DNA of 64,000 nt from contig JACAEQ010000057.1 of assembly GCA_013388755.1 (NCBI GenBank), positions 1 through 64,000 of the forward strand, given 5' to 3'. Shown here one piece after another: positions 1 to 64,000 of this stretch. The DNA comes from Chloroflexota bacterium (GTDB taxonomy: Bacteria > Chloroflexota > Chloroflexia > Chloroflexales > Roseiflexaceae). Positions within the stretch are counted from its first letter, which is position 1. Each line of letters opens with the position of its first letter. The notes below the pieces were generated by a model. It made no database searches, had not been told where the DNA came from, and saw nothing but the letters and a program-made list of their open reading frames with translations. Position numbers and translations under genes: made by a program.

Positions 1-94
1 CCGCTGGGGGCGGGAGCCCGACTCCTCCCCCCAGCGGGGGGAGGTTGGGTGGGGGACTGTGCGGTGCATAGCGCCGTATTTGCAAGGTATTGGC
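1..94 (-). repeat. R3 interspersed palindromic repeat, truncated by window edge
   Basis: GC-rich element with a G/C-run hairpin (CTCCCCCCAGCGGGGGGAG, 27-45). It ends in the terminal sequence GTATTTGCAAGGTATTGG. The same sequences recur at 9276, 17362, 32717 and 47132. This copy lies in the opposite orientation to those four, and its other end is outside the window. Confidence 0.75.
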
Positions 95-101
95 CTTAGT
101 A

Positions 102-250
102 CCTATCCGAAAAACCATCTGCCTCTTGTCATTGCGAGGAGCGTCAGCGACAGCGTGCAGCGAGCGCAGCGTGGCTGACGCAATCGAGCGGCCCGAGAGG
201 AGATCGCTTCGCTTGGCTCGCAATGACATCCAGTCCGTTATTCGGATAGG
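102..250. repeat. R1 MITE-like repeat with terminal inverted repeats
   Basis: The 149-bp element is bounded by CCTATCCGAAAAAC on the left and GTTATTCGGATAGG on the right, an inverted repeat matching at 13 of 14 positions. The interior carries the sequence GTCATTGCGAG followed by GCGACGCAATCGAGCGG-type arms. Other copies lie at 32845, 35743 and 57239. It has no coding capacity. Confidence 0.75.
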
Positions 251-351
251 CACCTGGCGGTGAGAGATCGCATTTGCGGCATCAGGGTAGAGAGTGGCCT
301 CGTCGCTTTTCAAACGCTCATTTGACTCGAGTGGAGCTCTGACGCGGCCAA

Positions 352-367
352 CCCGCCCTTTGGCGGG
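352..367. terminator. Short GC hairpin upstream of the solute-binding gene
   Basis: CCCGCC-CTTT-GGCGGG forms a perfect 6-bp stem with a 4-nt loop and no T-run after it. It may end transcription from a gene outside the window or be a leader structure. The rest of 251-457 shows only the AGGAGG ribosome-binding site before the ATG at 458. Confidence 0.3.
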
Positions 368-457
368 CCATTGCAGTATCAGGTTGTTGTAGAGTGGGCG
401 GGAGTGTGACGGTGTGCTGATTGTGTTCGGGGATGCAGCCGTTACCAGGAGGCCAAT

Positions 458-3082
458 ATGTCGATCACGCGCTTACTCTCGCTTGGTGTGGTTTGCCTTC
501 TGTTGCTCAGTTGCGCGGCGCCAGTTGCGGCGCCCTATTCCGGATCGGGCGGCAGCCTTATGCCAACACAAACGAGTGGCCCGCTCGTGATCACGTTTGG
601 CGCGCCGGAGTTTCAACGGAGTATCTACGAGCCGTTGATCGCCCGGTTCAATCAAGAAGAGCCAGCAATCCGCGTCCAGTTCGTCGCCATCGATCAGGTC
701 TACACACAGCAGCGCGGCGATCTGGAGTCTACCCTACGCCAGATTGTCTCGCTCACCGACAGCGCCATCGTCTATACAGTACCGCACGAAGCGTTCCAAA
801 ACGGCCTTCTTCTCGATCTCGCGCCATTGATCGATGCTGATTCGACATTCAATTCGGCTGACTTTTTCCCAGGCGCGCTTGAGCGGACGCGGGTGGATGG
901 CAGGCAGTATGGTGTGCCTGTTGATATCACATTACCTTTACTGTCATACAATCGCGATCTATGGCGCACTGCCGGCCTGGCGCCGCCGCAACCGGATTGG
1001 GCGTGGTCGGACCTGCTAGCGGCTGCGGAGGCACTCGCGCAGACCGACGGTGGAGGTGACGTATATGGGCTTGCGGATTGGGGCGCCTACCTCTTGCTTA
1101 TTGCACTTGCACAGGAACAAGATCCAGCGTTTGTGTGGGGCGAAGCGGGGCAAGCGCAACTCGATGCGCCAATGGTTGTAGATGCGCTTGCTCGGCTTGT
1201 GGCACTGAAGCAGTCGCGAGCGCTCTACTACATACCGTCAACCAGCACGCCTGAACAGATCAACGTAGCGATTCGTGACGGCCGGGTTGGCATGTGGCCT
1301 GGTTTTGCGCTGACTAATGTTCCTGGCACAGATCACACATCACTGCCATTCGAGATTGGCACAGCCGTGGTGCCGCCGATTGAGGCAGGCGAGGTGCGTT
1401 TTGGGCGTGAGCTCATAATAAGCAGCGGCGCCAGCCATCCTGAGGAAGTCTGGCGTTGGATCGCGTTTCTCAGTCGTCAGGTCATTCCTGATGTCGGATC
1501 GCCGACCTCGCCGCCGACCACTTTTCCCGCGCGGCGTTCGATAGTCGATCAGAGCGGCATCTTGTCAGCGCTTGAGCCTGAAACGCGGGTGGCAATTGAT
1601 ACGGCGCTTACGCGACAGCCAGGAAAACCCATACCCAACGATCCATTGCGTGACCAGGCGCTCAATCAGGCAATTGATGCGGTACTCAATGGCGGCCAAT
1701 CGCCAGCGGCAGCTTTGGCCGAGGCCCAACAGTTCTATGCACGGGAGTATGTTGCTATAACATCCACTCCATCACCCGAATTTCCGAATGCGATCGTCGT
1801 CGCATCCCCGATCCCTACACTGGCGGCTCGCCAGGATGTTCCACGGATCACCTTTACGGCACTATGGGCCAGTAGTATCTTCCAGCCACTGGTCGATGCC
1901 TTTAACCGCGAGCATCCCGAGATCTATGTTGAGCTCAGGGCAGACAACGTGCGTACCGGATCGTTTCGTCTTGCGGACGTTGCTCAAGAGAGTGATATCG
2001 TGCTATGGACCGGGCCGGCTATCGGTGTTGATCAGGAAGCTATACTTGACCTGCGGCCATTCGCCGATGCGGATCCGCTCTATGCGCCCAATGATTTTCC
2101 ACTTGCAGTGCGGACGCGCTTCAGTGACGATCAGGCGCTGTATGGCGTGCCATATCAACTTAGCCTGTGGGTGGTAGCGTACAACCCTGATCTGTTCGCT
2201 GCGGCCGGTGTTGCCACGCCACAGTCCGACTGGACACTGAATGATTTCGTACTTGCAGCCGCGGCGCTCAGCGATGGCGACGGACTGGATCGGCGCTACG
2301 GATTTTATACGGCGGATACGGCGCTGCTTGATCTTTTCCTTGATGATGAAGACGTGGATCTTGTTCTTGGGAGCGGCGACACGATCCAGCCGAACTATAC
2401 CGATCCGAAGGTCATAGCGGCGGTGCGCCGGTTCATCGACTTCGTTCGTCTGAGTACACCCAAAAGTAGCCTGAGTGGTTACCAGCGTTCGGTTTGGGGA
2501 ACCATGGACAACTTGATTGCGGAGGGGCGGGTCGCAATGTGGTTCGTTTTCTTCGGCCCATTGCTGGATGCAACGCAGAAAGATATCCCCGTAGCTATGG
2601 CTCCGCTGCCGCGCAGCGCCTCGGGTTACCGGAGGATGCCATTCGCGGCAAGCGCGCTGTTTGTCTCTTCGAAAACCCCATATCCGCGCGAAGCATGGAC
2701 CTTCGTTTCATGGATGAGCCGCAACCCCCTGGTCTCTTCGGGGTATGTCCCCGCACGTACATCGCTTGCGCGTTCGCCTTCGTTCCAGGCGGCGATGCCG
2801 CCAGGTCTGGCGGAGGTCTACGCTGCGTACGCCGATGCGTTTGAACAACCGGAGGATCTAGCGCGATTCCGTGTTACGGAAGCTAGCACGTTGGCGTTTG
2901 ATTCATTCTGGTTTTATCGCGCTGTCGATCGCATCCTTCAAGAGCCTGGTCGTGACATCGCGCGCGAACTCTATGAGGCGCAGCAGCTTACCGAGGAATA
3001 TCTGATCTGTGTGCGCAGCGGTGAGGTTTCGGCACAGTGTGCCCATGATGTGGATCCATCCTATGAAGGTTTTCAGGAATAA
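458..3082 (+). CDS. Tandem-fused extracellular solute-binding lipoprotein (two family-1 SBP domains)
   Basis: This 874-aa lipoprotein has a signal peptide ending in the lipobox LLSC, with the lipidated Cys at residue 19. Two complete family-1 (sugar/carbohydrate ABC) solute-binding domains follow, about residues 45-430 and 462-860, joined by a short Pro/Ser linker. Each domain begins with the same pattern (VITFGAPEF and RITFTALWA, then xxPLxxxFNxExP), so the gene looks like an internal duplication. A normal member is about 420 aa. AGGAGG stands 8 nt before the ATG. No permease or ATPase gene is adjacent, so its transporter must be elsewhere or it acts as a sensor-binding lipoprotein. The substrate is unknown; sugar is a family-level guess. 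Confidence 0.85.
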   Translation: MSITRLLSLGVVCLLLLSCAAPVAAPYSGSGGSLMPTQTSGPLVITFGAPEFQRSIYEPLIARFNQEEPAIRVQFVAIDQVYTQQRGDLESTLRQIVSLTDSAIVYTVPHEAFQNGLLLDLAPLIDADSTFNSADFFPGALERTRVDGRQYGVPVDITLPLLSYNRDLWRTAGLAPPQPDWAWSDLLAAAEALAQTDGGGDVYGLADWGAYLLLIALAQEQDPAFVWGEAGQAQLDAPMVVDALARLVALKQSRALYYIPSTSTPEQINVAIRDGRVGMWPGFALTNVPGTDHTSLPFEIGTAVVPPIEAGEVRFGRELIISSGASHPEEVWRWIAFLSRQVIPDVGSPTSPPTTFPARRSIVDQSGILSALEPETRVAIDTALTRQPGKPIPNDPLRDQALNQAIDAVLNGGQSPAAALAEAQQFYAREYVAITSTPSPEFPNAIVVASPIPTLAARQDVPRITFTALWASSIFQPLVDAFNREHPEIYVELRADNVRTGSFRLADVAQESDIVLWTGPAIGVDQEAILDLRPFADADPLYAPNDFPLAVRTRFSDDQALYGVPYQLSLWVVAYNPDLFAAAGVATPQSDWTLNDFVLAAAALSDGDGLDRRYGFYTADTALLDLFLDDEDVDLVLGSGDTIQPNYTDPKVIAAVRRFIDFVRLSTPKSSLSGYQRSVWGTMDNLIAEGRVAMWFVFFGPLLDATQKDIPVAMAPLPRSASGYRRMPFAASALFVSSKTPYPREAWTFVSWMSRNPLVSSGYVPARTSLARSPSFQAAMPPGLAEVYAAYADAFEQPEDLARFRVTEASTLAFDSFWFYRAVDRILQEPGRDIARELYEAQQLTEEYLICVRSGEVSAQCAHDVDPSYEGFQE

Positions 3083-3287
3083 CCGATCGGGAGCAGCGCC
3101 ATCATGATCTTCCGCATCTTGACGTCCTTCGGCATGATCCGCCATTGGCGTCGCGACGACAGCGCGGCGCTGACCCACTCTGCGAACAACAAAGCTGTCT
3201 GGTGCATGATGTGCAATGGCTTTCCGCATCCCTTTGGCCAGGCTGCCGCCGAGGCGTTTCTCATGGCAGTCAGCCGGCAGTCGCCGG

Positions 3288-4548
3288 TTACATTGCGGAA
3301 TGTGTTGTGAGCATGCAGCTTTCCAGGTCATCAAGCAGCGTTCCACGTAAGGTCCCCTGTTGGGCGCATAGGCCTGCCAGCCAGGCAAGGATCGTATCGG
3401 CAACCGTCAGGTCATCGATCGCCGCAAGCGCCAGGCGGCGCAGAACATCCTGTACACTGGCATACCGGGCCGCCAGGTATTCCAGCCGCAATCCACGCAT
3501 CATAGCGCTGAGTGCCGCAGCGTGCCGCAACTCATCGTCAATGTCCACCATCGGATGATCGCCCGCAGTGTCGAGCCATTCCTGCACCGCGTCGACCAGC
3601 GCCAGGCGCTCGGCGCCTGGTGCATCATCCAGCATCGCCTGCGCCGACTCGTGCGCTTGCGCGATCGCCATTGCAGCACCAGCAGCATTGCCAAGCGCCA
3701 TGAACGTGCAGGCAACCGAAAGACATGCCGGCGCGCGATAACCGCCATACATCTCCTGATATGGCAGTTGCAGCGCCTCGTGCAGGAGGTTTACCGCATC
3801 AGCACGGCGATTCTGGCTGTGCAACGCGATAGCTGCGGCAACGCGCAGCCGAATCTCGTGTGCCCACGGGTCGTTGCGTGGCAGACCCATGGGTGCATCC
3901 AGCCATGACGGTCCGCGGTTCACAACCGACGGTAGGATGATCGAGCGCAGTTCCTGTAGCAGCTCGGTATTGGCAACTATACCGCCCTTCTTCATTGCAT
4001 CACGCTGAGCGAGCGTCACCGCCGCGAGGTGGCCGGAAAACGCCGGCTCAATCTGGTCGATTGATGTTTCAAGGATGTTCCTTAGCGCCAGGTCAACCTG
4101 TTCATCCTGGTCGCCGGTCAGCGCCGCAAGATCGCCGATGATGACCTTATCGACGCCATGAACTGCACCGCCCGCCGTTACCTCACCCACTGTCTGAGTG
4201 ATGGTAATGCGCGGTTCACGCTGCTGAAGATTGAGCAGAGCTGCCGCGAATGGCGGGTAGCGCCGTGCTAATGCGGTGGAGAGCGCTTCGACAAATCGCA
4301 GCGGATTGAGGGTGGTATCGTTGCTCGCCCTGCAGAAATGGGCGAATGCCAGCGCCCGCGATCCCAGCCCTGGCCAGGAGGTCGCGGCAATCACTCCCTC
4401 GCTGAACTATACCAACCGCGTGGTGATCGCCGTTTTGCCGCTGCCAGGCCCCCCCCTGGAGCAGAAACCAGCGTTCGCCGGATGGCACGGCCAGCCAGCG
4501 CATCAATGCATCGAAGACCCACGCGCGACCGACAAAGTCATCCATCAC
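3288..4548 (-). pseudogene. STAND/NACHT-type NTPase, N-terminal part, frameshifted and with a nonsense codon
   Basis: The start at 4548 reads MDDFVGRAWVFDALMRWL and then LLQGG. At the poly-G run near 4447-4453 one extra G breaks the frame. Removing it restores a Walker A motif, GGPGSGKT. A few codons on, an in-frame TAG (4407-4409) follows TTRLV. The second frame then stays open from about 4406 to 3288 (368 codons from GTG 4394). It carries a conserved NTPase segment (NPLRFVEALSTAL, REPRITITQTVGEV) to about 4080 and then a helical, TPR-like region ending MLTTHSAM. Intact family members are AAA-type signalling NTPases of conflict and death-like pathways. A single clean protein cannot be made here. 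The 205 bp down to 3083 show no recognisable gene. Confidence 0.7.
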
Positions 4549-4549
4549 T

Positions 4550-4708
4550 CTATGCCGTTTTACGGATCTTGAACTGGATCTCCAGCTCCATGAACCGTTG
4601 CAAGCGATCCCGGTCGAGCTCCTGCCAGGGCGGCGGCGAATCCCAGATTGGCGGTCGCAGGATCTCGCGCAGGATCTCCGGCGACATCTGAATGAACGGA
4701 CTCGACAT
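4550..4708 (-). CDS. Small 52-aa protein upstream of NTPase remnant
   Basis: The ORF starts MSSPFIQMSPEILREIL and ends IQFKIRKTA. It has AGGAGG six bases before the ATG and ends 2 bp before the NTPase ATG at 4548, so the two look translationally coupled. The sequence is acidic/Pro-rich in the middle (PPIWDSPPPWQELDRDR) and helical at the end, with no signal peptide or membrane segment. I do not recognise the family. Small helical proteins beside STAND NTPases can be adaptor or effector-associated peptides, but that is inference. An in-frame upstream ATG at 4726 is possible and has a weaker site. Confidence 0.5.
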   Translation of the reverse strand: MSSPFIQMSPEILREILRPPIWDSPPPWQELDRDRLQRFMELEIQFKIRKTA

Positions 4709-4740
4709 ACCGCACCTCCTCACCATGAGTCTAACGCAAA

Positions 4741-4768
4741 CACCTCCTTGCGTCCAATCAAGGAGGTG
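4741..4768. promoter_or_regulatory. Perfect hairpin whose arms are SD / anti-SD sequences
   Basis: CACCTCCTTG-CGTCCAAT-CAAGGAGGTG is a perfect 10-bp stem with an 8-nt loop, upstream of the 52-aa ORF on the minus strand. Each arm is a Shine-Dalgarno or its complement, and the genuine site of the small ORF (4713-4720) repeats AGGAGGTG. The leader could therefore switch pairing, or the hairpin could be a terminator. Only the sequence is observed; regulation is inferred. Confidence 0.4.
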
Positions 4769-4989
4769 CAGCCTGCTGGTGCGATAGATTGCAGAAACGT
4801 CCGGCTGCTGCCTCGCTCGCGCCGAACTGCCTTCAGTATGGGCATTTCTCCAGCAAGCGGCGAAATGCCTCAGCAACCACCGGTTACGGTCCGTTTACGT
4901 GCGCTGAGAAACCATCGTTATCGGCCGCATCCGTGGGTGAAGACAGCGTCACACCGCGCATGCTGCGTCGTAACGCTCCATGCTTGCGT

Positions 4990-6186
4990 CAAGGCATATA
5001 CTAAAGAGGGACTCTCCGGTGTCTATGCCGAGTTCCTGCGCCGCGAAATCGCGCCGCCCGGGCAAGAGGAACGCTGGATCCAGACCTACCGCCCGATCCT
5101 TGGGCTGCTCGCCGTGGCTCAGGGCGCAGGTCTGACACGCGCGCAGCTCGCGTGGCTAACCGGGCGCGCCGATGATGTTGATCTGGCGTTGCTCAAAAGC
5201 AACCAGTATTTGCAGGGGAATGCGCCGGACGGCCCGTTCCGGTTGTTCCATCGTTCCTTTGCTGAGTTCCTGCTTGATGATCCGACTAACCAGAACTATC
5301 ACATTGACGCGGCAAGAATGCACCGCACCATTGTCGAGGCATATCTGCGCCTTGGCCAGGCCCGATGGGAGGCATGCGATTACTACGGCGCAGTGCATCT
5401 GATTGATCACCTCGCCGTCGCTGACTTGCCGACGGTTGAGCGTGCAGCGGCGCTGGATGACATCCTCACACCCGAATATATCGCCGCAGTGCGTCGTGAA
5501 ACCGGCTGGCTCGATCCATTCATCGCAGATCTGGCGACAGCGGCACGGTTCGATCCGCAACGAGCAGCGACCCTCTGCCTGCGAATCATTCTGGTCGAAG
5601 AGGCGAACAGCCTGGTACGGCAGCGCGCGCTACGACTGCTCACGAGTCTGCGCGCCCGGATCGGAATGATGGGCGCGGGCGATCAGGCGGAGCGAATCGA
5701 TCACATCCTTGACGCGCTTTCCAGGCATGATGTGCCGGCGCTTCAGGCACTGGCGCGCGGCGAACCAGACCGGACAGTGGTCTGTATGGCGGCGCTGGCG
5801 TTGGGCGAGACGCGTGACCCGGCCGCACTCCCGGATCTCCTGCAGCTGTTGCGCAAAGGCCGGCGCGAAGTCAGCTGGGCGGCGGCCGATGCGCTGATTG
5901 TACTGAACGATCCCCGGGCGATACCGGAATTGCTGGACTGGTACCGCGTATCGCGCTATCCGGCCGACCGCGAGCGCGTGCTATACATTCTGGGCTGGAT
6001 GCGCGCTGAGGAAGCGTACGCGCTGGTAGACAGCTTTCGGGATCAATTGGCTGTCTCGTCCTCGCAGTGGAACGAGGTCTGGTTCCGCTGGCCCAGGCAA
6101 ACGAATGGCTGGATGCAATGATTGCTCAGAGCTATTATGAGCCATGGACCGACCTGAGCCTTCTCATCAATCGTGGACCAGCGTAA
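4990..6186 (+). pseudogene. STAND/NACHT-type NTPase, C-terminal part with HEAT-like repeats, broken
   Basis: The open frame (formally open from 4598) becomes protein-like at about 4990 with GLSGVYAEFLRREI and YRPILGLLAVAQ. These are typical of the region after the NTPase core: winged helix, then RLFHRSFAEFLLDD. HEAT-like helical repeats follow (ALALGETRDPAALPDLLQLL). No start codon with a ribosome site and no NTPase core precede it, so the N-terminal half is missing. The annotated frame stops at 6121, but a +1 frame from about 6080 continues the protein (LAQANEWLDAMIAQSYYEPW, then LLINRGPA) to TAA at 6184-6186. It is a 5'-truncated, frameshifted remnant. It lies on the opposite strand to the N-terminal remnant at 4548, so the locus has been rearranged. 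Confidence 0.65.
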
Positions 6187-6298
6187 ACATGGCCGCGCTA
6201 GGATGCCGATCTTGAGCTATTATTGCAACTGGAACGCAGTCACACGCCGCTGCACCACGGCGAGGACGCCAGTGTGAGATCGTGCACAAGGAGCTTGT

Positions 6299-7456
6299 AT
6301 GTCACATGCCGCCACTACTGTGCCGCGCGCGATCCCGAGCGTCGCGCGTCGGCTTTCCACCCTTGACCGCTACCTGACGCTCTGGATTTTCCTGGCAATG
6401 GCGCTTGGCGTCGGTCTGGGCTATTTCTTCCCCGGCGTCGAGCAATTCATCAATCGCTTTCAGGTCGGCACAACCAATGTTCCGATTGCGATTGGCCTGG
6501 TGTTGATGATGTATCCGCCCTTCGCCAAAGTGAAATATGAGGAACTGGGCGAGGTCTTTCGCAACAAAAAGGTGCTTGGCTTATCGCTGATCCAGAACTG
6601 GGTGATTGGCCCGATCCTGATGTTCGCGCTGGCGATCCTCTTTCTGCGCGACTACCCGGAGTACATGGTCGGTCTCATTCTGATCGGCCTGGCGCGCTGT
6701 ATCGCCATGGTCATTGTCTGGAACGAACTGGCGAAGGGTGATACCGAATATGCCGCGGGGATTGTGGCGTTCAACAGTCTGTTCCAGGTCTTGTTCTATA
6801 GCGTCTACGCCTGGGTGTTCATCACCGTGCTGCCGCCGCTGTTTGGCTTGCAGGGTAGTATTGTCCAGATTGGCATCGGTCAGATCGCCGAGAGCGTGTT
6901 TATCTACCTGGGCATCCCGATGATTGCCGGCTTCCTGACCCGCTTCTTCCTGCTGCGCGCGAAGGGGCGGGAGTGGTATGAACATATCTTCGTGCCGCGA
7001 GTCGGGCCGCTGACGCTGATTGCGCTACTCTTCACGATCGTGTTGATGTTCAGCCTGAAGGGTGAATTGATCGTCCAGATCCCGCTTGATGTGGTGCGCA
7101 TCGCTCTTCCGCTGCTGCTCTATTTTGTGGTGATGTTTCTGGCCAGCTTCTGGCTCGGTCATCGTATCGGTGCAGATTACCGCAAAACGACCACACTCTC
7201 GTTCACGGCGGCGAGCAATAACTTTGAACTGGCGATTGCCGTTGCGGTCGCTGTCTTCGGTATTGGTTCCGGCGCGGCCTTCGCGGCGGTGATCGGCCCG
7301 CTGGTTGAGGTGCCGGTGATGATCGGCCTGGTGAATGTGGCCTTCTGGTTTCAGCGGCGTTATTTCGCCTATGAAGCCCAACCGGCCGATGCCTTGCTGC
7401 AGACGACCGCTGAGGCCGGTTGTGAGCCGCCGGTGCGCGATCCGGGGCGACGGTGA
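6299..7456 (+). CDS. acr3: Arsenite efflux transporter, ACR3 family
   Basis: The 385-aa inner-membrane protein has about ten hydrophobic segments and belongs to the BART/ACR3 group, which exports As(OH)3. Family features visible are [15 protein letters not shown] after the second helix and the conserved Cys motif [13 protein letters not shown] in the fourth, whose Cys is needed for transport in studied homologues. Length is normal for the family. AAGGAG lies 7 nt before the ATG. No arsR or arsC is adjacent, so it stands as a single gene. The assignment to the ACR3 family is firm, the metalloid substrate a little less so. Confidence 0.9.
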
Positions 7457-7458
7457 TA

Positions 7459-7467
7459 TGCTACAAT
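7459..7467 (+). promoter_or_regulatory. Possible extended -10 promoter for the hexosaminidase gene
   Basis: TGCTACAAT lies two bases after the acr3 stop. It fits an extended -10 (TG-N-TAnAAT) but has no clear -35. Predicted transcription start is near 7474, giving a leader of about 50 nt. Confidence 0.35.
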
Positions 7468-7523
7468 CCCTTGAACTTGCCACGGTCCGGAAAGCTGCTG
7501 GCTGCCGGTTACTGGGATTGTGA

Positions 7524-9152
7524 ATGCGTTATCGTGCGAAGCCCCCGGCTCAGATGTTGCTGATCTCCAGGCGCGTCCCGGTAGCGCTGGTGCTCGCCAT
7601 CCTGCTGCTCGTCGCCTGTACCGCGCCGCCACCCGTGGCGCTGCCGTCGCCACCTGACGAACGACCCGTTGTACGCGACTCCGAGGTACGTATGAACCAG
7701 CTCATTCCGAAGCCTGCCGCCGTGACACCGCGTGCCGGTGTCTTTACCTTTCAGCCGGTCACAACCATTCATGTCGAGCCGCATGGCGAAGAGATGTTGT
7801 GGCTCGGGCAGTACCTGGCGGAGCGACTTGGCCCGGCTACCGGCTACCAGTTCGTGGTTCAGCCCGGAGGTGCCATGTCAGCGGGCAATGTCTGGTTGAC
7901 GACGTCCGGCGCGGATCCGGCTCTGGGGGAGGAGGGATACGAACTGATCGTCACGCCGGATGGCGTCATGCTCAGGGCCCACCGGCCAGCAGGCGTCTTC
8001 CGCGGTATTCAGACGCTACGCCAGTTGCTACCGCCAGCAATTGAGTTGCAACAGGCTCAGCCAGGCGCGTGGGAACTGCCCGCCGTCGAGATCCGCGATG
8101 TCCCGCGTTTTGCCTGGCGTGGCGCGATGCTTGACGTTGCGCGACATTTCTTCGGCGTCGCGGACGTCAAACGTTTCATTGATCTGCTGGCGCTCTACAA
8201 AATGAATGTGCTCCACCTGCATCTGAGCGACGATCAGGGCTGGCGGATTGAGATCCAATCCTGGCCGAACCTGGCGTTGTATGGCGGCAGTACCCAGGTG
8301 GGCGGTGGGGCGGGTGGCTACTACACCCAGGCCGAGTATGCAGACATTGTTGCTTATGCGGCCCGACGCTACATCATCGTGGTGCCGGAGATTGACATGC
8401 CCGGCCATACCAACGCCGCACTGGCCTCGTATGCCGAATTGAACTGCGACGGCGTCGCACGGACCCTCTACTCCGGCGTTGAGGTTGGCTTCAGCGCGCT
8501 GTGTGTCGAAAGCGACACGGTGTATCAATTCGTGGACGACGTTGTGCGCGAACTGGCGGCGCTGACACCCGGCCCGTACATGCATATTGGCGGCGATGAA
8601 GTGCAGACGCTCGATGCTGCCGCGTATGCCGGCTTTATCGAACGCGCCCAGGCGATCGTCCAGGCGCATGGCAAGCGCATGATTGGCTGGGAGGAGGTTG
8701 CGCATGCGACGCTGTCGCCTACATCGGTCGTCCAATCCTGGAGAAGCACCGTCGCTGCAGAAGCGGTCCGGCAGGGTGCGAAGGTGATTATGTCCCCGGC
8801 ATCGCGAACGTACCTCGATATGAAGTATGACCCCAACACGCCGCTCGGCCTGTCATGGGCTGGCCTGGTCGAGGTGCAGGATGCCTATGCGTGGGACCCG
8901 GCGACACTGCTTGAGGGTGTGGGTGAGCAGGATATCCTTGGTGTGGAAGCGCCGCTGTGGACGGAGACGATTGCGACGCGCGAACAGATGGATTCCATGG
9001 TCTTCCCCCGCCTGCTGGGTATTGCCGAGATCGGCTGGTCGCCGGCACATGGCCGCAGCTGGGAGGAATATCGGTTACGACTTGCTGCGCATGGGCCGCG
9101 GCTGGCCGCGCTGGGGGTCGCGTTCTATCGCTCGCCGCAGGTGCCGTGGTAA
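7524..9152 (+). CDS. Beta-N-acetylhexosaminidase, GH20, lipoprotein
   Basis: This 542-aa exo-hydrolase removes terminal GlcNAc/GalNAc from chitin oligomers, glycans or peptidoglycan fragments. The signal peptide ends LLVAC, with the lipid Cys at residue 32. A GH20b N-terminal domain covers about 55-185, and the catalytic TIM barrel begins at RDVPRFAWRGAMLDVARHFF. The catalytic Asp-Glu pair is in HIGGDEV (D358, E359). The barrel also shows DQGWRIEI and VPEIDMPGH. Length is normal. A second ATG at 7554 would still give a usable signal peptide. It has its own probable promoter and is followed by repeats, so it is probably monocistronic. The likely role is cell-surface glycan scavenging or wall recycling. 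Confidence 0.9.
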   Translation: MRYRAKPPAQMLLISRRVPVALVLAILLLVACTAPPPVALPSPPDERPVVRDSEVRMNQLIPKPAAVTPRAGVFTFQPVTTIHVEPHGEEMLWLGQYLAERLGPATGYQFVVQPGGAMSAGNVWLTTSGADPALGEEGYELIVTPDGVMLRAHRPAGVFRGIQTLRQLLPPAIELQQAQPGAWELPAVEIRDVPRFAWRGAMLDVARHFFGVADVKRFIDLLALYKMNVLHLHLSDDQGWRIEIQSWPNLALYGGSTQVGGGAGGYYTQAEYADIVAYAARRYIIVVPEIDMPGHTNAALASYAELNCDGVARTLYSGVEVGFSALCVESDTVYQFVDDVVRELAALTPGPYMHIGGDEVQTLDAAAYAGFIERAQAIVQAHGKRMIGWEEVAHATLSPTSVVQSWRSTVAAEAVRQGAKVIMSPASRTYLDMKYDPNTPLGLSWAGLVEVQDAYAWDPATLLEGVGEQDILGVEAPLWTETIATREQMDSMVFPRLLGIAEIGWSPAHGRSWEEYRLRLAAHGPRLAALGVAFYRSPQVPW

Positions 9153-9188
9153 CAGGTGTGGCGTACGACCAGGGAGTAGTTGCTTGTG

Positions 9189-9252
9189 CAGGATCACGGT
9201 ACCCTGAGGAGTCGTGCAGCGGTGGAGCGAAGGGTACATGCCGTCACTCCTG
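9189..9252. repeat. R2 interspersed repeat, copy A
   Basis: This copy contains CAGGATCACGGTACCCTG, a GTGCAGCGG core and ATGCCGTCACTCCTG. Related copies lie at 32562 and 41456. All three sit just downstream of a gene end, and none encodes anything. Confidence 0.55.
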
Positions 9253-9275
9253 ATCGGTGCGATACAGCTAAACTC

Positions 9276-9412
9276 AATACCTTTCAAATAAGGCGTTACG
9301 CATCGCACGGCCCCCCACCCCGGCCTTCCCCCGCTGGGAGGAGGAGTCGGACGCCCTCCCCCGGTGCGGGAGGGCGGGGGTGGGGGTGACGGGCGTAGTT
9401 GAAACGTATCGC
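9276..9412. repeat. R3 interspersed palindromic repeat
   Basis: The left end is AATACCTTTCAAATAAGG and the right end GGGCGTAGTTGAAACGTATC, an imperfect terminal inverted repeat. The interior is a G/C-run hairpin around GGAGGAGTCGGACGCCCTCC. It fills the gap after the hexosaminidase. Confidence 0.75.
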
Positions 9413-9525
9413 TGCCCGGCAAAAGCAATATTCGCAAGGTAAAGGCACCTTAACGTCAGGTTGTCCACTGAAGTATGTAGAGTCCGGCGGGATATGTTAG
9501 GTTGAACCCACACAGATTGCACGTG

Positions 9526-9534
9526 TGCTAGAAT
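9526..9534 (+). promoter_or_regulatory. Possible extended -10 promoter of the tungsten-enzyme island
   Basis: TGCTAGAAT fits an extended -10. TTGAAC at 9502-9507 is a candidate -35, but the spacing is long (21 nt). The transcript would start near 9541 and carry a leader of about 110 nt before the AOR gene. Confidence 0.35.
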
Positions 9535-9626
9535 AGCGTTGCCACGCCTGCGCCGATGATGGGCGGGCCATGTTTCTCCGTGACGGTAGGGCACCCGAGG
9601 TTCTTCGATCTGGTTGACCAGCAGTC

Positions 9627-9638
9627 GCAACGCGTTGC
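9627..9638. promoter_or_regulatory. 12-bp perfect palindrome touching the AOR ribosome-binding site
   Basis: GCAACGCGTTGC is a perfect palindrome directly before AAGGAGG (9639-9645). It could be a repressor site or a small hairpin controlling translation of the AOR. No metal-pterin riboswitch fold could be confirmed by eye. Confidence 0.35.
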
Positions 9639-9650
9639 AAGGAGGCATCC

Positions 9651-11477
9651 ATGGCACTTGGCGGTTATGCAAACCGGATCGCGCACGTCGATCTAACTGC
9701 GGGCACGATCGACTATCAGCCGATCCCCGAAGACTGGGCGCGCAAGTACGTTGGTGCGCGCGGCCTGGGAGTACGGTACATGCTCGAGAATGGGCCGCAG
9801 GTCGATCCGCTCTCGCCTGACAACCTGCTCTGCTTTATGAATGGCCCCCTTACCGGTACCGACGCGAACATGAGCGGGCGCATGGCAATCGTGACCAAGT
9901 CGCCGCTGACGGGCACGATTACCGATAGCCATCACGGCGGCTGGTCGGCGGCGAGGCTCCGCTGGGCCGGTTTTGATGGGTTGCTGTTCAAAGGCAAGGC
10001 GAGCAAGCCGGTCTATGCCTATGTGCAGGATGGGACGGTGGAGCTCCGTGATGCCTCCGAGGTGTGGGGTAAGGGCGTCCACGACACGATCCGCTTTTTC
10101 AAGGAGCGTTATGGTGAGAAGGATCTCACCGTCATCGCCATCGGGCCCGGCGGTGAGAACCTGGTGCGCTTTGCCTGCTGGGTCAACGAGAATGATCGCG
10201 CCAGTGGCCGTGGGGGCACCGGCTGCGTAGGTGGGAGCAAGAACCTGAAGGCCATCGTGGTCAAAGCGCCCAAGCGCATTCCGAAGGCCGAGAATACTGC
10301 GGCCTGGAAGGCGGCCCACAAGCGGGCGCTGGCAACGATCATGGATGAGCAGAATATCACCAGCCCGCGCAAGGGTGGCCTGTCGGTCTACGGTACCAAC
10401 GTGTTGATGAATATCACCAATACGATGGGTGCCCTGCCGAGCAAGAACAGCCAGGTCACCTCGTTTGGCCCTGCGGGTGAGAAGATCAGCGGTGAGTATG
10501 TCAAGGAGCATATCCTGGTCGAAGATCCCACGTGCCACGCCTGTCCGGTGGCGTGCAAGAAGGAGGTCGAGATCAAGGAAGGCCCGTGGAAGGGCCTGCG
10601 CATGGAGAGCGTCGAGTATGAGCCGGCATGGTCGCTCGGCGCCAACTGCGGTAACGACGATATCAATACTGTCGCCAAACTGATCGATCTCTGTAACGAT
10701 TACGGTCTGGATGCCATTGAGACCGGCCACCCGCTCTCGGTGTACATGGAGGCCACTGAGAAGGGTTATACCAATGGCGCGGGCGGTCTGCCGTGGGGCG
10801 ATATTTTCGCGATGGTGGAAACGGTGCGCAAAATCGCCTTCCGCGAGGGAATCGGCGAGGTGCTGGCGAATGGTGCCGATGCCACGGCGAAGCACTTCGG
10901 CCATCCTGAACTGGCGATGACCGTGAAAGGTCAGGGTATTCCGGCCTACGATCCGCGCGGCCTGAAAGGGATGGGTATTGCCTACGCGACGAGCAACCGC
11001 GGTGCCTGCCACCTGCGCGCGTATACCCCCGCCGCTGAGCTTGGCGTGATGCCCTTCGGTTCGCTCAAAGTTGACCCGCTGGCATGGAAGGGCAAGGGTG
11101 AACTGGTGAAGGTCTTCCAGGATGTTCACGCCTTCTCCGATAGCCTTGACCTCTGCAAGTTCAGCGCGTTCGCCGAGGGTGCCGATGAGTACGCCGCCCA
11201 GTATGCCGCCATCGTCGGCGTGGAGTGCACCGCTGAGGATGTGCTCAAGATCGGTGAGCGTATCTATAATCTCGAGCGCTACTACAACAATCTGGCCGGC
11301 TTCCGCGAGGGTAGCGATTACCTGCCCGAGCGCTTCACGAAAGAGGCCTCGACCATGCCCGGCTCGCTGGGGCATGTCTGCGAGCTGGATCTGATGCTCG
11401 AGGAGTATTACGCCGCCCGCGGCTGGGTCAATGGCGTTGTGCCGGAGGCCAAGCTGAAGGAACTCGAAATCATCTGA
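9651..11477 (+). CDS. aor: Aldehyde ferredoxin oxidoreductase (tungsten bis-pterin enzyme)
   Basis: The 608-aa cytoplasmic enzyme oxidises aldehydes to acids with ferredoxin, or runs in reverse, using W-bis-tungstopterin and one 4Fe-4S cluster. The N-terminal AOR domain starts GGYANRIAHVDLTAGTI. The cluster ligands are CHACPVAC (C295, C298, C302) with the distant Cys in LDLCKFS (C502). Pterin-contact regions include RASGRGGTG and NRGACHLRAYTP. Length is normal for the family. A strong AAGGAGG lies 6 nt before the ATG. Downstream genes supply a maturase and Moco/Wco factors, supporting tungsten over molybdenum. The exact aldehyde substrate cannot be read from sequence. Confidence 0.93.
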   Translation: MALGGYANRIAHVDLTAGTIDYQPIPEDWARKYVGARGLGVRYMLENGPQVDPLSPDNLLCFMNGPLTGTDANMSGRMAIVTKSPLTGTITDSHHGGWSAARLRWAGFDGLLFKGKASKPVYAYVQDGTVELRDASEVWGKGVHDTIRFFKERYGEKDLTVIAIGPGGENLVRFACWVNENDRASGRGGTGCVGGSKNLKAIVVKAPKRIPKAENTAAWKAAHKRALATIMDEQNITSPRKGGLSVYGTNVLMNITNTMGALPSKNSQVTSFGPAGEKISGEYVKEHILVEDPTCHACPVACKKEVEIKEGPWKGLRMESVEYEPAWSLGANCGNDDINTVAKLIDLCNDYGLDAIETGHPLSVYMEATEKGYTNGAGGLPWGDIFAMVETVRKIAFREGIGEVLANGADATAKHFGHPELAMTVKGQGIPAYDPRGLKGMGIAYATSNRGACHLRAYTPAAELGVMPFGSLKVDPLAWKGKGELVKVFQDVHAFSDSLDLCKFSAFAEGADEYAAQYAAIVGVECTAEDVLKIGERIYNLERYYNNLAGFREGSDYLPERFTKEASTMPGSLGHVCELDLMLEEYYAARGWVNGVVPEAKLKELEII

Positions 11478-11495
11478 ACGGATTGGAGCGCAACA

Positions 11496-11529
11496 CAGGG
11501 ATCGGGCGGCGATGGCTTCTCGATCCCTG
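11496..11529 (+). terminator. Hairpin between AOR and the DUF1952-like gene
   Basis: CAGGGATCG ... CGATCCCTG is a perfect 9-bp inverted repeat with a 16-nt loop, 18 bp after the AOR stop. There is no T-run, so it may be an attenuator or mRNA stabiliser that keeps AOR expression above the maturation genes rather than a full terminator. Confidence 0.45.
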
Positions 11530-11537
11530 TATTGCTT

Positions 11538-11795
11538 ATGGCTGTTGTGACCCGCGATATCCGCGGCATTCCTCTGTGGTTGCTGCGTGACTACCTGGTC
11601 GATCTGGACGGTACGCTCGCGGCCGATAACCTGGTCGTCGGGCCTGGCTGGCGCGTTCAGCTGACCAGGCTGGCGGATGTTCAGATCGGTTCGCTGCGCG
11701 TTGGCGAAGTGCGCCTTGAGATGAGCGGCGCACCCGAGGTGATCGCCGCGCTCGAACGTGCATTGTGGCCGAAACTCTTGCGCGGGGGTGGCTAA
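11538..11795 (+). CDS. Stand-alone DUF1952-like protein with C-terminal GGG
   Basis: This 85-aa protein reads IRGIPLWLLRDYL, then VQIGSLRVGEVRLEMSG, and ends KLLRGGG. The pattern (P-x-W-L-L-x-x-Y-L, x-GSL, R-x-E-x-x-G, RGGG end) agrees, from memory, with the C-terminal DUF1952 domain that follows MoaD in the Thermus 'MoaD-related' protein. Here it is a separate gene, and MoaD is encoded 1.5 kb away. The ATG at 11538 is preferred; a TTG lies at 11532. Its stop overlaps an ATG (TAATG) of the radical SAM gene, so the two are coupled. Function is unknown; a role in tungstopterin sulfur transfer or assembly is inference. Confidence 0.6.
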   Translation: MAVVTRDIRGIPLWLLRDYLVDLDGTLAADNLVVGPGWRVQLTRLADVQIGSLRVGEVRLEMSGAPEVIAALERALWPKLLRGGG

Positions 11796-11821
11796 TGCGA
11801 TGGGCCAGGCAGGGGAATACC

Positions 11822-13075
11822 ATGAGCACCACATCGAGCAGCTGGGTGGAAGTGGACGATGAAGGCCGGCTGGTGATCCCGCCGGAACTGGTGTCGCGCC
11901 TCGGGTTGCACCCCGGCGCACAGGTGCGCCTGGAGGCCGGTGTCAATGATGTGCGCCTGCACCGGCCCGTGACCCATCTGAACAAGGTGTACATCGAGCC
12001 GACGAACCGCTGCAATCTTGCCTGCCGTACCTGCATGCGCAATAGCTGGGACGTGCGCATGGGCCAGATGAGCGAGGCGATCTTCGGTCGCATTCTCGAC
12101 GGACTGCGCGCCGTGACGCCGACGCCGTCCGTCTTCTTCAGTGGCATCGGTGAACCGCTGGCACATCCGCGCACCATTGATATGGTCGCCCGGGTCAGGG
12201 AGCTTGGCGCGATGACCGAGTTGATCACTAATGGCACCCTGCTCGACGAACGGCGTGCTCGTGGCTTGATCGAGGCCGGCCTCGATGTGCTGTGGGTCTC
12301 GATCGATGGCGCAACCCCTGAGAGTTATGCCGATGTGCGCCTCGGCGCGGCGTTGCCGGAGGTTCTGGAGAACATGGCGCGCTTCCGGCGGTTGCGCCCG
12401 GCCGGGCACCACGCCAGGCCCGAAATGGGTATCAACTTCGTGGCAATGAAGCGCAATATCGCCGACCTGCCTGAGGTGATCGCGATCGGGCGTCGCCTTG
12501 GCGTCACGCGCTTCATGGTCAGCAATGTGCTCCCCTACACGCGCGAATTGTGCGATGAAGTGCTCTACGACCGGACATTACGCGACATTACGTACCTGCC
12601 GTCGGCATGGCTGCCGCGGCTGAGTTTCCCCAAGATGGATCTGAATGACGACACCCGGCCGTCCTTCCTGCGCGCATTGCGTAGTGGCGCCAGCGTCACG
12701 TTTGCCGGCAATAACCTCGGCGGAGCCAATGATGTCTGTACCTTTATCGAGAATGGGTCAATGACGGTCGGCTGGGATGGCAACGTCAGCCCCTGTCCGC
12801 CGCTGCTCTATACCCATGTGAGCTATCTCCACCGTCGCCGGCGAGTCTCACACCGTCATATCATCGGCAACCTGGCCGAGCGCGATCTGCTCGATCTGTG
12901 GAACGATCCCGACTATGTCGCCTACCGCAGCCGAGTGCAGCATTTCGCCTTCGCGCCCTGTACCGCCTGCGGCGGCTGCGACCTGTCGGAGTCGAACGAG
13001 GCCGACTGTCTCGGTAACGAATTTCCGGTCTGTGGTGGCTGTCTCTGGGCGCAGGCCGTCATCCAGTGCCCGTAG
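11822..13075 (+). CDS. Tungsten-enzyme radical SAM/SPASM maturase with N-terminal AbrB-like domain
   Basis: The protein is 417 aa from ATG 11822 (AGGGG 8 nt upstream); an in-frame ATG at 11795 overlaps the previous stop. Residues 8-42 form an AbrB/SpoVT-like strand-helix element (DDEGRLVIPPELVSRLGL). The radical SAM core follows with CNLACRTC (C64, C68, C71) and FFSGIGEPLAHP. The C-terminal SPASM-like Cys-rich region shows CTACGGCDLS and CGGCLW, probably binding extra 4Fe-4S clusters. It matches the family named tungsten cofactor oxidoreductase radical SAM maturase, which co-occurs with AOR genes. It presumably modifies the cofactor or the AOR polypeptide; the reaction is not established. Confidence 0.85.
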   Translation: MSTTSSSWVEVDDEGRLVIPPELVSRLGLHPGAQVRLEAGVNDVRLHRPVTHLNKVYIEPTNRCNLACRTCMRNSWDVRMGQMSEAIFGRILDGLRAVTPTPSVFFSGIGEPLAHPRTIDMVARVRELGAMTELITNGTLLDERRARGLIEAGLDVLWVSIDGATPESYADVRLGAALPEVLENMARFRRLRPAGHHARPEMGINFVAMKRNIADLPEVIAIGRRLGVTRFMVSNVLPYTRELCDEVLYDRTLRDITYLPSAWLPRLSFPKMDLNDDTRPSFLRALRSGASVTFAGNNLGGANDVCTFIENGSMTVGWDGNVSPCPPLLYTHVSYLHRRRRVSHRHIIGNLAERDLLDLWNDPDYVAYRSRVQHFAFAPCTACGGCDLSESNEADCLGNEFPVCGGCLWAQAVIQCP

Positions 13076-13130
13076 CCACATCTGCGCCCACCGCAGACCG
13101 GCTGCGGCAGTGTTGTCATGGTTTGCATGT

Positions 13131-13152
13131 CTCGCGGAGACGCGAGCGTTTT
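13131..13152 (+). terminator. Probable intrinsic terminator after the maturase
   Basis: CTCGCG-GAGA-CGCGAG is followed by CGTTTT, 55 bp after the stop codon. The remaining 13153-13346 shows nothing recognisable. Confidence 0.45.
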
Positions 13153-13346
13153 GCCGCAGGCAGGCCGTGCCGGCTAGCTGGTACGCATTGCCAGCGTGTG
13201 TCGCAGCTATCGCGCCACCAGACATCCCTCTTTGCCTGCACCGCAGGGCAGGGGCAGACGGATGGAGTATGTCCTCTCCATCTCCAGATTGCCTTTGAGA
13301 CGTGGCATCGCCCCATGGTGCGCCTGGCGCAGCGTGCAATCGATCC

Positions 13347-13625
13347 TCATCCACCGGCTACTGCCGGGAAGACATCGATCGTGTCGGAAGCCGTAATGAC
13401 CGATTGCATCCCATCAGCAAGGAACGGGGCATCGCGCCCGTTCACAAACACATGCACGTGGCGGTAGAGTTCTCCGTCAGCGTCGAGCAGTTGCTGTCGC
13501 AGCGGTGGCCAGCGCTCAACCAGAGCATCCACCAGTTCGCGCACGGTCACGCCGGGAGGGAGATCGAGTTCCACCGTGCGACCACCAACAATCGGGCGCA
13601 GCGTAGCGTAGAAATTGATCTTCAT
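13347..13625 (-). CDS. moaD: MoaD/ThiS-type ubiquitin-like sulfur carrier
   Basis: This 92-aa beta-grasp protein reads MKINFYATLRPIVGGRTVEL and ends DVFPAVAGG. The terminal Gly-Gly is the site adenylated by MoeB and thiocarboxylated to supply the dithiolene sulfurs of molybdopterin or tungstopterin. Length and fold pattern (VTVRELVDALVERWP, YRHVHVFVNGRDAPF) are normal. It is transcribed divergently from moeA across a 73-bp gap that holds a palindrome and a -10. No moaE is next to it, so MPT synthase partners must be elsewhere. Confidence 0.85.
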   Translation of the reverse strand: MKINFYATLRPIVGGRTVELDLPPGVTVRELVDALVERWPPLRQQLLDADGELYRHVHVFVNGRDAPFLADGMQSVITASDTIDVFPAVAGG

Positions 13626-13657
13626 GATCGTCGGAAAGATGAATGGACAAAAGGCTG

Positions 13658-13675
13658 ATGGTATAATTCTACCAT
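13658..13675. promoter_or_regulatory. Divergent moaD/moeA promoter with operator-like palindrome
   Basis: ATGGTA-TAATTC-TACCAT is a 6+6 inverted repeat that contains the -10 hexamer TATAAT (13662-13667) facing moeA. The -35 is weak. A repressor bound here would cover the moeA -10, and the site sits only 33 bp from the moaD start. The moeA ribosome site AAGGAG follows at 13688-13693. Confidence 0.45.
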
Positions 13676-13698
13676 ACCCCCACCCATAAGGAGTTGCT

Positions 13699-14931
13699 AT
13701 GCCCGAGTTGTTTCAGGTCGTGACGACGGCTGAAGCCAATGCCCGGCTGGCAGGTCACATGTCGACGCCAGGGCGTGTCGAGATGGTACCGATCGATGCG
13801 GCTCTGGATCGGGTGCTGGCCGAGGATCTGTATTCACCCTGCAACCTGCCTGCCTTCCCGCGCTCAACCATGGACGGATTCGCGGTACGTGCCGCTGATA
13901 CGCACGGCGCCAGCGAAGGATTGCCCGCGTACCTCACCCTGTGCGGCGAAACCCCGATGGGTCGCCCGCCGGACCTGACTGTCGGGCCGGGCCAGGCGAT
14001 TCGCATTCATACCGGCGGAATGCTTCCAGCCGGCAGCGATGCGGTTGTGATGGTTGAGCATACGCAGGCGCTCGATGCCACGATGCTCGAAGTCGTGCGC
14101 CCGGTTGCCGCCGGTGAAAACGTTATTCCAGTGGGCGAAGACGTGCGTGCCGGTGACTTGCTGTTTGCGCGCGGCCACCGGCTGCGCCCGCAAGATCTGG
14201 GTGGTCTGGCGGGCGTTGGCGTGATCGCTGTGCCAGTGATGGCGCGCCCGCGTGTCGCCATCCTCGCCTCGGGAGATGAGGTCGTGCCCGCCGATGCAAC
14301 ACCTGGCCCGGCACAGGTGCGCGATATCAACAGCCACACGATCGCCGCCCTGGTGCGGCGGCATGGCGGTGAACCGTCCATGTGCGGCATCGCGCGCGAC
14401 GATGCGGCAGAACTTGAGCGCATGGCCCGTGCTGCGCTCGAGCGTGCAGATGCGCTGATCATTTCTGCGGGAAGCTCGGTGAGCACCCGTGATATGACCG
14501 CCACGGTGATCGCGTCGCTCGGTGCGCCCGGCATCCTGGTCCACGGTGTGGCGATTCACCCCGGGAAGCCAACTATCCTGGCTGTGGCCGATGGTCGCCC
14601 GGTGTTCGGCTTGCCCGGTAACCCCGTCTCGACGATGATCGCCTTCGAGTTGTTCGTCGTCCCGGCACTGCGCCGCCTCCTGGGCGTCGTTTCGGGCGAC
14701 GTGTTCGTCGTTCAGGCGCGCCTGTCGCGTAATATCGCCTCGCGCCCGGGCCGCGAGGACTATGTGCCGATACGGCTGGAGCAGCGCGAGGATGGGTTGT
14801 GGGCCGATCCGGTGTTTGGCAAATCGAACCTGATCTATACGATGGCTCACGCCGACGGGCTGGTGCAGGTGCCCCTCGATCTCGCCGGCCTCTACGCAGG
14901 TGAACTCGTTACGGTATGGCGATTCGTGTGA
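13699..14931 (+). CDS. moeA: Molybdopterin molybdenumtransferase MoeA
   Basis: The 410-aa cytoplasmic enzyme inserts molybdate or tungstate into adenylylated pterin. MoeA N-terminal domains show RSTMDGFAVRAADT and GEDVRAGDLL. The MoCF (MogA-like) domain from about residue 175 has DINSHTIAALVRRHGGE, SAGSSVSTRD and PGKPTILAV, then GLPGNPVSTMI. Domain IV completes it. Length is normal. AAGGAG lies 6 nt before the ATG. A second, larger MoeA-type gene follows, and such pairs are common where both Mo and W enzymes are made. Confidence 0.92.
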   Translation: MPELFQVVTTAEANARLAGHMSTPGRVEMVPIDAALDRVLAEDLYSPCNLPAFPRSTMDGFAVRAADTHGASEGLPAYLTLCGETPMGRPPDLTVGPGQAIRIHTGGMLPAGSDAVVMVEHTQALDATMLEVVRPVAAGENVIPVGEDVRAGDLLFARGHRLRPQDLGGLAGVGVIAVPVMARPRVAILASGDEVVPADATPGPAQVRDINSHTIAALVRRHGGEPSMCGIARDDAAELERMARAALERADALIISAGSSVSTRDMTATVIASLGAPGILVHGVAIHPGKPTILAVADGRPVFGLPGNPVSTMIAFELFVVPALRRLLGVVSGDVFVVQARLSRNIASRPGREDYVPIRLEQREDGLWADPVFGKSNLIYTMAHADGLVQVPLDLAGLYAGELVTVWRFV

Positions 14932-15005
14932 CATGCTGGCGCAGCAAGGACGCCACGTCACCCGGTTATCTGGCAACCGCTCACATGGGGGGTGCAACGC
15001 CACCT

Positions 15006-15032
15006 GCAGCGAGGGTGTCCCGCCCTCGTTGC
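15006..15032 (+). terminator. Hairpin between the two moeA-type genes
   Basis: GCAGCGAGGG ... CCCTCGTTGC forms a 10-bp stem with one G-U pair and a 7-nt loop, in the 208-bp gap. There is no T-run. It may be a partial terminator or a short repeat. Confidence 0.35.
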
Positions 15033-15139
15033 GGGATATGAGGGCAAACGGGCCTCGCTCCCAGGAGACGTGTGACCACTGACGCTGGTTCCATGGGTGC
15101 CGGTTGAAGGAACACCGGTGTTTACAGGGGAACAACCGC

Positions 15140-17080
15140 ATGCCGCGCAACTATTACCTTGAAGATCGTGCCCTCGACGACGCGATCAGCCGCTTCGAGG
15201 CGGCGCTTGCCAGCGCCGGAGGGTTAGCCATGCCGGGCGTTGAGACGGTGCCGCTCACCGAGGCGCGCGGCCGCGTGATTGCCGCGCCAGTCTGGGCGGC
15301 TCGTTCTGTGCCGCACTATCATGCTGCAGCCATGGATGGCATTGCCGTGCGCGCCGCCGAGACCGCCGGAGCAACCGAGTCGACGCCGCGCCGCCTGGCC
15401 CTGGGTCACCAGGCTGTGTGGGTCGATACCGGTGATGCCATGCCCGCCGATATGGATGCGGTTGTGATGGCCGAGCATGTGCAAACAATCGATGAGGCAA
15501 CGGTCGAGATCGATGCTGCGGTGGCACCGTGGCAACACGTCCGCCCGCTGGGCGAGGATATTGTCGCAACCGAACTGGTCGTTGCCGAAGGAGAGCGCCT
15601 GCGACCGGTCGATCTCGGAGCGATTGCCGCGGCCGGCCACGCACGTGTGCAGGTGTATCGCCTGCCGCGCGTGGCAATCATTCCTACCGGCACCGAACTG
15701 GTCACCGTCGAGGAAGCGCGAGCACGACAGGAGCGCGGTGAGCCGGTGCGCGCTGGAGAGATCGTCGAGTTCAACTCGCTCATCCTCGCCGGCCTGGTTG
15801 AAGAATGGGGCGGCCAGGCGCTGCGTCTGCCGCCGGCGCCCGACCGGCGCGACATGCTGCGATCGGCGATCGAGACGGCTCTTGGACAGGCCGACATTGT
15901 GGTCGTCAATGCCGGATCATCTGCAGGTTCCGAGGATTACACCGCAGCAGTGCTGGGCGAACTGGGCACGGTTGTGGTCCACGGTGTGGCGATTCGTCCC
16001 GGTCACCCGGTCATTCTGGGAGTAGCAGCGGGTAAGCCGGTGCTGGGCCTGCCTGGCTACCCTGTCTCGGCGGCACTGACCGCTGATCTGTTCCTGCGCC
16101 CGCTCGTCTACCGGCTTCAGGGGCAGCAACCCCCGGCACGCCCCAGGGTGCAGGCGCTGATCAGTCGCAAACTCCTTTCCCCGCTGGGAGAAGACGAATT
16201 CGTGCGGGTGACCCTGGGGCGCGTGGATGGGCGCCTGATTGCGACGCCCCTCAGTCGGGGCGCGGGTGTCGTCACGTCTCTCGTGCGCGCCGACGGTATC
16301 GCCCGCATTCCGCGCTTCTCCGAAGGTGTGCATGCCGGGGAGGAGGTAACGGTCGAGTTGTTGCGCGATCAGGATGCGATCGAGCGCACCCTGGTGGCCA
16401 TCGGCAGTCACGACCTGGCACTCGACCTGCTGGGCGGCCACCTGCGCCGCCATGCACCCGGCATGCGCCTGAGTTCGGCAAATGTTGGTAGCCTGCGTGG
16501 CCTGCTGGCGCTCAAGCGCCACGACGCGCATCTGGCCGGCATTCACCTGCTCGACGAAGAAACTGGTGAGTACAATCGCCCGTTCGTCCAGCGTCTGCTG
16601 CCTGATGAAGCGATCGTGCTCGTGCACCTGGCCTTCCGTGAGCAGGGGTTTCTTGTCGCGCCGGGTAACCCGCTGGCTCTCACTGGCCTGCACGATCTGG
16701 TGCGGCCCGGCGTACGCCTCGTCAACCGGCAACGCGGCTCCGGCACGCGCGTGCTGCTCGATTATCACCTGCAGCTACTGGGCGTCGATCCGCTCCAGAT
16801 TGCCGGCTATGAACGCGAAGAGTTCACCCACATGGCAGTGGCGGCGGCCGTGCTCAGCGGCGCAGCCCATGTCGGGCTCGGTATACGTGCCGCCGCGCGC
16901 GCCCTCGGGCTGGATTTCGTGCCGCTCTTCAGTGAACGCTATGATCTGGCCGTTCCCAGGCGGCACTGGGAGAGTGACCTGCTCGCGCCGGTGCGCCGCA
17001 CCCTGGCCGATCCCACATATCGGGCCGCCGTCGAGGCTCTCGGCGGCTACGATACCCACCAGATGGGCACGGAACTGTAG
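15140..17080 (+). CDS. moeA: MoeA fused to a periplasmic-binding-protein-like domain
   Basis: The protein is 646 aa from ATG 15140 (AGGGGAA upstream). Residues 1-420 are a full MoeA (AAAMDGIAVRAAE, GEDIVATELVVAEGE, AGSSAGSEDYTAAV, GLPGYPVSAALTADLF). Residues 430-646 are a PBP-like domain of the ModA/COG1910 kind (LRLSSANVGSLRGLLALKRH, RQRGSGTRVLLDYHL, VGLGIRAAARAL). Such fusions are known in archaea and some bacteria. The PBP-like part probably binds oxoanion or cofactor, though in cytoplasm rather than periplasm because no signal peptide is present. With moeA it may give separate Mo and W selectivity; that is inference. Confidence 0.9.
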   Translation: MPRNYYLEDRALDDAISRFEAALASAGGLAMPGVETVPLTEARGRVIAAPVWAARSVPHYHAAAMDGIAVRAAETAGATESTPRRLALGHQAVWVDTGDAMPADMDAVVMAEHVQTIDEATVEIDAAVAPWQHVRPLGEDIVATELVVAEGERLRPVDLGAIAAAGHARVQVYRLPRVAIIPTGTELVTVEEARARQERGEPVRAGEIVEFNSLILAGLVEEWGGQALRLPPAPDRRDMLRSAIETALGQADIVVVNAGSSAGSEDYTAAVLGELGTVVVHGVAIRPGHPVILGVAAGKPVLGLPGYPVSAALTADLFLRPLVYRLQGQQPPARPRVQALISRKLLSPLGEDEFVRVTLGRVDGRLIATPLSRGAGVVTSLVRADGIARIPRFSEGVHAGEEVTVELLRDQDAIERTLVAIGSHDLALDLLGGHLRRHAPGMRLSSANVGSLRGLLALKRHDAHLAGIHLLDEETGEYNRPFVQRLLPDEAIVLVHLAFREQGFLVAPGNPLALTGLHDLVRPGVRLVNRQRGSGTRVLLDYHLQLLGVDPLQIAGYEREEFTHMAVAAAVLSGAAHVGLGIRAAARALGLDFVPLFSERYDLAVPRRHWESDLLAPVRRTLADPTYRAAVEALGGYDTHQMGTEL

Positions 17081-17361
17081 TGGTTACGCGCACGATGGTG
17101 TGCCGTTGCCCTCACCTCATCTCCTCAGGCGGCCGGCTTCTTGTGGGTCCGTGCCGCACGCCTCACTCATACAGGTCACACGATGACACGGGTCATCCCG
17201 AAGGTGACACTCGCCTGTATGGCGTGACCATGCGATCTGCTTCTGACCGGCACTGATGAACATTCAGTATGAACACCGGTAGACACTCCGCCGTGGCCCG
17301 CAAGGGCCGGCTTCGTTCGGTACAGGCCGCCTGCGCGGCCTGCTGGTGACCCCGTCGGCGG
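17081..17361. other. Gene-free stretch before the R3 repeat
   Basis: No ORF with coding character is visible. A GC-rich segment around 17290-17350 (CCCGCAAGGGCCGGCTTCG, CGCCTGCGCGGCC) resembles the interior of the R4 element at 57330 and may be its relic. Confidence 0.4.
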
Positions 17362-17472
17362 GCTTCGTACCGCATAGCCCCCAGCCTCCCCCCGCTGGGG
17401 GGAGGAGTCGGACTCCCTCCCCCGGCGGGGGAGGGTTGGGGTGGGGGTGACGGGCGTAGTTGCAACGTATCG
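17362..17472. repeat. R3 interspersed palindromic repeat, left end eroded
   Basis: CCCCGCTGGGGGGAGGAGTC and CTCCCTCCCCCGGCGGGGG arms are followed by the terminal GGGCGTAGTTGCAACGTATC. The left terminal repeat is not recognisable. The following 17473-17680 holds nothing clear except the ribosome-binding site of the next gene. Confidence 0.7.
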
Positions 17473-17680
17473 GGTTTCATTGGTAACCTTCATCAGCCCG
17501 CCGGCGCATGACATGCGAGCTGACCGTCAGGGCGACCGCGTGGCTCGTCATGTAGTGATTTGATCGTCAGGTGTTAATGCCGCTTGATCCGTCGCTTAAC
17601 CGCAGGATAACGGCCATCGGTTAGGGTACCGCTGCGCCTCACGTGAGCCGTATAGATTCCGATTATCCAGGGAGAAATGC

Positions 17681-18784
17681 ATGCGTTCATTACTGGTCTT
17701 GCTGGCAGCCGCGATTGCCCTGTCCGCATGTGCAACCACGGCCCCGAGCGGCGGTGCCTCCGGCGGAGGCTCCACATCCGGTGAAGGTACAGGCTCGAAC
17801 CAGAGTTCATCGTCGGGCGGAAATGCCGCGACCACGCCAATCGTCATGGCATGGCTGCCGAACGAGTCGGGCGCTGATCTGAAGGATGCCCGTGATGCGT
17901 TTGGCGCGATCATCAGTGAAGCGCTTGGCCGGCCCGTTGAACATCGCACCACGACCGACTACATCATCGCTGTCGAGACCGTCGCAAATAACAACGCGCA
18001 CCTGGCGTGGTTCGGCGCCGAAGCATACGTGCAGGCGCGTGACAAGAACCCGGCGGTTGTGCCGCTGGTCATTCCAAGCGGCGCCGATGGCACCGTCGCC
18101 ACCGCGGTCTACTACAGCTGGCTGGCAGTCAAGCGCGGCGAGGAAGGCAACTACCAGGATGGCGGTGTCTTCAAGATTGACAACATCCAGGGTAAGCGGT
18201 TTTCGTTTGTGTCGAATAGCTCGACCTCCGGTTTCCGCGTGCCATCAGCAACGATTGTCAAGTACTTCAGCACCATGGATCAGTGGAAAGATCTCAAGGC
18301 TGATGATCTGCTCGAAGGCGGCGCCAACAACTTTTTCGCCGATGTACAGTTTGGTGGCTCACATCAGGGATCAGCGGTGAACCTGATTTCCGGCAAAGTG
18401 GATGTCGCAGCGTTCTGCGATGCCTGTGTGGAGAACTACGTCACGCTGGTCGAAAGCACGGCCAATACGCCTGGCGCAGTCTATCGCGTGAACAATGATG
18501 CTGCTGAGCCGTTCGATAAGTTCCCCGGCGCCGAGTTTGTGGTAATCGCCTCGGTGCCCGTGATCAATGCTCCGTTTGTTGCCAACAGCAACATGCTGAC
18601 GCCAGAAGAGATCAAGCGTCTGCAGGATGTGTTGACTTCCGATGCGGTGGCCAACAACCCGAAAATCTTCGCCCCGAAAGAGGCGACAGATGCCGGCTAC
18701 AAGCCATTCTTCCGCAAGACCAACGCTGAGCGCTTCCTGGTTGTCGAGGACTCGTTCTTCGACCCGATCCGCGCGATGCGCTAA
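17681..18784 (+). CDS. phnD: Phosphonate/phosphite-type ABC substrate-binding lipoprotein PhnD
   Basis: This 367-aa extracytoplasmic lipoprotein has a lipobox LSAC (Cys at about 17), then a Gly/Ser-rich linker to about residue 50. The PhnD family domain follows, with HRTTTDYIIAVETVANN, the ligand loop SSTSGFRVPSA, and GGSHQGSAVNLISGKVDVAA. AGGGAGAA precedes the ATG. It heads a four-gene importer. The family binds phosphonates, phosphite, hypophosphite or methylphosphonate. No C-P lyase or phosphite dehydrogenase is nearby, so the ligand is open. Confidence 0.88.
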   Translation: MRSLLVLLAAAIALSACATTAPSGGASGGGSTSGEGTGSNQSSSSGGNAATTPIVMAWLPNESGADLKDARDAFGAIISEALGRPVEHRTTTDYIIAVETVANNNAHLAWFGAEAYVQARDKNPAVVPLVIPSGADGTVATAVYYSWLAVKRGEEGNYQDGGVFKIDNIQGKRFSFVSNSSTSGFRVPSATIVKYFSTMDQWKDLKADDLLEGGANNFFADVQFGGSHQGSAVNLISGKVDVAAFCDACVENYVTLVESTANTPGAVYRVNNDAAEPFDKFPGAEFVVIASVPVINAPFVANSNMLTPEEIKRLQDVLTSDAVANNPKIFAPKEATDAGYKPFFRKTNAERFLVVEDSFFDPIRAMR

Positions 18785-18871
18785 TGACGACTGCAGGCCG
18801 ACCGGCTCCATCATGGCGGAGCCGGTCATTCGCATGACTGGCAGTAGGTATCACACTACAGAGGTTCCGGC

Positions 18872-19657
18872 ATGGCTCTGTTGCAGGTCGAGGCGCTGAC
18901 CAAACGCTACGGCGGTGAGACACTGGCGCTGGATAATATTACGTTCGATGTTGAGCCAGGCGAGTTTGTGGGTATTATCGGACCATCCGGAGCAGGTAAA
19001 TCAACGTTGTTGCGCTGTGTAAACCGGCTGGTGGACATCAGCAGCGGCGATGTTCGCTTCGATGGCGTCAGTGTGCCGACGCTACGCGGCGCAGCGCTCC
19101 GGCGGCAGCGCACCCGGATAGGCATGATCTTTCAGCACTACAACCTGGTCAACCGGCTGAGCGTTATCGAAAATGTGTTGCACGGGCGGCTCGGGTACAA
19201 GGGAACGATTCAGGGGATCCTTGGTCTCTACACCGAGGAAGAAAAACGCGATGCGGCCCGGATCATCGAAAGCCTGGGGCTGAGTGAGCAGATGTACAAG
19301 CGGTGTGATCAGTTGAGCGGCGGGCAAAAACAGCGTGTCGGTATCGCCCGCGCGCTGGTACAGCAACCGAAAATGTTGCTCTGTGATGAACCGATTGCAT
19401 CACTCGACCCGAATGCCGCCAAGATCATTATGGATACATTGAGTGACATCAACCGCACAACAGGTATCACGATCCTGGTGAATCTGCACCAGGTTGATGT
19501 CGCCTTACGCTACGCCCGGCGGATCATCGGTATCAATCGCGGCAGACTGGTCTATGATGGCGAGCCAGAGCGCCTGAGCAATGAACAGATCTATCAGATC
19601 TACGGCTCTGAAGCCGGGGATTTGATCCTCGATCTCCGGGAGCGCTATGCAGCCTGA
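18872..19657 (+). CDS. phnC: Phosphonate-type ABC transporter ATPase PhnC
   Basis: The 261-aa cytoplasmic ATPase has Walker A GPSGAGKST, Q-loop IFQHYNLV, signature LSGGQKQRVGIARAL, Walker B MLLCDEPIASLD and switch His in NLHQVD. The NLHQVD switch and the N-RL-V-ENVLHGRLG stretch are typical of PhnC. Its 3' end overlaps phnE by 11 bp, so the two are translationally coupled. Confidence 0.93.
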   Translation: MALLQVEALTKRYGGETLALDNITFDVEPGEFVGIIGPSGAGKSTLLRCVNRLVDISSGDVRFDGVSVPTLRGAALRRQRTRIGMIFQHYNLVNRLSVIENVLHGRLGYKGTIQGILGLYTEEEKRDAARIIESLGLSEQMYKRCDQLSGGQKQRVGIARALVQQPKMLLCDEPIASLDPNAAKIIMDTLSDINRTTGITILVNLHQVDVALRYARRIIGINRGRLVYDGEPERLSNEQIYQIYGSEAGDLILDLRERYAA

Positions 19658-20432
19658 CATTTTTCAACTCCGGCAGCGCCAGTCGGCGCTCTTTTTTGTG
19701 TTGCTCAGCGGATTAACCTATGGCGCGATTCTCCTTACCAATTATGATGTGGTACAGGGATTGACGGCCATACCGCGCGCGTTCGTCTGGGCCACTGCCA
19801 ATTTTATCCCGGATGATGAGGCCTGGCAGCGTTTGCCGCGCATTCTCGACAAGCTGCGAGAGACGGTGTTGATGGCGATTTCGTCGGCGACGGTTGCTTC
19901 GGCGCTTGGCCTGGCAGTGGCACTGCTCGGCGCCACGACGACCCGGCCGCACCCCTGGTTCAGCCCGCCGGCGCGCGCCATCGCCAGCGTGTTTCGCAAT
20001 ATTGACGTTTCCGCCTGGGCATTGATCCTGCTCTTTTCATTCGGCCAGAGCGCCATCACCGGCTATTTCGCACTGTTTTTTGTGACGTTCGGCTTCATTG
20101 TGCGCGTGATGATCGAGACGATTGATGAGATCGGGACCGAGTCGGTCGAGGCCTTGCGTGCCACCGGCGCCGGGTACCTGGCGATTATTACCCAGAGTGT
20201 CATTCCGGCATGCCTGCCGCAGCTGATCAGCTGGGTGCTCTATATGATCGAAACGAATATCCGCAGCGCAACCCTGGTCGGGATACTGACCGGTACCGGT
20301 ATTGGATTCTCCTTCGATCTCTACTACAAGAGCCTGAATTACAGTTCGGCCAGCCTGGTCGTACTGGTGATCGTGGTGGCGGTTCTGTTAATAGAAGCGC
20401 TCTCGAACGCGATCCGAAGGGCAGTACTGTGA
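19647..20432 (+). CDS. phnE: Phosphonate-type ABC permease PhnE, first subunit
   Basis: This 261-aa inner-membrane permease has about six helices. The EAA loop motif is ESVEALRATGAGYLAIITQSV, and FRNIDVSAWALILLFSFG is typical of the family's central part. It overlaps phnC by 11 bp and the next permease by 1 bp (ATGA), giving a tight operon. Confidence 0.9.
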   Translation: MQPDIFQLRQRQSALFFVLLSGLTYGAILLTNYDVVQGLTAIPRAFVWATANFIPDDEAWQRLPRILDKLRETVLMAISSATVASALGLAVALLGATTTRPHPWFSPPARAIASVFRNIDVSAWALILLFSFGQSAITGYFALFFVTFGFIVRVMIETIDEIGTESVEALRATGAGYLAIITQSVIPACLPQLISWVLYMIETNIRSATLVGILTGTGIGFSFDLYYKSLNYSSASLVVLVIVVAVLLIEALSNAIRRAVL

Positions 20433-21259
20433 TGACGCTACCTGAACCGGCGCGCCGCATTCGCGTGCGCCCGCTGACACGCGCCAATCTGAGCATTCAG
20501 GCAACGCTGATCGGGTTGACGCTGCTGACCGTGTACAGCTTCACAACCTTTGACTCGCGCAACATCGAACTGGAGCAGGCGGTACGTGATATGTTCGACA
20601 ATTTCCGCCTGCTGTTGCTCGAGCCGCGCCTGAAGAATGTCAGCGTGCTCGAAATGCTCCACCAGCTCTTCGTTACCGCCGGGCTGGGGCTGCTGACCAC
20701 GATCTTTGGCGCGATCATCGCCTTCTTCCTCGGCCTGCTGGCGGCGCAGAACCTGGCGCCGCGCTGGCTCACCGACGTGATCAGGGGCGGGACAGCCTTT
20801 ATCCGCGCCGTGCCGACCGTACTCTGGGTGCTTTTCTTCGCTGTCTCGGTTGGTCTGGGGAGCGTTGCGGCGATTATCGGGATGACCTTTCACTCGGCGG
20901 GCTATTTGATTAAAGCCTACTCCGAGTCGTTCGAGGAGATCGAGCCTGGTGTCCTGGAGGCGTTGCGCGCCAGTGGCGCCAACTGGTGGCAAACGATCTT
21001 CCAGGCGGTCGTGCCGGCATCAGCTTCGGCGCTGCTCTCGTGGACGTTTGTGCGTTTCGAGATTAACTTCTCAACCGCAATTGCCATGGGCGCGACGGCC
21101 GGCGCGGGCGGTATCGGCTTCGATATGTTTATGGCAAGCGGCTTCTATCTTGATCTGCGTGAACTGGGCGCGTTCACCTATGCGATCCTGGCATTTGCCA
21201 TCGCGCTCGAGTGGGGCGCAACACGGCTGAAGGCCAATCTGGGACCGCAACGGCACTAG
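20432..21259 (+). CDS. phnE: Phosphonate-type ABC permease PhnE, second subunit
   Basis: The protein is 275 aa from the ATG at 20432, which shares its A with the previous TGA; the longer frame from 20210 runs through phnE1 and is rejected. It has six membrane segments and an EAA loop GVLEALRASGANWWQTIFQAV. Two PhnE paralogues side by side suggest a heterodimeric permease. No terminator with a T-run follows; 21260-21546 shows only a weak 5-bp hairpin (21295-21307). Confidence 0.9.
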   Translation: MTLPEPARRIRVRPLTRANLSIQATLIGLTLLTVYSFTTFDSRNIELEQAVRDMFDNFRLLLLEPRLKNVSVLEMLHQLFVTAGLGLLTTIFGAIIAFFLGLLAAQNLAPRWLTDVIRGGTAFIRAVPTVLWVLFFAVSVGLGSVAAIIGMTFHSAGYLIKAYSESFEEIEPGVLEALRASGANWWQTIFQAVVPASASALLSWTFVRFEINFSTAIAMGATAGAGGIGFDMFMASGFYLDLRELGAFTYAILAFAIALEWGATRLKANLGPQRH

Positions 21260-21546
21260 AGCGCCGGTAGAGTGTTCTATTTTTCAGGTGTTTCGGGCCG
21301 CTGGCCCATAGGGTTTCGGTTTCTGATGCGGCGCGGCGGGCAGAGCCGCCACACCGCACCACAAAAGAAGAGCAACTGTTCACGATCGGTGGTGCGGGAG
21401 ATGCCCCCGCTATGAACCATCGGCGGCGGGTCGGGACGCAGCGTGCCGCGTCCGCGACGTCAGCGCCATGATCCATCGAACCGCCGACGCAACAGAGACA
21501 TGGTTACCCCAGGTGTGAGCACATACAAAGAAGACACATACCGCTC

Positions 21547-22422
21547 TCAGCGCCCCGGCGGGAAGACTGCCACCTCATCGCCGGCGTGGATGACCGCGGC
21601 GCATCCGCCGGCGTAGGCCAGTTCACGCCCATTCAGCAACACGCGCCAGCCATAGCGCGGCACATACGCTGGCGTCACCTCAATCCAGAGCCTGTCACTC
21701 GACTCATCCGCCTCCCAGACGCGCTCGAGCGCCTCGGCGCGCAGCTGGGGATAGCCGCTAAACAGCTTACGCAGCACCTCGCCGGCGCTGCCGCCATCGG
21801 CAATCCGCACCTGAATCTCCGGCGTTCCGGCGAGCGCGCGCAGGCGGCCATACAGCGCACAGCGTACCGCAACATCGCCGGCGTCCAGTTCGCGGGCAAC
21901 CTGGTAGCCGAACAGTAACTGATGTTGTTGCACCGCCAGGTATTTGCTCCATGCTGCCATCGCCGCAGCGATCGTGCTGGCCGGCAGTCCGGCTTCCTGC
22001 ATAAAGCGCGAAAAACTCGCCAGCACCAGGCCAAACGACCCGATGACATACTCGGATGGTGTGTGGATGTGACGCGGACCATGGCCGGCGTGTGCTCCTC
22101 CGGCGCGGAACAGGTAGAGCGCAAACTCATCGCTGGTATCCAGCCCGAGGGTACGGGCGAGCCAGATGGTGAAGAAGCGCCGCCGTTCCTCAAGGTGCGC
22201 GTCGTCCACCCCCTGTTCCCAGCCCAGGATCGCCGCCGTTTCCGGAACATGCTGCAGGTAATTGTAGGTCTCTACCACCAGCTCCGTCCCCCGGCGGAAC
22301 AACGGTTCCACCGAGCGCGATGCTGCGGCCCGCTCCTCGTGCCCCCAGCCAACGAAACGCAACATGCGCCGCCAGACCTCATGCGGCTCAGGTGCCAGAT
22401 TGTGCAGTTCCAGCGTTGTCAT
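21547..22422 (-). CDS. Protoglobin-like sensor globin fused to a MoaD-like ubiquitin fold
   Basis: The protein is 291 aa from ATG 22422, with GAGGT 6 nt upstream; longer starts to 22524 overlap the dehydrogenase and lack a site. Residues 14-175 look like a globin-coupled-sensor/protoglobin domain: LVVETYNYLQHVPETAAILG, a WLARTLGL stretch, then FRAGGAHAGHG (H111 as likely proximal haem ligand, H114 alternative) and TPSEYVIGSFGLVLASF. Residues 184-291 resemble MoaD (ALYGRLRALAG at the start, YGWRVLLNGRELAY, AGDEVAVFPPGR at the end). The expected terminal Gly-Gly is replaced by PPGR, so ordinary thiocarboxylation looks unlikely. It is the last gene of the hydrogenase cluster, 17 bp after the dehydrogenase. 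An O2/redox sensing role is inference. Confidence 0.7.
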   Translation of the reverse strand: MTTLELHNLAPEPHEVWRRMLRFVGWGHEERAAASRSVEPLFRRGTELVVETYNYLQHVPETAAILGWEQGVDDAHLEERRRFFTIWLARTLGLDTSDEFALYLFRAGGAHAGHGPRHIHTPSEYVIGSFGLVLASFSRFMQEAGLPASTIAAAMAAWSKYLAVQQHQLLFGYQVARELDAGDVAVRCALYGRLRALAGTPEIQVRIADGGSAGEVLRKLFSGYPQLRAEALERVWEADESSDRLWIEVTPAYVPRYGWRVLLNGRELAYAGGCAAVIHAGDEVAVFPPGR

Positions 22423-22438
22423 CGAATACCTCGATGGC

Positions 22439-23608
22439 TCACTCATCGTATGCGCGGGCATACAGCTCGATGATCTCTTGCTTTGATGGTTTGCGTGGAT
22501 TGTTGGCCGGGCTACCGCTGTCAATCGCCGCGTCGGCCATTACCGGCGCCAGGTCCATCAACCGCGCGCGATCCACGCCCAGTTGCTGCAGCGACGGGAT
22601 CCGGATATCGCGTACCAGCCGCCGGATGGCGGTCACCGAACGGTCAGCCGCCTCCATCAGCGACAGGCCATCAACCGGCTCGCCCATTGCCGCCGCAACG
22701 TCGGCATAACGCTGCGGATCGCCGACCAGACTGAACTCCGTCACCACTGCGAGCAATGCCGCATTGGAGACACCGTGAGCGATGTGAAAGTAGGCGCCGA
22801 TCGGGCGCGACATGCCGTGCACCAGCGCGACCGACGAATTGCTGAAGGCGATGCCCGCCTGCATGGCGCCCAGCATCATCTTCTCGCGCGCCTCAATGTT
22901 GTTGCCGTTGGACCATGCCTGGCGAATATTCTGTGAGATCAACTCGATCGCCGAGAGGCAGAAGATATCGGTCATGGGCTGGCGTTTGACCGACACATAC
23001 GCCTCGATCGCGTGCACCAGCGCATCCACGCCAGTCGCCGCCGTGACGCCCTGCGGCGATGAGACGGTCAACAGCGGGTCAACGATCGCGATGGTCGGCA
23101 TCAGGTAGGGGCTGCCGATCAACATCTTCACGTCGGTCTTCTGGTCAGTAATGACCGTATAGACCGTCGCCTCGCTACCGGTGCCGGCAGTGGTAGGAAT
23201 CGCCACCAGCGGCACGCCCGGCTGCGCGATCTTGCCGATCCCCTTGTACTCCTCGATGGAGCCCGGGTTTGTCGCCAGCACGGCAACCGCCTTGGCGGTA
23301 TCGATCGGGCTGCCACCGCCGACGGCGACAACGAAGTCGCATCCCGCATCTCTGTAAATCTGTAGACCTTCCTGGACATATTCCACGACCGGCTCAGTGT
23401 TCACGCCGGCGAATACCGCGCTGCCGATGCCACTGTCGGCCAGGAGTTGCCTGACCTGATCAACCAGGCCAAGGCTCTGCATAATCTTGTCCGAGACGAT
23501 CAGGGCATGCTTCCAGCCCCGTTTCTGGCATTGCGCTCCAACCTGCTCGACGGCTCCCGAGCCAAGCACCACATGTGCAGGCATGATGAACTCTCGTGGC
23601 GGCATCAT
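22439..23608 (-). CDS. Iron-containing alcohol dehydrogenase
   Basis: This 389-aa group III NAD(P)-dependent dehydrogenase starts at ATG 23608, 7 nt after a perfect AAGGAGGT. Upstream frame to 23833 is not coding. The Rossmann-like domain shows GGGSPIDTAKAVAVL and IPTTAGTGSE. The metal-binding helical domain has HAIEAYVS and LVHGMSRPIGAYFHIAHG. The reaction is reversible alcohol/aldehyde interconversion; substrate not deducible. It lies between the hydrogenase protease and the globin-MoaD gene. A possible promoter (23702-23730) means it could be transcribed apart from hox. Confidence 0.92.
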   Translation of the reverse strand: MMPPREFIMPAHVVLGSGAVEQVGAQCQKRGWKHALIVSDKIMQSLGLVDQVRQLLADSGIGSAVFAGVNTEPVVEYVQEGLQIYRDAGCDFVVAVGGGSPIDTAKAVAVLATNPGSIEEYKGIGKIAQPGVPLVAIPTTAGTGSEATVYTVITDQKTDVKMLIGSPYLMPTIAIVDPLLTVSSPQGVTAATGVDALVHAIEAYVSVKRQPMTDIFCLSAIELISQNIRQAWSNGNNIEAREKMMLGAMQAGIAFSNSSVALVHGMSRPIGAYFHIAHGVSNAALLAVVTEFSLVGDPQRYADVAAAMGEPVDGLSLMEAADRSVTAIRRLVRDIRIPSLQQLGVDRARLMDLAPVMADAAIDSGSPANNPRKPSKQEIIELYARAYDE

Positions 23609-23701
23609 ACGCGACCTCCTTGCAACATCGGCGGCTGTCAGCAGATGACCCGTTACAGTCTCACTGGCGCCGATTCCGGCGGCTCCTGTGGAATGGCCCG
23701 T

Positions 23702-23730
23702 AGTGTAATATACGTTACGCAGGGCGTCAA
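23702..23730 (-). promoter_or_regulatory. Possible internal promoter for dehydrogenase and globin-MoaD genes
   Basis: On the minus strand, TTGACG (23730-23725), 17 nt, then TACACT (23707-23702). It partly overlaps the end of the protease gene. Transcription would begin near 23695, giving a leader of about 87 nt. Confidence 0.35.
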
Positions 23731-24278
23731 AACGAAGCTGAGGTGGACGTGTTGCTGGCAGTGGCCAGCAACTGCCGGGCCATCTCGACCGCCCTGGCGA
23801 TACCAGTGCGCGCGCGGGCCGAGAATGGCGCACCAGGGGTAAATTGCTCCGCCGGTATCGTGATCAGCCAGGATCGTGGCGCACGCCCGTAGACCTCTTG
23901 TGTGAGCAGCAGCAGGCGTTCGGGGGTGGCGAAATGGCCGGGTGGACCGCCAGTAGCGGCAGGGCTCAGGTGTGCCAATGACACGGCTGCATCACTGCTG
24001 GCGGAGGCATCGAGGAACACAACCATACCGGCATCCGCCAGTAATGGCGCAAGCTCTGGTGTCAACTGGTGTACCGACAGAACGGACACGCCTGTCAGGT
24101 GACATTCTGCCAGCGCATCGGCCGCTGCCCGTCCCGCGCCGTCGTCGCCACGCAGATCATTGCCATAACCGATAACGAGCCGGTGAGACGGTTCGCAACG
24201 GGTATAGGGGGGGGCGTCCGGTGCGTGGAATGGCGCTGCGGCACGAGTGGCGCACTCCGTGGTGTCTGATTGCATCAT
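23727..24278 (-). CDS. hoxW: Hydrogenase maturation protease
   Basis: This 183-aa (from ATG 24278) HyaD/HoxW-type endopeptidase trims the C-terminus of the NiFe large subunit after Ni insertion. The family start GYGNDLRGDDGAG is visible, preceded by an unusual N-terminal tail of about 33 residues. Further along are SVHQLTPELAPLLADAG and VFLDAS, which hold the expected acidic Ni-contact residues. It starts 6 bp after the hoxH stop, so is coupled to its substrate. The tail after residue 160 is Ala/Ser/Thr-rich. Confidence 0.85.
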   Translation of the reverse strand: MMQSDTTECATRAAAPFHAPDAPPYTRCEPSHRLVIGYGNDLRGDDGAGRAAADALAECHLTGVSVLSVHQLTPELAPLLADAGMVVFLDASASSDAAVSLAHLSPAATGGPPGHFATPERLLLLTQEVYGRAPRSWLITIPAEQFTPGAPFSARARTGIARAVEMARQLLATASNTSTSASF

Positions 24279-24283
24279 TTGTC

Positions 24284-25705
24284 TCACCGTTGCACCGTAT
24301 CGAGCACCGTGCCATCGGCGGCGACCAGGATCAATGCCAGTGGCATCGTCCCGGCAGCGTGGGTCGAGCAACTCAGACAGGGATCATAGGCGCGGATGCC
24401 GGCTTCGACCCGGTTGAGTGCGCCTTCGCTGATCCGGTCGCCGTGGACGTAGCGCTGCGCGATCTGGGCCACGGTGCGGTTCATGGCCAGGTTGTTGTGC
24501 CCGGTGGCGATGATCAAGTTGACTCTGCGTATGAGGCCATTGGGGTCAACGGCATAGTCGTGGAACAATGTGCCGCGAGGCGCCTCGCTCACGCCAACGC
24601 CTTCGAGCTGGTTGACACCCGCCTCGGCGCGCAGTCTGCCGGAATCCAGATCCGGGTCATCGAGCAGCAACGAAATCCGTTCCAGTGCCGCGAGAATCTC
24701 GACCAGCCGGGCATAGTGATAATAAAAAGACGACGTTGCAATACCGCCGGCGCGCTGGCGCATCTCACCAAGTTCGGCGTCGGCCAGGAGCGTGCCGATA
24801 CGGGTACAGATATTCAGCCGCGCCAGTGGCCCGACGCGATACATACCGGCAGGGTAGCCACGCGGGCGGTAATATGGCATCTTCAGATACGACCACGGTT
24901 CAACGGCTTCGGCAATCATCTCGCGATAGTGTGCCGGATCAACCTGGTCAGCGATGATCGCGCCGCCGGAGTCGACCAGCCGCAGGCGCCCGCCGTAGTG
25001 TTCCCATTCGCCGTTCGGCCCGACCAGGCCAAGGAACAGTGAGGGGAAGTCGCCAAAGGATGCCACTTCATCGGCGTGGGTATCGAGCAATGTTTTGAAG
25101 CGCCGCAGCGCGTCGAGCACGGTTGTGCGCGCTTCCGGTAGGCGTGCGGCAATCGCGGCGCGCTGCGCGGCGGCTGGCGCGGCACGCACACCGCCAGGGA
25201 CGGCCCATGCCGGGTGGATCTTACTGCCACCGAGTGTCTCAATAATCTCCTGGCCAAACTGGCGTAATCGGATGCCCGCGCGCGCCAGGTGGGCATCGGC
25301 GGCCATCAGACCAAACACGTTGCGCGTGGCGGGATCGCTATCGAAACCCAGCAGCAAATCAGGCGCGCTGAGGTGGAAGAAACTCAATGCATGCGACTGA
25401 ACAATCTGGCCCAGGTTCATCAGGCGGCGCAGTTTCTCCGCTGCCGGCGGGATCATCACCGACAGGATGGCATCGCCCGCTTTGGCCGAGGCCAGCAGAT
25501 GGCTGACCGGGCAGATACCGCAGATCCGCGCGGTGATTCCTGGCATTTCCCACAATGGCCGGCCTTCACAGAAGCGCTCAAACCCACGAAACTCGGTGAC
25601 GTGAAAGCGTGCCTCCTGCACGGTACCCGCGTCATCAAGATGGATCGTGATTCTGGCGTGCCCTTCGATGCGTGTGACCGGGTCTATCAGAATGCGCCGG
25701 GTCAT
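24284..25705 (-). CDS. hoxH: NAD-reducing [NiFe] hydrogenase large subunit HoxH
   Basis: This 473-aa catalytic subunit carries the NiFe(CN)2CO site. ATG 25705 is chosen because [17 protein letters not shown] is the family start and GAGGT lies upstream; the longer frame to 25810 is not family-like. Nickel ligands are RICGIC (C62, C65) and DPCLSC (C443, C446). Protease cleavage is expected after H449 in CSTH, removing a 24-residue tail (AAGTMPL...). Group 3d or 3b-like bidirectional type. It pairs with HoxY, and the diaphorase HoxFUE links it to NAD(P). Confidence 0.93.
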
Positions 25706-25811
25706 GCTTGACCTCGCTGTCGTCGTTTGCTCTGCGGCACGCGCCTGCAACTGTGCGCCAGGCGCAATCGCCGGGTTGTGTACCGCGAATGGTGCAGGGG
25801 GTACCAGCACC

Positions 25812-26357
25812 TCAGCCGAACTTGATCATCTCGCGCCCGGCCAGCAGCACCTCACCGCCGGCAAGGATCTGTTCCAGGGCGGCACGAATGCGCGGTGCAG
25901 GCGGCGGGCAGCCTGGCAGGTAGAGATCGACCGGTACGACGGCATGGACAGGGAGCACCCTGCCAAGCAATGCTGGAACGATACCGGGCGCATCCGGGAT
26001 CTGGCCAGACATATCCGCCCGTTCGACATACAGCGTCTGCAGAATCGGGCCCGGCGCGCCAAGCGGATTGCGCAGCGCTGTCACATTGCCGGTGACCGCG
26101 CAATCGCCGAAGGCAATCAGCGTGCGGGTGCGCTCCCGCACCTGGCGAATCAGGTGCAGGTTATCCGCATTCGCCACCGCGCCCTCGACCAGTGCAACGT
26201 CGACATGCTCAGGATATGCCTTGATGTCGGCGAGCGGGCTATACACGAGTTCGACGTGCCGGGCCAGTTCGAACAGCCACTCATCAAGATCGAGGAATGA
26301 CATGTGGCAACCCGAACACCCACCAAGCCAGATCGTTGCAAGTCGTAGCTTCTTCAC
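25812..26357 (-). CDS. hoxY: [NiFe] hydrogenase small subunit HoxY
   Basis: This 181-aa small subunit bears the proximal 4Fe-4S cluster. Ligands are WLGGCSGCH (C14, C17), FGDCAVTGN and YLPGCPPP. There is no Tat signal, so the enzyme is cytoplasmic. Length fits HoxY, which lacks the medial and distal cluster domain of uptake hydrogenases. It lies between hoxU (20 bp gap) and hoxH. Confidence 0.92.
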
Positions 26358-26377
26358 GGTCGTTCCATCCAGAACTA

Positions 26378-27085
26378 TTACCAGCGCTGGTCGCGTGCCG
26401 CGACAATGAACGCAATCTTTGTGGGATCGCGCTCCATTTCACTGACGGTGGCGCCACGCCGGAAAATGGCGCCGGTCGGGCAAGCGAGCAAGCACTTGCC
26501 ACACGACGTACAGCTGGTTGACTCCCCCCATGGCTGGCGCATGTCGGTGATGACCCGCGCGTCGGCCCCACGACCGGCGATATCCCATGTATGGACCCCT
26601 TCGACCTCATCGCAGACGCGGACGCAGCGTGTGCAGAGAACACAGCGATTGTGATCGATGCCGAACCGCCCGTGTGAGATATCCACCTCACAGACTGGAA
26701 ATGCATAATCAAAGCGCACATGATCCATGCCAATCGCAATGGCCAGATTCTGTAGTTCGCAATGGCCGTTGGCGACACACACCGCGCAGATATGGTTACG
26801 CTCGGCGAAGAGCAGTTCAATAATGATGCGGCGGTAGTTGCGCAGGCGCTCCGTGTCGGTGTGAACGACCATGCCTTCGACGACCTGGGTGACACACGCA
26901 GGACGCAGGGTGCGACTGCCTTCGATCTCGACCAGGCACATGCGGCACGCACCGACACTGGTCACACCATCAAGGTGACATAATGTAGGAATGTAGATAC
27001 CGTTCTCGCGCGCTGCTTCGAGAATCGTTTCACCCTCGCGCCCGCTGACGAGCTGATCATTGATAGTAAACGTTCGCGCTGCCAT
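26378..27085 (-). CDS. hoxU: Hydrogenase diaphorase iron-sulfur subunit HoxU
   Basis: The 235-aa protein is homologous to the NuoG N-terminus. It has a 2Fe-2S ferredoxin-like domain (CHLDG, GACRMC), then the His-Cys cluster region ([13 protein letters not shown]), then two 4Fe-4S ferredoxin motifs ([11 protein letters not shown] and [15 protein letters not shown]). It carries electrons between HoxF flavin and HoxY. The whole diaphorase set is in the order E-F-U, as in cyanobacterial and Chloroflexus-type operons. Confidence 0.93.
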
Positions 27086-27144
27086 CGTCTTTCTTTCGCC
27101 GTACGAGAAACATTGAACAACGAGCGTCCCTATGCCGTATCGGG

Positions 27145-28755
27145 TCAGGGTTCCGTCGTTGCGCGATCTGCGTTATGGTTCAGCAACGCCTCATATTCTG
27201 CGCGGAAATACTTCAGGGTGCTCAGCACCGGGTTTGGTGCCGACTGGCCGAGACCGCACAGGCTCGTCTCCTTCACCATGAGGCAGAGCTGTTCCAGTTG
27301 TTCGAGATCCGCAGGCGTGGCCTGGCCGGCGCGAATGACATCGAGCATATGCAGCATCTGCGCCGTCCCTGCCCGGCACGGGATGCATTTGCCGCATGAC
27401 TCGTCCTTGCAAAACTCCATATAGAAGTGAGCCACGTCAACCATATGGGTCGCGTCATCCATTACCACCATGCCGCCCGAGCCCATAATCGAGCCGACAC
27501 GCTGCACCGACTCATAGTCGACCGGCGTATCGAGCAGCGTAGCGGGAATGCATCCACCGGACGGGCCACCCGTCTGCACCGCCTTGACATGCCCGTCTGG
27601 CACGCCGCCGCCCATCTCCTCGACGATCTGGCGCAATGTCGCACCCATGGGCACTTCGATCAGGCCGGTATGGCGAATTTTGCCGGTCAGGGCGAAGACT
27701 TTGGTACCTTTGCTGGTTTCGGTGCCGATCGAAGCGAACCACTCGGCGCCATGACGAATGATCGGCGCAATATTTGCATATGTCTCGACATTGTTAATGA
27801 GCGTCGGCTGGCCCCACAGGCCACTCTCGGCGGGGTATGGCGGGCGTGGGCGCGGCTGGCCGCGGCGACCCTCGATGGATGCCATCAGCGCCGTCTCTTC
27901 GCCGCAGACGAATGCTCCCGCGCCGACGCGAATATCAACGCGGAAGGTGAAGCCAGCGTCAAAGATCTGCGCGCCGAGCACACCCAGGCGCCGCGCCTGA
28001 GCGATTGCCTTTTGCAGGCGCTGGATTGCGAGCGGATACTCGGCTCGCACATAGACATACCCCTGGTCCGCACCGACGGCATAGGCGGCGATAGCCATGC
28101 CTTCGAGCACTTTGTGCGGGTCGCTCTCGATGATACTGCGATCCATAAAGGCGCCGGGATCGCCTTCATCAGCATTACAGACGACAAATTTGCGGTTGCC
28201 GTGGCTCTTGGCCACCGTGGCCCACTTGAGACCTGTCGGGTAACCTGCCCCACCGCGGCCACGCAGCCCGCTGCGTGTGATCACATCAATGACGTCGGCA
28301 GGGGTCATTTCGTGGAGCACATGATACAGTGCCTGGTAGCCGCCGGCAGCGATGTATGACTCGATGCGCTCCGGGTCAATGATGCCGCTATGTTCCAGTA
28401 CAATGCGCTTCTGGCCGGTAAAGAATGGGTGTTGCGGATCGCCGAGAGGCGCCGTGGCTTCGCCGCCGTCGAGCGCAGCAACGATTGATGGTGCGTCAGC
28501 GGCACGCACATGCTCGTAGAGCACACCATCCGGATCGACCATAACCAGCGGGCCGTTCCCGCACAATCCCATGCACCCGACGCCGATAACCTCGATATCC
28601 TGGCGTTCGACCTCGGTGGCTGCCTCTTCGAGCCGCTGTTTAAGCGACAGCGCGCCAGCCGACTGGCAACCCAGCGCAGTACAACATCGTATGCGGATCG
28701 ACCGACGCGATGCGCGCTCATGCTCAGCAATCTCGATCAATTCACTCAGATCCAT
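27145..28755 (-). CDS. hoxF: Hydrogenase diaphorase NAD(P)/FMN subunit HoxF
   Basis: This 536-aa NuoF-type subunit starts at ATG 28755. A thioredoxin-like 2Fe-2S domain ([19 protein letters not shown]) covers residues 1-95. The NADH/FMN domain has [17 protein letters not shown] and [13 protein letters not shown]. The SLBB-like part follows, then the 4Fe-4S motif [13 protein letters not shown] with the later Cys in ETSLCGLGQ. It oxidises or reduces NAD(P)H. The gap to hoxE is 47 bp. Confidence 0.93.
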
Positions 28756-28802
28756 AGGTTCACCTGTGCGGGTCAGCCAGCTGCCCCACGATCGCTTCGC
28801 CC

Positions 28803-29327
28803 CTATTCGACCATCTGCGCCAGTCGCTCGATCCAGATCAGCACCTGCTCGGGGGTCTGATGGCCAGTCACGGTACCGTCCACGACTACCGTCGGCGCAA
28901 TGCCGCATGCTCCCAGGCAACGTGCCGTTTCGAGCGAGATGTGTCCATCAGGCGTGGTAGTACCCGCCTTGATGCCCAGATGCCGTTCAGCAGCAGCGAG
29001 GATCGCTGCCGAGCCGCGCACATAGCACGCCGTGCCAAGGCATACGACGCATGAGTGCTGACCTTTCGGCGCCATCGAGAAGAAGTGATAGAACGTTGCG
29101 ACGCCATAGACGCGGCTCGGGGGCAGGTGCAGACTGTGGGCGATGTAGAGCAGCAGATCGGTTGAGAGGTAGCCAAACAATTCCTGGGCGCGGTGCAGCA
29201 CCTCGATCAGTGCATCAGGGCGATACTGGTGCTTCTTCATCGCCGCTTCGAGCAGTCTGAAGCGGTTATCGCCGCTGGGGTGCGGTGCACTTTCCGGCGT
29301 GGGGCGCTGGGAACGCGTGACAGCCAT
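28803..29327 (-). CDS. hoxE: Hydrogenase diaphorase subunit HoxE
   Basis: This 174-aa NuoE-type protein has one 2Fe-2S cluster bound by CLGTAC and CLGAC. ATG 29327 with GGGGAT upstream is preferred over the open frame to 29579. The helical N-terminal half ([27 protein letters not shown]) is typical. It is the first gene of the hox operon. A clear promoter could not be assigned in the 345-bp divergent region shared with the VWA gene. Confidence 0.9.
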
Positions 29328-29601
29328 GGTAGTATCCCCATTGATACGTCTACTGGTTGGAGCCATTGATATTGCCGTGCAACCATACCATGTACCGGTG
29401 TCGTTGTGCGAAAAGGTTTCATTATCGGCAGGTAAAAGGTGGCAACCGCCGCCGATCCGTGATTTCGGAGGCCTCCCCCAGGCCCCCGTTCTGGGCGACT
29501 GGCAGGATCGTGCCCGTCGGGCGTGAACAGTATCGCAACCACGGGTCATTCTGTCTCTCACGCTCTTCTCCAGAAACAACCCTGCAATGGCGCAATGGGC
29601 A

Positions 29602-29610
29602 TGTTATACT
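29602..29610 (+). promoter_or_regulatory. Possible extended -10 promoter for the VWA gene
   Basis: TGTTATACT fits an extended -10, without a clear -35. Start of transcription near 29617 would leave 56 nt before the ATG at 29673, and argues against the TTG at 29622 as start codon. The rest of 29328-29601 shows nothing definite for the minus strand. Confidence 0.4.
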
Positions 29611-29672
29611 GACAGGGCAGGTTGAACACATCCGTGATCCGCTGGCGCCACCGCGCCGCCGAAGGCCCGGTC

Positions 29673-32543
29673 ATGCTCCGTTTTTCCTTTGTTACGCCTC
29701 TTGCGCTTACGCTCCTTGTGCTCCTGCCAGCGTTGTGGGCCTTTACACTGCTCACGCCGCGGCGTCTGGCTGCATGGCGGTTCTGGTCGAGCCTGGTGCT
29801 GCGTAGCATTGTGCTGGCGGCGCTTGTCCTGGCGCTGGCCGGCGCCCAGGTTGTGCGCCCGGTACGCGAACTGACCACGGTGTTTCTGATCGATGTGTCG
29901 GACTCGATGGCACCGGCACAGCGCGAACGCGCGCTGCGTTTCGTGAACGACGCGCTTGAAGGTATGCCGGCGGGTAACCAGGCGGCAGTGGTGGCCTTCG
30001 GTGAGAATGCGCTGGTCGAGCGCGCTCCGGGGCCGATTGGCGCGTTGCCCCGCCTGACCTCGACACCGATCACGACGCGCACCAGCTTGCAGGAGGCGGT
30101 GCAGCTTGGCCTGGCGTTGTTCCCTGCCGAGACTCAGAAACGTATGGTGCTGATCACCGATGGCGGCGAAAACGCCGGCCGGGTTGCCGACGCGGCGCGC
30201 CTGGCGGCCATACGCGGTGTGCCGATCGACGTGGTGGGCATCCCCGGTGAGCGCGGGCCCGACGTGATTGTCGCCGGCTTGAGTGGGCCGGCAGTCGTGC
30301 GCGAGGGCCAGGAGATCGCGCTGCAGGCGGTGATCAATTCCAATATCGCCGCCAGCGGTCGCCTGCAGGCATTCGTGGATGGCCAGCTTGCCGGCGAACA
30401 GGAACTGGTGCTTGCCAGCGGTGAAAGCGTTGTCGATATTCGTGTGCCATCGGGCGACACCGGATTTCGCCGCCTTGAGGTGCGGCTTGAGGCGGATGGT
30501 GATGGTGAGCCGCAGAATAACCGGGCCGCAACATTTACCGAAGTGCAGGGCCCGCCACGGCTGCTGCTGATTGCGTCGGATGCGGATCGTGCGGCTAATC
30601 TACGGGACGCGTTGCTCGCGGCGGAGGTGCGGGTTGACGTGCGCGTGCCCGAACAGGCGCCGGCAACGCTCGACCAGCTTGGTGCCTATGCCGGTGTCAT
30701 TATTGCCGATACGCCGGCGCGCGCGCTGCCGCGTGCCCTGCTCGACATCCTGCCGGTCTATGTGCGCGAACTTGGCCGTGGCCTGGCGATGGTTGGCGGG
30801 GTTGACTCATTCGGTGCCGGCGGGTATCGTCGCACGCCGCTCGAGCCGGCACTTCCGGTGTTGCTCGACCCGCTCGATACGCGCCAGCAGCCCGATCTTG
30901 CGCTGGTGATGGTGATTGATCGCAGTGGCAGCATGAATGAGCCGGTTTCCGGCGGTCGCCGTACCAGGCTTGATCTTGCCAAAGAGGCCGTCTACCAGGC
31001 GAGCCTCGGCTTGAGCCCGGGTGACCAGGTTGGCCTGGTTGCCTTCGATGACTCTGCCAGCTGGGTGATTCGCCTGCAGCAACTCCCGTCGGTGATCGAG
31101 ATCGAGCGGGCACTGGGCACGTTCGACTCGGGCGGCGGTACGAATATTCGGACCGGTATTGCTGAGGCGGCACAGGCGCTGGCCATTGCCGATGCGAAAC
31201 TCAAACATGTCATTCTACTGACCGACGGCATCGCCGAGAGCAATTACAGCGATCTGATCACTCAGATGCGCGCCGGTGGCATAACCATCTCAACGGTTGC
31301 GATCGGCGCCGACGCCAACCCGAACCTGGTAACGGTTGCCGAAGCCGGCGGCGGGCGCTGGTACCGCGTCACGAGCATCGAAGAGGTGCCGCGGATCTTC
31401 TTGCAGGAGACGGTGATTGCTGCCGGGCGCGATATTGTTGAAGAGCGGATCGTACCGCAGCCCGGTCTTCCCTCACCCATCATTCGTGGCCTCGGTGGTC
31501 TGCCGCCGCTCTATGGATACAATGGCACAGAAGTGCGTGAGACGGCCCGCAACCTGTTGTTGACTCCCGATGGCAAGCCATTGCTGGCGCAATGGCAGTA
31601 TGGCCTGGGGCGTGTGGTGGCATGGACCAGCGATACGCAGGGGAGATGGGCGCGCGACTGGATCGTGTGGGAGCAGTTTGTGCGCTTTGCCGGCGGTCTG
31701 GCGGATCTACTGTTGCCGCCGCGCGAAAGCGGGACGCTCAATCTCCGCGCAACAACCGTCGGGCCGCGGGCATTTCTCGAATTGACCGCGCAGGATGACC
31801 AGGGCCGGCCGCTGAACGATCTGGTGGTGGCCGGGCGCGCCGTCGACCCGCAGAACCAGGGAGCGCCGGTGCAGTTCCAGCAGATCGGCCCGGGGCGTTA
31901 CCGCGCCATAGTGGATACGCCGGCGCCGGGGGTTTACCTGGCGCAACTGGCCGCGGCGGATGCCACGGGGCGACAGCTCGGCGTGGCAACCACCGGTATT
32001 GTCGTCAGCTATTCGCTCGAATATGGCGAGCGGCGTGAAAACCTGCCGCTGCTGGCAGAGGTTGCGAGTATCAGTGGGGGCCGGGTTGATCCGCCGGCTG
32101 ACACCGTTTTTATCTCGCCCAACCAGAATGTCGGTTCGGTACGTGAGATCGGATTTCCGCTGCTATGGCTCGCGCTGGTGCTATGGCCGCTCGATATCGC
32201 AGTTCGCCGCGTGATGCTGCGTGCGTCCGATATCGCGCCGTGGCTGGAACGGTTCCGGCAGCGGCGCGCCGTGCCGGCGGCGCAGGCAACGGAAGCGGCG
32301 GCGGCCATGGCACGGCTCGGGACCGCCAAGCGTCGTGCCACGGTGCGAGTGATGCCAGCCACGATTGAGATGCCAGCGCCAGGTCAGGAGCGGCCGGCGG
32401 CGCCCGAGCCGGCTGCTCGCGCCCGGCCGGAAGCGACGGATCAGCGCACAAAACCGGCCGATGATCGCCCTGTCGCGGCTGATGAACAGTATGCGCGGTT
32501 GCTGGCCGCCAAACAGCGTGCGCGCCGCAAGGACGGGACGTAA
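29673..32543 (+). CDS. Membrane protein with two VWA domains (BatA/glutamine-amidotransferase-like type)
   Basis: The protein is 956 aa from ATG 29673; the frame is open from a TTG at 29622. Two N-terminal membrane segments (about residues 5-25 and 37-57) precede a first VWA domain with MIDAS start FLIDVSDSM. A region resembling a class-I amidotransferase fold follows (RLLLIASDADRAANLRDALL to AMVGGVDSFGAGGY). The second VWA domain has MVIDRSGSM, TDGIAESNYSDL. Then comes a beta-rich region, a C-terminal membrane helix (FPLLWLALVLWPLDIAV) and a charged Ala/Pro tail ending KRRATVR- and KQRARRKDGT-like stretches. Related proteins sit in MoxR/BatA loci, but no MoxR ATPase is adjacent. Function is unknown; complex assembly at the membrane is a guess. 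Confidence 0.8.
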   Translation: MLRFSFVTPLALTLLVLLPALWAFTLLTPRRLAAWRFWSSLVLRSIVLAALVLALAGAQVVRPVRELTTVFLIDVSDSMAPAQRERALRFVNDALEGMPAGNQAAVVAFGENALVERAPGPIGALPRLTSTPITTRTSLQEAVQLGLALFPAETQKRMVLITDGGENAGRVADAARLAAIRGVPIDVVGIPGERGPDVIVAGLSGPAVVREGQEIALQAVINSNIAASGRLQAFVDGQLAGEQELVLASGESVVDIRVPSGDTGFRRLEVRLEADGDGEPQNNRAATFTEVQGPPRLLLIASDADRAANLRDALLAAEVRVDVRVPEQAPATLDQLGAYAGVIIADTPARALPRALLDILPVYVRELGRGLAMVGGVDSFGAGGYRRTPLEPALPVLLDPLDTRQQPDLALVMVIDRSGSMNEPVSGGRRTRLDLAKEAVYQASLGLSPGDQVGLVAFDDSASWVIRLQQLPSVIEIERALGTFDSGGGTNIRTGIAEAAQALAIADAKLKHVILLTDGIAESNYSDLITQMRAGGITISTVAIGADANPNLVTVAEAGGGRWYRVTSIEEVPRIFLQETVIAAGRDIVEERIVPQPGLPSPIIRGLGGLPPLYGYNGTEVRETARNLLLTPDGKPLLAQWQYGLGRVVAWTSDTQGRWARDWIVWEQFVRFAGGLADLLLPPRESGTLNLRATTVGPRAFLELTAQDDQGRPLNDLVVAGRAVDPQNQGAPVQFQQIGPGRYRAIVDTPAPGVYLAQLAAADATGRQLGVATTGIVVSYSLEYGERRENLPLLAEVASISGGRVDPPADTVFISPNQNVGSVREIGFPLLWLALVLWPLDIAVRRVMLRASDIAPWLERFRQRRAVPAAQATEAAAAMARLGTAKRRATVRVMPATIEMPAPGQERPAAPEPAARARPEATDQRTKPADDRPVAADEQYARLLAAKQRARRKDGT

Positions 32544-32561
32544 TCCCGGGTGGCATTCGAT

Positions 32562-32630
32562 CGTCCAGGATGACCGCACCCTGCGGAGCGGTGCGGCGGC
32601 GTAGCGAAGGGAGTATGCCGTCGCTCGCGC
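32562..32630. repeat. R2 interspersed repeat, copy B
   Basis: GGATGACCGCACCCTG, then GTGCGGCGGCGTAGCGAAGG and TATGCCGTCGCTC. The match to the copy at 41456 is close. It merges at its right end into an R1 fragment. Confidence 0.55.
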
Positions 32631-32716
32631 CCCGCGCAATGACACGGGACGTCGAGCCATTCGGATAGGCGCTAAGGTCGGATGTCATTGCGAGCGAAGC
32701 GACGCAATCGAGCGGC
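32631..32716. repeat. R1 fragments (right half plus left interior)
   Basis: CGCGCAATGACACGGGACG running to CATTCGGATAGG (32660-32669) is an R1 right end. GTCATTGCGAGCGAAGCGAC after it is the left interior of another copy. The stretch is a mosaic of truncated copies between the R2 and R3 elements. Confidence 0.5.
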
Positions 32717-32839
32717 GCAAATAAGGCTCTACGCACCGCCCAGCCCCCCGCCCAACCTCCCCCCCGCTGGGGGGAGGAGTCGGACTCCCTCCCCCAGCGG
32801 GGGAGGGCCGGGGTGGGGGTGACGGGCGTAATTGAAACC
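32717..32839. repeat. R3 interspersed palindromic repeat
   Basis: It begins GCAAATAAGGCTCTACGC and ends GTGACGGGCGTAATTGAAAC. The central hairpin is CCCCCGCTGGGGGGAGGAGT with CTCCCTCCCCCAGCGGGGG. Confidence 0.75.
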
Positions 32840-32844
32840 AAGAG

Positions 32845-32987
32845 CCTGTCCGAAAAACGGATCGTCGGATGTCATTGCGAGCGAAGCGACGCAATCGAGC
32901 GGCGCGAGCGGAGATCGCGTCAGCCACGCCGCACGCTGTCGCTCGCACTCCGCGCAATGACACGGGACGTCGAGCCATCCGGATAGG
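32845..32987. repeat. R1 MITE-like repeat
   Basis: The left end is CCTGTCCGAAAAACGG and the right end CCATCCGGATAGG. Interior GTCATTGCGAGCGAAGCGAC matches the other copies. Together with R2 and R3 it fills the gap between the convergent VWA and GH127 genes. Confidence 0.75.
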
Positions 32988-33003
32988 CGCCAGGGTCGGG
33001 CGG

Positions 33004-34995
33004 TTACCGTTTGAGCAGCGGGAATTCGGCAATGCGCAGGGTTGTGCAGCCATAAGGAACGAGGCGCAATACTTCGCGTGGTTCGCTCGAATGAAGCGGG
33101 CTCGAAGGTGGTGGTGCCGCGGCGCCATGCTCCTCGCCCCAGGATGGTACGCGCCGGCCATACACGTGTGCCACCAGCGGTGGATCGTCAGGTGAGAATG
33201 GCGTTGCTCCGACAGGATGCCGTGTGAACTGAATGGAACGCTCAGGATGTGCGACATCCAGTTCGAGCGCATAGTTCCAGGGCGTTGTCGGCAGCACTTC
33301 CCAGTCACCCAGGCGTTCGGCGATTGTGGGCGGGCAGGATGGCCGTAATCGTTCGCCGGCGGCGATACGTATGTCGGCGCCTGGAACGATCCGGCGCCAT
33401 TCCGCACCAATCGGCAGGGCAAAGAGCAGCGGTCCGCGCTCGATCACGGCGCCGCCATGCGCGCGGCGGATCACGGTCGCGTGCATCGGCAATCGTAGCT
33501 CCAGCCTGGTTGTCCCCTCCCAGTAGCGCTCAATACGGTGAAATGCGTGCGGCGCAAGCCGTTCCGTCGATCCGTCAATCGTCAGCATTGCGTCCGTGCT
33601 CCATTCCGGTGTGCGCAGCAGCAACGGAAACTGCACCGGCGCCTCGCTCCACACGGTCACATGGATGACCTCCTCAAAGGGGTAACTGGTTTCCACCGTG
33701 ACCCGAACGGCCGTCTGCCTGACAACGGTCGCCAGTTCACAGGGCGCATACGCAATCGCTGCCAGGCCGTCCTCTGGCGTACGCATCCAGAGATGTGTCA
33801 CAAACTTCGGCCAGCCCTGGTGCATATTGGCGGTGCAGCAGCCATAGTTCGGTTCAAGGCCGAAGGTATTGGCGTCGGCGCGATTATTGGTGTACACAGT
33901 GTCTTCAAGCACGGCGCAGCGAATCTGGTTGACCTGCTGCACATACTGGTGCGACCACATATCCGGTGCGAAGGTTGCCGGTAGCGCGTTGAATGTGATA
34001 CGCTCGAGCCGATCTGCCAGGCGTGGGTCGCCAAGGGCGGCAATCAGCGTTTCAAGCGAATACTGATACTCAACCACGGCGCAGAGCTCGGTGCCCTGGG
34101 AAGGGTTGAGCCCGGCCAGGTGTTCATCTCCGCTGAACAGACCATTGGCCTGGCCGTGGTATCCGTCGAGGGTGGCGATCATCCGCCAGACGGTATCGCG
34201 GTCCGCCTGGTCGCCCGACTGGCGGCTCCAGATGCCGAAGGCCTTGATCGCCATTGCATTGTTGACCACGTGCGACGCCATATCAAGGCGAAATGTACAG
34301 CCGGGCGGCGGTTCAGCAGGGTAGATCTCATCGGTCTGCAGCTTTGAGAGGTATGGAAAGGCGGCAAAGTGAGCGCGCCAATCGAACCCCTGGCGCCGGA
34401 CCTTTGCGGCCAGATCAAGCAGCCAGGCATCGCCGGTGCGCTCATAGAGCCAGTGCAGTGTAACAACCAGATCGGCCCAGCGGTAGCGGCCCCAGTCAAA
34501 CAGGGGATGCGTCTCGAGCAATGTATCGAGGCGACGCAGGAAGCGCAACATCGCTGGTACGATGCGTTGATCGCCGGTCGCTTCCTGGAATTGCGCCAGC
34601 GCTTTCAGCAGCACAAACACCGGCCAGGGGTCGAGCGGTTTTCGGCGCGCATCACTGGTGTCGTGGACCGGGCCAGGCCAGCCGTCATCATGCTGTCGCT
34701 CAAGAATCACATCGATCCAGCGGCGCACCCTGGCGATCAGGACCGCATCATCAAGCGTGAACGCCAGCGGAACCATGCCGTCGAGCCAGTATGGCCCGCG
34801 CTCCCATCCCTCGGCGCTGCCGCCAATCCAGGCACTGTCGGCGACATCGGGCCAGAACTGGTCGAGATGCCCGCTGAGACCATCCGCCTGGATGCGTAGT
34901 TGCCGTGCGAGCCAGCCGCGTGGGCGGATCGTGCCGACCGGCAACGGCTGCAGAGCAGCAGGAGCGAGTCGGAGCAGCGAGGGATGGCCACTCAT
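33004..34995 (-). CDS. GH127-type glycoside hydrolase (beta-L-arabinofuranosidase family)
   Basis: The 663-aa protein has no signal peptide. The (alpha/alpha)6 barrel carries PRGWLARQLRIQADGLSGHL near the start and WERGPYWLDGMVPLAF. The metal-thiolate site of the family is visible as TELCAVVEYQ and NYGCCTANMHQGWPKF, giving the Glu, Cys and Cys-Cys ligands. The C-terminal part is beta-rich. Length is normal. The substrate is probably arabinofuranosides of plant or extracellular polysaccharide, at family level only. Cytoplasmic location implies oligosaccharide import. The 291-bp region 34996-35286 upstream contains nothing I can assign. Confidence 0.85.
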   Translation of the reverse strand: MSGHPSLLRLAPAALQPLPVGTIRPRGWLARQLRIQADGLSGHLDQFWPDVADSAWIGGSAEGWERGPYWLDGMVPLAFTLDDAVLIARVRRWIDVILERQHDDGWPGPVHDTSDARRKPLDPWPVFVLLKALAQFQEATGDQRIVPAMLRFLRRLDTLLETHPLFDWGRYRWADLVVTLHWLYERTGDAWLLDLAAKVRRQGFDWRAHFAAFPYLSKLQTDEIYPAEPPPGCTFRLDMASHVVNNAMAIKAFGIWSRQSGDQADRDTVWRMIATLDGYHGQANGLFSGDEHLAGLNPSQGTELCAVVEYQYSLETLIAALGDPRLADRLERITFNALPATFAPDMWSHQYVQQVNQIRCAVLEDTVYTNNRADANTFGLEPNYGCCTANMHQGWPKFVTHLWMRTPEDGLAAIAYAPCELATVVRQTAVRVTVETSYPFEEVIHVTVWSEAPVQFPLLLRTPEWSTDAMLTIDGSTERLAPHAFHRIERYWEGTTRLELRLPMHATVIRRAHGGAVIERGPLLFALPIGAEWRRIVPGADIRIAAGERLRPSCPPTIAERLGDWEVLPTTPWNYALELDVAHPERSIQFTRHPVGATPFSPDDPPLVAHVYGRRVPSWGEEHGAAAPPPSSPLHSSEPREVLRLVPYGCTTLRIAEFPLLKR

Positions 34996-35286
34996 TCGAT
35001 CATTACCCTCTTCTCAGCAGAAACTCATCCGATGTTGCAACTTTTCTCACAATTTGGGCGTTATACTCATGGCAAGAGAAACGACGGCAGCGGCGGCCGT
35101 CGCAGCGAACGCGTCAGCGTTCAGCCGGACACCTCAGCCGCCCTCTTGTTCCTCTCTTTTCCTCACCGGCTGTCGCAAGGCAGCCGGTTTCCTCTGTTTC
35201 TGACACCTGTTCACCCTTCTTCTGGCAGTGCAGGGCTTGCCTCCCGGCAGGGCGACGGTACTGGCGCGTGCAGCAGCCATTGACGT

Positions 35287-35724
35287 TCACTGTTCCGGCC
35301 CGCTGCGTACAATCACGCGCACGGGCGTTTCGCCGGCGAGCCAGAGGAGCAGGGTGCTGACAATGGCGATGATCAGCCCGCCAAGAAATGCCGACCAGAA
35401 ACCGTCAACGCGAAACTGTACCCCCAGGCCGCCTGCGATATAGGCTGTCAGCATGAGCAAGAGTGCATTGATGACCAGCGTAAAGAGCCCGAGGGAGAGA
35501 ATGACCAGCGGGCAGGTCAGGACCGTCAGGATGGGACGCAGTGCCACGTTGACCAGGCCGAACACGAGTGCAACCAGGCCAAGCTCCCACCCTGGCCCGA
35601 CGAACTCTATTCCCGGCACGAGCGTGATCGCCACGAAGATCGCCAGGGTACTGACGAGCCAGCGTAACACCAGGCTACGTGCCATTTGCCAGCGATCGGG
35701 AGGTTGAGGGGCTTGCTCGATCAT
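35287..35724 (-). CDS. Phage-holin-superfamily-like small membrane protein (DUF360/PF04020 type)
   Basis: This 145-aa protein has four hydrophobic helices and a short cytoplasmic N-terminus. ATG 35724 is preferred because the longer frame runs into an R1 repeat. Motifs LVPGIEFVGPGWELGLVALV and NVALRPILTVLTCPLVI (Leu/Pro-rich, with N-x-x-L-R-P) are characteristic of the family often annotated as mycobacterial-type holin. In free-living bacteria these are ordinary membrane proteins of unknown function; no phage genes are near. Confidence 0.75.
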   Translation of the reverse strand: MIEQAPQPPDRWQMARSLVLRWLVSTLAIFVAITLVPGIEFVGPGWELGLVALVFGLVNVALRPILTVLTCPLVILSLGLFTLVINALLLMLTAYIAGGLGVQFRVDGFWSAFLGGLIIAIVSTLLLWLAGETPVRVIVRSGPEQ

Positions 35725-35742
35725 GCGTGTCGTATCTACATT

Positions 35743-35904
35743 AGAGCCTGTCCGATGAACGGATGGTGTGGATGTCATTGCGAGCGAAGCGACGCAATCT
35801 CCGTATCAAACGCCGAGATGGCTTCAGCCACGTGTCGCTCGCTGCAGACTATTGCTCGCGCTCCGCGCAATGACAGGAGGCGTATTGTTTTTCGGATAGG
35901 CTCT
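35743..35904. repeat. R1 MITE-like repeat
   Basis: The terminal inverted repeats are AGAGCCTGTCCGATGAAC and GTTTTTCGGATAGGCTCT, matching at 15 of 18 positions. It begins 19 bp upstream of the membrane-protein start codon. Confidence 0.8.
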
Positions 35905-35975
35905 TACTCGCTTCCTGATGAGCCGGCTGCGCATCGCCCGGGCGATCATTACAGAGCGATACGGTCATGACGGAA

Positions 35976-36005
35976 GGGGCGGTAGCCCCTGGCGGCGCAG
36001 CCGCC
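35976..36005. other. Two adjacent small hairpins
   Basis: GGGGC-GGTA-GCCCC (35976-35989) and GGCGGC-GCA-GCCGCC (35991-36005) lie in a gene-free stretch 35905-36208. TATAAT at 36032-36037 is a possible -10 for the phosphoesterase gene without a clear -35. Confidence 0.3.
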
Positions 36006-36208
36006 GTATGCGGCACTGCTCTGACAGCACGTATAATACCACGCCACGATCGTATTGTTGGCGACATTGCAGGGAGGTGTGACGGAACGTGCTGCCGAAC
36101 GGCGCTTCCGGCAAGCATTCGGCACGGCGCCAACCGGCGCGCTGACCACCAGTGCGCGCCATCAGGCCTGCCGGACAATTCGTCACACGCGGAAGAGGTA
36201 TCAAGCGC

Positions 36209-36904
36209 ATGCGAGCAGAAACGGTTGCTGCTGATGACGGCCTGACGCTGGCCGGCGAAGAGCTGCGCCTGTTGCCGGAGCGGGCGCTCTTCTGGACGCG
36301 CACCGCCACACTGATCATCGCCGATCCACACCTGGGCAAAGCGGCTGCATTTCGCACCGCGTCAATCGCCGTACCGGAGGGGACGGCTGATGATGACCTG
36401 GAACGCCTCAGCCGGGCGATCACACGGTGCGCTGCGCGACGGCTGGTGATCCTGGGTGATTTGCTGCATGCCCGCAACGGTTGCACGGCAGCGACACTTG
36501 CCGCCGTGACCGGATGGCGCCAGCGTCACCCCGATCTGGAACTGGTTCTGGTACGCGGCAACCACGATGCTCATGCCGGCGACCCGCCCGATGCGTGGCG
36601 CATCACCTGCGTCAATGATCCATGGCACGCGCTGCCCTTTGTCATGCGGCATGTGCCCGGCACCAGTGCAGAAGGATACGTACTCGCAGGGCACCTGCAT
36701 CCGGCAGTGCGCCTGTCCGGCGCAGGGCGACAGCGTGTCACGCTCCCCTGTTTCTGGTTTGGCCCGCGTGCCGGGGTGTTACCAGCGTTCGGCGGTTTCA
36801 CCGGTACAGCGATCATCACTCCTGCGCCGGGCGACCAGGTATTTGTGATCACCGGTGATGAGGTGATCACCGTTCCAGTAACCCGCCCAACGTCGGGCGC
36901 GTGA
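36209..36904 (+). CDS. Metallophosphoesterase, PdeM/ligase-associated type
   Basis: This 231-aa calcineurin-like phosphoesterase has the family motifs in order: DPHLGK, GDLLH, RGNHDAH and GHLHPAV. ATG 36209 with GAGG upstream is chosen. The N-terminal LALAGEELRLLPERALFW-type segment (here LTLAGEELRLLPERALFW) is typical of the 'DNA ligase-associated' group. That group is normally encoded with an ATP-dependent ligase, helicase and exonuclease, none of which is here. Its last 38 bp overlap the end of the convergent oxidoreductase gene. Confidence 0.85.
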   Translation: MRAETVAADDGLTLAGEELRLLPERALFWTRTATLIIADPHLGKAAAFRTASIAVPEGTADDDLERLSRAITRCAARRLVILGDLLHARNGCTAATLAAVTGWRQRHPDLELVLVRGNHDAHAGDPPDAWRITCVNDPWHALPFVMRHVPGTSAEGYVLAGHLHPAVRLSGAGRQRVTLPCFWFGPRAGVLPAFGGFTGTAIITPAPGDQVFVITGDEVITVPVTRPTSGA

Positions 36905-38111
36905 CGCGAAACGGCGCCAGTTCGGCAGGAGTCGTCCGGTTGAGCGCGGCTTCCGCCAGCAACTGGCCGAAACGCATGCCAAACGGCATGCCATGGCCGC
37001 AAAATCCACCCGCAACCCACACTCCCGGCAGCCCTGGAGCGGCATCGGCTACCGGTACATAATCGTTGGTAAACGCCATCAACCCGGCCCAGCGTCGCGT
37101 CACGTTGAGGCCGGTCAGGTGTGGGAAGAGGCGCGGCAACACCTGTTCGATCGCCGCCAGCACATCTGGCGTCGGCACCGTCTCGGTCACACCGACATCG
37201 CGCCCCGGCGCTACGGCGCGACAGCCACCGATGACGATTGAGCCGTCGAGCGTCTGGTGCCAGTATTCCCCGGTGGGTGTAACCGCTGCACCGATACCGA
37301 GTGGAAAAATCTGCGGGATCGGCGCGTATGAGAGCGCCTGGCCACGCACCGGCGTGATGACGCCGGCCAGTTCCGGAACCAGATCACGCGTCCAGGCATT
37401 GACGGTAACAACGGCCGCGCCGGCGTTTACATTCCCCTGGCTGGTGATGAGGCGCACCGTGCCGCTGTGTGGTTCCAGGCGCTGCACCCGCGCGATGGCG
37501 ATGCGTGCGCCATGGCGCTGCGCCGCCGCCATTAACCCGTATACCAGGCGGGCGGAGTGGAGCAGCGCATCTTCCGCGCCATAGAGCGCGCCAGTAATCT
37601 CAGGACCGGGCGGCGTCCGGATCAACTCCGCTGTTTGCCGGCGATCCAGCATCTCGGTGGCAAAGCCATCGGCGTTCATCTCGGCGACATGGCGCTGCAG
37701 CGCGGCGTACTGCTCCTCGCCGATTGCCAGGCTCAGGTGCCCCGGCTCCCGGTAATCGCACTCGATGCGCTCCTCGTGGAGCACCTGGCGTAACAGAGCG
37801 CGGCTGTCGAACGTGACCTGCATGATCGCGCGTGCATTGTCGCGCCCGAGACGGGTGATGGCATCGGCGTACCCCTCGGCGGTGCCAACCACGTGGAAGC
37901 CACCGTTCCGACCCGTTGCACCATATGCCGGCGCCATCTGTTCAATCAGCAACGGCGCCGCGCCGGCGCGCGCCAGGAAATAGGCCGCCGCCGCGCCGAA
38001 GAAGCCGCCGCCGATAACGGCGACGTTTGCAGCCGGCGGTAGATCGTCGGGACGGATCGGCGATGCCGCCGTTGCCTGCCAGTATGACTGCGAGTCGTTG
38101 ACGTTGCTCAT
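36867..38111 (-). CDS. FAD-dependent oxidoreductase, D-amino-acid/glycine oxidase family
   Basis: The protein is 414 aa from ATG 38111 (GGAGC upstream). The N-terminal dinucleotide-binding motif is VAVIGGGFFGAAAAYFLARAGA. Later come GATGRNGGFHVVGTAEGY, near the flavin attachment region of DadA/SoxB relatives, and the C-terminal GVWVAGGFCGHGMPFGM, which closes the FAD site. The substrate is an amine or amino acid, not further assignable. It starts 17 bp after the peroxiredoxin stop. Pairing an H2O2-forming oxidase with a peroxidase makes physiological sense. Confidence 0.85.
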   Translation of the reverse strand: MSNVNDSQSYWQATAASPIRPDDLPPAANVAVIGGGFFGAAAAYFLARAGAAPLLIEQMAPAYGATGRNGGFHVVGTAEGYADAITRLGRDNARAIMQVTFDSRALLRQVLHEERIECDYREPGHLSLAIGEEQYAALQRHVAEMNADGFATEMLDRRQTAELIRTPPGPEITGALYGAEDALLHSARLVYGLMAAAQRHGARIAIARVQRLEPHSGTVRLITSQGNVNAGAAVVTVNAWTRDLVPELAGVITPVRGQALSYAPIPQIFPLGIGAAVTPTGEYWHQTLDGSIVIGGCRAVAPGRDVGVTETVPTPDVLAAIEQVLPRLFPHLTGLNVTRRWAGLMAFTNDYVPVADAAPGLPGVWVAGGFCGHGMPFGMRFGQLLAEAALNRTTPAELAPFRVTRPTLGGLLER

Positions 38112-38127
38112 GGACGCTCCGCTTACC

Positions 38128-38595
38128 TTATCCCAACGCCGCCACCGCCCGTTGCACACTCTCCTCGGGCTTGACTTTTACTGCCGCCTCGATGATTACG
38201 CCATGCTCGTCGATCACAAAGTGGCTTCGCTCGATACCCATGTACTTCTTGCCCATCATTGATTTCTGTACCCACACGCCATAGGCCGTAGCGATGGCGT
38301 GATCCTCGTCAACCAGCAGTGTGAAGGGCAGATTGTACTTCGTCTTGAACTTCACATGGGATTTGACGCTGTCAGGGCTGACACCCAGCACAACTGCGTT
38401 CTTCTCCTCGATCTGGGGGTAGGCATCGCGGAAGCCACACGACTGTGTGGTGCACCCTGGTGTATCGTCCTTCGGATAGAAGTACAGGACCACCCGTTTA
38501 CCGCGAAAATCAGAAAGCTTCACCGTTGCGCCGGTCTCGGTCGTCGCGGTAAACTCCGGCGCGATGTCGCCGGCCTTGAGTTTGTGATCAGTCAT
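38128..38595 (-). CDS. bcp: Peroxiredoxin, Bcp/PrxQ type
   Basis: This 155-aa thioredoxin-dependent thiol peroxidase has the peroxidatic Cys in FYPKDDTPGCTTQSCGFRD and a resolving Cys five residues on, the atypical 2-Cys PrxQ arrangement. Length is normal. ATG 38595 (GGAG upstream) matches the family start. It forms an operon with the flavin oxidase. The 277 bp between it and the next gene, 38596-38872, shows nothing clear. Confidence 0.93.
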   Translation of the reverse strand: MTDHKLKAGDIAPEFTATTETGATVKLSDFRGKRVVLYFYPKDDTPGCTTQSCGFRDAYPQIEEKNAVVLGVSPDSVKSHVKFKTKYNLPFTLLVDEDHAIATAYGVWVQKSMMGKKYMGIERSHFVIDEHGVIIEAAVKVKPEESVQRAVAALG

Positions 38596-38872
38596 GGGAA
38601 CAACTCCAGTGATTCGTATAGATGCACACACCGTTCAACGCAGAACGAAGCACGTTGGATGGCCCGGTCTGCACAGACGACCCATGCACGATCGCACCGG
38701 GTCAGTACCAGGTCACGTCATAGGCGGTGGTCGACAAGCGATAGGGTCGTGGCTGCCGCAAACCTCATATCGTTTGCCCATGGCCTGTGCTGAAAGCGCA
38801 CGAGAGCAACGTGCAACAACCTTGCGCCCTGACGGGGCACGCGGAGAACAGGCACAGCGGCCCATCCGCGGA

Positions 38873-39949
38873 TCACGGTTTCTGCTGACCGCTGCGGGTT
38901 GCTCGTTGCAGAATATCGCGCAATGTTTCATACAGCGGGCTTGCGCGCAACTGAATATCGGTTGCCTCATTGCGGTACACACGGTCTGCTAGTTCACGGC
39001 CCTGTCGCGCCAGGTTGGCCCGGCCCTGCACACTGTCGCGAAAGGCGGTGTGTTTGAGCAGCAAGGATGCTTCATTTTGCGGGCGCAGCCGGCCGGTGTA
39101 CAGCGCGTGCGGCGCGCGCACCGGGAGGTTCAGCGCGTCGCAGCGCTCAAGCAACGCCTGGTTGCGTTCATTGCGATATGTCAGATCCGGCAACGTGCGT
39201 CCATGGTAGAGATCGCGATAGTAGCTGGGCGGGTAGCGCCCGATCCGCGCCAGCATCTCGTTAATCCGGCTACGATGACGCTCATCCGGGATCAGCAGGT
39301 GATCCCAGACGACGAAATCAGCGCCAGCGTCGGCCACGGCATGCAACGTCGTATTGATCAGCAGGTCGGTGTCGTTCACATATGGTAGCAGCGGAACGAT
39401 TGCCACGCCGACGGGAATACCGGCGCGCTTCAGCGCAGCGATCGCATCCAGACGCAGCGCCGGCGCCGGCGCCCGGTCCTCGAGTTTCTCGGCCAGGTGC
39501 GGGTCGGTCGTCAGCAAGGTGAACATGACCATGGCCAGGCTGGCGCTATGCAAGCGCTCCAGCGTCGCAAGATCCTCCAGTACGACCGGGCTCTTGGTGA
39601 GAATCAATACTGGCTGGCCGCGTTCAGCGAAGGCACGCAATACCTGGCGCGTCAGACGATAGCTCTGCTCGGCCGGTTGATACGGGTCGGTGAAGGCCGT
39701 GATGCCTACCAGATCGCCGCGATCAAGGCCGCCAAGCTCATCTGTGACACGTTCCGGCAGATCGACAGGTACGCGCACCACTTCGTTCAGCGGGCGTAAC
39801 CGTACCGCCCATCCATCACAGTACGGGCAACCAAACTCACAGCCGTCGTAGATCGCCATGGTGTACGACGACAGGAAGTATTCGTTGATGGAGGGCCGCC
39901 GTGGGCCGATAGCCGGTCCGGCAAGCTGGTCTTCGACATAGTATGCCAT
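38873..39949 (-). CDS. Radical SAM protein, spore-photoproduct-lyase-like
   Basis: The 358-aa protein has the SAM cluster motif CEFGCPYC after SINEYFLSSYTMAIYDG. Further core features are ITAFTDPYQPAEQSYRLTRQ, LILTKSPVVL and VGVAIVPLLP. These match the Rv2578c/COG1533 group distantly related to SplB, whose function is not established. The C-terminal third is Arg/Leu-rich and helical, and may bind nucleic acid. It lies 29 bp after the phosphatase stop. DNA-lesion repair is only one possibility. Confidence 0.8.
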   Translation of the reverse strand: MAYYVEDQLAGPAIGPRRPSINEYFLSSYTMAIYDGCEFGCPYCDGWAVRLRPLNEVVRVPVDLPERVTDELGGLDRGDLVGITAFTDPYQPAEQSYRLTRQVLRAFAERGQPVLILTKSPVVLEDLATLERLHSASLAMVMFTLLTTDPHLAEKLEDRAPAPALRLDAIAALKRAGIPVGVAIVPLLPYVNDTDLLINTTLHAVADAGADFVVWDHLLIPDERHRSRINEMLARIGRYPPSYYRDLYHGRTLPDLTYRNERNQALLERCDALNLPVRAPHALYTGRLRPQNEASLLLKHTAFRDSVQGRANLARQGRELADRVYRNEATDIQLRASPLYETLRDILQRATRSGQQKP

Positions 39950-39978
39950 AGAAAATGTGCGGTGCTGATCTGTTCTTC

Positions 39979-40743
39979 CTATGGTGCAGCGAGCGCTGCG
40001 ATCAACTCGTTGTGAATGTGACCGTTTGATGCAATCAGCCGGTCGTTCCAGGGATCCCAGGCGTTACCGTGCCAGTCGGAAAGACGACCGCCCGCCTCCT
40101 GGATCAGCAATGCCCCGGCTGCACTGTCCCACGGCTTGAGGCGTAGCTCCCAGTGCGCATCAAGTCTTCCCGCAGCAACGTATGCCAGGTCGAGCGCTGC
40201 AGCACCGGCGCGCCGGACGCCCTGGGTGCGCGCCTGCACGCGATCGAACTGTGCCGCGTTGTTCTCGGTTGACGCTGCGTAGTCGTAGGGAAAACCGGTT
40301 GAGACCAGTGATGCGGCCAGGCTTGGCGTGGCCGAGACATGCAGCCGACGGTTGTTGCACCATGCTCCGGAATCGCGTTCGGCGACAAACAGTTCATCGC
40401 GCAATGGATCAAAAACGATGCCGAGTCGTAATGCCCCCTGCTCAAGCAGCGCGATAGATACTGCGAAGAACGGGAAGGCATGTGCATAGTTGTTGGTTCC
40501 ATCAAGCGGATCAATAACCCAGAGGAATGGCGAATCCTGTTCGATGCCACTGCCTTCCTCTGCAACAATCGCGTGATCTGGAAACGCGCGGCTGATGGCG
40601 GTAACGATCAGACTCTCGCTCGCGCGGTCCATCTCGGTGACAACTTCGTACGCGCTCTTCAGTTCGAGTGTGTGGCGCCGTTCGAATCCATCGAGCAGCA
40701 ACGCGCCAGCGCGGCGGGCGATCTCAGTAGCAACGCGTAGCAT
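39979..40743 (-). CDS. suhB: Inositol-monophosphatase family protein
   Basis: This 254-aa Mg-dependent phosphatase has IVAEEGSG, the metal site DPLDGTNNYAHAFPF, and WDSAAGALLIQEAGG. AGGAGA precedes the ATG. Length matches SuhB/IMPase; related enzymes act on inositol-1-P, fructose-1,6-bisP or histidinol-P. With the SPL-like gene it forms a two-gene unit. Confidence 0.88.
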   Translation of the reverse strand: MLRVATEIARRAGALLLDGFERRHTLELKSAYEVVTEMDRASESLIVTAISRAFPDHAIVAEEGSGIEQDSPFLWVIDPLDGTNNYAHAFPFFAVSIALLEQGALRLGIVFDPLRDELFVAERDSGAWCNNRRLHVSATPSLAASLVSTGFPYDYAASTENNAAQFDRVQARTQGVRRAGAAALDLAYVAAGRLDAHWELRLKPWDSAAGALLIQEAGGRLSDWHGNAWDPWNDRLIASNGHIHNELIAALAAP

Positions 40744-40832
40744 GAATCTCCTGAAGGGTGCGGTCCTGCCGGCTGATGCGCCCGGATGTGATGCAAACGG
40801 AACTCGGGCGACCCGCCGGGCGTCTTTTCATG

Positions 40833-40867
40833 TACAATGGGGTTCGCGGCGACCCGCCGCCATTGTA
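40833..40867. promoter_or_regulatory. Long interrupted inverted repeat between divergent genes
   Basis: TACAATGG ... GCGGC-GACCC-GCCGC-CATTGTA: outer arms of 7 bp and inner arms of 5 bp share a centre, lying before the lipoprotein gene. The left arm includes TACAAT, a plausible -10. An operator or mRNA-leader hairpin is possible; CAGGGAG ribosome site follows. Confidence 0.45.
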
Positions 40868-40881
40868 CCAGGGAGTAACCG

Positions 40882-41361
40882 ATGCGCAAGCTCATAGTGA
40901 TCGTTGTCATGCTCGCGGCGCTCCTGACCGCCTGTGGTCGGGCGCCGACCGTTGAGCGCGTGACGCCGACGGCAGCCGAAGCGCCAACCGTGATTGTGGT
41001 TGAAATGCCTACAGCAACACCTGCCAGCGCCTATCCGGGGCCAGGCGCCTATCCAGAGCCCGGCTCCGGCCAGGCGACGCCAGAAGCGACCAGCGCGATC
41101 AACGAGGCCACGATGCGTGCCATGGGTGAACTGGCGCGCCAGAAGCTGGCGGAAGAACTGGCGATCAGCGCCGACCAGATCATTATCGTTGGGGCGGACC
41201 CGGTGTACTGGAGCGATGCCAGCCTGGGTTGCCCTCAACCCGACACCATGTACCCGCAGGTCATAACGCCGGGGTACCGCGTGTCACTGGCTCATGATGG
41301 CAAGGTCTATACCTATCATACCGATACGACGCAAATGGTCGTGCGCTGCGATCAGCGCTAA
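40882..41361 (+). CDS. Small lipoprotein with conserved C-terminal domain
   Basis: The 159-aa protein has a signal peptide ending LLTAC, the lipid Cys at residue 19. A Pro/Ala/Thr linker containing two tyrosine-proline turns (AYPGPGAYPEPG) runs to about 65. The C-terminal domain starts ARQKLAEELAISADQI and contains WSDASLGCPQPDTMYPQVITPGY and TYHTDTTQMVVRC. The two Cys could form a disulfide. This domain recurs in Chloroflexi and cyanobacterial secreted proteins, function unknown. Confidence 0.75.
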   Translation: MRKLIVIVVMLAALLTACGRAPTVERVTPTAAEAPTVIVVEMPTATPASAYPGPGAYPEPGSGQATPEATSAINEATMRAMGELARQKLAEELAISADQIIIVGADPVYWSDASLGCPQPDTMYPQVITPGYRVSLAHDGKVYTYHTDTTQMVVRCDQR

Positions 41362-41455
41362 CGCTTCGCCATACATTCGGCTGACGGGAGCCGGCGCATG
41401 GGCCAGCAACGCGATCATCTATTGCTCGTATGCGCCTCATATCAGGTAGCATGCG

Positions 41456-41532
41456 ATCGTACCGGATGACCGCACCCTGAGCAGCCGTGCAGCGGCGTTG
41501 CGCAGGGGTGCATGCCGTCGCTCCTGAGCGGT
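41456..41532. repeat. R2 interspersed repeat, copy C
   Basis: GGATGACCGCACCCTGAGCA, GTGCAGCGGCGTTGCGCAGG, and GCATGCCGTCGCTCCTGAG. It occupies the space between the convergent lipoprotein and NYN genes. Confidence 0.55.
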
Positions 41533-41555
41533 GTCTGTCTGCATGCAACCGGATA

Positions 41556-42035
41556 TCAGGCCTCGCCAAACAGGCGCAGCCACTCCTCCACCTCGGCCGG
41601 GTTGGGCGGCCGGTCGGGCTTTTCAGGATTCGCATCCACGGGCTGGCGAGCCGGGCCTGCCGGCGCCAGCAGCGTTCGGGCGAACTCGCGTGAGTCGAGC
41701 ACCTGAACACCGCGTTCGGCTGCTGCGCGCGCTACCTGCCGGTCGGCGGTGACGACTGTCCACTCGCGTGGCCGTTGAAGCGCCGCAATACGCCGGATAA
41801 GATAGGCATCGGCATCCTGCGGCGAGTGTGCAAAGTGGCATGTCACTCCATAGCCGTTGAGGTGCTGCGGATGGCCGTACACGCCGCGATCGAAGACAAC
41901 GACGATCTGACGGCCACGGCGCGCTGTCGCATAGCGCCGTAGCAGCATCACCAGCTGCGCCTCGTCGTCGTTGTCGGCCAGGTCAAGGCCAGGCAACTGT
42001 GCAATCAGGTTGTGACCGTCAACCAGGAGCGGCAT
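41556..42035 (-). CDS. NYN/PIN-fold ribonuclease-like protein
   Basis: This 159-aa YacP-like protein has acidic nuclease residues in LLVDGHNLI (first Asp), VVVFDRGV, and SPQDADAYLIRRIA with VVTADRQVARAA. Together they give the usual four-acid PIN/NYN site. Length fits. Members act in RNA processing. The last 30 residues are Pro-rich and variable. It stands alone between convergent and divergent neighbours. Confidence 0.8.
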   Translation of the reverse strand: MPLLVDGHNLIAQLPGLDLADNDDEAQLVMLLRRYATARRGRQIVVVFDRGVYGHPQHLNGYGVTCHFAHSPQDADAYLIRRIAALQRPREWTVVTADRQVARAAAERGVQVLDSREFARTLLAPAGPARQPVDANPEKPDRPPNPAEVEEWLRLFGEA

Positions 42036-42183
42036 TCGTACGCCTCATTCTGGCCTCGCTGCATCACGGCACCCTTCATCGTTACGTACAGCGCGCAACC
42101 ACCGGATCTTCGGGAGCGTCCTACCCATAGCAGGGTGTGGTACGCCGGCCATGGTGTTCACCACCTTGATCCTGGAGGGTGCG

Positions 42184-43200
42184 ATGTCAAACCACGACAT
42201 TGAGCAGCAGGTTGCGGAACATGCACCGGCACTATCCGCTGAACAGCCGCCATCGTCGCGCCTGCCCGACGAACCCTTCTACCGCCCGCCTGCGGCAACG
42301 CAGCGCGACGGTGCGCTCACCGTTGGCGTTGTGCTGCTGCTTGTGGGACTGGCCTGGATGCTCCTGACCATCGCGCGTGTTGTGCCACTGGCGTCGGTCG
42401 GCGAATCAACCCTGGCTGACCGGATGATCGCTGGCAACCTGATCGAAATTGATGCAGGCAGTGCCGATGTATCTATTGTACGCTGGGATCAGCCGGAGTT
42501 TCGTGTCACGGCATACCAGCGCGGCTGGTCCACAGGCGATGCGGCCATCTCGATCCGCTCAGACGGCGACACGATACGCGTCAGTCATCGCGCAAACTGT
42601 TTTCTCTTTTGCGGCAGCCTGCGGTATCAGATCGCAGCTCCTGCTGCGGGATCGGCACATATTACGTCACTCAGCGGCGACATCCGCGCTGTGTCGATCG
42701 ACGGTGGCCTCACTGCGCGCACGACGAGTGGTGATGTACGCCTCAAAGACACTGGCGGTCTGCTCTCGGTCGAAACCGTCAGCGGCGACGTGAGCATGCG
42801 CTCCGGGCGCGTTGCAGAGGCGCACGTCGCAACCACCAGTGGTGCCATCGAACTGCATGGCGTGTACGGTATGCTGGTGGCAAAGAGTACGTCCGGCGAC
42901 ATTGTCGTGCAGCAGGCGGCGGGTGGGCCGATAACACTTGCGACCGTGAGCGGAACAATTGACTACGATGGTGACCTGCGCGGGAGTCTGAGCGCTTCCA
43001 CCATTTCGGGCGATATCAGGCTGCAACTGCCGGAGTATCCTGGTTTGCGCGTGCATGCCAGCACGGTGAGCGGCACGATTGAGACGCCGGCAGGGCGCGA
43101 TGGCGCAATACGGAATGAGTGGCGCGCCACGATCGGCGACGGCGCGAACGATCTGAGCGTCACCACAACCAGCGGCGACATTACTATCGAGTTACGTTAA
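42184..43200 (+). CDS. DUF4097-type beta-repeat membrane protein
   Basis: The protein is 338 aa from ATG 42184 with GGAGGG 6 nt upstream. A cytoplasmic N-terminus of about 50 residues and one membrane helix (GVVLLLVGLAWMLLTIARVV) precede a long repetitive beta-solenoid. In it, repeats of the form T-T-S-G-D-V/I occur about every 20 residues (TARTTSGDVRLKD, TVSGDVSMRS, TTSGAIELHG, TTSGDITIELR). DUF4097 members are thought to be adhesin-like or envelope-stress associated. It ends in a bidirectional hairpin region shared with the next, convergent gene. Confidence 0.82.
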   Translation: MSNHDIEQQVAEHAPALSAEQPPSSRLPDEPFYRPPAATQRDGALTVGVVLLLVGLAWMLLTIARVVPLASVGESTLADRMIAGNLIEIDAGSADVSIVRWDQPEFRVTAYQRGWSTGDAAISIRSDGDTIRVSHRANCFLFCGSLRYQIAAPAAGSAHITSLSGDIRAVSIDGGLTARTTSGDVRLKDTGGLLSVETVSGDVSMRSGRVAEAHVATTSGAIELHGVYGMLVAKSTSGDIVVQQAAGGPITLATVSGTIDYDGDLRGSLSASTISGDIRLQLPEYPGLRVHASTVSGTIETPAGRDGAIRNEWRATIGDGANDLSVTTTSGDITIELR

Positions 43201-43222
43201 ACAGAACCCTGAATTTCTTCCA

Positions 43223-43265
43223 GGAAGGTTGAGCAGGGCAATTGATGTGTGGTGACCAACCTTCC
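43223..43265. terminator. Bidirectional hairpin between convergent genes
   Basis: GGAAGGTTG ... CAACCTTCC is a perfect 9-bp inverted repeat with a 25-nt loop, in the 100-bp space between the DUF4097 and golvesin-type genes. There is no T-run. Confidence 0.4.
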
Positions 43266-43300
43266 CGGAAGACAGACGTGAAGGTACTGAACGCCACGGC

Positions 43301-44632
43301 TCATGGTATCTCGATCTGAACGTCGGCTGCATCGCGCCAGGGCTGTTCAGCGCCCACCCAGTCGCGGGCACGGGCGCGGAAAGCATAGCCGCCAGGTTCG
43401 GGCGGCACGAAGAGCGCTTCGCGTTCAGGCGTCTTCACCTGCCAGTCGGTCCACTCGCCGTCCGGCAGGCGTCGCATCTGGATATCGAAGGATGCGATGC
43501 CGCTGACATCGTCGTGACCGGACCAGCGCACAAGGAGGCCACCCTCCGCCTGTGGAGCGACCTCGATTACCCGGGCATCGGGCGGCGCCATGTCGCTGCG
43601 TGCCACCCACTTGATCGCGTCAAAGCGAACCACGCGACCATCGTCGCCTGTCAGGTCGGAGAGAGTAACCGAACCGCCATTCCCCATATGAAACACGCCG
43701 AGCGACACCCACCCGCCGATGGCACTGGCCTGATTGACGATCACCTCGGATGTTGCACCGCTATGGGACACCACGTAACGTGCCCGTTCAGTCGGCGTCG
43801 GGCCACACGATGGCACGAACGCCAGGATTTCGTAGAACTGTTCTCCCGGCAGTGCTGGTGTCCAGACGGCCTGATTGGTGCTCTGTTTCGCATCCGGCGT
43901 ACCATACGTCCACACATGGCGCGAGTCCATACCGCAGGCGGCATCGTACCAGCGTTCGCCATCCACGACTGTGTATCCCTTGGCGCCATCATCAACGACA
44001 ATCGCCCCCGGCTCGACTGCCGTGCGATCGCTTGCGGCAGCCAGCGTTGCCTGCTCACCGGTCGTACCGGGATCGGCGCCCAGCCAGAGGAAGCTCACCT
44101 CGACCCAGTCACTATCGGTCATGCCCAGGTCATCCCAGAACGCGCCATCCGCGATGTCAATACCGTTAGGATGGCGAATGCGCCGGCCAAATTCATCACG
44201 TCCGTTATTGTAGCCATCCAGGCGCGCCGCCTGTGCCATTGGCACGCCTACGCCCAGATCGCCGTAACGCCGGCTGGGCGACCAGTAGTCGTCATGCGTG
44301 TTCCACGGGCCTACGTCCCACACCGGCAGGATCACGCTGCGATCGCGATAGGTGATGCGCACCTGAAACTCATAACCGTTGCGGCTTGACAGCACGCTCC
44401 AGGAGGGTAAAGCAACGAACCGGTCACGCGGCTGGATGCGGTGGCCGTTGGCAGTCCGGTGGCCGACCAGCCCCTGGCGCGTGGCAAAGACTCGATACGT
44501 AGGAGCGACCGGTGAGGTGGCAACCAGACCTGGTTCAGAGGAAGGTGGAGAAACTTCTTCGGCATGAGCGACGCTTGCCGATGACCACAGGGCGATCACG
44601 ACCGCGAGCAACAGGCGTTTGAAATCTGGCAT
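43301..44632 (-). CDS. Secreted protein with DPBB-like, golvesin-C-like and FnIII-like domains
   Basis: The protein is 443 aa from ATG 44632, signal peptide MPDFKRLLLAVVIALWSSAS ending near VAHA-EE; the upstream frame to 44821 is not coding. About residues 40-165 form a 3D/RlpA-like double-psi barrel region (TANGHRIQPRDRFVALP, DVGPWNTHDDYW). Residues 190-335 resemble the golvesin C-terminal carbohydrate-binding-like domain (GAIVVDDGAKGYTVVDG, HSTNQ-like, FDAIKWVA). Residues 345-440 are FnIII-like (GGLLVRWSGHDDVSGIASF). A secreted wall or matrix protein is likely, activity uncertain. Confidence 0.75.
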   Translation of the reverse strand: MPDFKRLLLAVVIALWSSASVAHAEEVSPPSSEPGLVATSPVAPTYRVFATRQGLVGHRTANGHRIQPRDRFVALPSWSVLSSRNGYEFQVRITYRDRSVILPVWDVGPWNTHDDYWSPSRRYGDLGVGVPMAQAARLDGYNNGRDEFGRRIRHPNGIDIADGAFWDDLGMTDSDWVEVSFLWLGADPGTTGEQATLAAASDRTAVEPGAIVVDDGAKGYTVVDGERWYDAACGMDSRHVWTYGTPDAKQSTNQAVWTPALPGEQFYEILAFVPSCGPTPTERARYVVSHSGATSEVIVNQASAIGGWVSLGVFHMGNGGSVTLSDLTGDDGRVVRFDAIKWVARSDMAPPDARVIEVAPQAEGGLLVRWSGHDDVSGIASFDIQMRRLPDGEWTDWQVKTPEREALFVPPEPGGYAFRARARDWVGAEQPWRDAADVQIEIP

Positions 44633-44815
44633 ACAATCTCTGCCGCACGGCGTACAGCAGTGCACCTCTGGCTGACGGCGCCCCACGGCATGTTTGGGAA
44701 ATATCGGGCGAAATTGTAGTAAAAAACGCGAGATTGTCAAGCTACCGTTATCAACGTGTTGACGTGCGCACCATGTGGCGCGATAATGAGTGTGAGCCTC
44801 ATCAAGGATGCGCCG

Positions 44816-45388
44816 ATGCACGAGCCACGCGCCGCCGCGATCGCTGCGCTTGCCGAGCGCATAGTGACGCTGAAATTACTACCACGCACCGGCTGGTTAC
44901 AGCGCGGTGTCGTCGCTGCCGAAAGCGTGGCGGAACATAGTTTCGGAGTGGCGGCGCTGGCGCTGATCTTTGCCGCGACGGACCCCACACTCGATCGTTC
45001 CCGCTTGCTGGCAATCGCCATCATTCATGACATGGCAGAAGCGTTACTGGGCGACCTGCCGCTTACGGCACGGCGTCTGATTGGCGAGGGTGCCAAGCGC
45101 GACGCCGAGTGCCGCGCGATGGCCGAGCTCTTCGCAGCGCTGCCGGAGCGTGAGCGACTGGTCGAACTCTGGCAGGACTACGCCAGCGGCGCAACCCGCG
45201 AGGCGCGCCTGGTCAAGGCGCTGGATCGCGCCGAAACGCTGGCACAGGCGCTGGCATACGAACGAGCAGGGAACGACGATCTTGGCGAATTCTGGCACGG
45301 AGCGACCGACGGGCTCGAAGAGTTTCCTGATGTGGCCGCATTCATTGCCTCCATGCAGGCACAACGGCGGCTGCGGGCCGATGGTTGA
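44816..45388 (+). CDS. HD-domain hydrolase, YfbR/5'-nucleotidase-like
   Basis: The protein is 190 aa from ATG 44816 (AAGGA upstream); earlier in-frame starts are GTG 44756 and ATG 44786. The metal-binding HD motif is ESVAEHSFGVAALAL with IIHDMAEALLGDLPL, and a later Asp in KALDRAETLAQAL. The group acts on deoxynucleoside monophosphates. Length is normal. It is followed after 33 bp by the alpha-glucosidase gene, and the two may be cotranscribed. Confidence 0.85.
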   Translation: MHEPRAAAIAALAERIVTLKLLPRTGWLQRGVVAAESVAEHSFGVAALALIFAATDPTLDRSRLLAIAIIHDMAEALLGDLPLTARRLIGEGAKRDAECRAMAELFAALPERERLVELWQDYASGATREARLVKALDRAETLAQALAYERAGNDDLGEFWHGATDGLEEFPDVAAFIASMQAQRRLRADG

Positions 45389-45421
45389 CGGTTCTCCTTC
45401 TTGAGCGGAAAGGACGCTTCT

Positions 45422-47128
45422 ATGCCAGCACGAAAATGGTGGCAGTCCAGCGTGTTCTATCAGATCTACCCGCGCAGCTTTGCTGACGGCAATGGTGATG
45501 GGATCGGCGACTTTGGCGGCATGATTGACAGGCTTGACTACCTGCGAGATCTGGGGATCGGCGCGATCTGGCTCTCACCGCATTTCCCCTCGCCGAATGT
45601 TGACTGTGGCTACGATATCTCCGACTATACCGGTGTGGCGCCCGAGTATGGCACGCTCGACGACTTCCGCCGCTTTCTCGATGGCGCACACGCACGCGGA
45701 ATGCGAGTCGTACTCGATCTGGTGCTCAACCATACGTCCGATGAGCATCCCTGGTTCAGAGAATCGCGGTCGAGCCGCGACAATCCCAGGCACGACTGGT
45801 ACGTCTGGCACGATCCGGCACCTGGCGGCGGTCCGCCGAACAACTGGTATTCGGCGTTCGGCGGCCCGGCCTGGACATATGACAAAACCCGCGGCCAGTA
45901 CTACTACCACTTTTTCTTCAAGGAGCAACCTGATCTCAACTGGCGCAACCCGGACGTCAAAACGGCGATGTGGCAGGCGGTGCGCTTCTGGCTCGACATG
46001 GGGGTTGATGGCTTTCGTCTCGATGCAATCGACACGATCTTTGAGGACCCGGACCTCACGCCGCAGCAATCAAAGCTGTCGCAGGTAGAGATGTTGCGCG
46101 TCTGGCGCGAAAATCGCCCGCCTGAAGCAACAAAAGAGATCTGGGAGCAATTTGCGCTCATGTTCCGCCAGCAGCTTCAGCAACCCGGGCTGCACGACTT
46201 GATGAAGGAACTGCGCGCATTGCTGGATGAGTATCCCGGTGACCGCGTCCTGATAGGCGAAGGCGACGACATTGCCTATTACGGCAGCGGTGATGATGAG
46301 CTGCACCTGGTGTTCAACTTCCCACTCATGCGCACCAACCGGCTGACGCCGGCCTGGATACGCGCAAACCAGGCCGAACGGCTCACCGCCCTGCCGCCGG
46401 GTGCATGGCCCTGCAACACTCTTGGTAATCACGACGTTGGCCGCATATGGACGGCGTTTGGCGATGGCGTCAATGATGCAGCGCTGGCGCGGTTGCACCT
46501 GGCGTTACTCCTGACGCTGAAGGGCACGCCAGTACTCTACAATGGCGAGGAGATCGGGATGACCGATCTGCTGTTGGAGCGTTTCGAGCAACTGCGCGAT
46601 AACCAGGCGGTCAACCTGTACCATGTGGCATGTGACGATGGCGTTGCACCTGATGAGGCGCTGGCAATGGCGGCCAGGATCAGCCGCGATCGCAACCGGA
46701 CGCCGCTGCACTGGTCGAATGCAGCGAACGCCGGGTTCTGTCCCGCTGGCGTGATACCCTGGTTACCGGTGAACCCGAATTATGCTCAGGGGGTCAATGT
46801 TGCCGCGCAGGAAGGCGACCCGGATTCACTCCTGAACTACTATCGTCGCCTGATTGCCGTGCGCCAGGCAACCGCAGCGCTGCTGGCCGGCGATTTCACG
46901 CCGTTACCGCCCGAGGATGATCGCTACCTGGCGTTCATCCGCGCAGCGCCGGAACAGCGTTGCCTGGTAGCGCTGAACTTCTCGAATACGCCGGTCTCAG
47001 TGACGTGTGAAACCGGTGCTGGCCAGCTGCGCACCATCTTCTCGAGCCACACACGGCCGGCCAGGGAAGAATCACCGGTGCACCTGGCGCTGGCGCCCTT
47101 CGAGGCGTATATTGGAGAACTGGCCTGA
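45422..47128 (+). CDS. Alpha-glucosidase, GH13
   Basis: This 568-aa cytoplasmic enzyme starts at ATG 45422 with AAAGGA upstream. Order of GH13 regions: YQIYPRSFADGNGDGIGD, DLVLNHTSDEHPWF, GVDGFRLDAID (nucleophile Asp), LIGEGDD (acid/base Glu) and NHDVGR. The enzyme group acts on alpha-1,4 or alpha-1,6 glucosides such as maltose or isomaltose. The sequence EQFALMFRQQL-type helix and a C-terminal beta domain complete it. Length is normal. An R3 repeat fills the gap to the convergent gene. Confidence 0.92.
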   Translation: MPARKWWQSSVFYQIYPRSFADGNGDGIGDFGGMIDRLDYLRDLGIGAIWLSPHFPSPNVDCGYDISDYTGVAPEYGTLDDFRRFLDGAHARGMRVVLDLVLNHTSDEHPWFRESRSSRDNPRHDWYVWHDPAPGGGPPNNWYSAFGGPAWTYDKTRGQYYYHFFFKEQPDLNWRNPDVKTAMWQAVRFWLDMGVDGFRLDAIDTIFEDPDLTPQQSKLSQVEMLRVWRENRPPEATKEIWEQFALMFRQQLQQPGLHDLMKELRALLDEYPGDRVLIGEGDDIAYYGSGDDELHLVFNFPLMRTNRLTPAWIRANQAERLTALPPGAWPCNTLGNHDVGRIWTAFGDGVNDAALARLHLALLLTLKGTPVLYNGEEIGMTDLLLERFEQLRDNQAVNLYHVACDDGVAPDEALAMAARISRDRNRTPLHWSNAANAGFCPAGVIPWLPVNPNYAQGVNVAAQEGDPDSLLNYYRRLIAVRQATAALLAGDFTPLPPEDDRYLAFIRAAPEQRCLVALNFSNTPVSVTCETGAGQLRTIFSSHTRPAREESPVHLALAPFEAYIGELA

Positions 47129-47131
47129 CCC

Positions 47132-47254
47132 CGATACCTTGCAAATAAGGCGCGATACACCACCAACTCCCCCCGCTGGGGGAGAAGCCGGTCTCCCGCC
47201 CCCGGCGGGGGCGGGCTGGGGTGGGGGCGAAGAGCGTATCTGAAAGGTATTGGG
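47132..47254. repeat. R3 interspersed palindromic repeat, complete copy
   Basis: The terminal inverted repeats are CGATACCTTGCAAATAAGGC and GCGTATCTGAAAGGTATTGG. The interior G/C hairpin has GCCCCCGGCGGGGGCGGG. It exactly fills the 127-bp gap between two convergent stop codons. Confidence 0.8.
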
Positions 47255-47255
47255 C

Positions 47256-49268
47256 CTAACCCTGCGACAACGCGGCAAGCGCCTGGGACGCCTCGCGCTC
47301 CAGGCGCTCAATGTCGTGATGGATGCTCTGCTCGTCGGCGGTGAGCTGGTTCAGGCGATCCTCGAGTTCTCCCAGCAATGCCACATAGCGCTCACGCAAC
47401 ACCTGCTCGTTCCCTTCACGCCCCAGTGGCCCGAGATTGCCCTGGGTTTGCTGCTGGCGAGCGTAGATTTTCTGTCGCTCCTGTTCAATCCGCTGTAGCT
47501 CCTTCTGCCGCTGCGCAGCCTGATCATAGAGTGCCAGCACATGGTCGAGTGCACGGTATGTCGCTTCGTCAAGATACTTGCCGCGCAAGAATGAACTGAG
47601 CCGCCGTTTGTCGAGCGTGCGCACCTGCTCACTACGCATTGTCTTCCGTCGCTGGCTGACATTAAACGTCGTCTCGACTCCCGGCGGGCAGTGCACGGCC
47701 CAGCGCGCTGCACCCTGCGCCTGTTCAGCGGGCGCTGGCGTGTCAACCAGGTCATAGCTGGCGAGCAGGTCCTGTTCGATCACAATGTCGGTCGCGTCTG
47801 GCAGCGAACTTACGAGGCGGTACAACGTGCGCTGCACGTCCCATTCTTCAATCAGGAGATATTCATCGCGGATGCCAAGCCCGGCCATCTCGCGGTCGGC
47901 GCGACGTTCTTCACGAACCGTGACGCCGAGCTCGACGGCGTAGGCGACGATGATTTCTGCGCCGGCGCGGGTGAATGGCAACACTGCCTCGCCGGCATAA
48001 TCGCCATGTTCAAGCACCGTCACCGGGCCACGCTCGAGCGTCAGGCCGGTTTCATTGCGCATGCGCAGGCTGGCAACCGGGTGCCGCGGCAATTTGCGCC
48101 CGTTGTAGAGCAATTCCCTGCGGCCATCAAGCCGGCGGCTGACGATCGGCGCCATGGCCGACTGGCCGCGCGCGACGCTGACTGGATGCGCCACGCGGTA
48201 CTGGAACAACGCACCACGTTCCTCACCAGTACTGGCAGCCTGTGTGGAACGTTCCATGGCGGCCATCGCGACCTGCGGGCGTTCCGCGCGGGCCACCCCA
48301 TCCACATCAGCCATTTCTTCCCGTATGCGCATGGCCTTTGGTGCCGCCATACCGGCAGGCGCTGGCGCGGCGGCGAACGCCGCAAACTCGACGGGAGTGG
48401 CCACGGTGCGTTCTTCATCTTCCACAAATGGCCGATCCGGTGTGTGTGGCTCATAGAGCCGGTAACGGAACGATACCGGCATGCCTGCCACGAGCGTCAA
48501 CTCAACATGCTCCAGATCTTCGTCAAGCTGGTTATCAAACATGCCCCAGCCCTGAATAAGCACCGTCACCTGCGCTCCCAGACCACTGCCGCCGCCATTG
48601 GACGATCCCGGCGCACCGGTTGTTGGCTCCGCCAGCAAGCGATAGCTGACACGCCAGGCAGGCGCCGGCGCAATATAGCTGACAAGTAGATCGTGCTCGC
48701 CTTCTGAGAGGCGAAGCGTAGCGATACGCCGGTCCTCTTCGCTCTGCGATGCGCGCAGGAAATATCCCAGATCCCCGGCGGCACGATCGTCAAGGATATC
48801 CAGGCGCATGATCTTGCCGATCGGTGCGGCGCGCACTTCGCGTTGCTCGGTCATATACAGCGATACCATCGGCGCGCGCAGTGGCTGTGCGTCATCAAGA
48901 TCAACACCGATGACCAGTCCTTCCATCACCTCGCCGCTCGTCTCAGCCGGCGTACGACGATCCGGCTGCACCGCCAGACGTACCCGCCTGCCACGCAGGT
49001 CTCGCAGCAGGTCCAGCAGGCTGCGATTGTCGGACAGATGGATCGAACCACGCGCAATCTGCGCTGCGCGGTCTTCCGGCGTTTCAAAATCGACCCCCAG
49101 CACCTGGCCCGTGCCAAGATCGAGCACGACCAGGCTCTTGAGCACATCATCCATCGCCTCTCGCGGAAAGGTCAACCGCAGTTCGGCACCATTGACCGCG
49201 CCACGCCGCTCGAAGTACCCGACACCATGCTTGTACACCATCATGCGACGGATAGGGAGTTCGGGCAT
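47256..49268 (-). CDS. DUF4139-family protein
   Basis: This 670-aa protein has an N-terminal MPELPIRRMMVYKHGVGYFE-type start, a beta-sandwich region with LLVSYIAPAPAWRVSYRLL, the DUF4139 core (GDYAGEAVLPFTRAGAEI and EEWDVQRTLYRLV), and a C-terminal helical coiled-coil region (LYDQAAQRQKELQRIEQ to about the end). No signal peptide is obvious, so cytoplasmic. Family function is not established. It is next to, and 11 bp from, the start side of the beta-lactamase-like gene. Confidence 0.75.
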   Translation of the reverse strand: MPELPIRRMMVYKHGVGYFERRGAVNGAELRLTFPREAMDDVLKSLVVLDLGTGQVLGVDFETPEDRAAQIARGSIHLSDNRSLLDLLRDLRGRRVRLAVQPDRRTPAETSGEVMEGLVIGVDLDDAQPLRAPMVSLYMTEQREVRAAPIGKIMRLDILDDRAAGDLGYFLRASQSEEDRRIATLRLSEGEHDLLVSYIAPAPAWRVSYRLLAEPTTGAPGSSNGGGSGLGAQVTVLIQGWGMFDNQLDEDLEHVELTLVAGMPVSFRYRLYEPHTPDRPFVEDEERTVATPVEFAAFAAAPAPAGMAAPKAMRIREEMADVDGVARAERPQVAMAAMERSTQAASTGEERGALFQYRVAHPVSVARGQSAMAPIVSRRLDGRRELLYNGRKLPRHPVASLRMRNETGLTLERGPVTVLEHGDYAGEAVLPFTRAGAEIIVAYAVELGVTVREERRADREMAGLGIRDEYLLIEEWDVQRTLYRLVSSLPDATDIVIEQDLLASYDLVDTPAPAEQAQGAARWAVHCPPGVETTFNVSQRRKTMRSEQVRTLDKRRLSSFLRGKYLDEATYRALDHVLALYDQAAQRQKELQRIEQERQKIYARQQQTQGNLGPLGREGNEQVLRERYVALLGELEDRLNQLTADEQSIHHDIERLEREASQALAALSQG

Positions 49269-49279
49269 AGGAATCCTCG

Positions 49280-50821
49280 TTATGATGCGATAAGCGGATT
49301 ATAGTAGGTATAAACCAGCCGCGAGAACGCGGCAATCGTTGACATCATGATCCGGTCGGGCACAGGCGCATCGTCGCTCGCCAGCGGTCGGTAGACGTAG
49401 ATTGCGAGTACATAGTCGCCGCCGGGTGAGCGGACGATACCGGCATCCGCCTGCATGTCGGGGATCCAGCCGCTCTTGTGTTCAACCCGCACACCCTCTG
49501 GCACGCCGGCCACCATCCGCTTCCGATCACCATTCGTCTCGAGCCGATCGAGCATCTCGATACATCGTTCAGACGTCAATGTGTCGCCAAATGTTTCCAG
49601 CAGCACTCCCTGGCCGCGGGCACAGCGATCGATTTCGATATAGAGTTGCGCCATCTCGCCCGGTGTGGTGCGAAGGTAGCGGCCGGCGTCGGTATACGGC
49701 GGAACACCGCCGCGTGTGGGACCGGCTTTGATCTTCAGTTTCATCAGCTTGATATAATCTTGCGCCTCAAACGGGACGTACTGGAACGTTTCCTTCAAGC
49801 CAAGCTCGGCAAGCATGGCGCTCATCTGTTCGGCGCCGATGATCGCATCCTCGGTGCCGGTACCACCGACCGATGCGGCAAGAAGTGCATTTGCGGCCAG
49901 ATTATCGCTTTCAATAATCATCTTGCGCAGCGCCAGTTCCTGCTTCTCGCTAAACTCCGGCACATTGATGTAGGCATTGAGCATGATCGCCAGTTTGATG
50001 GTACTGGCGGCAGCGAATGCCGTCCCTGAATGGACGTCGGCGACAACCTCATCGCTTTCCAGATCGTAGACATACACCCCGATGACGCCACGCCACGAGT
50101 CGACCATTTCTTCGAGCTGCTCCTGGAGTTGCGCGGGTTCCGGCCGGCCAGCAGGACCGCGCAGCGGCGTCAACGCCAGCGTGACGCTCCGTGGTGCGCC
50201 AACGGACCGCAAACGGTTGTCAATCTGGCGCATCGCGTCGTCAAGGTCAAGGCCAAGGCCGCCCTCGATGGCAAAGCTGCGCGAGAGCGTTTCCGTGCTG
50301 GTAATGATGGAGAATCGCGGCGCCTGGGCAACCCTGGCATCAAATGTGGCAAGCACGGCGCGGAGTTTCTCCTGATCATACGTAACCTGGAGCGGTAATC
50401 GTTCGCCTATCCCCGCGGTGCGCGCGGCATCGAGCATACTGTCCAGCTCAATGCGGAACCCGATTTCCTCCGGGCGGAGCAACAGTTCCTGCTTGCCGGC
50501 GCGTACATCGAGCGGTCGCAGGAGGGGCGAGAATTGCTGTTCCAGGATGCTTCGCGCCTCTGTCACCGTCAGGCCACCTACCTCGACTCCCGCCACATAC
50601 ACCCCTTCAGCAAGCCGGGGTTCAGGCGTGGCCGTTGGTAACGGCGTCACGGTGGGCGCTGGCGTTGGAACGGGCGTTGCGGTATTGACGGCCGGCGCGC
50701 GGGTGGGAGCGACCATCTGCACGCCGCCTGTAGAAGCCGGTGCACATGCCGCGAGCGACAACACAAAGAATAGAGAGACGCGCGCGATCCGAGCGTGTGA
50801 TATTCGAAAACGATTCATCAT
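49280..50821 (-). CDS. Beta-lactamase-like serine hydrolase lipoprotein with PG-binding-4-like domain
   Basis: The protein is 513 aa from ATG 50821, with AAGG upstream. The signal peptide ends LSLAAC, lipid Cys at about residue 26, followed by a Thr/Pro linker. About residues 65-230 resemble the VanW-associated PG_binding_4 domain (VYVAGVEVGGLTVTEARSIL). The C-terminal class A beta-lactamase fold has ASTIKLAIML (S273, K276), IIESDNLAAN (SDN-like loop) and EHKSGW (KTG-like box). The class A Glu of the omega loop is not obvious. It may be a wall DD-peptidase or esterase rather than a resistance enzyme. Confidence 0.8.
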   Translation of the reverse strand: MMNRFRISHARIARVSLFFVLSLAACAPASTGGVQMVAPTRAPAVNTATPVPTPAPTVTPLPTATPEPRLAEGVYVAGVEVGGLTVTEARSILEQQFSPLLRPLDVRAGKQELLLRPEEIGFRIELDSMLDAARTAGIGERLPLQVTYDQEKLRAVLATFDARVAQAPRFSIITSTETLSRSFAIEGGLGLDLDDAMRQIDNRLRSVGAPRSVTLALTPLRGPAGRPEPAQLQEQLEEMVDSWRGVIGVYVYDLESDEVVADVHSGTAFAAASTIKLAIMLNAYINVPEFSEKQELALRKMIIESDNLAANALLAASVGGTGTEDAIIGAEQMSAMLAELGLKETFQYVPFEAQDYIKLMKLKIKAGPTRGGVPPYTDAGRYLRTTPGEMAQLYIEIDRCARGQGVLLETFGDTLTSERCIEMLDRLETNGDRKRMVAGVPEGVRVEHKSGWIPDMQADAGIVRSPGGDYVLAIYVYRPLASDDAPVPDRIMMSTIAAFSRLVYTYYNPLIAS

Positions 50822-51000
50822 CCTTCGACCTTGATGGAACACGGCATAGTATATGAACACGTGTCGCGTATTGCGGGCGATGCCACCCGTCGCGGGCCTC
50901 AGTATACGCCAGGTGAAGGGGTTCAACAAATCCAGGGGTGGGATTCATATTTGTGCGGCGCATGCCATCATCCGTGCAAGGTGGTTCCCACCGGCAGCGG

Positions 51001-51009
51001 TGGTATACT
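51001..51009 (+). promoter_or_regulatory. Extended -10 almost touching the GalT/HIT-like start codon
   Basis: TGGTATACT is an extended -10. Transcription would begin about 7 nt later, near 51016, only about 3 nt before ATG 51019. The mRNA would be nearly leaderless. No ribosome-binding site precedes this ATG. Confidence 0.4.
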
Positions 51010-51018
51010 ATCGCCGCC

Positions 51019-52122
51019 ATGATCACAATGCTTCCCGAGCGTATCGCCGCGCTTTCAGCTGCCACCCATGCGCTATGCGACCGACTCTTCTTCGTCCAGC
51101 GCGTTGAAGGCGACACCGTGATCCCTGAGCCAATGGCGCCATGGGTCGCCCGGAACTTTGGCGGGGTTGAGCGTGTTCGCCGGCAGACCATTGTACGAGT
51201 GGTCAACCGTTTCACGCTTGAAGGCGCGTTGTTCAACCCGTTACGAGCGTTACGCCCGGCTGGCGTGGCGGTGACGGACGCTGACCTGGATTCCTGGATC
51301 GCCGGTGAGCTTGAGGCGGTCGATCTTTTTGCCAGGCCGCTCCATGATACGACTGCTGATCTGTTCGGTCGCATACAGGGTCGCTTCTGCGTCAGCGCAT
51401 CAAACGTTGCCAAGTACGATCGCTGGCACGGGCTGGTTATTTTTGATGAGCCGCACCCGCTCCGCTTCGATCGCGAGCGGCTCGCCGATTATCTCGACGT
51501 TGCGCTGCGCTGGATCGCTGCCGCGCATAGCCAGGACGCACACGCGATCTACCCGATGATTACATGGAACTGCCTGCCGAGGAGCGGCGCGACCATTGCC
51601 CACGGCCATCTGCAAATGTCGCTGGCGCGCGATATGCACTATTCGCGGATCGAAACCTGGCGCCGTGCTGCATTGCACTATGGTGGCGCGGAGCGCTACT
51701 TCAGCGATCTTGCGACGGTTCATGATGAACTCGACCTTTCGTTGCCCGGCGCACATGATGCTCAGATCTTCGTACACCTGACGCCGCTTCGTAATCGTGA
51801 AACCGTCGTACTGTCGCCGGTCGTGCCGGGTGATGCCCGGCTTGCTGAACGGCTGGCAGCACTGCTCTACCCGATCCTGCGCGCGCTGATAGACGATCAG
51901 GGTGTGCGTTCATTCAATATGGGGATTGCCCTGCCGCCGATCGCGGCGCCGGTGGAGCACTGGCGGGGCATGCCGGTGATGACGCGAATCGCCGACCGCG
52001 GGCCGGCGCTGAGTGTGCGTAATGACTGGGGCGCCATGGAGCTGTATGCAACCGGATGCATTACGACCGACCCTTTTCAGATCGCGGCATCGTTGCGCCA
52101 GCAGATGGCTGGATATCAATGA
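51019..52122 (+). CDS. GalT/HIT-like nucleotidyltransferase-fold protein
   Basis: The protein is 367 aa from ATG 51019 (a second ATG at 51028). The histidine-triad-like motif AHGHLQ gives H195, H197 and Q199, in keeping with the H-x-H-x-Q of galactose-1-phosphate uridylyltransferase relatives. Around it are WNCLPRSGATI and the C-terminal FNMGIALPPI. Length suits GalT. The normal zinc ligands of GalT are not evident. A nucleotide-sugar or Ap4A-type reaction is possible, substrate unknown. Confidence 0.6.
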   Translation: MITMLPERIAALSAATHALCDRLFFVQRVEGDTVIPEPMAPWVARNFGGVERVRRQTIVRVVNRFTLEGALFNPLRALRPAGVAVTDADLDSWIAGELEAVDLFARPLHDTTADLFGRIQGRFCVSASNVAKYDRWHGLVIFDEPHPLRFDRERLADYLDVALRWIAAAHSQDAHAIYPMITWNCLPRSGATIAHGHLQMSLARDMHYSRIETWRRAALHYGGAERYFSDLATVHDELDLSLPGAHDAQIFVHLTPLRNRETVVLSPVVPGDARLAERLAALLYPILRALIDDQGVRSFNMGIALPPIAAPVEHWRGMPVMTRIADRGPALSVRNDWGAMELYATGCITTDPFQIAASLRQQMAGYQ

Positions 52123-52216
52123 TACGAGTTCCCCTGGCAGTGGGGGCTCCAGGAAGGTGATTGGGCGGCGTGGTAAGCGGAAGAGCAACGGCGATTCTTT
52201 CACGTCCGCGATCGAT

Positions 52217-52243
52217 GGAGCGATGCAACGCGTGCATCGCTCC
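52217..52243. terminator. Perfect 11-bp hairpin, bidirectional terminator candidate
   Basis: GGAGCGATGCA-ACGCG-TGCATCGCTCC lies between the convergent GalT/HIT-like and HtrA genes, 95 bp and 34 bp from their stop codons. There is no clear T-run. Confidence 0.5.
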
Positions 52244-52276
52244 GTGCCAGACGACACATATTGTTCAGAACCGGCA

Positions 52277-53479
52277 TCAGTCCGGTCGCGTTCCGAGGGT
52301 GATATCGAGCGAGAGAGGTTTCCCATCGCGCAACACATCGAGCGTGATCGTATCGCCTGGCTGGTACTCCAGCAACAGGCTGCGCAGTGACTGGCTCTGC
52401 CCAAGCTTCGTGCCGCCAACCCCCGTGATAATGTCGCCGGCGCGCAGGCCCGCCTGTGCCGCGGGGCCGCCGGATTCCACGGCCGCAATCAGAGCGCCGG
52501 CAGAAACGGGTAGATTATTGTCAAGCGCCAGCATGGCATCGATCGTGCCGAACCGTACGCCGAGGTATGGATAGACGACCTTACCGTTCGCAATCAACTG
52601 GTCGCTCACGCGTTTCGCCGTCGTGCTAGGCACGGCGAAGCCGAGCCCCTCGGCAGGCGCACTGCCGAGACCACTGCCGCGCACAACGAGTGTATTGATG
52701 CCAACCACTTCGCCACGCAGATTGATCAACGGCCCACCGCTGTTGCCACTGTTAATCGCGGCGTCAGTTTGAATCAGGCCCTCAGGCGCGTCGCCGCCGA
52801 TCGAGCGGTTCAGCGCGCTCACCACGCCAACCGTTACGGTGTTGCGGAAATCGCCAAGCGGGCTACCAATCGCAATCACCGTCTCACCTGGCTGGAGCGC
52901 ATCGGAGTCGCCAAGCGTCGCAACACCCGGTACCTCGCCGCCAACTTTGAGAACGGCCAGATCCATCAGCGGATCGGCGCCAACAAGCGTTGCATCGCGC
53001 CGGGAACCGTCGAAGAGTATCACCGAAAGCGACTGCTGACCCTCGATGACGTGGTTATTGGTAAGAATATATCCATCGGGAGAAATGATCACGCCAGAAC
53101 CGCTGCTCCGCCGTGGCTGACCATTCTGCTGTCCTGGAACCTGAAATGGCAACCCGGACGACTGCGATCCGCTCGCAAGTGTATTCACAACCGTCACGAC
53201 TGCGGGCGAAACGTGCTGTACCGCTACGACAACCGGCATGTCGCTTGTCTGCCGGGTGGTTCCGGTGATCGGCTCTGGCGTGGGCGTCGGTGCCGGGAGT
53301 GGCGCCGGTGCCGATACTGGTACGGCTGCGGGCGCCGATGGCTGCGCCGCCACGCGTTCGAGTTGCTGCTGTGCGATGTACCACGCGACCCCGCCGCCGG
53401 CAAGTGCTCCGCCGACCACACCAACCAGCAGCGTCACGATCATACCGAATATCAAGGCGTATTTTGTGCCGCGCTCCAT
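52277..53479 (-). CDS. HtrA/DegP-type serine protease with one PDZ domain
   Basis: This 400-aa membrane-anchored protease has an N-terminal helix (FGMIVTLLVGVVGGALAGGG), a Pro/Ala linker to about 75, a trypsin-like domain with ILTNNHVIEG (His), DLAVLKV (Asp) and INSGNSGGPL (Ser 247), then a C-terminal PDZ domain (AGLRAGDIITGVGG). It acts on misfolded envelope proteins. GGAGGT precedes the ATG. The chain has one PDZ, as in DegS or bacterial HtrA2-like forms. Confidence 0.93.
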   Translation of the reverse strand: MERGTKYALIFGMIVTLLVGVVGGALAGGGVAWYIAQQQLERVAAQPSAPAAVPVSAPAPLPAPTPTPEPITGTTRQTSDMPVVVAVQHVSPAVVTVVNTLASGSQSSGLPFQVPGQQNGQPRRSSGSGVIISPDGYILTNNHVIEGQQSLSVILFDGSRRDATLVGADPLMDLAVLKVGGEVPGVATLGDSDALQPGETVIAIGSPLGDFRNTVTVGVVSALNRSIGGDAPEGLIQTDAAINSGNSGGPLINLRGEVVGINTLVVRGSGLGSAPAEGLGFAVPSTTAKRVSDQLIANGKVVYPYLGVRFGTIDAMLALDNNLPVSAGALIAAVESGGPAAQAGLRAGDIITGVGGTKLGQSQSLRSLLLEYQPGDTITLDVLRDGKPLSLDITLGTRPD

Positions 53480-53681
53480 GGGCGACCTCCAGTCTATGAT
53501 GAACGGTCATCACGACCATCCGCACATCCGTCCATTGAACGATATGGTCGCTGACCCCCTTCTTGCCACTTCTTATTGTGACTCCCGCAACTAAAGCCGG
53601 CGTGAGATCGTAATGAGAGATCGCTTAATCTTTTACGAGATGCGCGGTGGTACGAACTCTGCTTCGTTATCGTGTCCTCAT

Positions 53682-53710
53682 TTGGCGCGTTTGCACCCGT
53701 GAGGTATAAT
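53682..53710 (+). promoter_or_regulatory. Sigma-70-like promoter of the hybrid kinase gene
   Basis: TTGGCG (53682-53687), 17 nt, TATAAT (53705-53710). The start of transcription near 53717 leaves a leader of about 47 nt. Confidence 0.55.
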
Positions 53711-53763
53711 GGCACAGACACGATGTTCGTCCGGCTATCTCCGCCGCGCTCGATGGTTGGCTA

Positions 53764-56202
53764 ATGGAAGAAATCCTGATCATCGACGACAGCAAGCAGA
53801 TCTGCGCCATGCTTGCTGAATATGTATTGCCGGAGCTTGGTTACGCCTCTGCAATCGCCAATACGGGTCGTCAGGGTCTTGCACGTCTGCGACAGCGTCT
53901 CCCCGACCTGATACTGCTTGATCTTCAACTCCCCGACATTAGCGGCCTCGATCTGCTGCGCCTGATCGCCCAGGAAGGGTATGATGTCCCGGTCATTCTC
54001 ATGACGGCGCATGGCTCAGAGGCGATTGCTGTGGAAGCCTTTCGCCTTGGTGCACGCAATTACCTTATCAAGCCATTCAGTGAGACCGAGGCCCAGGCGG
54101 TCATTGATCAGGCGCTTCGTGAGCGGCGTCTCAGCCGAGAGAAGGAGCAACTGACCCGCAATCTGCGGCAACGCGTGCAGGAATTGACCGTGCTGTATTC
54201 GATCGGCAAATCGGTCAGTTCATTGCTGGATCTTGAAGAATTGCTGGTGCGGATCGTCGAGGCGGGCGTCTACATTACGCGCGCCGAAGAAGGCTTCTTG
54301 TTGTTACGTGACCAGAACGCCAACGAACTCTACCTCCGTGCTGCGAAGAATGTCGGCGAACAACGCGCTCAGAAGATGCGCATGCCAATTGATGACAGCC
54401 TGGCGGGGCAGGTCATCCGCACCGGCAAACCGGTCCGGCTCGACAAGATGGGCGCAGGCGCACAGCTCAAAGTGATCACAGGTTTCCTGGTGCGCGCCAT
54501 CCTTCAGGTGCCACTGATGGTCGGCAACCAGGTGATCGGGGTTCTGGCGGTTGACAATCAGCAATCCGAACGAACGTTCAGCGAAAATGATCAGTACCTG
54601 CTCTCGGCACTGGCCGACTATGCCGCAATCGCAATTGAAAACGCGCGTCTCTATCAGCAGGTGAAACAGAGCGAAGAACGGTATCGCGATCTGTTTGCTA
54701 ACGCCAATGACCTGATCTTTACGCTCGATCGCCAGCTCAAGATTCAGAGTATTAACAAAGTCGGCCCGGTAGTCACCGGCTATGCCGAGGCCGACTTGCT
54801 CGGGCGTCCGTTGCGCGATCTGAGTTTCGATGATGCATGGCCGCAGGTTGAGCGGGTTTTTGGCGATCTGTTGAACGGGCGCACACTCCAGCCGTTCGAA
54901 CTGCAACTCAAACGCCGGGACGAAGAAGTTGCAGTGGTTGAAGTGAGTGCGCGTCTGGTGCGCGACGGCGCCCGCACCGATGCGATCCACTGTATCGCCC
55001 GCGATCTGACGGAACGCCGGCGCCTTGAAGAACAACTGATTAAAGCCGAAAAACTCTCGGCGATCGGCCAGCTCGTTGCCGGAGTTGCCCACGAAGTGAA
55101 CAACCCGCTGACCAGTATCAGCGGCTATACCCAGCTGATACTGCGCGACACCAGCCTGCCGGCGGATGTGCGTAGCGATCTGCAGAATATCAATACACAG
55201 GCCGAACGCGCCGCTCGCATCGTGCAAAACCTGCTCGTGTTCGCTCGTGAGCACAAGCCGCAACGCCTGCTGGTGGATGTCAATGAAGTGGTGCGTAGCA
55301 CGCTGACGTTGCGCGCGTACCAGCTGCGGGTTGACAATATTACCGTCGTTACCGATTTCGACCCGGCGCTGCCACACACGATTGCCGACCCACACCAGCT
55401 TCAACAGGTGTTCCTGAACCTCATCAACAATGCCCATCAGGCAATGACGGAACGCGGCGGGAACGGCACGCTGACCCTGCGCACCTCGGCTGTGCGACGG
55501 GCGACAGATGGTGGCGACGATGAGCCGCGTGTTCTTGTCACCGTCAGTGATACCGGTGTCGGTATTCCACCACGCAATCTGAACCGGATCTTCGACCCGT
55601 TCTATACAACCAAGCCTGTTGGCCAGGGAACCGGCCTGGGCCTGTCAATCTGCTTCGGTATCATTCAAGAGCATGGCGGGCGCATCTGGGCTGAGAGCGA
55701 ACTGGATGTCGGCACAACATTGTATGTCGAGCTTGCACCGGCCAGTGAGCATACCGCTGAAATGGAACCGGTCGATGCCGTCGCTACGGCCGTTGAGCCG
55801 GAGCCAGCCGGCGGTGCCGCCATTCTGGTGGTCGATGATGAAGAGGCGGTTGGCACGCTCCTGGCGCGCCTGTTGAGCGATCTCGGGCATCGCCCAACCA
55901 TTGTGCAAAGCGGCGATGATGCGCTGGCAGCCATTGCTGATCAGCCGTTTGACCTCATCCTGACCGATGTGAAGATGCCCGGCATGACCGGCTTTGAACT
56001 CTATCAGCAGATCAAACGGCGCGATGCCGATCTGGCCGGCAGGATCGTGTTTGTTACCGGCGACACGATCACTGCCTCAACGCAGGCTCGTATCGCCCAG
56101 ACCGGTAATCCGTATCTTGCCAAGCCATTTGCCGTTGATCGCCTGGAAGCACTGGTCAATACCTGCCTGGCACGTCACACAGATGCACGCCCGTCTCCCT
56201 GA
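53764..56202 (+). CDS. Hybrid sensor histidine kinase: REC-GAF-PAS-HisKA-HATPase-REC
   Basis: This 812-aa soluble kinase has no membrane segment. An N-terminal receiver (ILIIDDSKQ, LILLDLQLPDISG, LMTAHGS, IKPF) covers 1-120. A GAF domain is at about 145-295 (EEGFLLLRDQN, VPLMVGNQVIGVLAVDN), a PAS domain at about 300-420, HisKA with VAHEVNNPLTSI (phospho-acceptor His 443), and HATPase (NLINNAHQAM, DTGVGI, GTGLGLSI). A second receiver is at about 685-800 (ILVVDDEE, LILTDVKMPGM, AKPF). With two receivers flanking the kinase it could run a His-Asp relay. The signal is unknown; the GAF lacks an obvious chromophore Cys. Confidence 0.9.
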   Translation: MEEILIIDDSKQICAMLAEYVLPELGYASAIANTGRQGLARLRQRLPDLILLDLQLPDISGLDLLRLIAQEGYDVPVILMTAHGSEAIAVEAFRLGARNYLIKPFSETEAQAVIDQALRERRLSREKEQLTRNLRQRVQELTVLYSIGKSVSSLLDLEELLVRIVEAGVYITRAEEGFLLLRDQNANELYLRAAKNVGEQRAQKMRMPIDDSLAGQVIRTGKPVRLDKMGAGAQLKVITGFLVRAILQVPLMVGNQVIGVLAVDNQQSERTFSENDQYLLSALADYAAIAIENARLYQQVKQSEERYRDLFANANDLIFTLDRQLKIQSINKVGPVVTGYAEADLLGRPLRDLSFDDAWPQVERVFGDLLNGRTLQPFELQLKRRDEEVAVVEVSARLVRDGARTDAIHCIARDLTERRRLEEQLIKAEKLSAIGQLVAGVAHEVNNPLTSISGYTQLILRDTSLPADVRSDLQNINTQAERAARIVQNLLVFAREHKPQRLLVDVNEVVRSTLTLRAYQLRVDNITVVTDFDPALPHTIADPHQLQQVFLNLINNAHQAMTERGGNGTLTLRTSAVRRATDGGDDEPRVLVTVSDTGVGIPPRNLNRIFDPFYTTKPVGQGTGLGLSICFGIIQEHGGRIWAESELDVGTTLYVELAPASEHTAEMEPVDAVATAVEPEPAGGAAILVVDDEEAVGTLLARLLSDLGHRPTIVQSGDDALAAIADQPFDLILTDVKMPGMTGFELYQQIKRRDADLAGRIVFVTGDTITASTQARIAQTGNPYLAKPFAVDRLEALVNTCLARHTDARPSP

Positions 56203-56294
56203 GGGACGCCTCGTCATCGCGGCCGCCGGCGACGCATCGTGTGATGAAGAATCAGGCACGGTCCCGAACCGTAATATCGAAAGGGGCTGGCCTC

Positions 56295-57236
56295 GTGGAG
56301 ATGCAGCTGCCGTACATTGCTGCCGAGATCGCCATAGATAATCGCCAGGGTGCCGCGCAAATCGCCGAACGTGCCGCCGATCTGATCATGCGCCGTGCCA
56401 TCGACAGCGAAGCGCTATCGCCCCGCGAGTTTCGGCAGGATCTGCTGGTGTTTGGCTGGTCACTGATCTGTGCCCAGCCGGCCATGGCGCCGCTGGTCAA
56501 CCTGGTGAATAGCGTGCTCTGGTCGCTGGAAGAACGCACCACGCCTGGCGATCTGATCCACGCCGTCACCGAGACAACGGACGTATTCAAGCGCCAGATC
56601 CACCAGCATGCGTTGCATGTGGCCGAGGGTGCGCTCGCACTCATCGCCGATGGAACGACCATCGTGACCCTGTCGCACAGTACAACGGTACAACACGCCC
56701 TGCGCCATGCACAACGCGCCGGGCGTCGCTTCACCGTGGTGTGCGGCGAGTCGCGCCCGATCTGCGAAGGCCGCCAGACGGCCGAGATCCTCGCTGGCTG
56801 CGGCATTCCAACGCGGCTGGTGATTGACGCCGAATTGCCGTCGCATGTCGCCAGGGCGCAACTGGTGCTGGTTGGCGCCGATATGCTCAGCACACAGGGC
56901 CTGGTCAACAAAGTCGGCACCTATGGTATGGCGCTGGTTGCACGCGCGTTCGGGGTTCCATTCTATACCCTCTGTGGCAGTGAGAAGTTTCTCCTGCCCG
57001 GTTTTCGCCCCCTCGAACAACCCGAACGCTCACGTGATGAGATCTGGGCCGGCGCGCCTTCTGGTGTTCGTATTCAGAACCGCTATTTTGATGTGACACC
57101 GCTGGAACTGTTGTCGGGAATCGTGACCGAACAGGGAACCCTGCCGGTGGCGGCGATTGAGGCCTGGCTGGCATCCACCCGCTTGCATCCCGCCCTTGCC
57201 GGTATGGCCAATCACAATACGGGCCGTGCGCCGTAA
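56295..57236 (+). CDS. eIF-2B alpha/beta/delta family protein
   Basis: The protein is 313 aa from GTG 56295, with AAGGGG 8 nt upstream; an ATG at 56301 or an unsupported start at 56241 are alternatives. Core motifs are IVTLSHSTTVQHALRHA, VVCGESRPICEGR, LVLVGADMLSTQGLVNKVGTYG and YFDVTPLELLSGIVTEQG. In bacteria this fold includes methylthioribose-1-phosphate and ribose-1,5-bisphosphate isomerases. Motifs agree more with the shorter aIF2B-like group than with MtnA. Function is not settled. It follows the kinase by 92 bp. Confidence 0.8.
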   Translation: MEMQLPYIAAEIAIDNRQGAAQIAERAADLIMRRAIDSEALSPREFRQDLLVFGWSLICAQPAMAPLVNLVNSVLWSLEERTTPGDLIHAVTETTDVFKRQIHQHALHVAEGALALIADGTTIVTLSHSTTVQHALRHAQRAGRRFTVVCGESRPICEGRQTAEILAGCGIPTRLVIDAELPSHVARAQLVLVGADMLSTQGLVNKVGTYGMALVARAFGVPFYTLCGSEKFLLPGFRPLEQPERSRDEIWAGAPSGVRIQNRYFDVTPLELLSGIVTEQGTLPVAAIEAWLASTRLHPALAGMANHNTGRAP

Positions 57237-57238
57237 GC

Positions 57239-57578
57239 GCCTATCCGAAAACGATACGTCGCCTGTTATGGCGTGAAGCGTCAGCGACAGCGTGCAGCGA
57301 GCGACGCCTGGCTGATGAAGATTGACAATTAAACCCGGTAGACCGAACGCACACGCCGTGGGGCTGAAGCCCGCGGCTCTGTGCAGGCAAAGCCGGCCTG
57401 CGCCGGCTCCCGAAGGCCGTACAGACAGCCTTCGCGCCTGCAAGCCGAGCCCTTCAGGGCCACGGTGGAGCGTCTACCGGTTTTACTACCGAATGTTCAT
57501 AAGCCATCGCGGCGTTTGCTACAGAAATGGCTTCGCTGCGCTCGCAATGCCATCCAACCATCCGTTTTTTGGATAGGC
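57239..57578. repeat. R1 MITE-like repeat, interrupted by an R4 element
   Basis: The left end CGCCTATCCGAAAACG and right end CCGTTTTTTGGATAGGC are R1 terminal repeats. Interior R1 pieces occur at 57239-57329 (GCGTCAGCGACAGCGTGCAG) and 57486-57578 (ATGGCTTCGCTGCGCTCGC). The R4 element divides them. Confidence 0.7.
57330..57485. mobile_element. R4 MITE-like element with 14-bp terminal inverted repeats, nested in R1
   Basis: The ends are TAAACCCGGTAGAC and GTCTACCGGTTTTA, inverted with one mismatch. The 156-bp interior is GC-rich with hairpins (AAGCCGGCCTGCGCCGGCTC). No target-site duplication is certain. There is no ORF, so a transposase must be supplied elsewhere if it moves. Confidence 0.6.
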
Positions 57579-57674
57579 ACTCACGTAACTGGCTACGGTT
57601 GGAGGTCCCTGAGAGGCCTCCGTAAAGACGCTCCACAGGGGTGTCTGGCTATCAGCGGCGGGACCGCTTCCACA

Positions 57675-57695
57675 AGGGTGAGGTCATGTCACCCT
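57675..57695. other. 7-bp hairpin in the gap before the promoter
   Basis: AGGGTGA-GGTCATG-TCACCCT is a 7-bp stem with a 7-nt loop in the 57579-57746 space. The space also holds GGAGG...CCTCC inverted arms; nothing else is seen. Confidence 0.3.
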
Positions 57696-57746
57696 GCCGA
57701 TGGAAAAAGATTACTTCCCGTGCGAACCGGTACGTTGTTCCAGATC

Positions 57747-57776
57747 TTGACATTAGCATAAATGTTCTAGTATAAT
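57747..57776 (+). promoter_or_regulatory. Consensus sigma-70 promoter
   Basis: TTGACA (57747-57752), 18 nt, TATAAT (57771-57776): both hexamers match the consensus exactly. The -10 overlaps the ATG at 57775, so that codon would not be in the transcript. Start of transcription is near 57783. Confidence 0.65.
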
Positions 57777-57900
57777 GTCCTCACCGCAAACACAACCAGA
57801 GAATGATGGCAGCCAGGGCGCGAAACCGATCCAGACGGCTGGCGGCGTCGCGACCGCGCGGCTGACATCACCGCTTGAGCTGGTGAGGAGGGTGGCAACC

Positions 57901-58428
57901 ATGGCTGTAACAGGCAGGGCGATTCACACTGCGCGCCGGGCATGGGCCGATCATCCCGATATGCGGCGGAGCCTGCACGCGTTAACGTATGGCATCACGC
58001 TGGTGCTTGGCGCACTGGCGGCGTATACGCTGATCGGCCTGCTTGTCGGGCGGATCGCGATCCTGGCTGACGATATCCGGTATGGTTACCCACGAACGTC
58101 GCAGGTGGAGGCCTTTGTTGGTCATAATGAGCAGGCCGGCCAGGCGACCCATCTGATAGCGATCAATCTTAACCGGCAGGTTATTGTGCTCGAACTCCCG
58201 GGCGGCGACCCGGCGCAGGTGCGTTCGATCAGTGGGCCGTACCTGTTTGGCGCCGACGAACATTTGACGCCGGTCACGCTCAGTACAGGCGATGTCGATG
58301 GCGACGGTGCGCCGGATCTGTTGCTCGACATTCGGCGCGAACGAATCGTCTATCTCAATCGTGATGGCAGCTTCCGGTTACCGACGCCCGAAGAACAGGC
58401 GCAGCTTACCCGGACGATCGATCAATGA
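57901..58428 (+). CDS. Membrane-anchored protein of unknown function, partner of a wall hydrolase
   Basis: ATG 57901 is chosen since GAGGAGG lies 9 nt upstream and the consensus promoter covers the more distant ATG at 57775 of the same frame. The protein is 175 aa. One membrane helix (YGITLVLGALAAYTLIGLLV) is followed by a soluble domain with a single FG-GAP or EF-like motif, STGDVDGDGAPDLLLDI. I do not recognise the family. Its last four bases overlap the next ATG (ATGA), so the two proteins are probably made together. Confidence 0.6.
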   Translation: MAVTGRAIHTARRAWADHPDMRRSLHALTYGITLVLGALAAYTLIGLLVGRIAILADDIRYGYPRTSQVEAFVGHNEQAGQATHLIAINLNRQVIVLELPGGDPAQVRSISGPYLFGADEHLTPVTLSTGDVDGDGAPDLLLDIRRERIVYLNRDGSFRLPTPEEQAQLTRTIDQ

Positions 58429-59414
58429 GCGACTCGCCGCCAGAAGAGCCTCGGGAGAATCGCCCTGCACGCCGTGACAGGCACTTTGTGCAGGATGCCG
58501 ATCTGCACCTGCCCGAGCGTCGTCCGTGCCCGCTCGATCGCGTGAGCGACCCGTTCGCCGTGCGGCCCGCAGTGACTGCACAGCGCCGTGTCGTGGTTGG
58601 CGATCGCACACCGCCCGCGCCCCGCATCCTTGTGGTGCCGGCTGAAGAGCCGCTTGATGATGCACCGAAAGGCGTTGCTGCCATTGATCGCGATCTGCTG
58701 CTCGATGAGCTTGTGGGGGCAACGCCGCTGTATCGTCCTGCACCTACGCGTCGGCCCGCCCGCACCGACGGCTTTCCCTGGCTGTTGCTCTCGATCTGCG
58801 TCGCCAGCCTGACGATCCTGCTGCTGTTCTGGCGCGAGTCGGACTCGCCTCGCTTCTGCTTTGCACCGGGATGTATGGCGCGAGCCGGCGTAGCGCCGGC
58901 CGAGGTGGTGACCGCACCCGGCCCCCTGCCGACTGCACCCGGCCAGCATTCGGTGCTTGGCCCGCCAACAATGTCGGCGCAGCAGATCGATCGTGTGCTG
59001 GCGCAGTGGGGTTCGCCCGCAACCGGTACGGGTGCAAGCTGGGTCGCGCTTGGTGCGCGGTATGGCATCGATCCGGTCTACGCCCTGGCATTCTTTGTTC
59101 ACGAATCAGGCGCCGGGACGGCGCCGGGCTGGGCGGGTCTCAAATCTGGCGGCGGTACCACGCATAATGTCGGTAACATCATCTGCGCCGGCTATCCCAC
59201 ATGCTATGGGCGCTTTCGCGACTACGGTAGCTGGGAAGAAGGGATCGAGGACTGGTACAGGTTGATCGCTGTTGAATATGTCGGCGGTCGCGGTGTACAC
59301 ACGGTTGAAGAGATCATACCAATCTACGCGCCTTCCGTTGAGAATAACGTTCCTGCATACGTCGAGACCGTCAACCGTCTGGTTGCTGAATGGCGCGCCT
59401 CCGGAGCACGGTAG
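58425..59414 (+). CDS. Membrane-anchored glucosaminidase/lysozyme-like protein
   Basis: The 329-aa protein has a cytoplasmic N-terminus of about 115 residues rich in Arg and Pro, a helix (FPWLLLSICVASLTILLLF) and an extracytoplasmic domain at about 185-329. That domain has YGIDPVYALAFFVHESGAGT with the likely catalytic Glu, THNVGNIICAGYPTCYG with two nearby Cys, and EEIIPIYAPSVENNVPAYV. This is the pattern of the GH73/glucosaminidase group. It follows the small membrane protein and precedes an M23-type gene. Peptidoglycan cleavage is likely at family level. Confidence 0.75.
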   Translation: MSDSPPEEPRENRPARRDRHFVQDADLHLPERRPCPLDRVSDPFAVRPAVTAQRRVVVGDRTPPAPRILVVPAEEPLDDAPKGVAAIDRDLLLDELVGATPLYRPAPTRRPARTDGFPWLLLSICVASLTILLLFWRESDSPRFCFAPGCMARAGVAPAEVVTAPGPLPTAPGQHSVLGPPTMSAQQIDRVLAQWGSPATGTGASWVALGARYGIDPVYALAFFVHESGAGTAPGWAGLKSGGGTTHNVGNIICAGYPTCYGRFRDYGSWEEGIEDWYRLIAVEYVGGRGVHTVEEIIPIYAPSVENNVPAYVETVNRLVAEWRASGAR

Positions 59415-59574
59415 CGCCGTGAGGCAATCGCCGATGTCATCCCTCTCCGATCGCGGGCTATCGCAAGATGATCTATAATCCCCGCAACCTGGCTGGCAAG
59501 AATGGTGGTATACCGTTCCCTTCTGAACATCCTGCATGCCTGCCGTCTGGCAGGCTCACAGCTCCTGATAACAG

Positions 59575-60210
59575 ATGATTGGCGATGGTGGCTGGCCATT
59601 TCTCAACCGCGAACGCGCCTGGCTGTTGATCCTTGCACTGCTGGGTCTCGGCTACCTGCTGATGCAAACGCAGCAGCCGCCGGTTCGCCCGAGCCTGTGG
59701 CGCGGCACCACTGGCGTTTCGCAACAGGCGATTTCTGGTGCGGCGGTGCTGCAATCAGCGAGCCTGGCTGCCGAGCGCCCGTCCGGTAATCCGTTGCGCA
59801 GCGGGCGGACGGTTGTGACGCAAGGCTATGGCGTAGGTAGCCATGCGCCGGCAGCCGTCTGGGGCGGTATTGACCTGGCCCTTGATGGCGACGGCGACGG
59901 CACGGCCGATCCTCAGGGAACGATGCGCGCGCCAATCTATGCCACCCACGATGGCATCGCGCGTGTTCGCCCCGACACCTGGCCAGGCGGCAACTATCTG
60001 GCAATTGAGAATGAACGCTACAAGACGGCATACGCCCATCTCGATGCATATGCCGTCGTTGACGGCCAGCCCGTCGTGCGCGGCCAGTTAATCGGCTACG
60101 TCGGTTCCACCGGCCAGTCAAGCGGCCCTCACCTGCACTATGAAGTCTGGGAGAATGGGGTAAATCGTAATCCACTCGATTATGATGCATTACACGTGGG
60201 CGATCGCTAG
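59575..60210 (+). CDS. M23-type peptidase-fold membrane protein lacking the first His ligand
   Basis: The 211-aa protein has an N-terminal anchor (LLILALLGLGYLLM, about 17-31), a linker, and an M23/LytM domain. The second zinc motif HLHYE and the general-base His in YAHLD are present, but the usual H-x-x-x-D of the first motif reads WGGID, with Trp in place of His. It may be an inactive scaffold or use a shifted ligand. DGDGDGTAD, next to it, resembles a calcium loop. The weak ribosome site leaves the start uncertain. The gap to the next gene (60211-60550) holds only a possible -10, TATAAT at 60440. Confidence 0.8.
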   Translation: MIGDGGWPFLNRERAWLLILALLGLGYLLMQTQQPPVRPSLWRGTTGVSQQAISGAAVLQSASLAAERPSGNPLRSGRTVVTQGYGVGSHAPAAVWGGIDLALDGDGDGTADPQGTMRAPIYATHDGIARVRPDTWPGGNYLAIENERYKTAYAHLDAYAVVDGQPVVRGQLIGYVGSTGQSSGPHLHYEVWENGVNRNPLDYDALHVGDR

Positions 60211-60439
60211 GACGCCGAAGCGCCGGTGGTGCATTGTCGCGTGCCACGTTCAGCGGGGTCAGGCCGGTCTGAAAGCGCTGGCGAACGTCCGCCGCTGTGT
60301 ATCCGGTACAGCTTGCAGACGGTTCACACGGAGCTGGCTGCCCCGTTATGGTATTGCTGGAATGCTATCGCTGGCCCGGTCATAGCACGATAGGAAGCTT
60401 GATCCATTCAGGAAGCCGTACTCGTGGCCTGAGAAATAG

Positions 60440-60445
60440 TATAAT
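60440..60445 (+). promoter_or_regulatory. Possible -10 of the coiled-coil gene
   Basis: TATAAT stands 106 bp before the ATG at 60551. No convincing -35 is 16-18 bp upstream. The remainder of 60211-60439 shows nothing. Confidence 0.3.
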
Positions 60446-60550
60446 TTGCGTAAATTGAGTCCCACGGCCAATCGGGACACACGTACTATAGACCGTCTCG
60501 GGGAGCGGGGAGTATGATCACGCTGAGGTTGCCGGATAGGAGCCCATGGT

Positions 60551-61180
60551 ATGACAACACTTCTGGCCCCTGCTGATGCGATCGCCGAGTCTGAGAAGCT
60601 CATTGCCGTTCTTGAACGCCACCGCAAGAATGATCCACAGCTCGAGGCGATACTCAGCGCGCATCGTACCACACATCATGAGATGAAAGTGAGCCACAGC
60701 AGCAGCGAGCATGCGATCGCAGCCTGGCGATCGGCGCTGGCACAACGCTGGGCGTGTGAAGTTGCCGGGCGGCGCCTGTACAAGCAGACCATGCGCCAGT
60801 TGATTCAGCATTACGGCGATGCCGAAGCGCCGCCCATCCGGCTGATTTCGCGTGGTGGTGCAGAGGTTGATAGCTCGCCGGTGGAGTTGCTGGAGGATAT
60901 GCGCCGGCTCCATACGGTGATTGCGTTTGAGGCGGCAACCCTGCCGTTCGCCGAACAGCGCCTGGCCGAGATTGTCAGGGCATGCGATGAACTGGAAGCT
61001 GCAATCGCCGAAGTGATCGAGTGTGAACGGCGCCGGCGTGCCGCTGTGCTCGATCTGCGAATCGCACGCGAAGTGTACCGCCGCATGCGAGGCGAAACCT
61101 ACCGAACGCTCGTCAGCCAGTATGGCGAGGATTTCGGTCCTGACTTCCTTGATTCGCTTCCTGTTGACACGACCGAATAG
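60551..61180 (+). CDS. Unknown helical, coiled-coil protein
   Basis: The 209-aa protein is almost entirely helical. It has Glu/Arg/Ala-rich heptads (EFA-type: FAEQRLAEIVRACDELEAAI, VIECERRRRAAVLDLRIARE) and two Cys (in WACEVAG and RACDELE) with a third at IECERR. No signal peptide or membrane segment. AGGAG lies 8 nt before the ATG. I do not recognise it. It is followed after 29 bp by a hairpin terminator. Confidence 0.65.
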   Translation: MTTLLAPADAIAESEKLIAVLERHRKNDPQLEAILSAHRTTHHEMKVSHSSSEHAIAAWRSALAQRWACEVAGRRLYKQTMRQLIQHYGDAEAPPIRLISRGGAEVDSSPVELLEDMRRLHTVIAFEAATLPFAEQRLAEIVRACDELEAAIAEVIECERRRRAAVLDLRIAREVYRRMRGETYRTLVSQYGEDFGPDFLDSLPVDTTE

Positions 61181-61209
61181 CACACGTACCACAAGACTGG
61201 AAGTCGCCG

Positions 61210-61236
61210 CAGCCCCCATCCAGTATATGGGGGCTG
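61210..61236 (+). terminator. Hairpin terminator after the coiled-coil gene
   Basis: CAGCCCCCAT-CCAGTAT-ATGGGGGCTG is a perfect 10-bp stem followed by TTCC, 30 bp past the stop codon. Confidence 0.55.
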
Positions 61237-61404
61237 TTCCATGCCACTCTTGAACCCGGCATTGCTTTCGACGATGAACTGGCCACAGCGCTGGCTGCTG
61301 CGCTGCACTCCTGTGCCGCATGGCATGGCGCGCCAGGGGTCATCGTCGGCTTCAGCGATCCTCCGGTGTTCGCTCCACTGCTCGTACGCGCGCTGAACAG
61401 ATAA
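61237..61404 (+). pseudogene. C-terminal remnant of a YcaQ/AlkX-type winged-helix DNA glycosylase
   Basis: The frame is open from 61168 to TAA 61402-61404 with no start codon or ribosome site. It reads HATLEPGIAFDDELATAL, then WHGAPGVIVGFSDPPVFAPL, which agrees from memory with the end of HTH_42/YcaQ-family proteins (LEPGV, D-ELA, AWHG, SDPP-APLL). Only the last 55 or so residues survive, so the gene was deleted 5' of here. It immediately follows a terminator hairpin. The assignment rests on motif memory without a database search. Confidence 0.5.
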
Positions 61405-61480
61405 TCGCGCAGAAGCTGCGCGTCATCCGGCGAAGGATCGCATGACCCCGCAATCTAACAAAACTCCTACACAGGGCGGT

Positions 61481-61509
61481 TTGATCGTACCATCCAGATC
61501 GACTACAAT
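61481..61509 (+). promoter_or_regulatory. Promoter of the FmdB-like gene
   Basis: TTGATC (61481-61486), 17 nt, TACAAT (61504-61509). Transcription start near 61516 leaves a leader of about 45 nt, ending in AGGAGGT. Confidence 0.55.
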
Positions 61510-61560
61510 ATGCGTACTCGGACATACAACCAGTGTCATTTACCAGGAGGTCCCGCGGTT

Positions 61561-61848
61561 ATGCCTACCTATGTATATGCCTGTGACGCTTGCGGTGCGC
61601 AATTCGAACAGTTCCAGTCGTTCAAGGATGAGCCGCTGCGCCTCTGTCGCTGTGGTAAGGAAGGTTTCGTGCGCCGTGTGTTCCAGCCGGTGGGCATCGT
61701 CTTTAAGGGCTCCGGCTGGTACATTACTGATAGCCGCAAGAGTGAGAGCGCAAGCGTCGGCGGCGACAGCTCGTCGAAAGCTGAAACAAAGAACGAGACG
61801 AGCGCCAGTGAATCCAGAGCTGAACCATCTGCGCCTGTTGCTGAATAG
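61561..61848 (+). CDS. FmdB-like zinc ribbon protein
   Basis: The 95-aa protein reads MPTYVYACDACGAQFEQFQS, with CDAC and LCRCG forming a zinc ribbon. The second knuckle CRC lacks the usual C-x-x-C spacing (CRCG). A Ser/Glu-rich tail follows SGWYITDSRK. The FmdB family is described as a putative regulator of formamidase and other genes, role unclear. AGGAGGT lies 8 nt before the ATG. It has its own promoter. Confidence 0.82.
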   Translation: MPTYVYACDACGAQFEQFQSFKDEPLRLCRCGKEGFVRRVFQPVGIVFKGSGWYITDSRKSESASVGGDSSSKAETKNETSASESRAEPSAPVAE

Positions 61849-62011
61849 CCCCGGGCGCAACCATCTTCTCCAGCGAACCTCCCGGCATCGCAGGTCGGTC
61901 AGGTCTGTTGCGCACATCTGTACCTGTCGTTAGGGGCGTCATTGTATCTGGATGACGCCCCATCCGTGTTGCGCCGTCATGACCGGATTCTTGCCTTTCG
62001 GGAGGTTCTGT

Positions 62012-62785
62012 ATGCCCCACACGAATCTGTTTCGTATTGTGCGCGACGATGTGCGCGCCATTTTTCGCAACGACCCGGCAGCCCGCAATCTGGCCGAGGT
62101 GCTGCTCTATCCAGGATTGCACGCCACTTTGCTGCACCGCCTGGCGCATGCGCTCTGGAAACGCCAGATCCCCTTCGTTCCACGCCTGATTTCCCAGATC
62201 AGCCGTTTTCTTACCGGGATCGAAATCCATCCCGGCGCCGTCATCGGCCGCGGTTTCTTCATCGATCACGGCATGGGTGTGGTCATTGGTGAAACGACCG
62301 AAATTGGCGACTGGGTGACACTCTATCAGGGGGTGACCCTTGGCGGAACCGGCAAACAGCGTGGTAAACGCCATCCGACGGTGCGTGACGGCGCGATTAT
62401 TGGCGTAGGCGCCATTGTTCTCGGTGCGATTACCATTGGCGAAGGAGCACGGGTTGGCGGTGGGGCCGTTGTTGTGAAGGATGTCCCCCCCCACGCAACG
62501 GCGGTCGGGGTTCCGGCGCGCATTGTTGCGCAGCGTGACCCGCATACCGGAGAAACCCGCCGTGTTGAGTATCTGCCCGACCCGGAGGGTGAGATGTTGC
62601 GTGGCCTGCGCGACAAGGTGCTGGAGCTGGAAGAGCGTCTGACCGAGGTTGAAGTCGCGACTGACCACCATCACCTCGAACATCATCTGGCGTATGATGC
62701 GTTACCCGCCCAGCTCTGGGCAGCGCTTGGCGATGCGAACGGCAATTATGGCGAGGATGGCTATACCGCTGGCGATGGGATATAA
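62012..62785 (+). CDS. cysE: Serine O-acetyltransferase CysE
   Basis: This 257-aa cytoplasmic enzyme makes O-acetylserine from serine and acetyl-CoA, first step of cysteine synthesis. ATG 62012 with GGGAGG upstream. Helical N-terminus, then a left-handed beta-helix with hexapeptide repeats ([40 protein letters not shown]). The C-terminal tail ([20 protein letters not shown]) is longer than usual and His-rich, which is not a feature I can explain. It precedes cysS by 6 bp. Confidence 0.9.
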
Positions 62786-62791
62786 ACGCAC

Positions 62792-64000
62792 ATGAGCATC
62801 ACAATCTACAATACCCTCACCCGGACGCTTGAGCCGCTAGAGACGCTCGAGCCCGGTGTGGTGAAAATGTACGTCTGTGGCGTCACAGTCTATGATCGCG
62901 CGCATATCGGCCACGCGATGTCGGCAATCGTCTTCGACGTGGTGCGGCGTTACCTGGAGTATCGTGGTTATAGCGTGCGCCACGTGGTGAATTTTACCGA
63001 CGTGGACGACAAAATCATCAATCGCGCCAATGAGCTTGGACGTGATCCGAAGGAACTGGCTGAGACGTACGTCGCCGAGTTTCTGGAAGACCTCGATGCA
63101 CTCAACGTGAAACGTGCCGTCAGTTATCCGCGCGCGACCGAAACAATGCGTGAGATTCAGCAATTCATCTCCGATCTGATCGAACGCGATCATGCCTATG
63201 TGGTTGATGGCGATGTCTACTTCCGTGTCGCCACGGCCGCCGATTATGGCAAGCTTTCGCGGCGCAGCCTCGATGATATGATTGCTGGTAATCGTATCGG
63301 CGTGGATGAGCGCAAGGAACACCCGGCCGACTTTGCGTTGTGGAAGGCTGCCAAACCCGGTGAGCCTTCCTGGGAGAGCCCATGGGGGCCGGGGCGCCCC
63401 GGCTGGCACATTGAGTGCTCGGCGATGAACCTGGCGTATCTTGGTGAGCAGATCGATATTCACGGTGGCGGCACCGATCTGATCTTTCCCCATCATGAGA
63501 ATGAAATTGCCCAGACCGAGAGCCTGACCGGTAAACCATTTGCGCGCTACTGGATGCATAATGGCATGCTGCAAATCCAGACGAAGCTCGCCGATGGCAC
63601 GTATAAACTGGAAAAGATGTCCAAGTCGCTGGGTAATGTCGTGACCATTCGCGAGTTTCTGGTGACATATCCGCCTGATGTCCTGCGCCTGACGGTTCTT
63701 TCCAGTTCGTACCGTAGCCCGCTCGCGTTTGGCGCAGAGATTGCGGCCGATCAGGAGCGGAAGCTGGCGCGGTTGCGTTCGGCGCTGGAGCCGCCCACTG
63801 GCGACACGGAGGCCGGCCCGGCGGTCGAACCGCTGACAGCGACGATTGAGAGCGTTCGTGAACGTTTCGTCGCGGCAATGGACGATGATTTCAATACTGC
63901 CGGGGCACTGGCGGCGCTGTTCGATCTTGTGCGCGCTATCAATACTGCTCGTGACGCCGGTGCTGGTGGGGCGCCGTTCCACGCAGCGCAGGCAACGCTG
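62792..64000 (+). CDS. cysS: Cysteine-tRNA ligase, 3' end beyond window
   Basis: The first 403 residues are present and the frame is open to the window edge. Class I signature region [20 protein letters not shown] includes the HIGH-like motif HIGH. The zinc-site residues are [17 protein letters not shown] and [10 protein letters not shown], and the KMSKS loop is EKMSKSLG. It joins Cys to tRNA-Cys. Only 6 bp separate it from cysE, so supply and use of cysteine are likely coexpressed. Confidence 0.93.

Follow-up and report, generated by a model that had tools for sequence, protein, structure and literature searches.

The stretch of Chloroflexota DNA analysed here (contig JACAEQ010000057.1, 64,000 nucleotides, referred to below as the window) carries a small gene flanked by the genes of AOR and of a radical SAM protein, and the question that it raises is whether its glycine-ended product is a second sulfur carrier or a factor of another kind. 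To our knowledge, the assembly of AOR-family tungsten enzymes is still largely unsolved. The AOR-family tungsten oxidoreductase, a 608-residue protein encoded at 9651-11477 on the forward strand, was recognized by AFOR_N (252.8 bits) and AFOR_C (426.3 bits). The small gene occupies 11538-11795 (+) and is followed at 11822-13075 (+) by a gene whose product matched Radical_SAM and SPASM in Pfam. The best NCBIfam model for this product was TIGR04317 (tungsten-cofactor oxidoreductase maturase), with 290.4 bits and thus below the cut-off of 380, a value that was passed in none of 14 control genomes; we refer to the protein as a TIGR04317-like maturase. Its N-terminus (11822-11975) lies outside the TIGR04317 model and resembles AbrB/MazE (MazE_antitoxin, 17.3 bits, below cut-off), and the same kind of stretch is found in the maturases of two relatives (L057 and L058).

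Further downstream, a MoaD of the SAMP1 type ending in VAGG is encoded on the reverse strand at 13347-13625 (PF02597, 47.4 bits; NF041918, 89.1 bits with a cut-off of 60). A MoeA-type metal insertase with the domains MoeA_N, MoCF_biosynth and MoeA_C (13699-14931, +) and another MoeA, joined to a PBP-like domain (15140-17080, +; PRK14498, 769.6 bits; PBP_like, 252.9 bits) come next. Behind the MoeA genes are those of a phosphonate-type ABC transporter (17681-20429, +), whose binding protein and ATPase were recognized by Pfam and whose permease was assigned by position only. A NiFe-hydrogenase large subunit and NADH-dehydrogenase-like subunits, possibly a Hox-type arrangement, are encoded about 13 kb from the AOR gene (approximately 24287-28920, -). 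As originally predicted, the small gene is therefore separate from MoaD, standing between AOR and the maturase with MoaD on the opposite strand, and both small proteins end in glycines (RGGG and VAGG, respectively).

The spacer between the AOR stop codon and the start of the small gene contains a strong hairpin without a T run (11495-11530, +), with a minimum free energy of -33.7 kcal/mol for 11475-11545 (z of -4.84 against 200 shuffles). This structure could set different expression levels for the AOR gene and the gene behind it. No Rfam family matched at gathering scores within 9000-20000, and a scan for promoters and terminators gave counts close to the shuffled mean.

The small gene is an open reading frame of 85 codons with an ATG start, an alternative TTG start being present at 11532; start codons were picked by position. 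The protein begins with MAVVTRDIRGIPLWLL and ends with KLLRGGG. It had been thought to resemble DUF1952, and this was borne out with Pfam PF09189, which matched residues 10-65 with 25.0 bits (cut-off 22, E-value 1.8e-5) and retrieved the protein at 24.4 bits in a six-frame search of the genome. The profile number given at the time, PF09167, was mistaken: it designates DUF1942, and DUF1952 is PF09189. No ThiS/MoaD model of Pfam or NCBIfam matched the 85-residue protein up to an E-value of 1, a search in which the HMMER filters may hide weak matches. In a plasmid collection the window protein found no match.

The original prediction had also referred to a single-chain MoaD-DUF1952 protein from Thermus. 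Such a chain is PDB 1v8c, a 168-residue protein of T. thermophilus described as 'MoaD related protein'. With phmmer against PDB sequences, the window protein matched 1v8c_A on its C-terminal part (E-value 2.2e-4), and a profile built from 12 DUF1952 sequences matched 1v8c with an E-value of 1.8e-13, the alignment reaching the last residue of an end that reads SRGGG. The MoaD half of 1v8c ends with VAGG, directly after which the DUF1952 domain begins. Since the match falls on the C-terminal part and an internal VAGG precedes this second domain, this part of the prediction was right. When the Thermus protein was used as the query against the plasmid collection, 23 records matched, all 23 of them over the MoaD half only.

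The structure of the window protein was then predicted with AF2 (pLDDT 91.3, falling to 63 on average for residues 81-85). In the model, the order of elements is a strand, a helix, four strands and a helix at residues 66-83, after which only the tail follows. Against residues 86-165 of 1v8c, the model gave a VIA-align Z of 12.9 with an rmsd of 1.4 over 80 aligned residues, the next chain reaching a Z of 8.5, and Foldseek matched the model to 1v8c with an E-value of 1.8e-6. It is the second domain of 1v8c, not its MoaD domain, that has the predicted fold; by contrast, when a fusion protein from a relative (L010) was compared, its MoaD half matched residues 1-84 of 1v8c; absence from such a list of folds is no proof. 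The model of the L010 fusion itself (pLDDT 77.8, 10 rows) aligned to 1v8c over the MoaD half only. The window protein thus shares with 1v8c the DUF1952 fold and the RGGG end. The two differ in that 1v8c is one MoaD-DUF1952 chain, whereas in the window the genes are separate and MoaD lies on the opposite strand behind the maturase.

Relatives were collected in two partly overlapping sets. One came from the PF09189 search of 301 Chloroflexota genomes, in which the match to the window protein stops at residue 65; the other came from a genome-wide scan for a peptide pattern of the N-terminus, in which hits were confirmed using the full-length query, and comprised 25 loci. The tail plays no part in either the profile match or the pattern. 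Many of the relatives are metagenome-assembled genomes from a single phylum, and the only case outside Chloroflexota was a Gemmatimonadetes contig (L048) that is perhaps misbinned. A protein cut by a contig end (L050) was excluded from the tail count.

Among the 31 distinct complete homologues, the tail, encoded in the window as Arg-Gly-Gly-Gly (residues 82-85) at 11781-11792 (+), had Arg at position -4 and Gly at position -2 without exception, and is not a product of chance. Eighteen of them ended with Gly and 13 with Ala, the tail types being RAGA (13), RAGG (9), RGGG (8) and RSGG (1). In an alignment of 30 rows, Y19, W38, S52, G56, R82 and G84 were invariant, so that the tail ranks with the most conserved parts of the protein. 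When the four C-terminal residues were excluded from tree building, the distribution of Gly and Ala ends required 7 parsimony changes (bootstrap range 6-8), of which 2 were forced by strongly supported branches alone. Taking into account the invariant Arg and Gly together with the switching between Gly and Ala, we consider the tail to be under strong selection, and the terminal Gly itself not to be. The two outcomes named beforehand as speaking against the original prediction, no DUF1952 match and homologues generally devoid of a Gly tail, did not occur; the conserved Gly-type tail takes the form of R-x-G. The C-terminal Gly-Gly characteristic of MoaD/ThiS-type carriers was present in 18 of the 31 members, and the window protein ends with Gly-Gly-Gly.

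The surroundings of DUF1952 were compared in the 25 loci of the scan, which are not independent, three of them being close Chloroploca relatives. MoaD was present in all 25, AOR in 21 and the maturase in 12; where AOR was missing, in four loci, the contig was short or the locus lay at a contig end. MoaD was directly upstream of DUF1952 in 24 loci, and in the remaining one (L033) the maturase intervenes. A possible DUF1952 start lay at most 4 nt from the end of the MoaD stop codon in 20 of the 25, with overlapping codons in 12 of these 20. As MoaD directly precedes DUF1952 in 24 of 25 loci, the arrangement in the window, with an inverted MoaD behind the maturase, is the unusual one. Fusions of MoaD and DUF1952 were found in 1v8c and in one genome of our set (G201, seen as L010/L066). 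MoaD carried a terminal Gly-Gly in 23 of the 25 loci, those of L026 and L045 having extra residues after it. What is new in these loci is that free-standing DUF1952 usually follows a dedicated MoaD immediately, the stop codon of the one often touching the start codon of the other, and is found beside one AOR clade.

We examined the co-occurrence of DUF1952 with AOR and with the maturase, as had been proposed. Initially 25 DUF1952 rows were obtained; nine below the cut-off were dropped, as was G144, which gave only a 40-residue match with no convincing frame, so that 15 were kept. None of the ten dropped rows matched our own DUF1952 profile. The AOR clade was defined by at least 59% identity to the window AOR, the next matches having at most 42%. 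Among the 301 Chloroflexota genomes, 15 had DUF1952, 25 had this AOR clade and 13 had both (Fisher p = 2e-14), which confirms the association with AOR. DUF1952 above the cut-off was missing from 12 of the 25 AOR-clade genomes, and our own profile found no match near AOR in these 12, some of the regions stopping at contig ends. In three of the 12, the AOR is 88% identical to that of the window and MoaD is next door. As close AORs thus occur without DUF1952, the protein would be helpful but not indispensable. Three others of the 12 (G080, G005 and G018) have, adjoining the AOR-linked MoaD, another MoaD-like gene whose degenerate end consists of SSG and an extension (L056, 3203-3529; L057, 3170-3544; L058, 3181-3525). 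Two genomes had DUF1952 and no AOR match at an E-value of 1e-100; their DUF1952 genes lie near a contig end (G094) and beside MoeA (G214). The latter, an orphan ending in RSGG (L064, 7944-8231), is divergent from the MoeA gene. In 14 named control genomes, AFOR was found in 5 and DUF1952 in Thermus composti only, a genome that also matched the AFOR, MoaE, ThiS and JAB families (at the level of family presence).

With the maturase the association was weak. A maturase of at least 57% identity was found in 13 of the 301 genomes; of the 15 DUF1952 genomes, 9 had one. The 6 DUF1952 genomes without one include three of 99-100% stated completeness (G222, G260 and G267) and one of only 82% (G129). Three AOR genomes had the maturase and lacked DUF1952, and when only the 25 AOR genomes were considered, maturase and DUF1952 showed no significant association (p = 0.11). 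The occurrence of DUF1952 is tied more closely to MoaD and AOR than to the maturase.

We also surveyed other cofactor genes. On another contig of the window's genome, MoaD and MoaE domains are joined in one open reading frame of 288 residues. Because the genome has this other MoaD with a MoaE, the AOR-linked MoaD is an extra one, and ordinary molybdopterin synthesis should not need it. MoaE was found in 26 of 27 genomes (15 with DUF1952 and 12 of the AOR clade without it), including that of the window, the sole exception (G081) being a genome without DUF1952; a role of DUF1952 as a replacement for MoaE was rejected on these counts. The window's genome gave four ThiS-family matches. One of them belongs to a cluster of an E1 (ThiF plus rhodanese), a ThiS-family protein and a JAMM protease (L070, 3685-5679), the ThiS-family protein having a diglycine followed by VLDGAR. 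Proteins of the JAB family were present in all 10 genomes tested. Judging from these genes, the tools to trim and activate Gly-tailed proteins (E1 and JAMM) are available in the genome. A second, more distant AOR-family gene is also present (G000:C141:12489-13625; AFOR_C, 263.7 bits).

How the protein acts may be explained in several ways. If it were a second sulfur carrier, the E1 enzyme would adenylate its C-terminal Gly and the resulting thiocarboxylate would give sulfur to the tungsten cofactor. Ubiquitin ends with R-G-G, which the DUF1952 tail resembles; the R-x-G motif is invariant (31/31), and an E1 (ThiF plus rhodanese) is encoded in the genome. A further point in favour is that DUF1952 ended in Gly-Gly wherever the diglycine of MoaD was masked or fused, in 4 of 4 homologues (5 of 5 with 1v8c) as opposed to 14 of the 27 others, the latter including one locus (L004) without MoaD nearby. 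With a one-sided p of 0.097 (0.058 with 1v8c) and only 2-3 independent pairs, this apparent link is not significant and is suggestive only. On the other hand, 13 of the 31 homologues end with Ala, a pattern involving 7 parsimony switches although well-supported branches force only 2; the model gave no sign of a MoaD fold, since its match in 1v8c is the second domain and its tail comes after a helix; and 23 of 25 loci encode a MoaD that itself ends in a diglycine. The Gly-Ala ends and the predicted fold weaken a carrier role, which we regard as unlikely, the strong conservation of the tail leaving it some probability. Of the two roles first suggested, sulfur carrier or assembly factor, it is the latter that we favour, the Gly-Ala ends, the predicted non-MoaD fold and the predicted position of the tail on a helix disfavouring the former. 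A variant, in which DUF1952 would be a sulfur or acyl carrier without a ubiquitin fold that sulfurates the AOR tungsten cofactor jointly with MoaD, its tail substituting where the MoaD diglycine is masked or fused, seems more improbable still. If it were true that the tail carries sulfur, DUF1952 would represent a type of carrier not based on the ubiquitin fold.

Two other roles relate the protein to its neighbours. SPASM enzymes often act on peptides, the maturase gene adjoins that of DUF1952 in the window, and a close maturase is present in 9 of the 15 DUF1952 genomes. The radical SAM maturase might then act on DUF1952 as a substrate, modifying its tail, or use it as a presenter through which to reach AOR. 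Since 6 of the 15 genomes lack a maturase of at least 57% identity, three of them at 99-100% completeness, this is weakened as the main explanation; the three AOR genomes with a maturase and without DUF1952, and the p of 0.11 within the 25, also speak against it, and we think it very unlikely. A stable small subunit of AOR, as distinct from an assembly factor, would agree with the presence of AOR in the same neighbourhood in 21 of 25 loci. Nevertheless, no conserved Cys is available for an iron-sulfur cluster, any Cys at all being found in only 4 of 31 DUF1952 cores; the protein is fused or coupled to MoaD, and no fusion to AOR was seen; and close AORs occur without it. In addition, the purified AOR of Aromatoleum is reported to consist of AorABC, without the MoaD-like products AorD and AorE (PMC6365974). 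We hold a subunit role to be quite unlikely, if a little less so than that of a maturase substrate.

What we propose, with about an even chance of being correct, is that DUF1952 acts as an accessory factor when tungsten enzymes are assembled, together with an AOR-dedicated MoaD of the SAMP1 type, and uses its tail as a recognition element. MoaD and DUF1952 would form a complex that assists in loading the tungsten cofactor onto AOR or in finishing it there. Through the short tail on its terminal helix, DUF1952 would be recognized by, or dock to, AOR, the E1 enzyme, a JAMM protease or MoaD, and the tail would not be an obligatory thiocarboxylate; this role of the tail is our guess, and every functional step of the model is one that we infer. 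Several findings speak against the proposal: MoaD and DUF1952 are on opposite strands in the window, DUF1952 is missing from 12 of the 25 AOR-clade genomes and from 4 of the 5 control genomes with AFOR, and G214 and G094 have it with no AOR match at an E-value of 1e-100. In the fused versions, a JAMM protease would probably free MoaD, by analogy with a MoaD-MoaE fusion. In D. radiodurans, as described in PMC8832034, DRJAMM cuts such a fusion and leaves a C-terminal Gly. There too MoaD is fused to a partner, but the partner is MoaE and not DUF1952, so that cleavage of a MoaD-DUF1952 chain may be suggested by analogy only.

Other known systems offer partial comparisons. In T. kodakarensis, PMC11323500 describes UblC (TK1065), a MoaD-family protein encoded between AOR and radical SAM genes and conjugated to proteins. 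Upon deletion of UblC, approximately 54% of AOR activity was left in Pyr medium and FOR activity was undetectable; deletion of either of the other Ubl proteins lowered AOR activity to less than half. GOR was independent of UblC, and in sulfur medium a triple Ubl mutant did not differ from its parent (PMC11323500). A loose parallel with the AOR-linked MoaD and DUF1952 may be drawn by analogy, as UblC, on that account, is also a small tail-bearing protein from between AOR and radical SAM genes that is implicated in tungsten-enzyme activity. UblC, however, belongs to the MoaD family, whereas DUF1952 is another domain, additional to such a MoaD. The aorABCDE genes of Aromatoleum aromaticum likewise include two small extra genes beside AOR, aorD and aorE, whose products are presented in PMC6365974 as putative tungsten-cofactor maturation factors; both are described there as MoaD-like, and the comparison with DUF1952 is by description only.

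Among 5.39 million open-access papers, we found no mention of DUF1952 or PF09189, and a search for TIGR04317 likewise returned no paper. PMC1796856 names 1v8c once, as a query in a DALI structure search. A term search of the main text of a 2026 classification of tungsten oxidoreductases (PMC13328260) did not return the words MoaD, radical SAM or maturase. The helpers named in PMC11323500 and PMC6365974 are MoaD-like and radical SAM proteins. To these would be added, as a testable missing piece of the assembly, a small protein whose R-x-G-(G/A) tail is nearly invariant, which accompanies one AOR clade and which in Thermus forms a single chain with MoaD. Our results point to an overlooked tungsten-enzyme assembly factor in Chloroflexota; they do not establish a second sulfur carrier.

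Follow-up and report, generated by a model that had tools for sequence, protein, structure and literature searches.

Globin-coupled sensors such as HemAT, AfGcHK, DosC and BpeGReg join an N-terminal S-family globin, with a proximal His and a B10 Tyr, to a C-terminal output, and the known outputs are kinase, cyclase, phosphodiesterase and chemotaxis domains. The protoglobins of M. acetivorans and A. pernix have the same Pfam family and fold in a single domain. Among ubiquitin-fold proteins, the SAMPs are free proteins with a Gly-Gly end, while a MoaD-type domain tied to tungsten aldehyde oxidoreductase (AOR) clusters occurs either separately (AorD) or fused to the AOR itself, as in Azoarcus (Iyer et al. 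2006, PMC1779556). We analyzed a gene, GM, in a stretch of 64,000 nucleotides from a Chloroflexota bacterium (the window, in what follows), whose product has features of all of these systems. It is built like a globin-coupled sensor, although its output has the MoaD/ubiquitin fold and is not a chemotaxis, kinase or cyclic-dinucleotide domain; it differs from the protoglobins in having two domains; and its MoaD-type domain, tied to tungsten AOR clusters as in AorD and the Azoarcus fusion, is fused to a globin and ends in PPGR instead of the Gly-Gly of the SAMPs. A literature search, with sparse coverage of subscription journals, found no reported MoaD/ubiquitin-fold output for globin sensors and no paper joining protoglobin with MoaD or with aldehyde oxidoreductase.

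GM is read from the minus strand (Table 1). The coordinates given earlier were correct but the strand was absent from them, and the plus strand carries a stop in that frame. The start codon is ATG (22422) and has a GAGG ribosome-binding site; it lies 16 bp past the point where an iron alcohol dehydrogenase gene stops. Because GM is conserved over its full length in many genomes, among them those of Thermus (36-38% identity), we rule out both a chance or frame artefact and a fusion unique to this assembly. In a whole-genome scan of the window genome GM was the sole protoglobin found, and there were five further MoaD/ThiS-like places, one with a score under the family cut-off.

Table 1. Coordinates of GM, its parts and its neighbors in the window.
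Feature	Position	Strand	Remark
Globin-MoaD fusion gene (GM)	21547..22422	-	291 aa; stop at 21547-21549
Protoglobin/sensor-globin domain, residues 18-173	21904..22371	-	Pfam PF11563, 3.2e-13, and fold search
Tyr53 codon, B10-type distal Tyr (assigned)	22264..22266	-	invariant, 47/47
His111 codon, proximal His	22090..22092	-	invariant, 47/47
MoaD/SAMP1-like beta-grasp domain, residues 184-291	21550..21873	-	profiles, PDB sequence, predicted fold
C-terminal PPGR replacing Gly-Gly	21550..21561	-	invariant
Iron-containing alcohol dehydrogenase	22439..23605	-	16 bp upstream of GM; start codon uncertain
hoxE-F-U-Y-H and hydrogenase maturation protease	23727..29327	-	local neighbor, not conserved beside GM elsewhere
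WOR83-type tungsten AOR	9651..11477	+	recurrent GM neighbor elsewhere
DUF1952 protein, AOR island	11538..11795	+	
Radical SAM protein resembling tungsten-cofactor oxidoreductase maturase	11819..13075	+	below equivalog cut-off
Stand-alone MoaD ending FPAVAGG	13347..13625	-	sulfur-competent counterpart
MoeA and MoeA-PBP genes, AOR island	13699..17080	+	

The N-terminal half matched Pfam Protoglobin above the family cut-off. An AlphaFold2 model of the full chain was built from seven sequences, three of them from loci of a genome search and the others from the window and its related loci. It was of low confidence (pLDDT 55), and we used it only because its fold search agreed with the profiles: the 36 best PDB matches were all globin sensor domains and protoglobins, including crystal structures of globin-coupled sensors, and the top matches had a TM-score of about 0.7 on the target. 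His111 aligns with the F-helix (proximal) His of the Aeropyrum pernix protoglobin (ApPgb), and both His111 and Tyr53, which from general knowledge of the motif we take to be the B10 distal Tyr, are present in all 47 aligned members. A conserved B10 Tyr in globins suits O2 or NO chemistry. The earlier note had proposed a protoglobin or sensor-globin N-terminus with H111 as its proximal His, and both proposals were borne out; the predicted fold, whose failure to resemble a globin had been named as grounds for dropping the idea, matches globins, albeit in a model of pLDDT 55. GM therefore has the N-terminal sensor-globin domain (Pfam, fold search and a tree with other protoglobin proteins), the proximal His and the distal Tyr of a globin-coupled sensor. 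It has none of the known signaling outputs (chemotaxis, kinase, cyclase or phosphodiesterase), the only other domain found by profiles and fold search being the MoaD-like one, and it is not a single-domain protoglobin, as the second domain is present in all full-length relatives.

The second domain was identified as a beta-grasp MoaD fold by several routes. Pfam ThiS matched residues 190-289 (7e-4), just under the cut-off in a single-protein scan and above it in the whole-genome scan; the NCBIfam model moaD_arch (archaeal MoaD) gave 8.6e-7; and the NCBIfam SAMP1 model gave 6.7e-11, which falls short of the equivalog cut-off, as would be expected of a copy that is both fused and altered. In a PDB sequence search the top hit was the MoaD-like HVO_2177 (2m19, 1.3e-5); this protein and SAMP1, both of Haloferax, were also closest to the domain by structure and profile. 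When the C-terminal 112 residues were modeled by themselves, with rows from the window and its related loci only, the result (pLDDT 74, pTM 0.70) matched 2m19, SAMP1 (3po0), E. coli MoaD (1fm0) and Thermus 1v8c with probability 1.00, and also mycobacterial MoaD and Urm1. The earlier reading of residues 184-291 as MoaD-like thus stands, since this model did not turn out to have another fold, and so does the reading of the chain end as PPGR. The thiocarboxylate-forming Gly-Gly of MoaD/ThiS carriers and SAMP modifiers is absent, PPGR taking its place in 47 of 47 members, and by the defining Gly-Gly test GM is, as judged from its sequence, not a MoaD. The stand-alone MoaD of the same loci ends FP[PA][VI][AG]GG in 17 of 17 cases, so the absence of Gly-Gly from the fused domain is a fixed trait and does not reflect decay. 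Since the MoaD half is otherwise less conserved on average than the globin half (0.56 versus 0.69), the four invariant tail residues stand out. The domain scored 22-50 bits against AOR-island MoaDs and 13 bits against the MoaD of the genome's own MPT synthase, which ties it by descent to the AOR branch. The Thermus 'MoaD related protein' 1v8c (MoaD plus DUF1952) has the segment LEGRDVRYLQGL.TPL in common with Thermus GM and, unlike GM, has no globin.

A first search found full-length copies at 62-66% identity in Chloroflexota assemblies, and a seven-row profile reached one member in a second Chloroflexota class. Extended with that member and with Thermus rows, the profile was used to survey 396 genomes of the second class, where 59 genomes had a full-length copy and there were two partial copies. 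GM is also present in a second family of Chloroflexales and on 15 Thermus plasmids (about 36-38% identity), where the copies are annotated 'protoglobin domain-containing protein' or hypothetical (one in T. thermophilus is THTHE16_RS11160) and that of T. parvatiensis is frameshifted; no relatives were found in viral contigs. Among the genomes searched in the window's own family, the fusion is confined to the window's genus, and in the GM tree the window gene nests among copies from the second class, which suggests lateral transfer. The placement of Thermus in this tree is unsure because of its very long branch. When the globin halves of the fusions were placed in a tree alongside other protoglobin-domain proteins from the second class, they fell together on one side of a branch with support 99; a single fusion event is the simplest reading and, being well supported, is likely. 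A further unusual architecture in this class (L106-L122, from G601, G727, G773, G634 and others) combines a protoglobin domain and, behind it, two Rieske [2Fe-2S] domains within a single protein of roughly 440 aa; it was checked with Pfam on the L109 protein. The alignment used for conservation comprised 47 GM members (mean pairwise identity 51%, minimum 31%), and its invariant residues include Y53, W87, H111, W158, W246, W259 and the terminal PPGR. Taken with its recurrence in dozens of Chloroflexota and on Thermus plasmids, GM looks like a real family and an undescribed type of gas sensor.

The earlier note had drawn its suggestion of a haem-based sensor from the place of GM at the end of a hydrogenase operon. 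In the window the order is indeed hoxE-F-U-Y-H and maturation protease, iron alcohol dehydrogenase, GM; however, hyp/hox genes lie within a few kb of GM in only one other genome (G526), and hydrogenase is therefore ruled out as the defining context. The lead that held was the suspected link to AOR and pterin enzymes: in our survey of genomic context 22 of 46 GM loci were flanked by an AOR ortholog, a close relative of Haloferax WOR83, and others had nos, DUF2249 or NnrS-like genes. In 15 cases the AOR was within 340 bp, in both same-strand and convergent arrangements, and L083 and L094 each make up a complete tungsten island, in the order MoeA-MoeA-GM-MoaD-DUF1952-permease/binding protein-AOR. 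In the window the corresponding island lies on the far side of an ABC transporter from GM and comprises AOR, DUF1952, the radical SAM maturase-like protein, MoaD and two MoeA genes. It had been placed 5 kb away, which agrees with its nearest edge (MoeA-PBP, 4.5 kb) but not with the AOR gene itself, at 10.1 kb. Rfam found no Moco/tungsten-cofactor riboswitch in the island, either in the window or in five related loci. Because the MPT synthase of the window genome is a MoaD-MoaE fusion (...IPPVSGG then MoaE, G000:C30:38604-39188, L126), the island MoaD is probably specialized for AOR. DUF1952 is a recurrent partner of this MoaD (in the window and in L087 at 8903-9484); the two appear fused in L087, as in Thermus 1v8c, so DUF1952 may have a MoaE-like role.

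In the second class, an AOR ortholog was present in 55 of 61 genomes with GM and in 44 of 335 without it (odds ratio 61), and NosZ in 27 of 61 and 56 of 335 (odds ratio 4), both from raw counts that ignore kinship. Linkage to AOR is recurrent without being obligatory. The AOR ortholog was missing from six of the 61 genomes with GM and from the five genomes of the second Chloroflexales family that have it, and within Chloroflexales the carriers of AOR are usually without GM, i.e. AOR does not predict GM; GM is therefore not a dedicated AOR factor. Several loci showed further features. In L001 (7564-13275) GM and AOR are separated by genes for an FAD oxidoreductase, a 4Fe-4S protein and a CO dehydrogenase (CODH) of the CooS type. 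The stand-alone island MoaDs of L001, L084, L086, L094 and L103 have residues past the Gly-Gly (GGEPI..., GGGR, GGGTGC...) and would need trimming. The neighbors of GM in L069 are a molybdopterin oxidoreductase with NADH-dehydrogenase-like subunits and a 2-oxoacid oxidoreductase; a c-di-GMP-I riboswitch (Rfam RF03167, 66 bits) was found there at 11402-11485, upstream of a large open reading frame.

The second recurrent setting is one of denitrification, with nosZ, nosD, nosY, nosL, a multi-TM protein that we labeled NnrS-like by eye (it has no Pfam match), small 4TM proteins resembling COX1, Crp regulators and a cupin. GM comes after an NnrS-like protein and a DUF2249 protein in the second Chloroflexales family, while the Thermus loci read nar - transporter - drpA - drpB - COX1-like 4TM - GM - multi-TM - FeS assembly factor. 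In one such locus (L041, 11528-14314) the last four of these genes are closely spaced on the same strand behind drpAB, so that the run extends beyond the two genes that have been studied. DrpA and DrpB, the DUF2249 proteins of this nitrate element, contain neither a globin nor a MoaD domain, although a TusA model gave a weak match to DrpB. They have been proposed as nitrate sensors, and double mutants had normal levels of nitrate reductase subunits with little activity (Chahlafi et al. 2018, PMC6282519); that paper makes no mention of the globin gene two places downstream, and polar effects of the mutations on Thermus GM are conceivable. DUF2249 was present in eight of 20 GM genomes tested and absent from the window genome and most others tested, ruling it out as an obligate partner. 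The AOR and denitrification contexts intermix on the GM tree with at least eight switches, which excludes context as a clade marker. This result indicates that the same protein serves both contexts, which fits one shared gas-responsive function.

What all the contexts share is enzymes that O2 or NO damages, usually accompanied by a Mo/W-pterin cofactor within the genome. We infer from this, and from the two domains, that GM may be a haem-based sensor or adaptor for NO or O2 (possibly CO) whose sulfur-dead MoaD provides a docking surface that controls or protects the maturation of Mo/W enzymes or other gas-sensitive anaerobic enzymes, the best-supported reading, to which we give a probability of roughly 0.4. 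The S-family globin would bind haem through His111 with Tyr53 above it, and the haem would take up NO, O2 or CO. With Gly-Gly replaced by the invariant Pro-Pro-Gly-Arg, the C-terminal domain would be unable to carry sulfur and would act only as a docking surface, and the presence of a ligand would alter the surface shown to partners in the assembly of Mo/W-pterin enzymes. The most plausible partners in the window genome would be those of the AOR island (apo-AOR, DUF1952, MoeA and the radical SAM maturase), and in Thermus the target would be the nitrate reductase locus; the maturation or use of gas-sensitive enzymes would thereby be matched to O2 or NO. The reading in terms of maturation does not cover every context, since NosZ, hydrogenase and CODH are not Mo/W enzymes. 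The more specific mechanism, in which gas binding exposes or hides the dead MoaD surface and its PPGR tail so that they engage the maturation proteins of apo-AOR (or nitrate reductase) instead of the -GG MoaD, is doubtful.

The main rival is that GM is a tethered gas scavenger, in which the globin destroys or sequesters NO or O2 (in the manner of a dioxygenase or denitrosylase) and the dead MoaD holds it beside AOR, nitrate reductase or other clients. The O2- or NO-sensitive enzymes of every recurrent context (AOR, CODH in L001, hydrogenase, and those of the nos/nar loci) would be suitable clients, and the B10 Tyr would suit the chemistry; however, neither a reductase domain nor a dedicated reductase gene recurs with GM, and its fold and residues are those of the sensor class, so we consider scavenging unlikely. 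GM could instead be a dedicated NO/nitrate-response regulator of denitrification, secondarily recruited to a place beside AOR, with its MoaD contacting TusA-like DUF2249 (Drp) proteins and not Mo/W maturation proteins. The gene orders in Thermus and in the second Chloroflexales family, together with the co-occurrence with NosZ, point in this direction, but the patchy distribution of DUF2249 and the far stronger association with AOR make it decidedly unlikely. The fixed loss of the transfer tail from a MoaD fold would also be expected of a competitive decoy of molybdopterin synthase, which would occupy MoaE or MoeB without sulfur and lower cofactor synthesis when gas is bound. In the window genome, however, a decoy should lose out to the MoaD that is fused to MoaE itself, and the MoaD half of GM resembles the island MoaD rather than that of the synthase, so a simple decoy of MoaE is improbable. 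Finally, trimming of Arg from the invariant Gly-Arg end could leave one Gly at the C-terminus, as happens in Atg8, and make GM a ubiquitin-like modifier that attaches the globin to targets, but this is very improbable, as Gly-Gly is required in the SAMP/MoaD family and no gene for an E1, a JAB peptidase or a trimming peptidase was recurrent in the clustered GM neighborhoods.

If the more specific mechanism, in which gas exposes or hides the MoaD surface, is correct, GM would be a direct, non-transcriptional O2/NO switch of tungsten and molybdenum enzyme assembly. It would also be the first globin sensor with a ubiquitin-fold output, and an output derived from a sulfur carrier would be a new way of action for haem sensors. 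In Thermus the gene sits behind drpAB, whose role in nitrate sensing is only partly explained, and a tractable laboratory strain makes it accessible to knockout. With its wide distribution, apparent single origin and an invariant tail other than Gly-Gly, the family provides a testable handle on how O2-labile tungsten and molybdenum enzymes stay functional in microaerobic or denitrifying bacteria.
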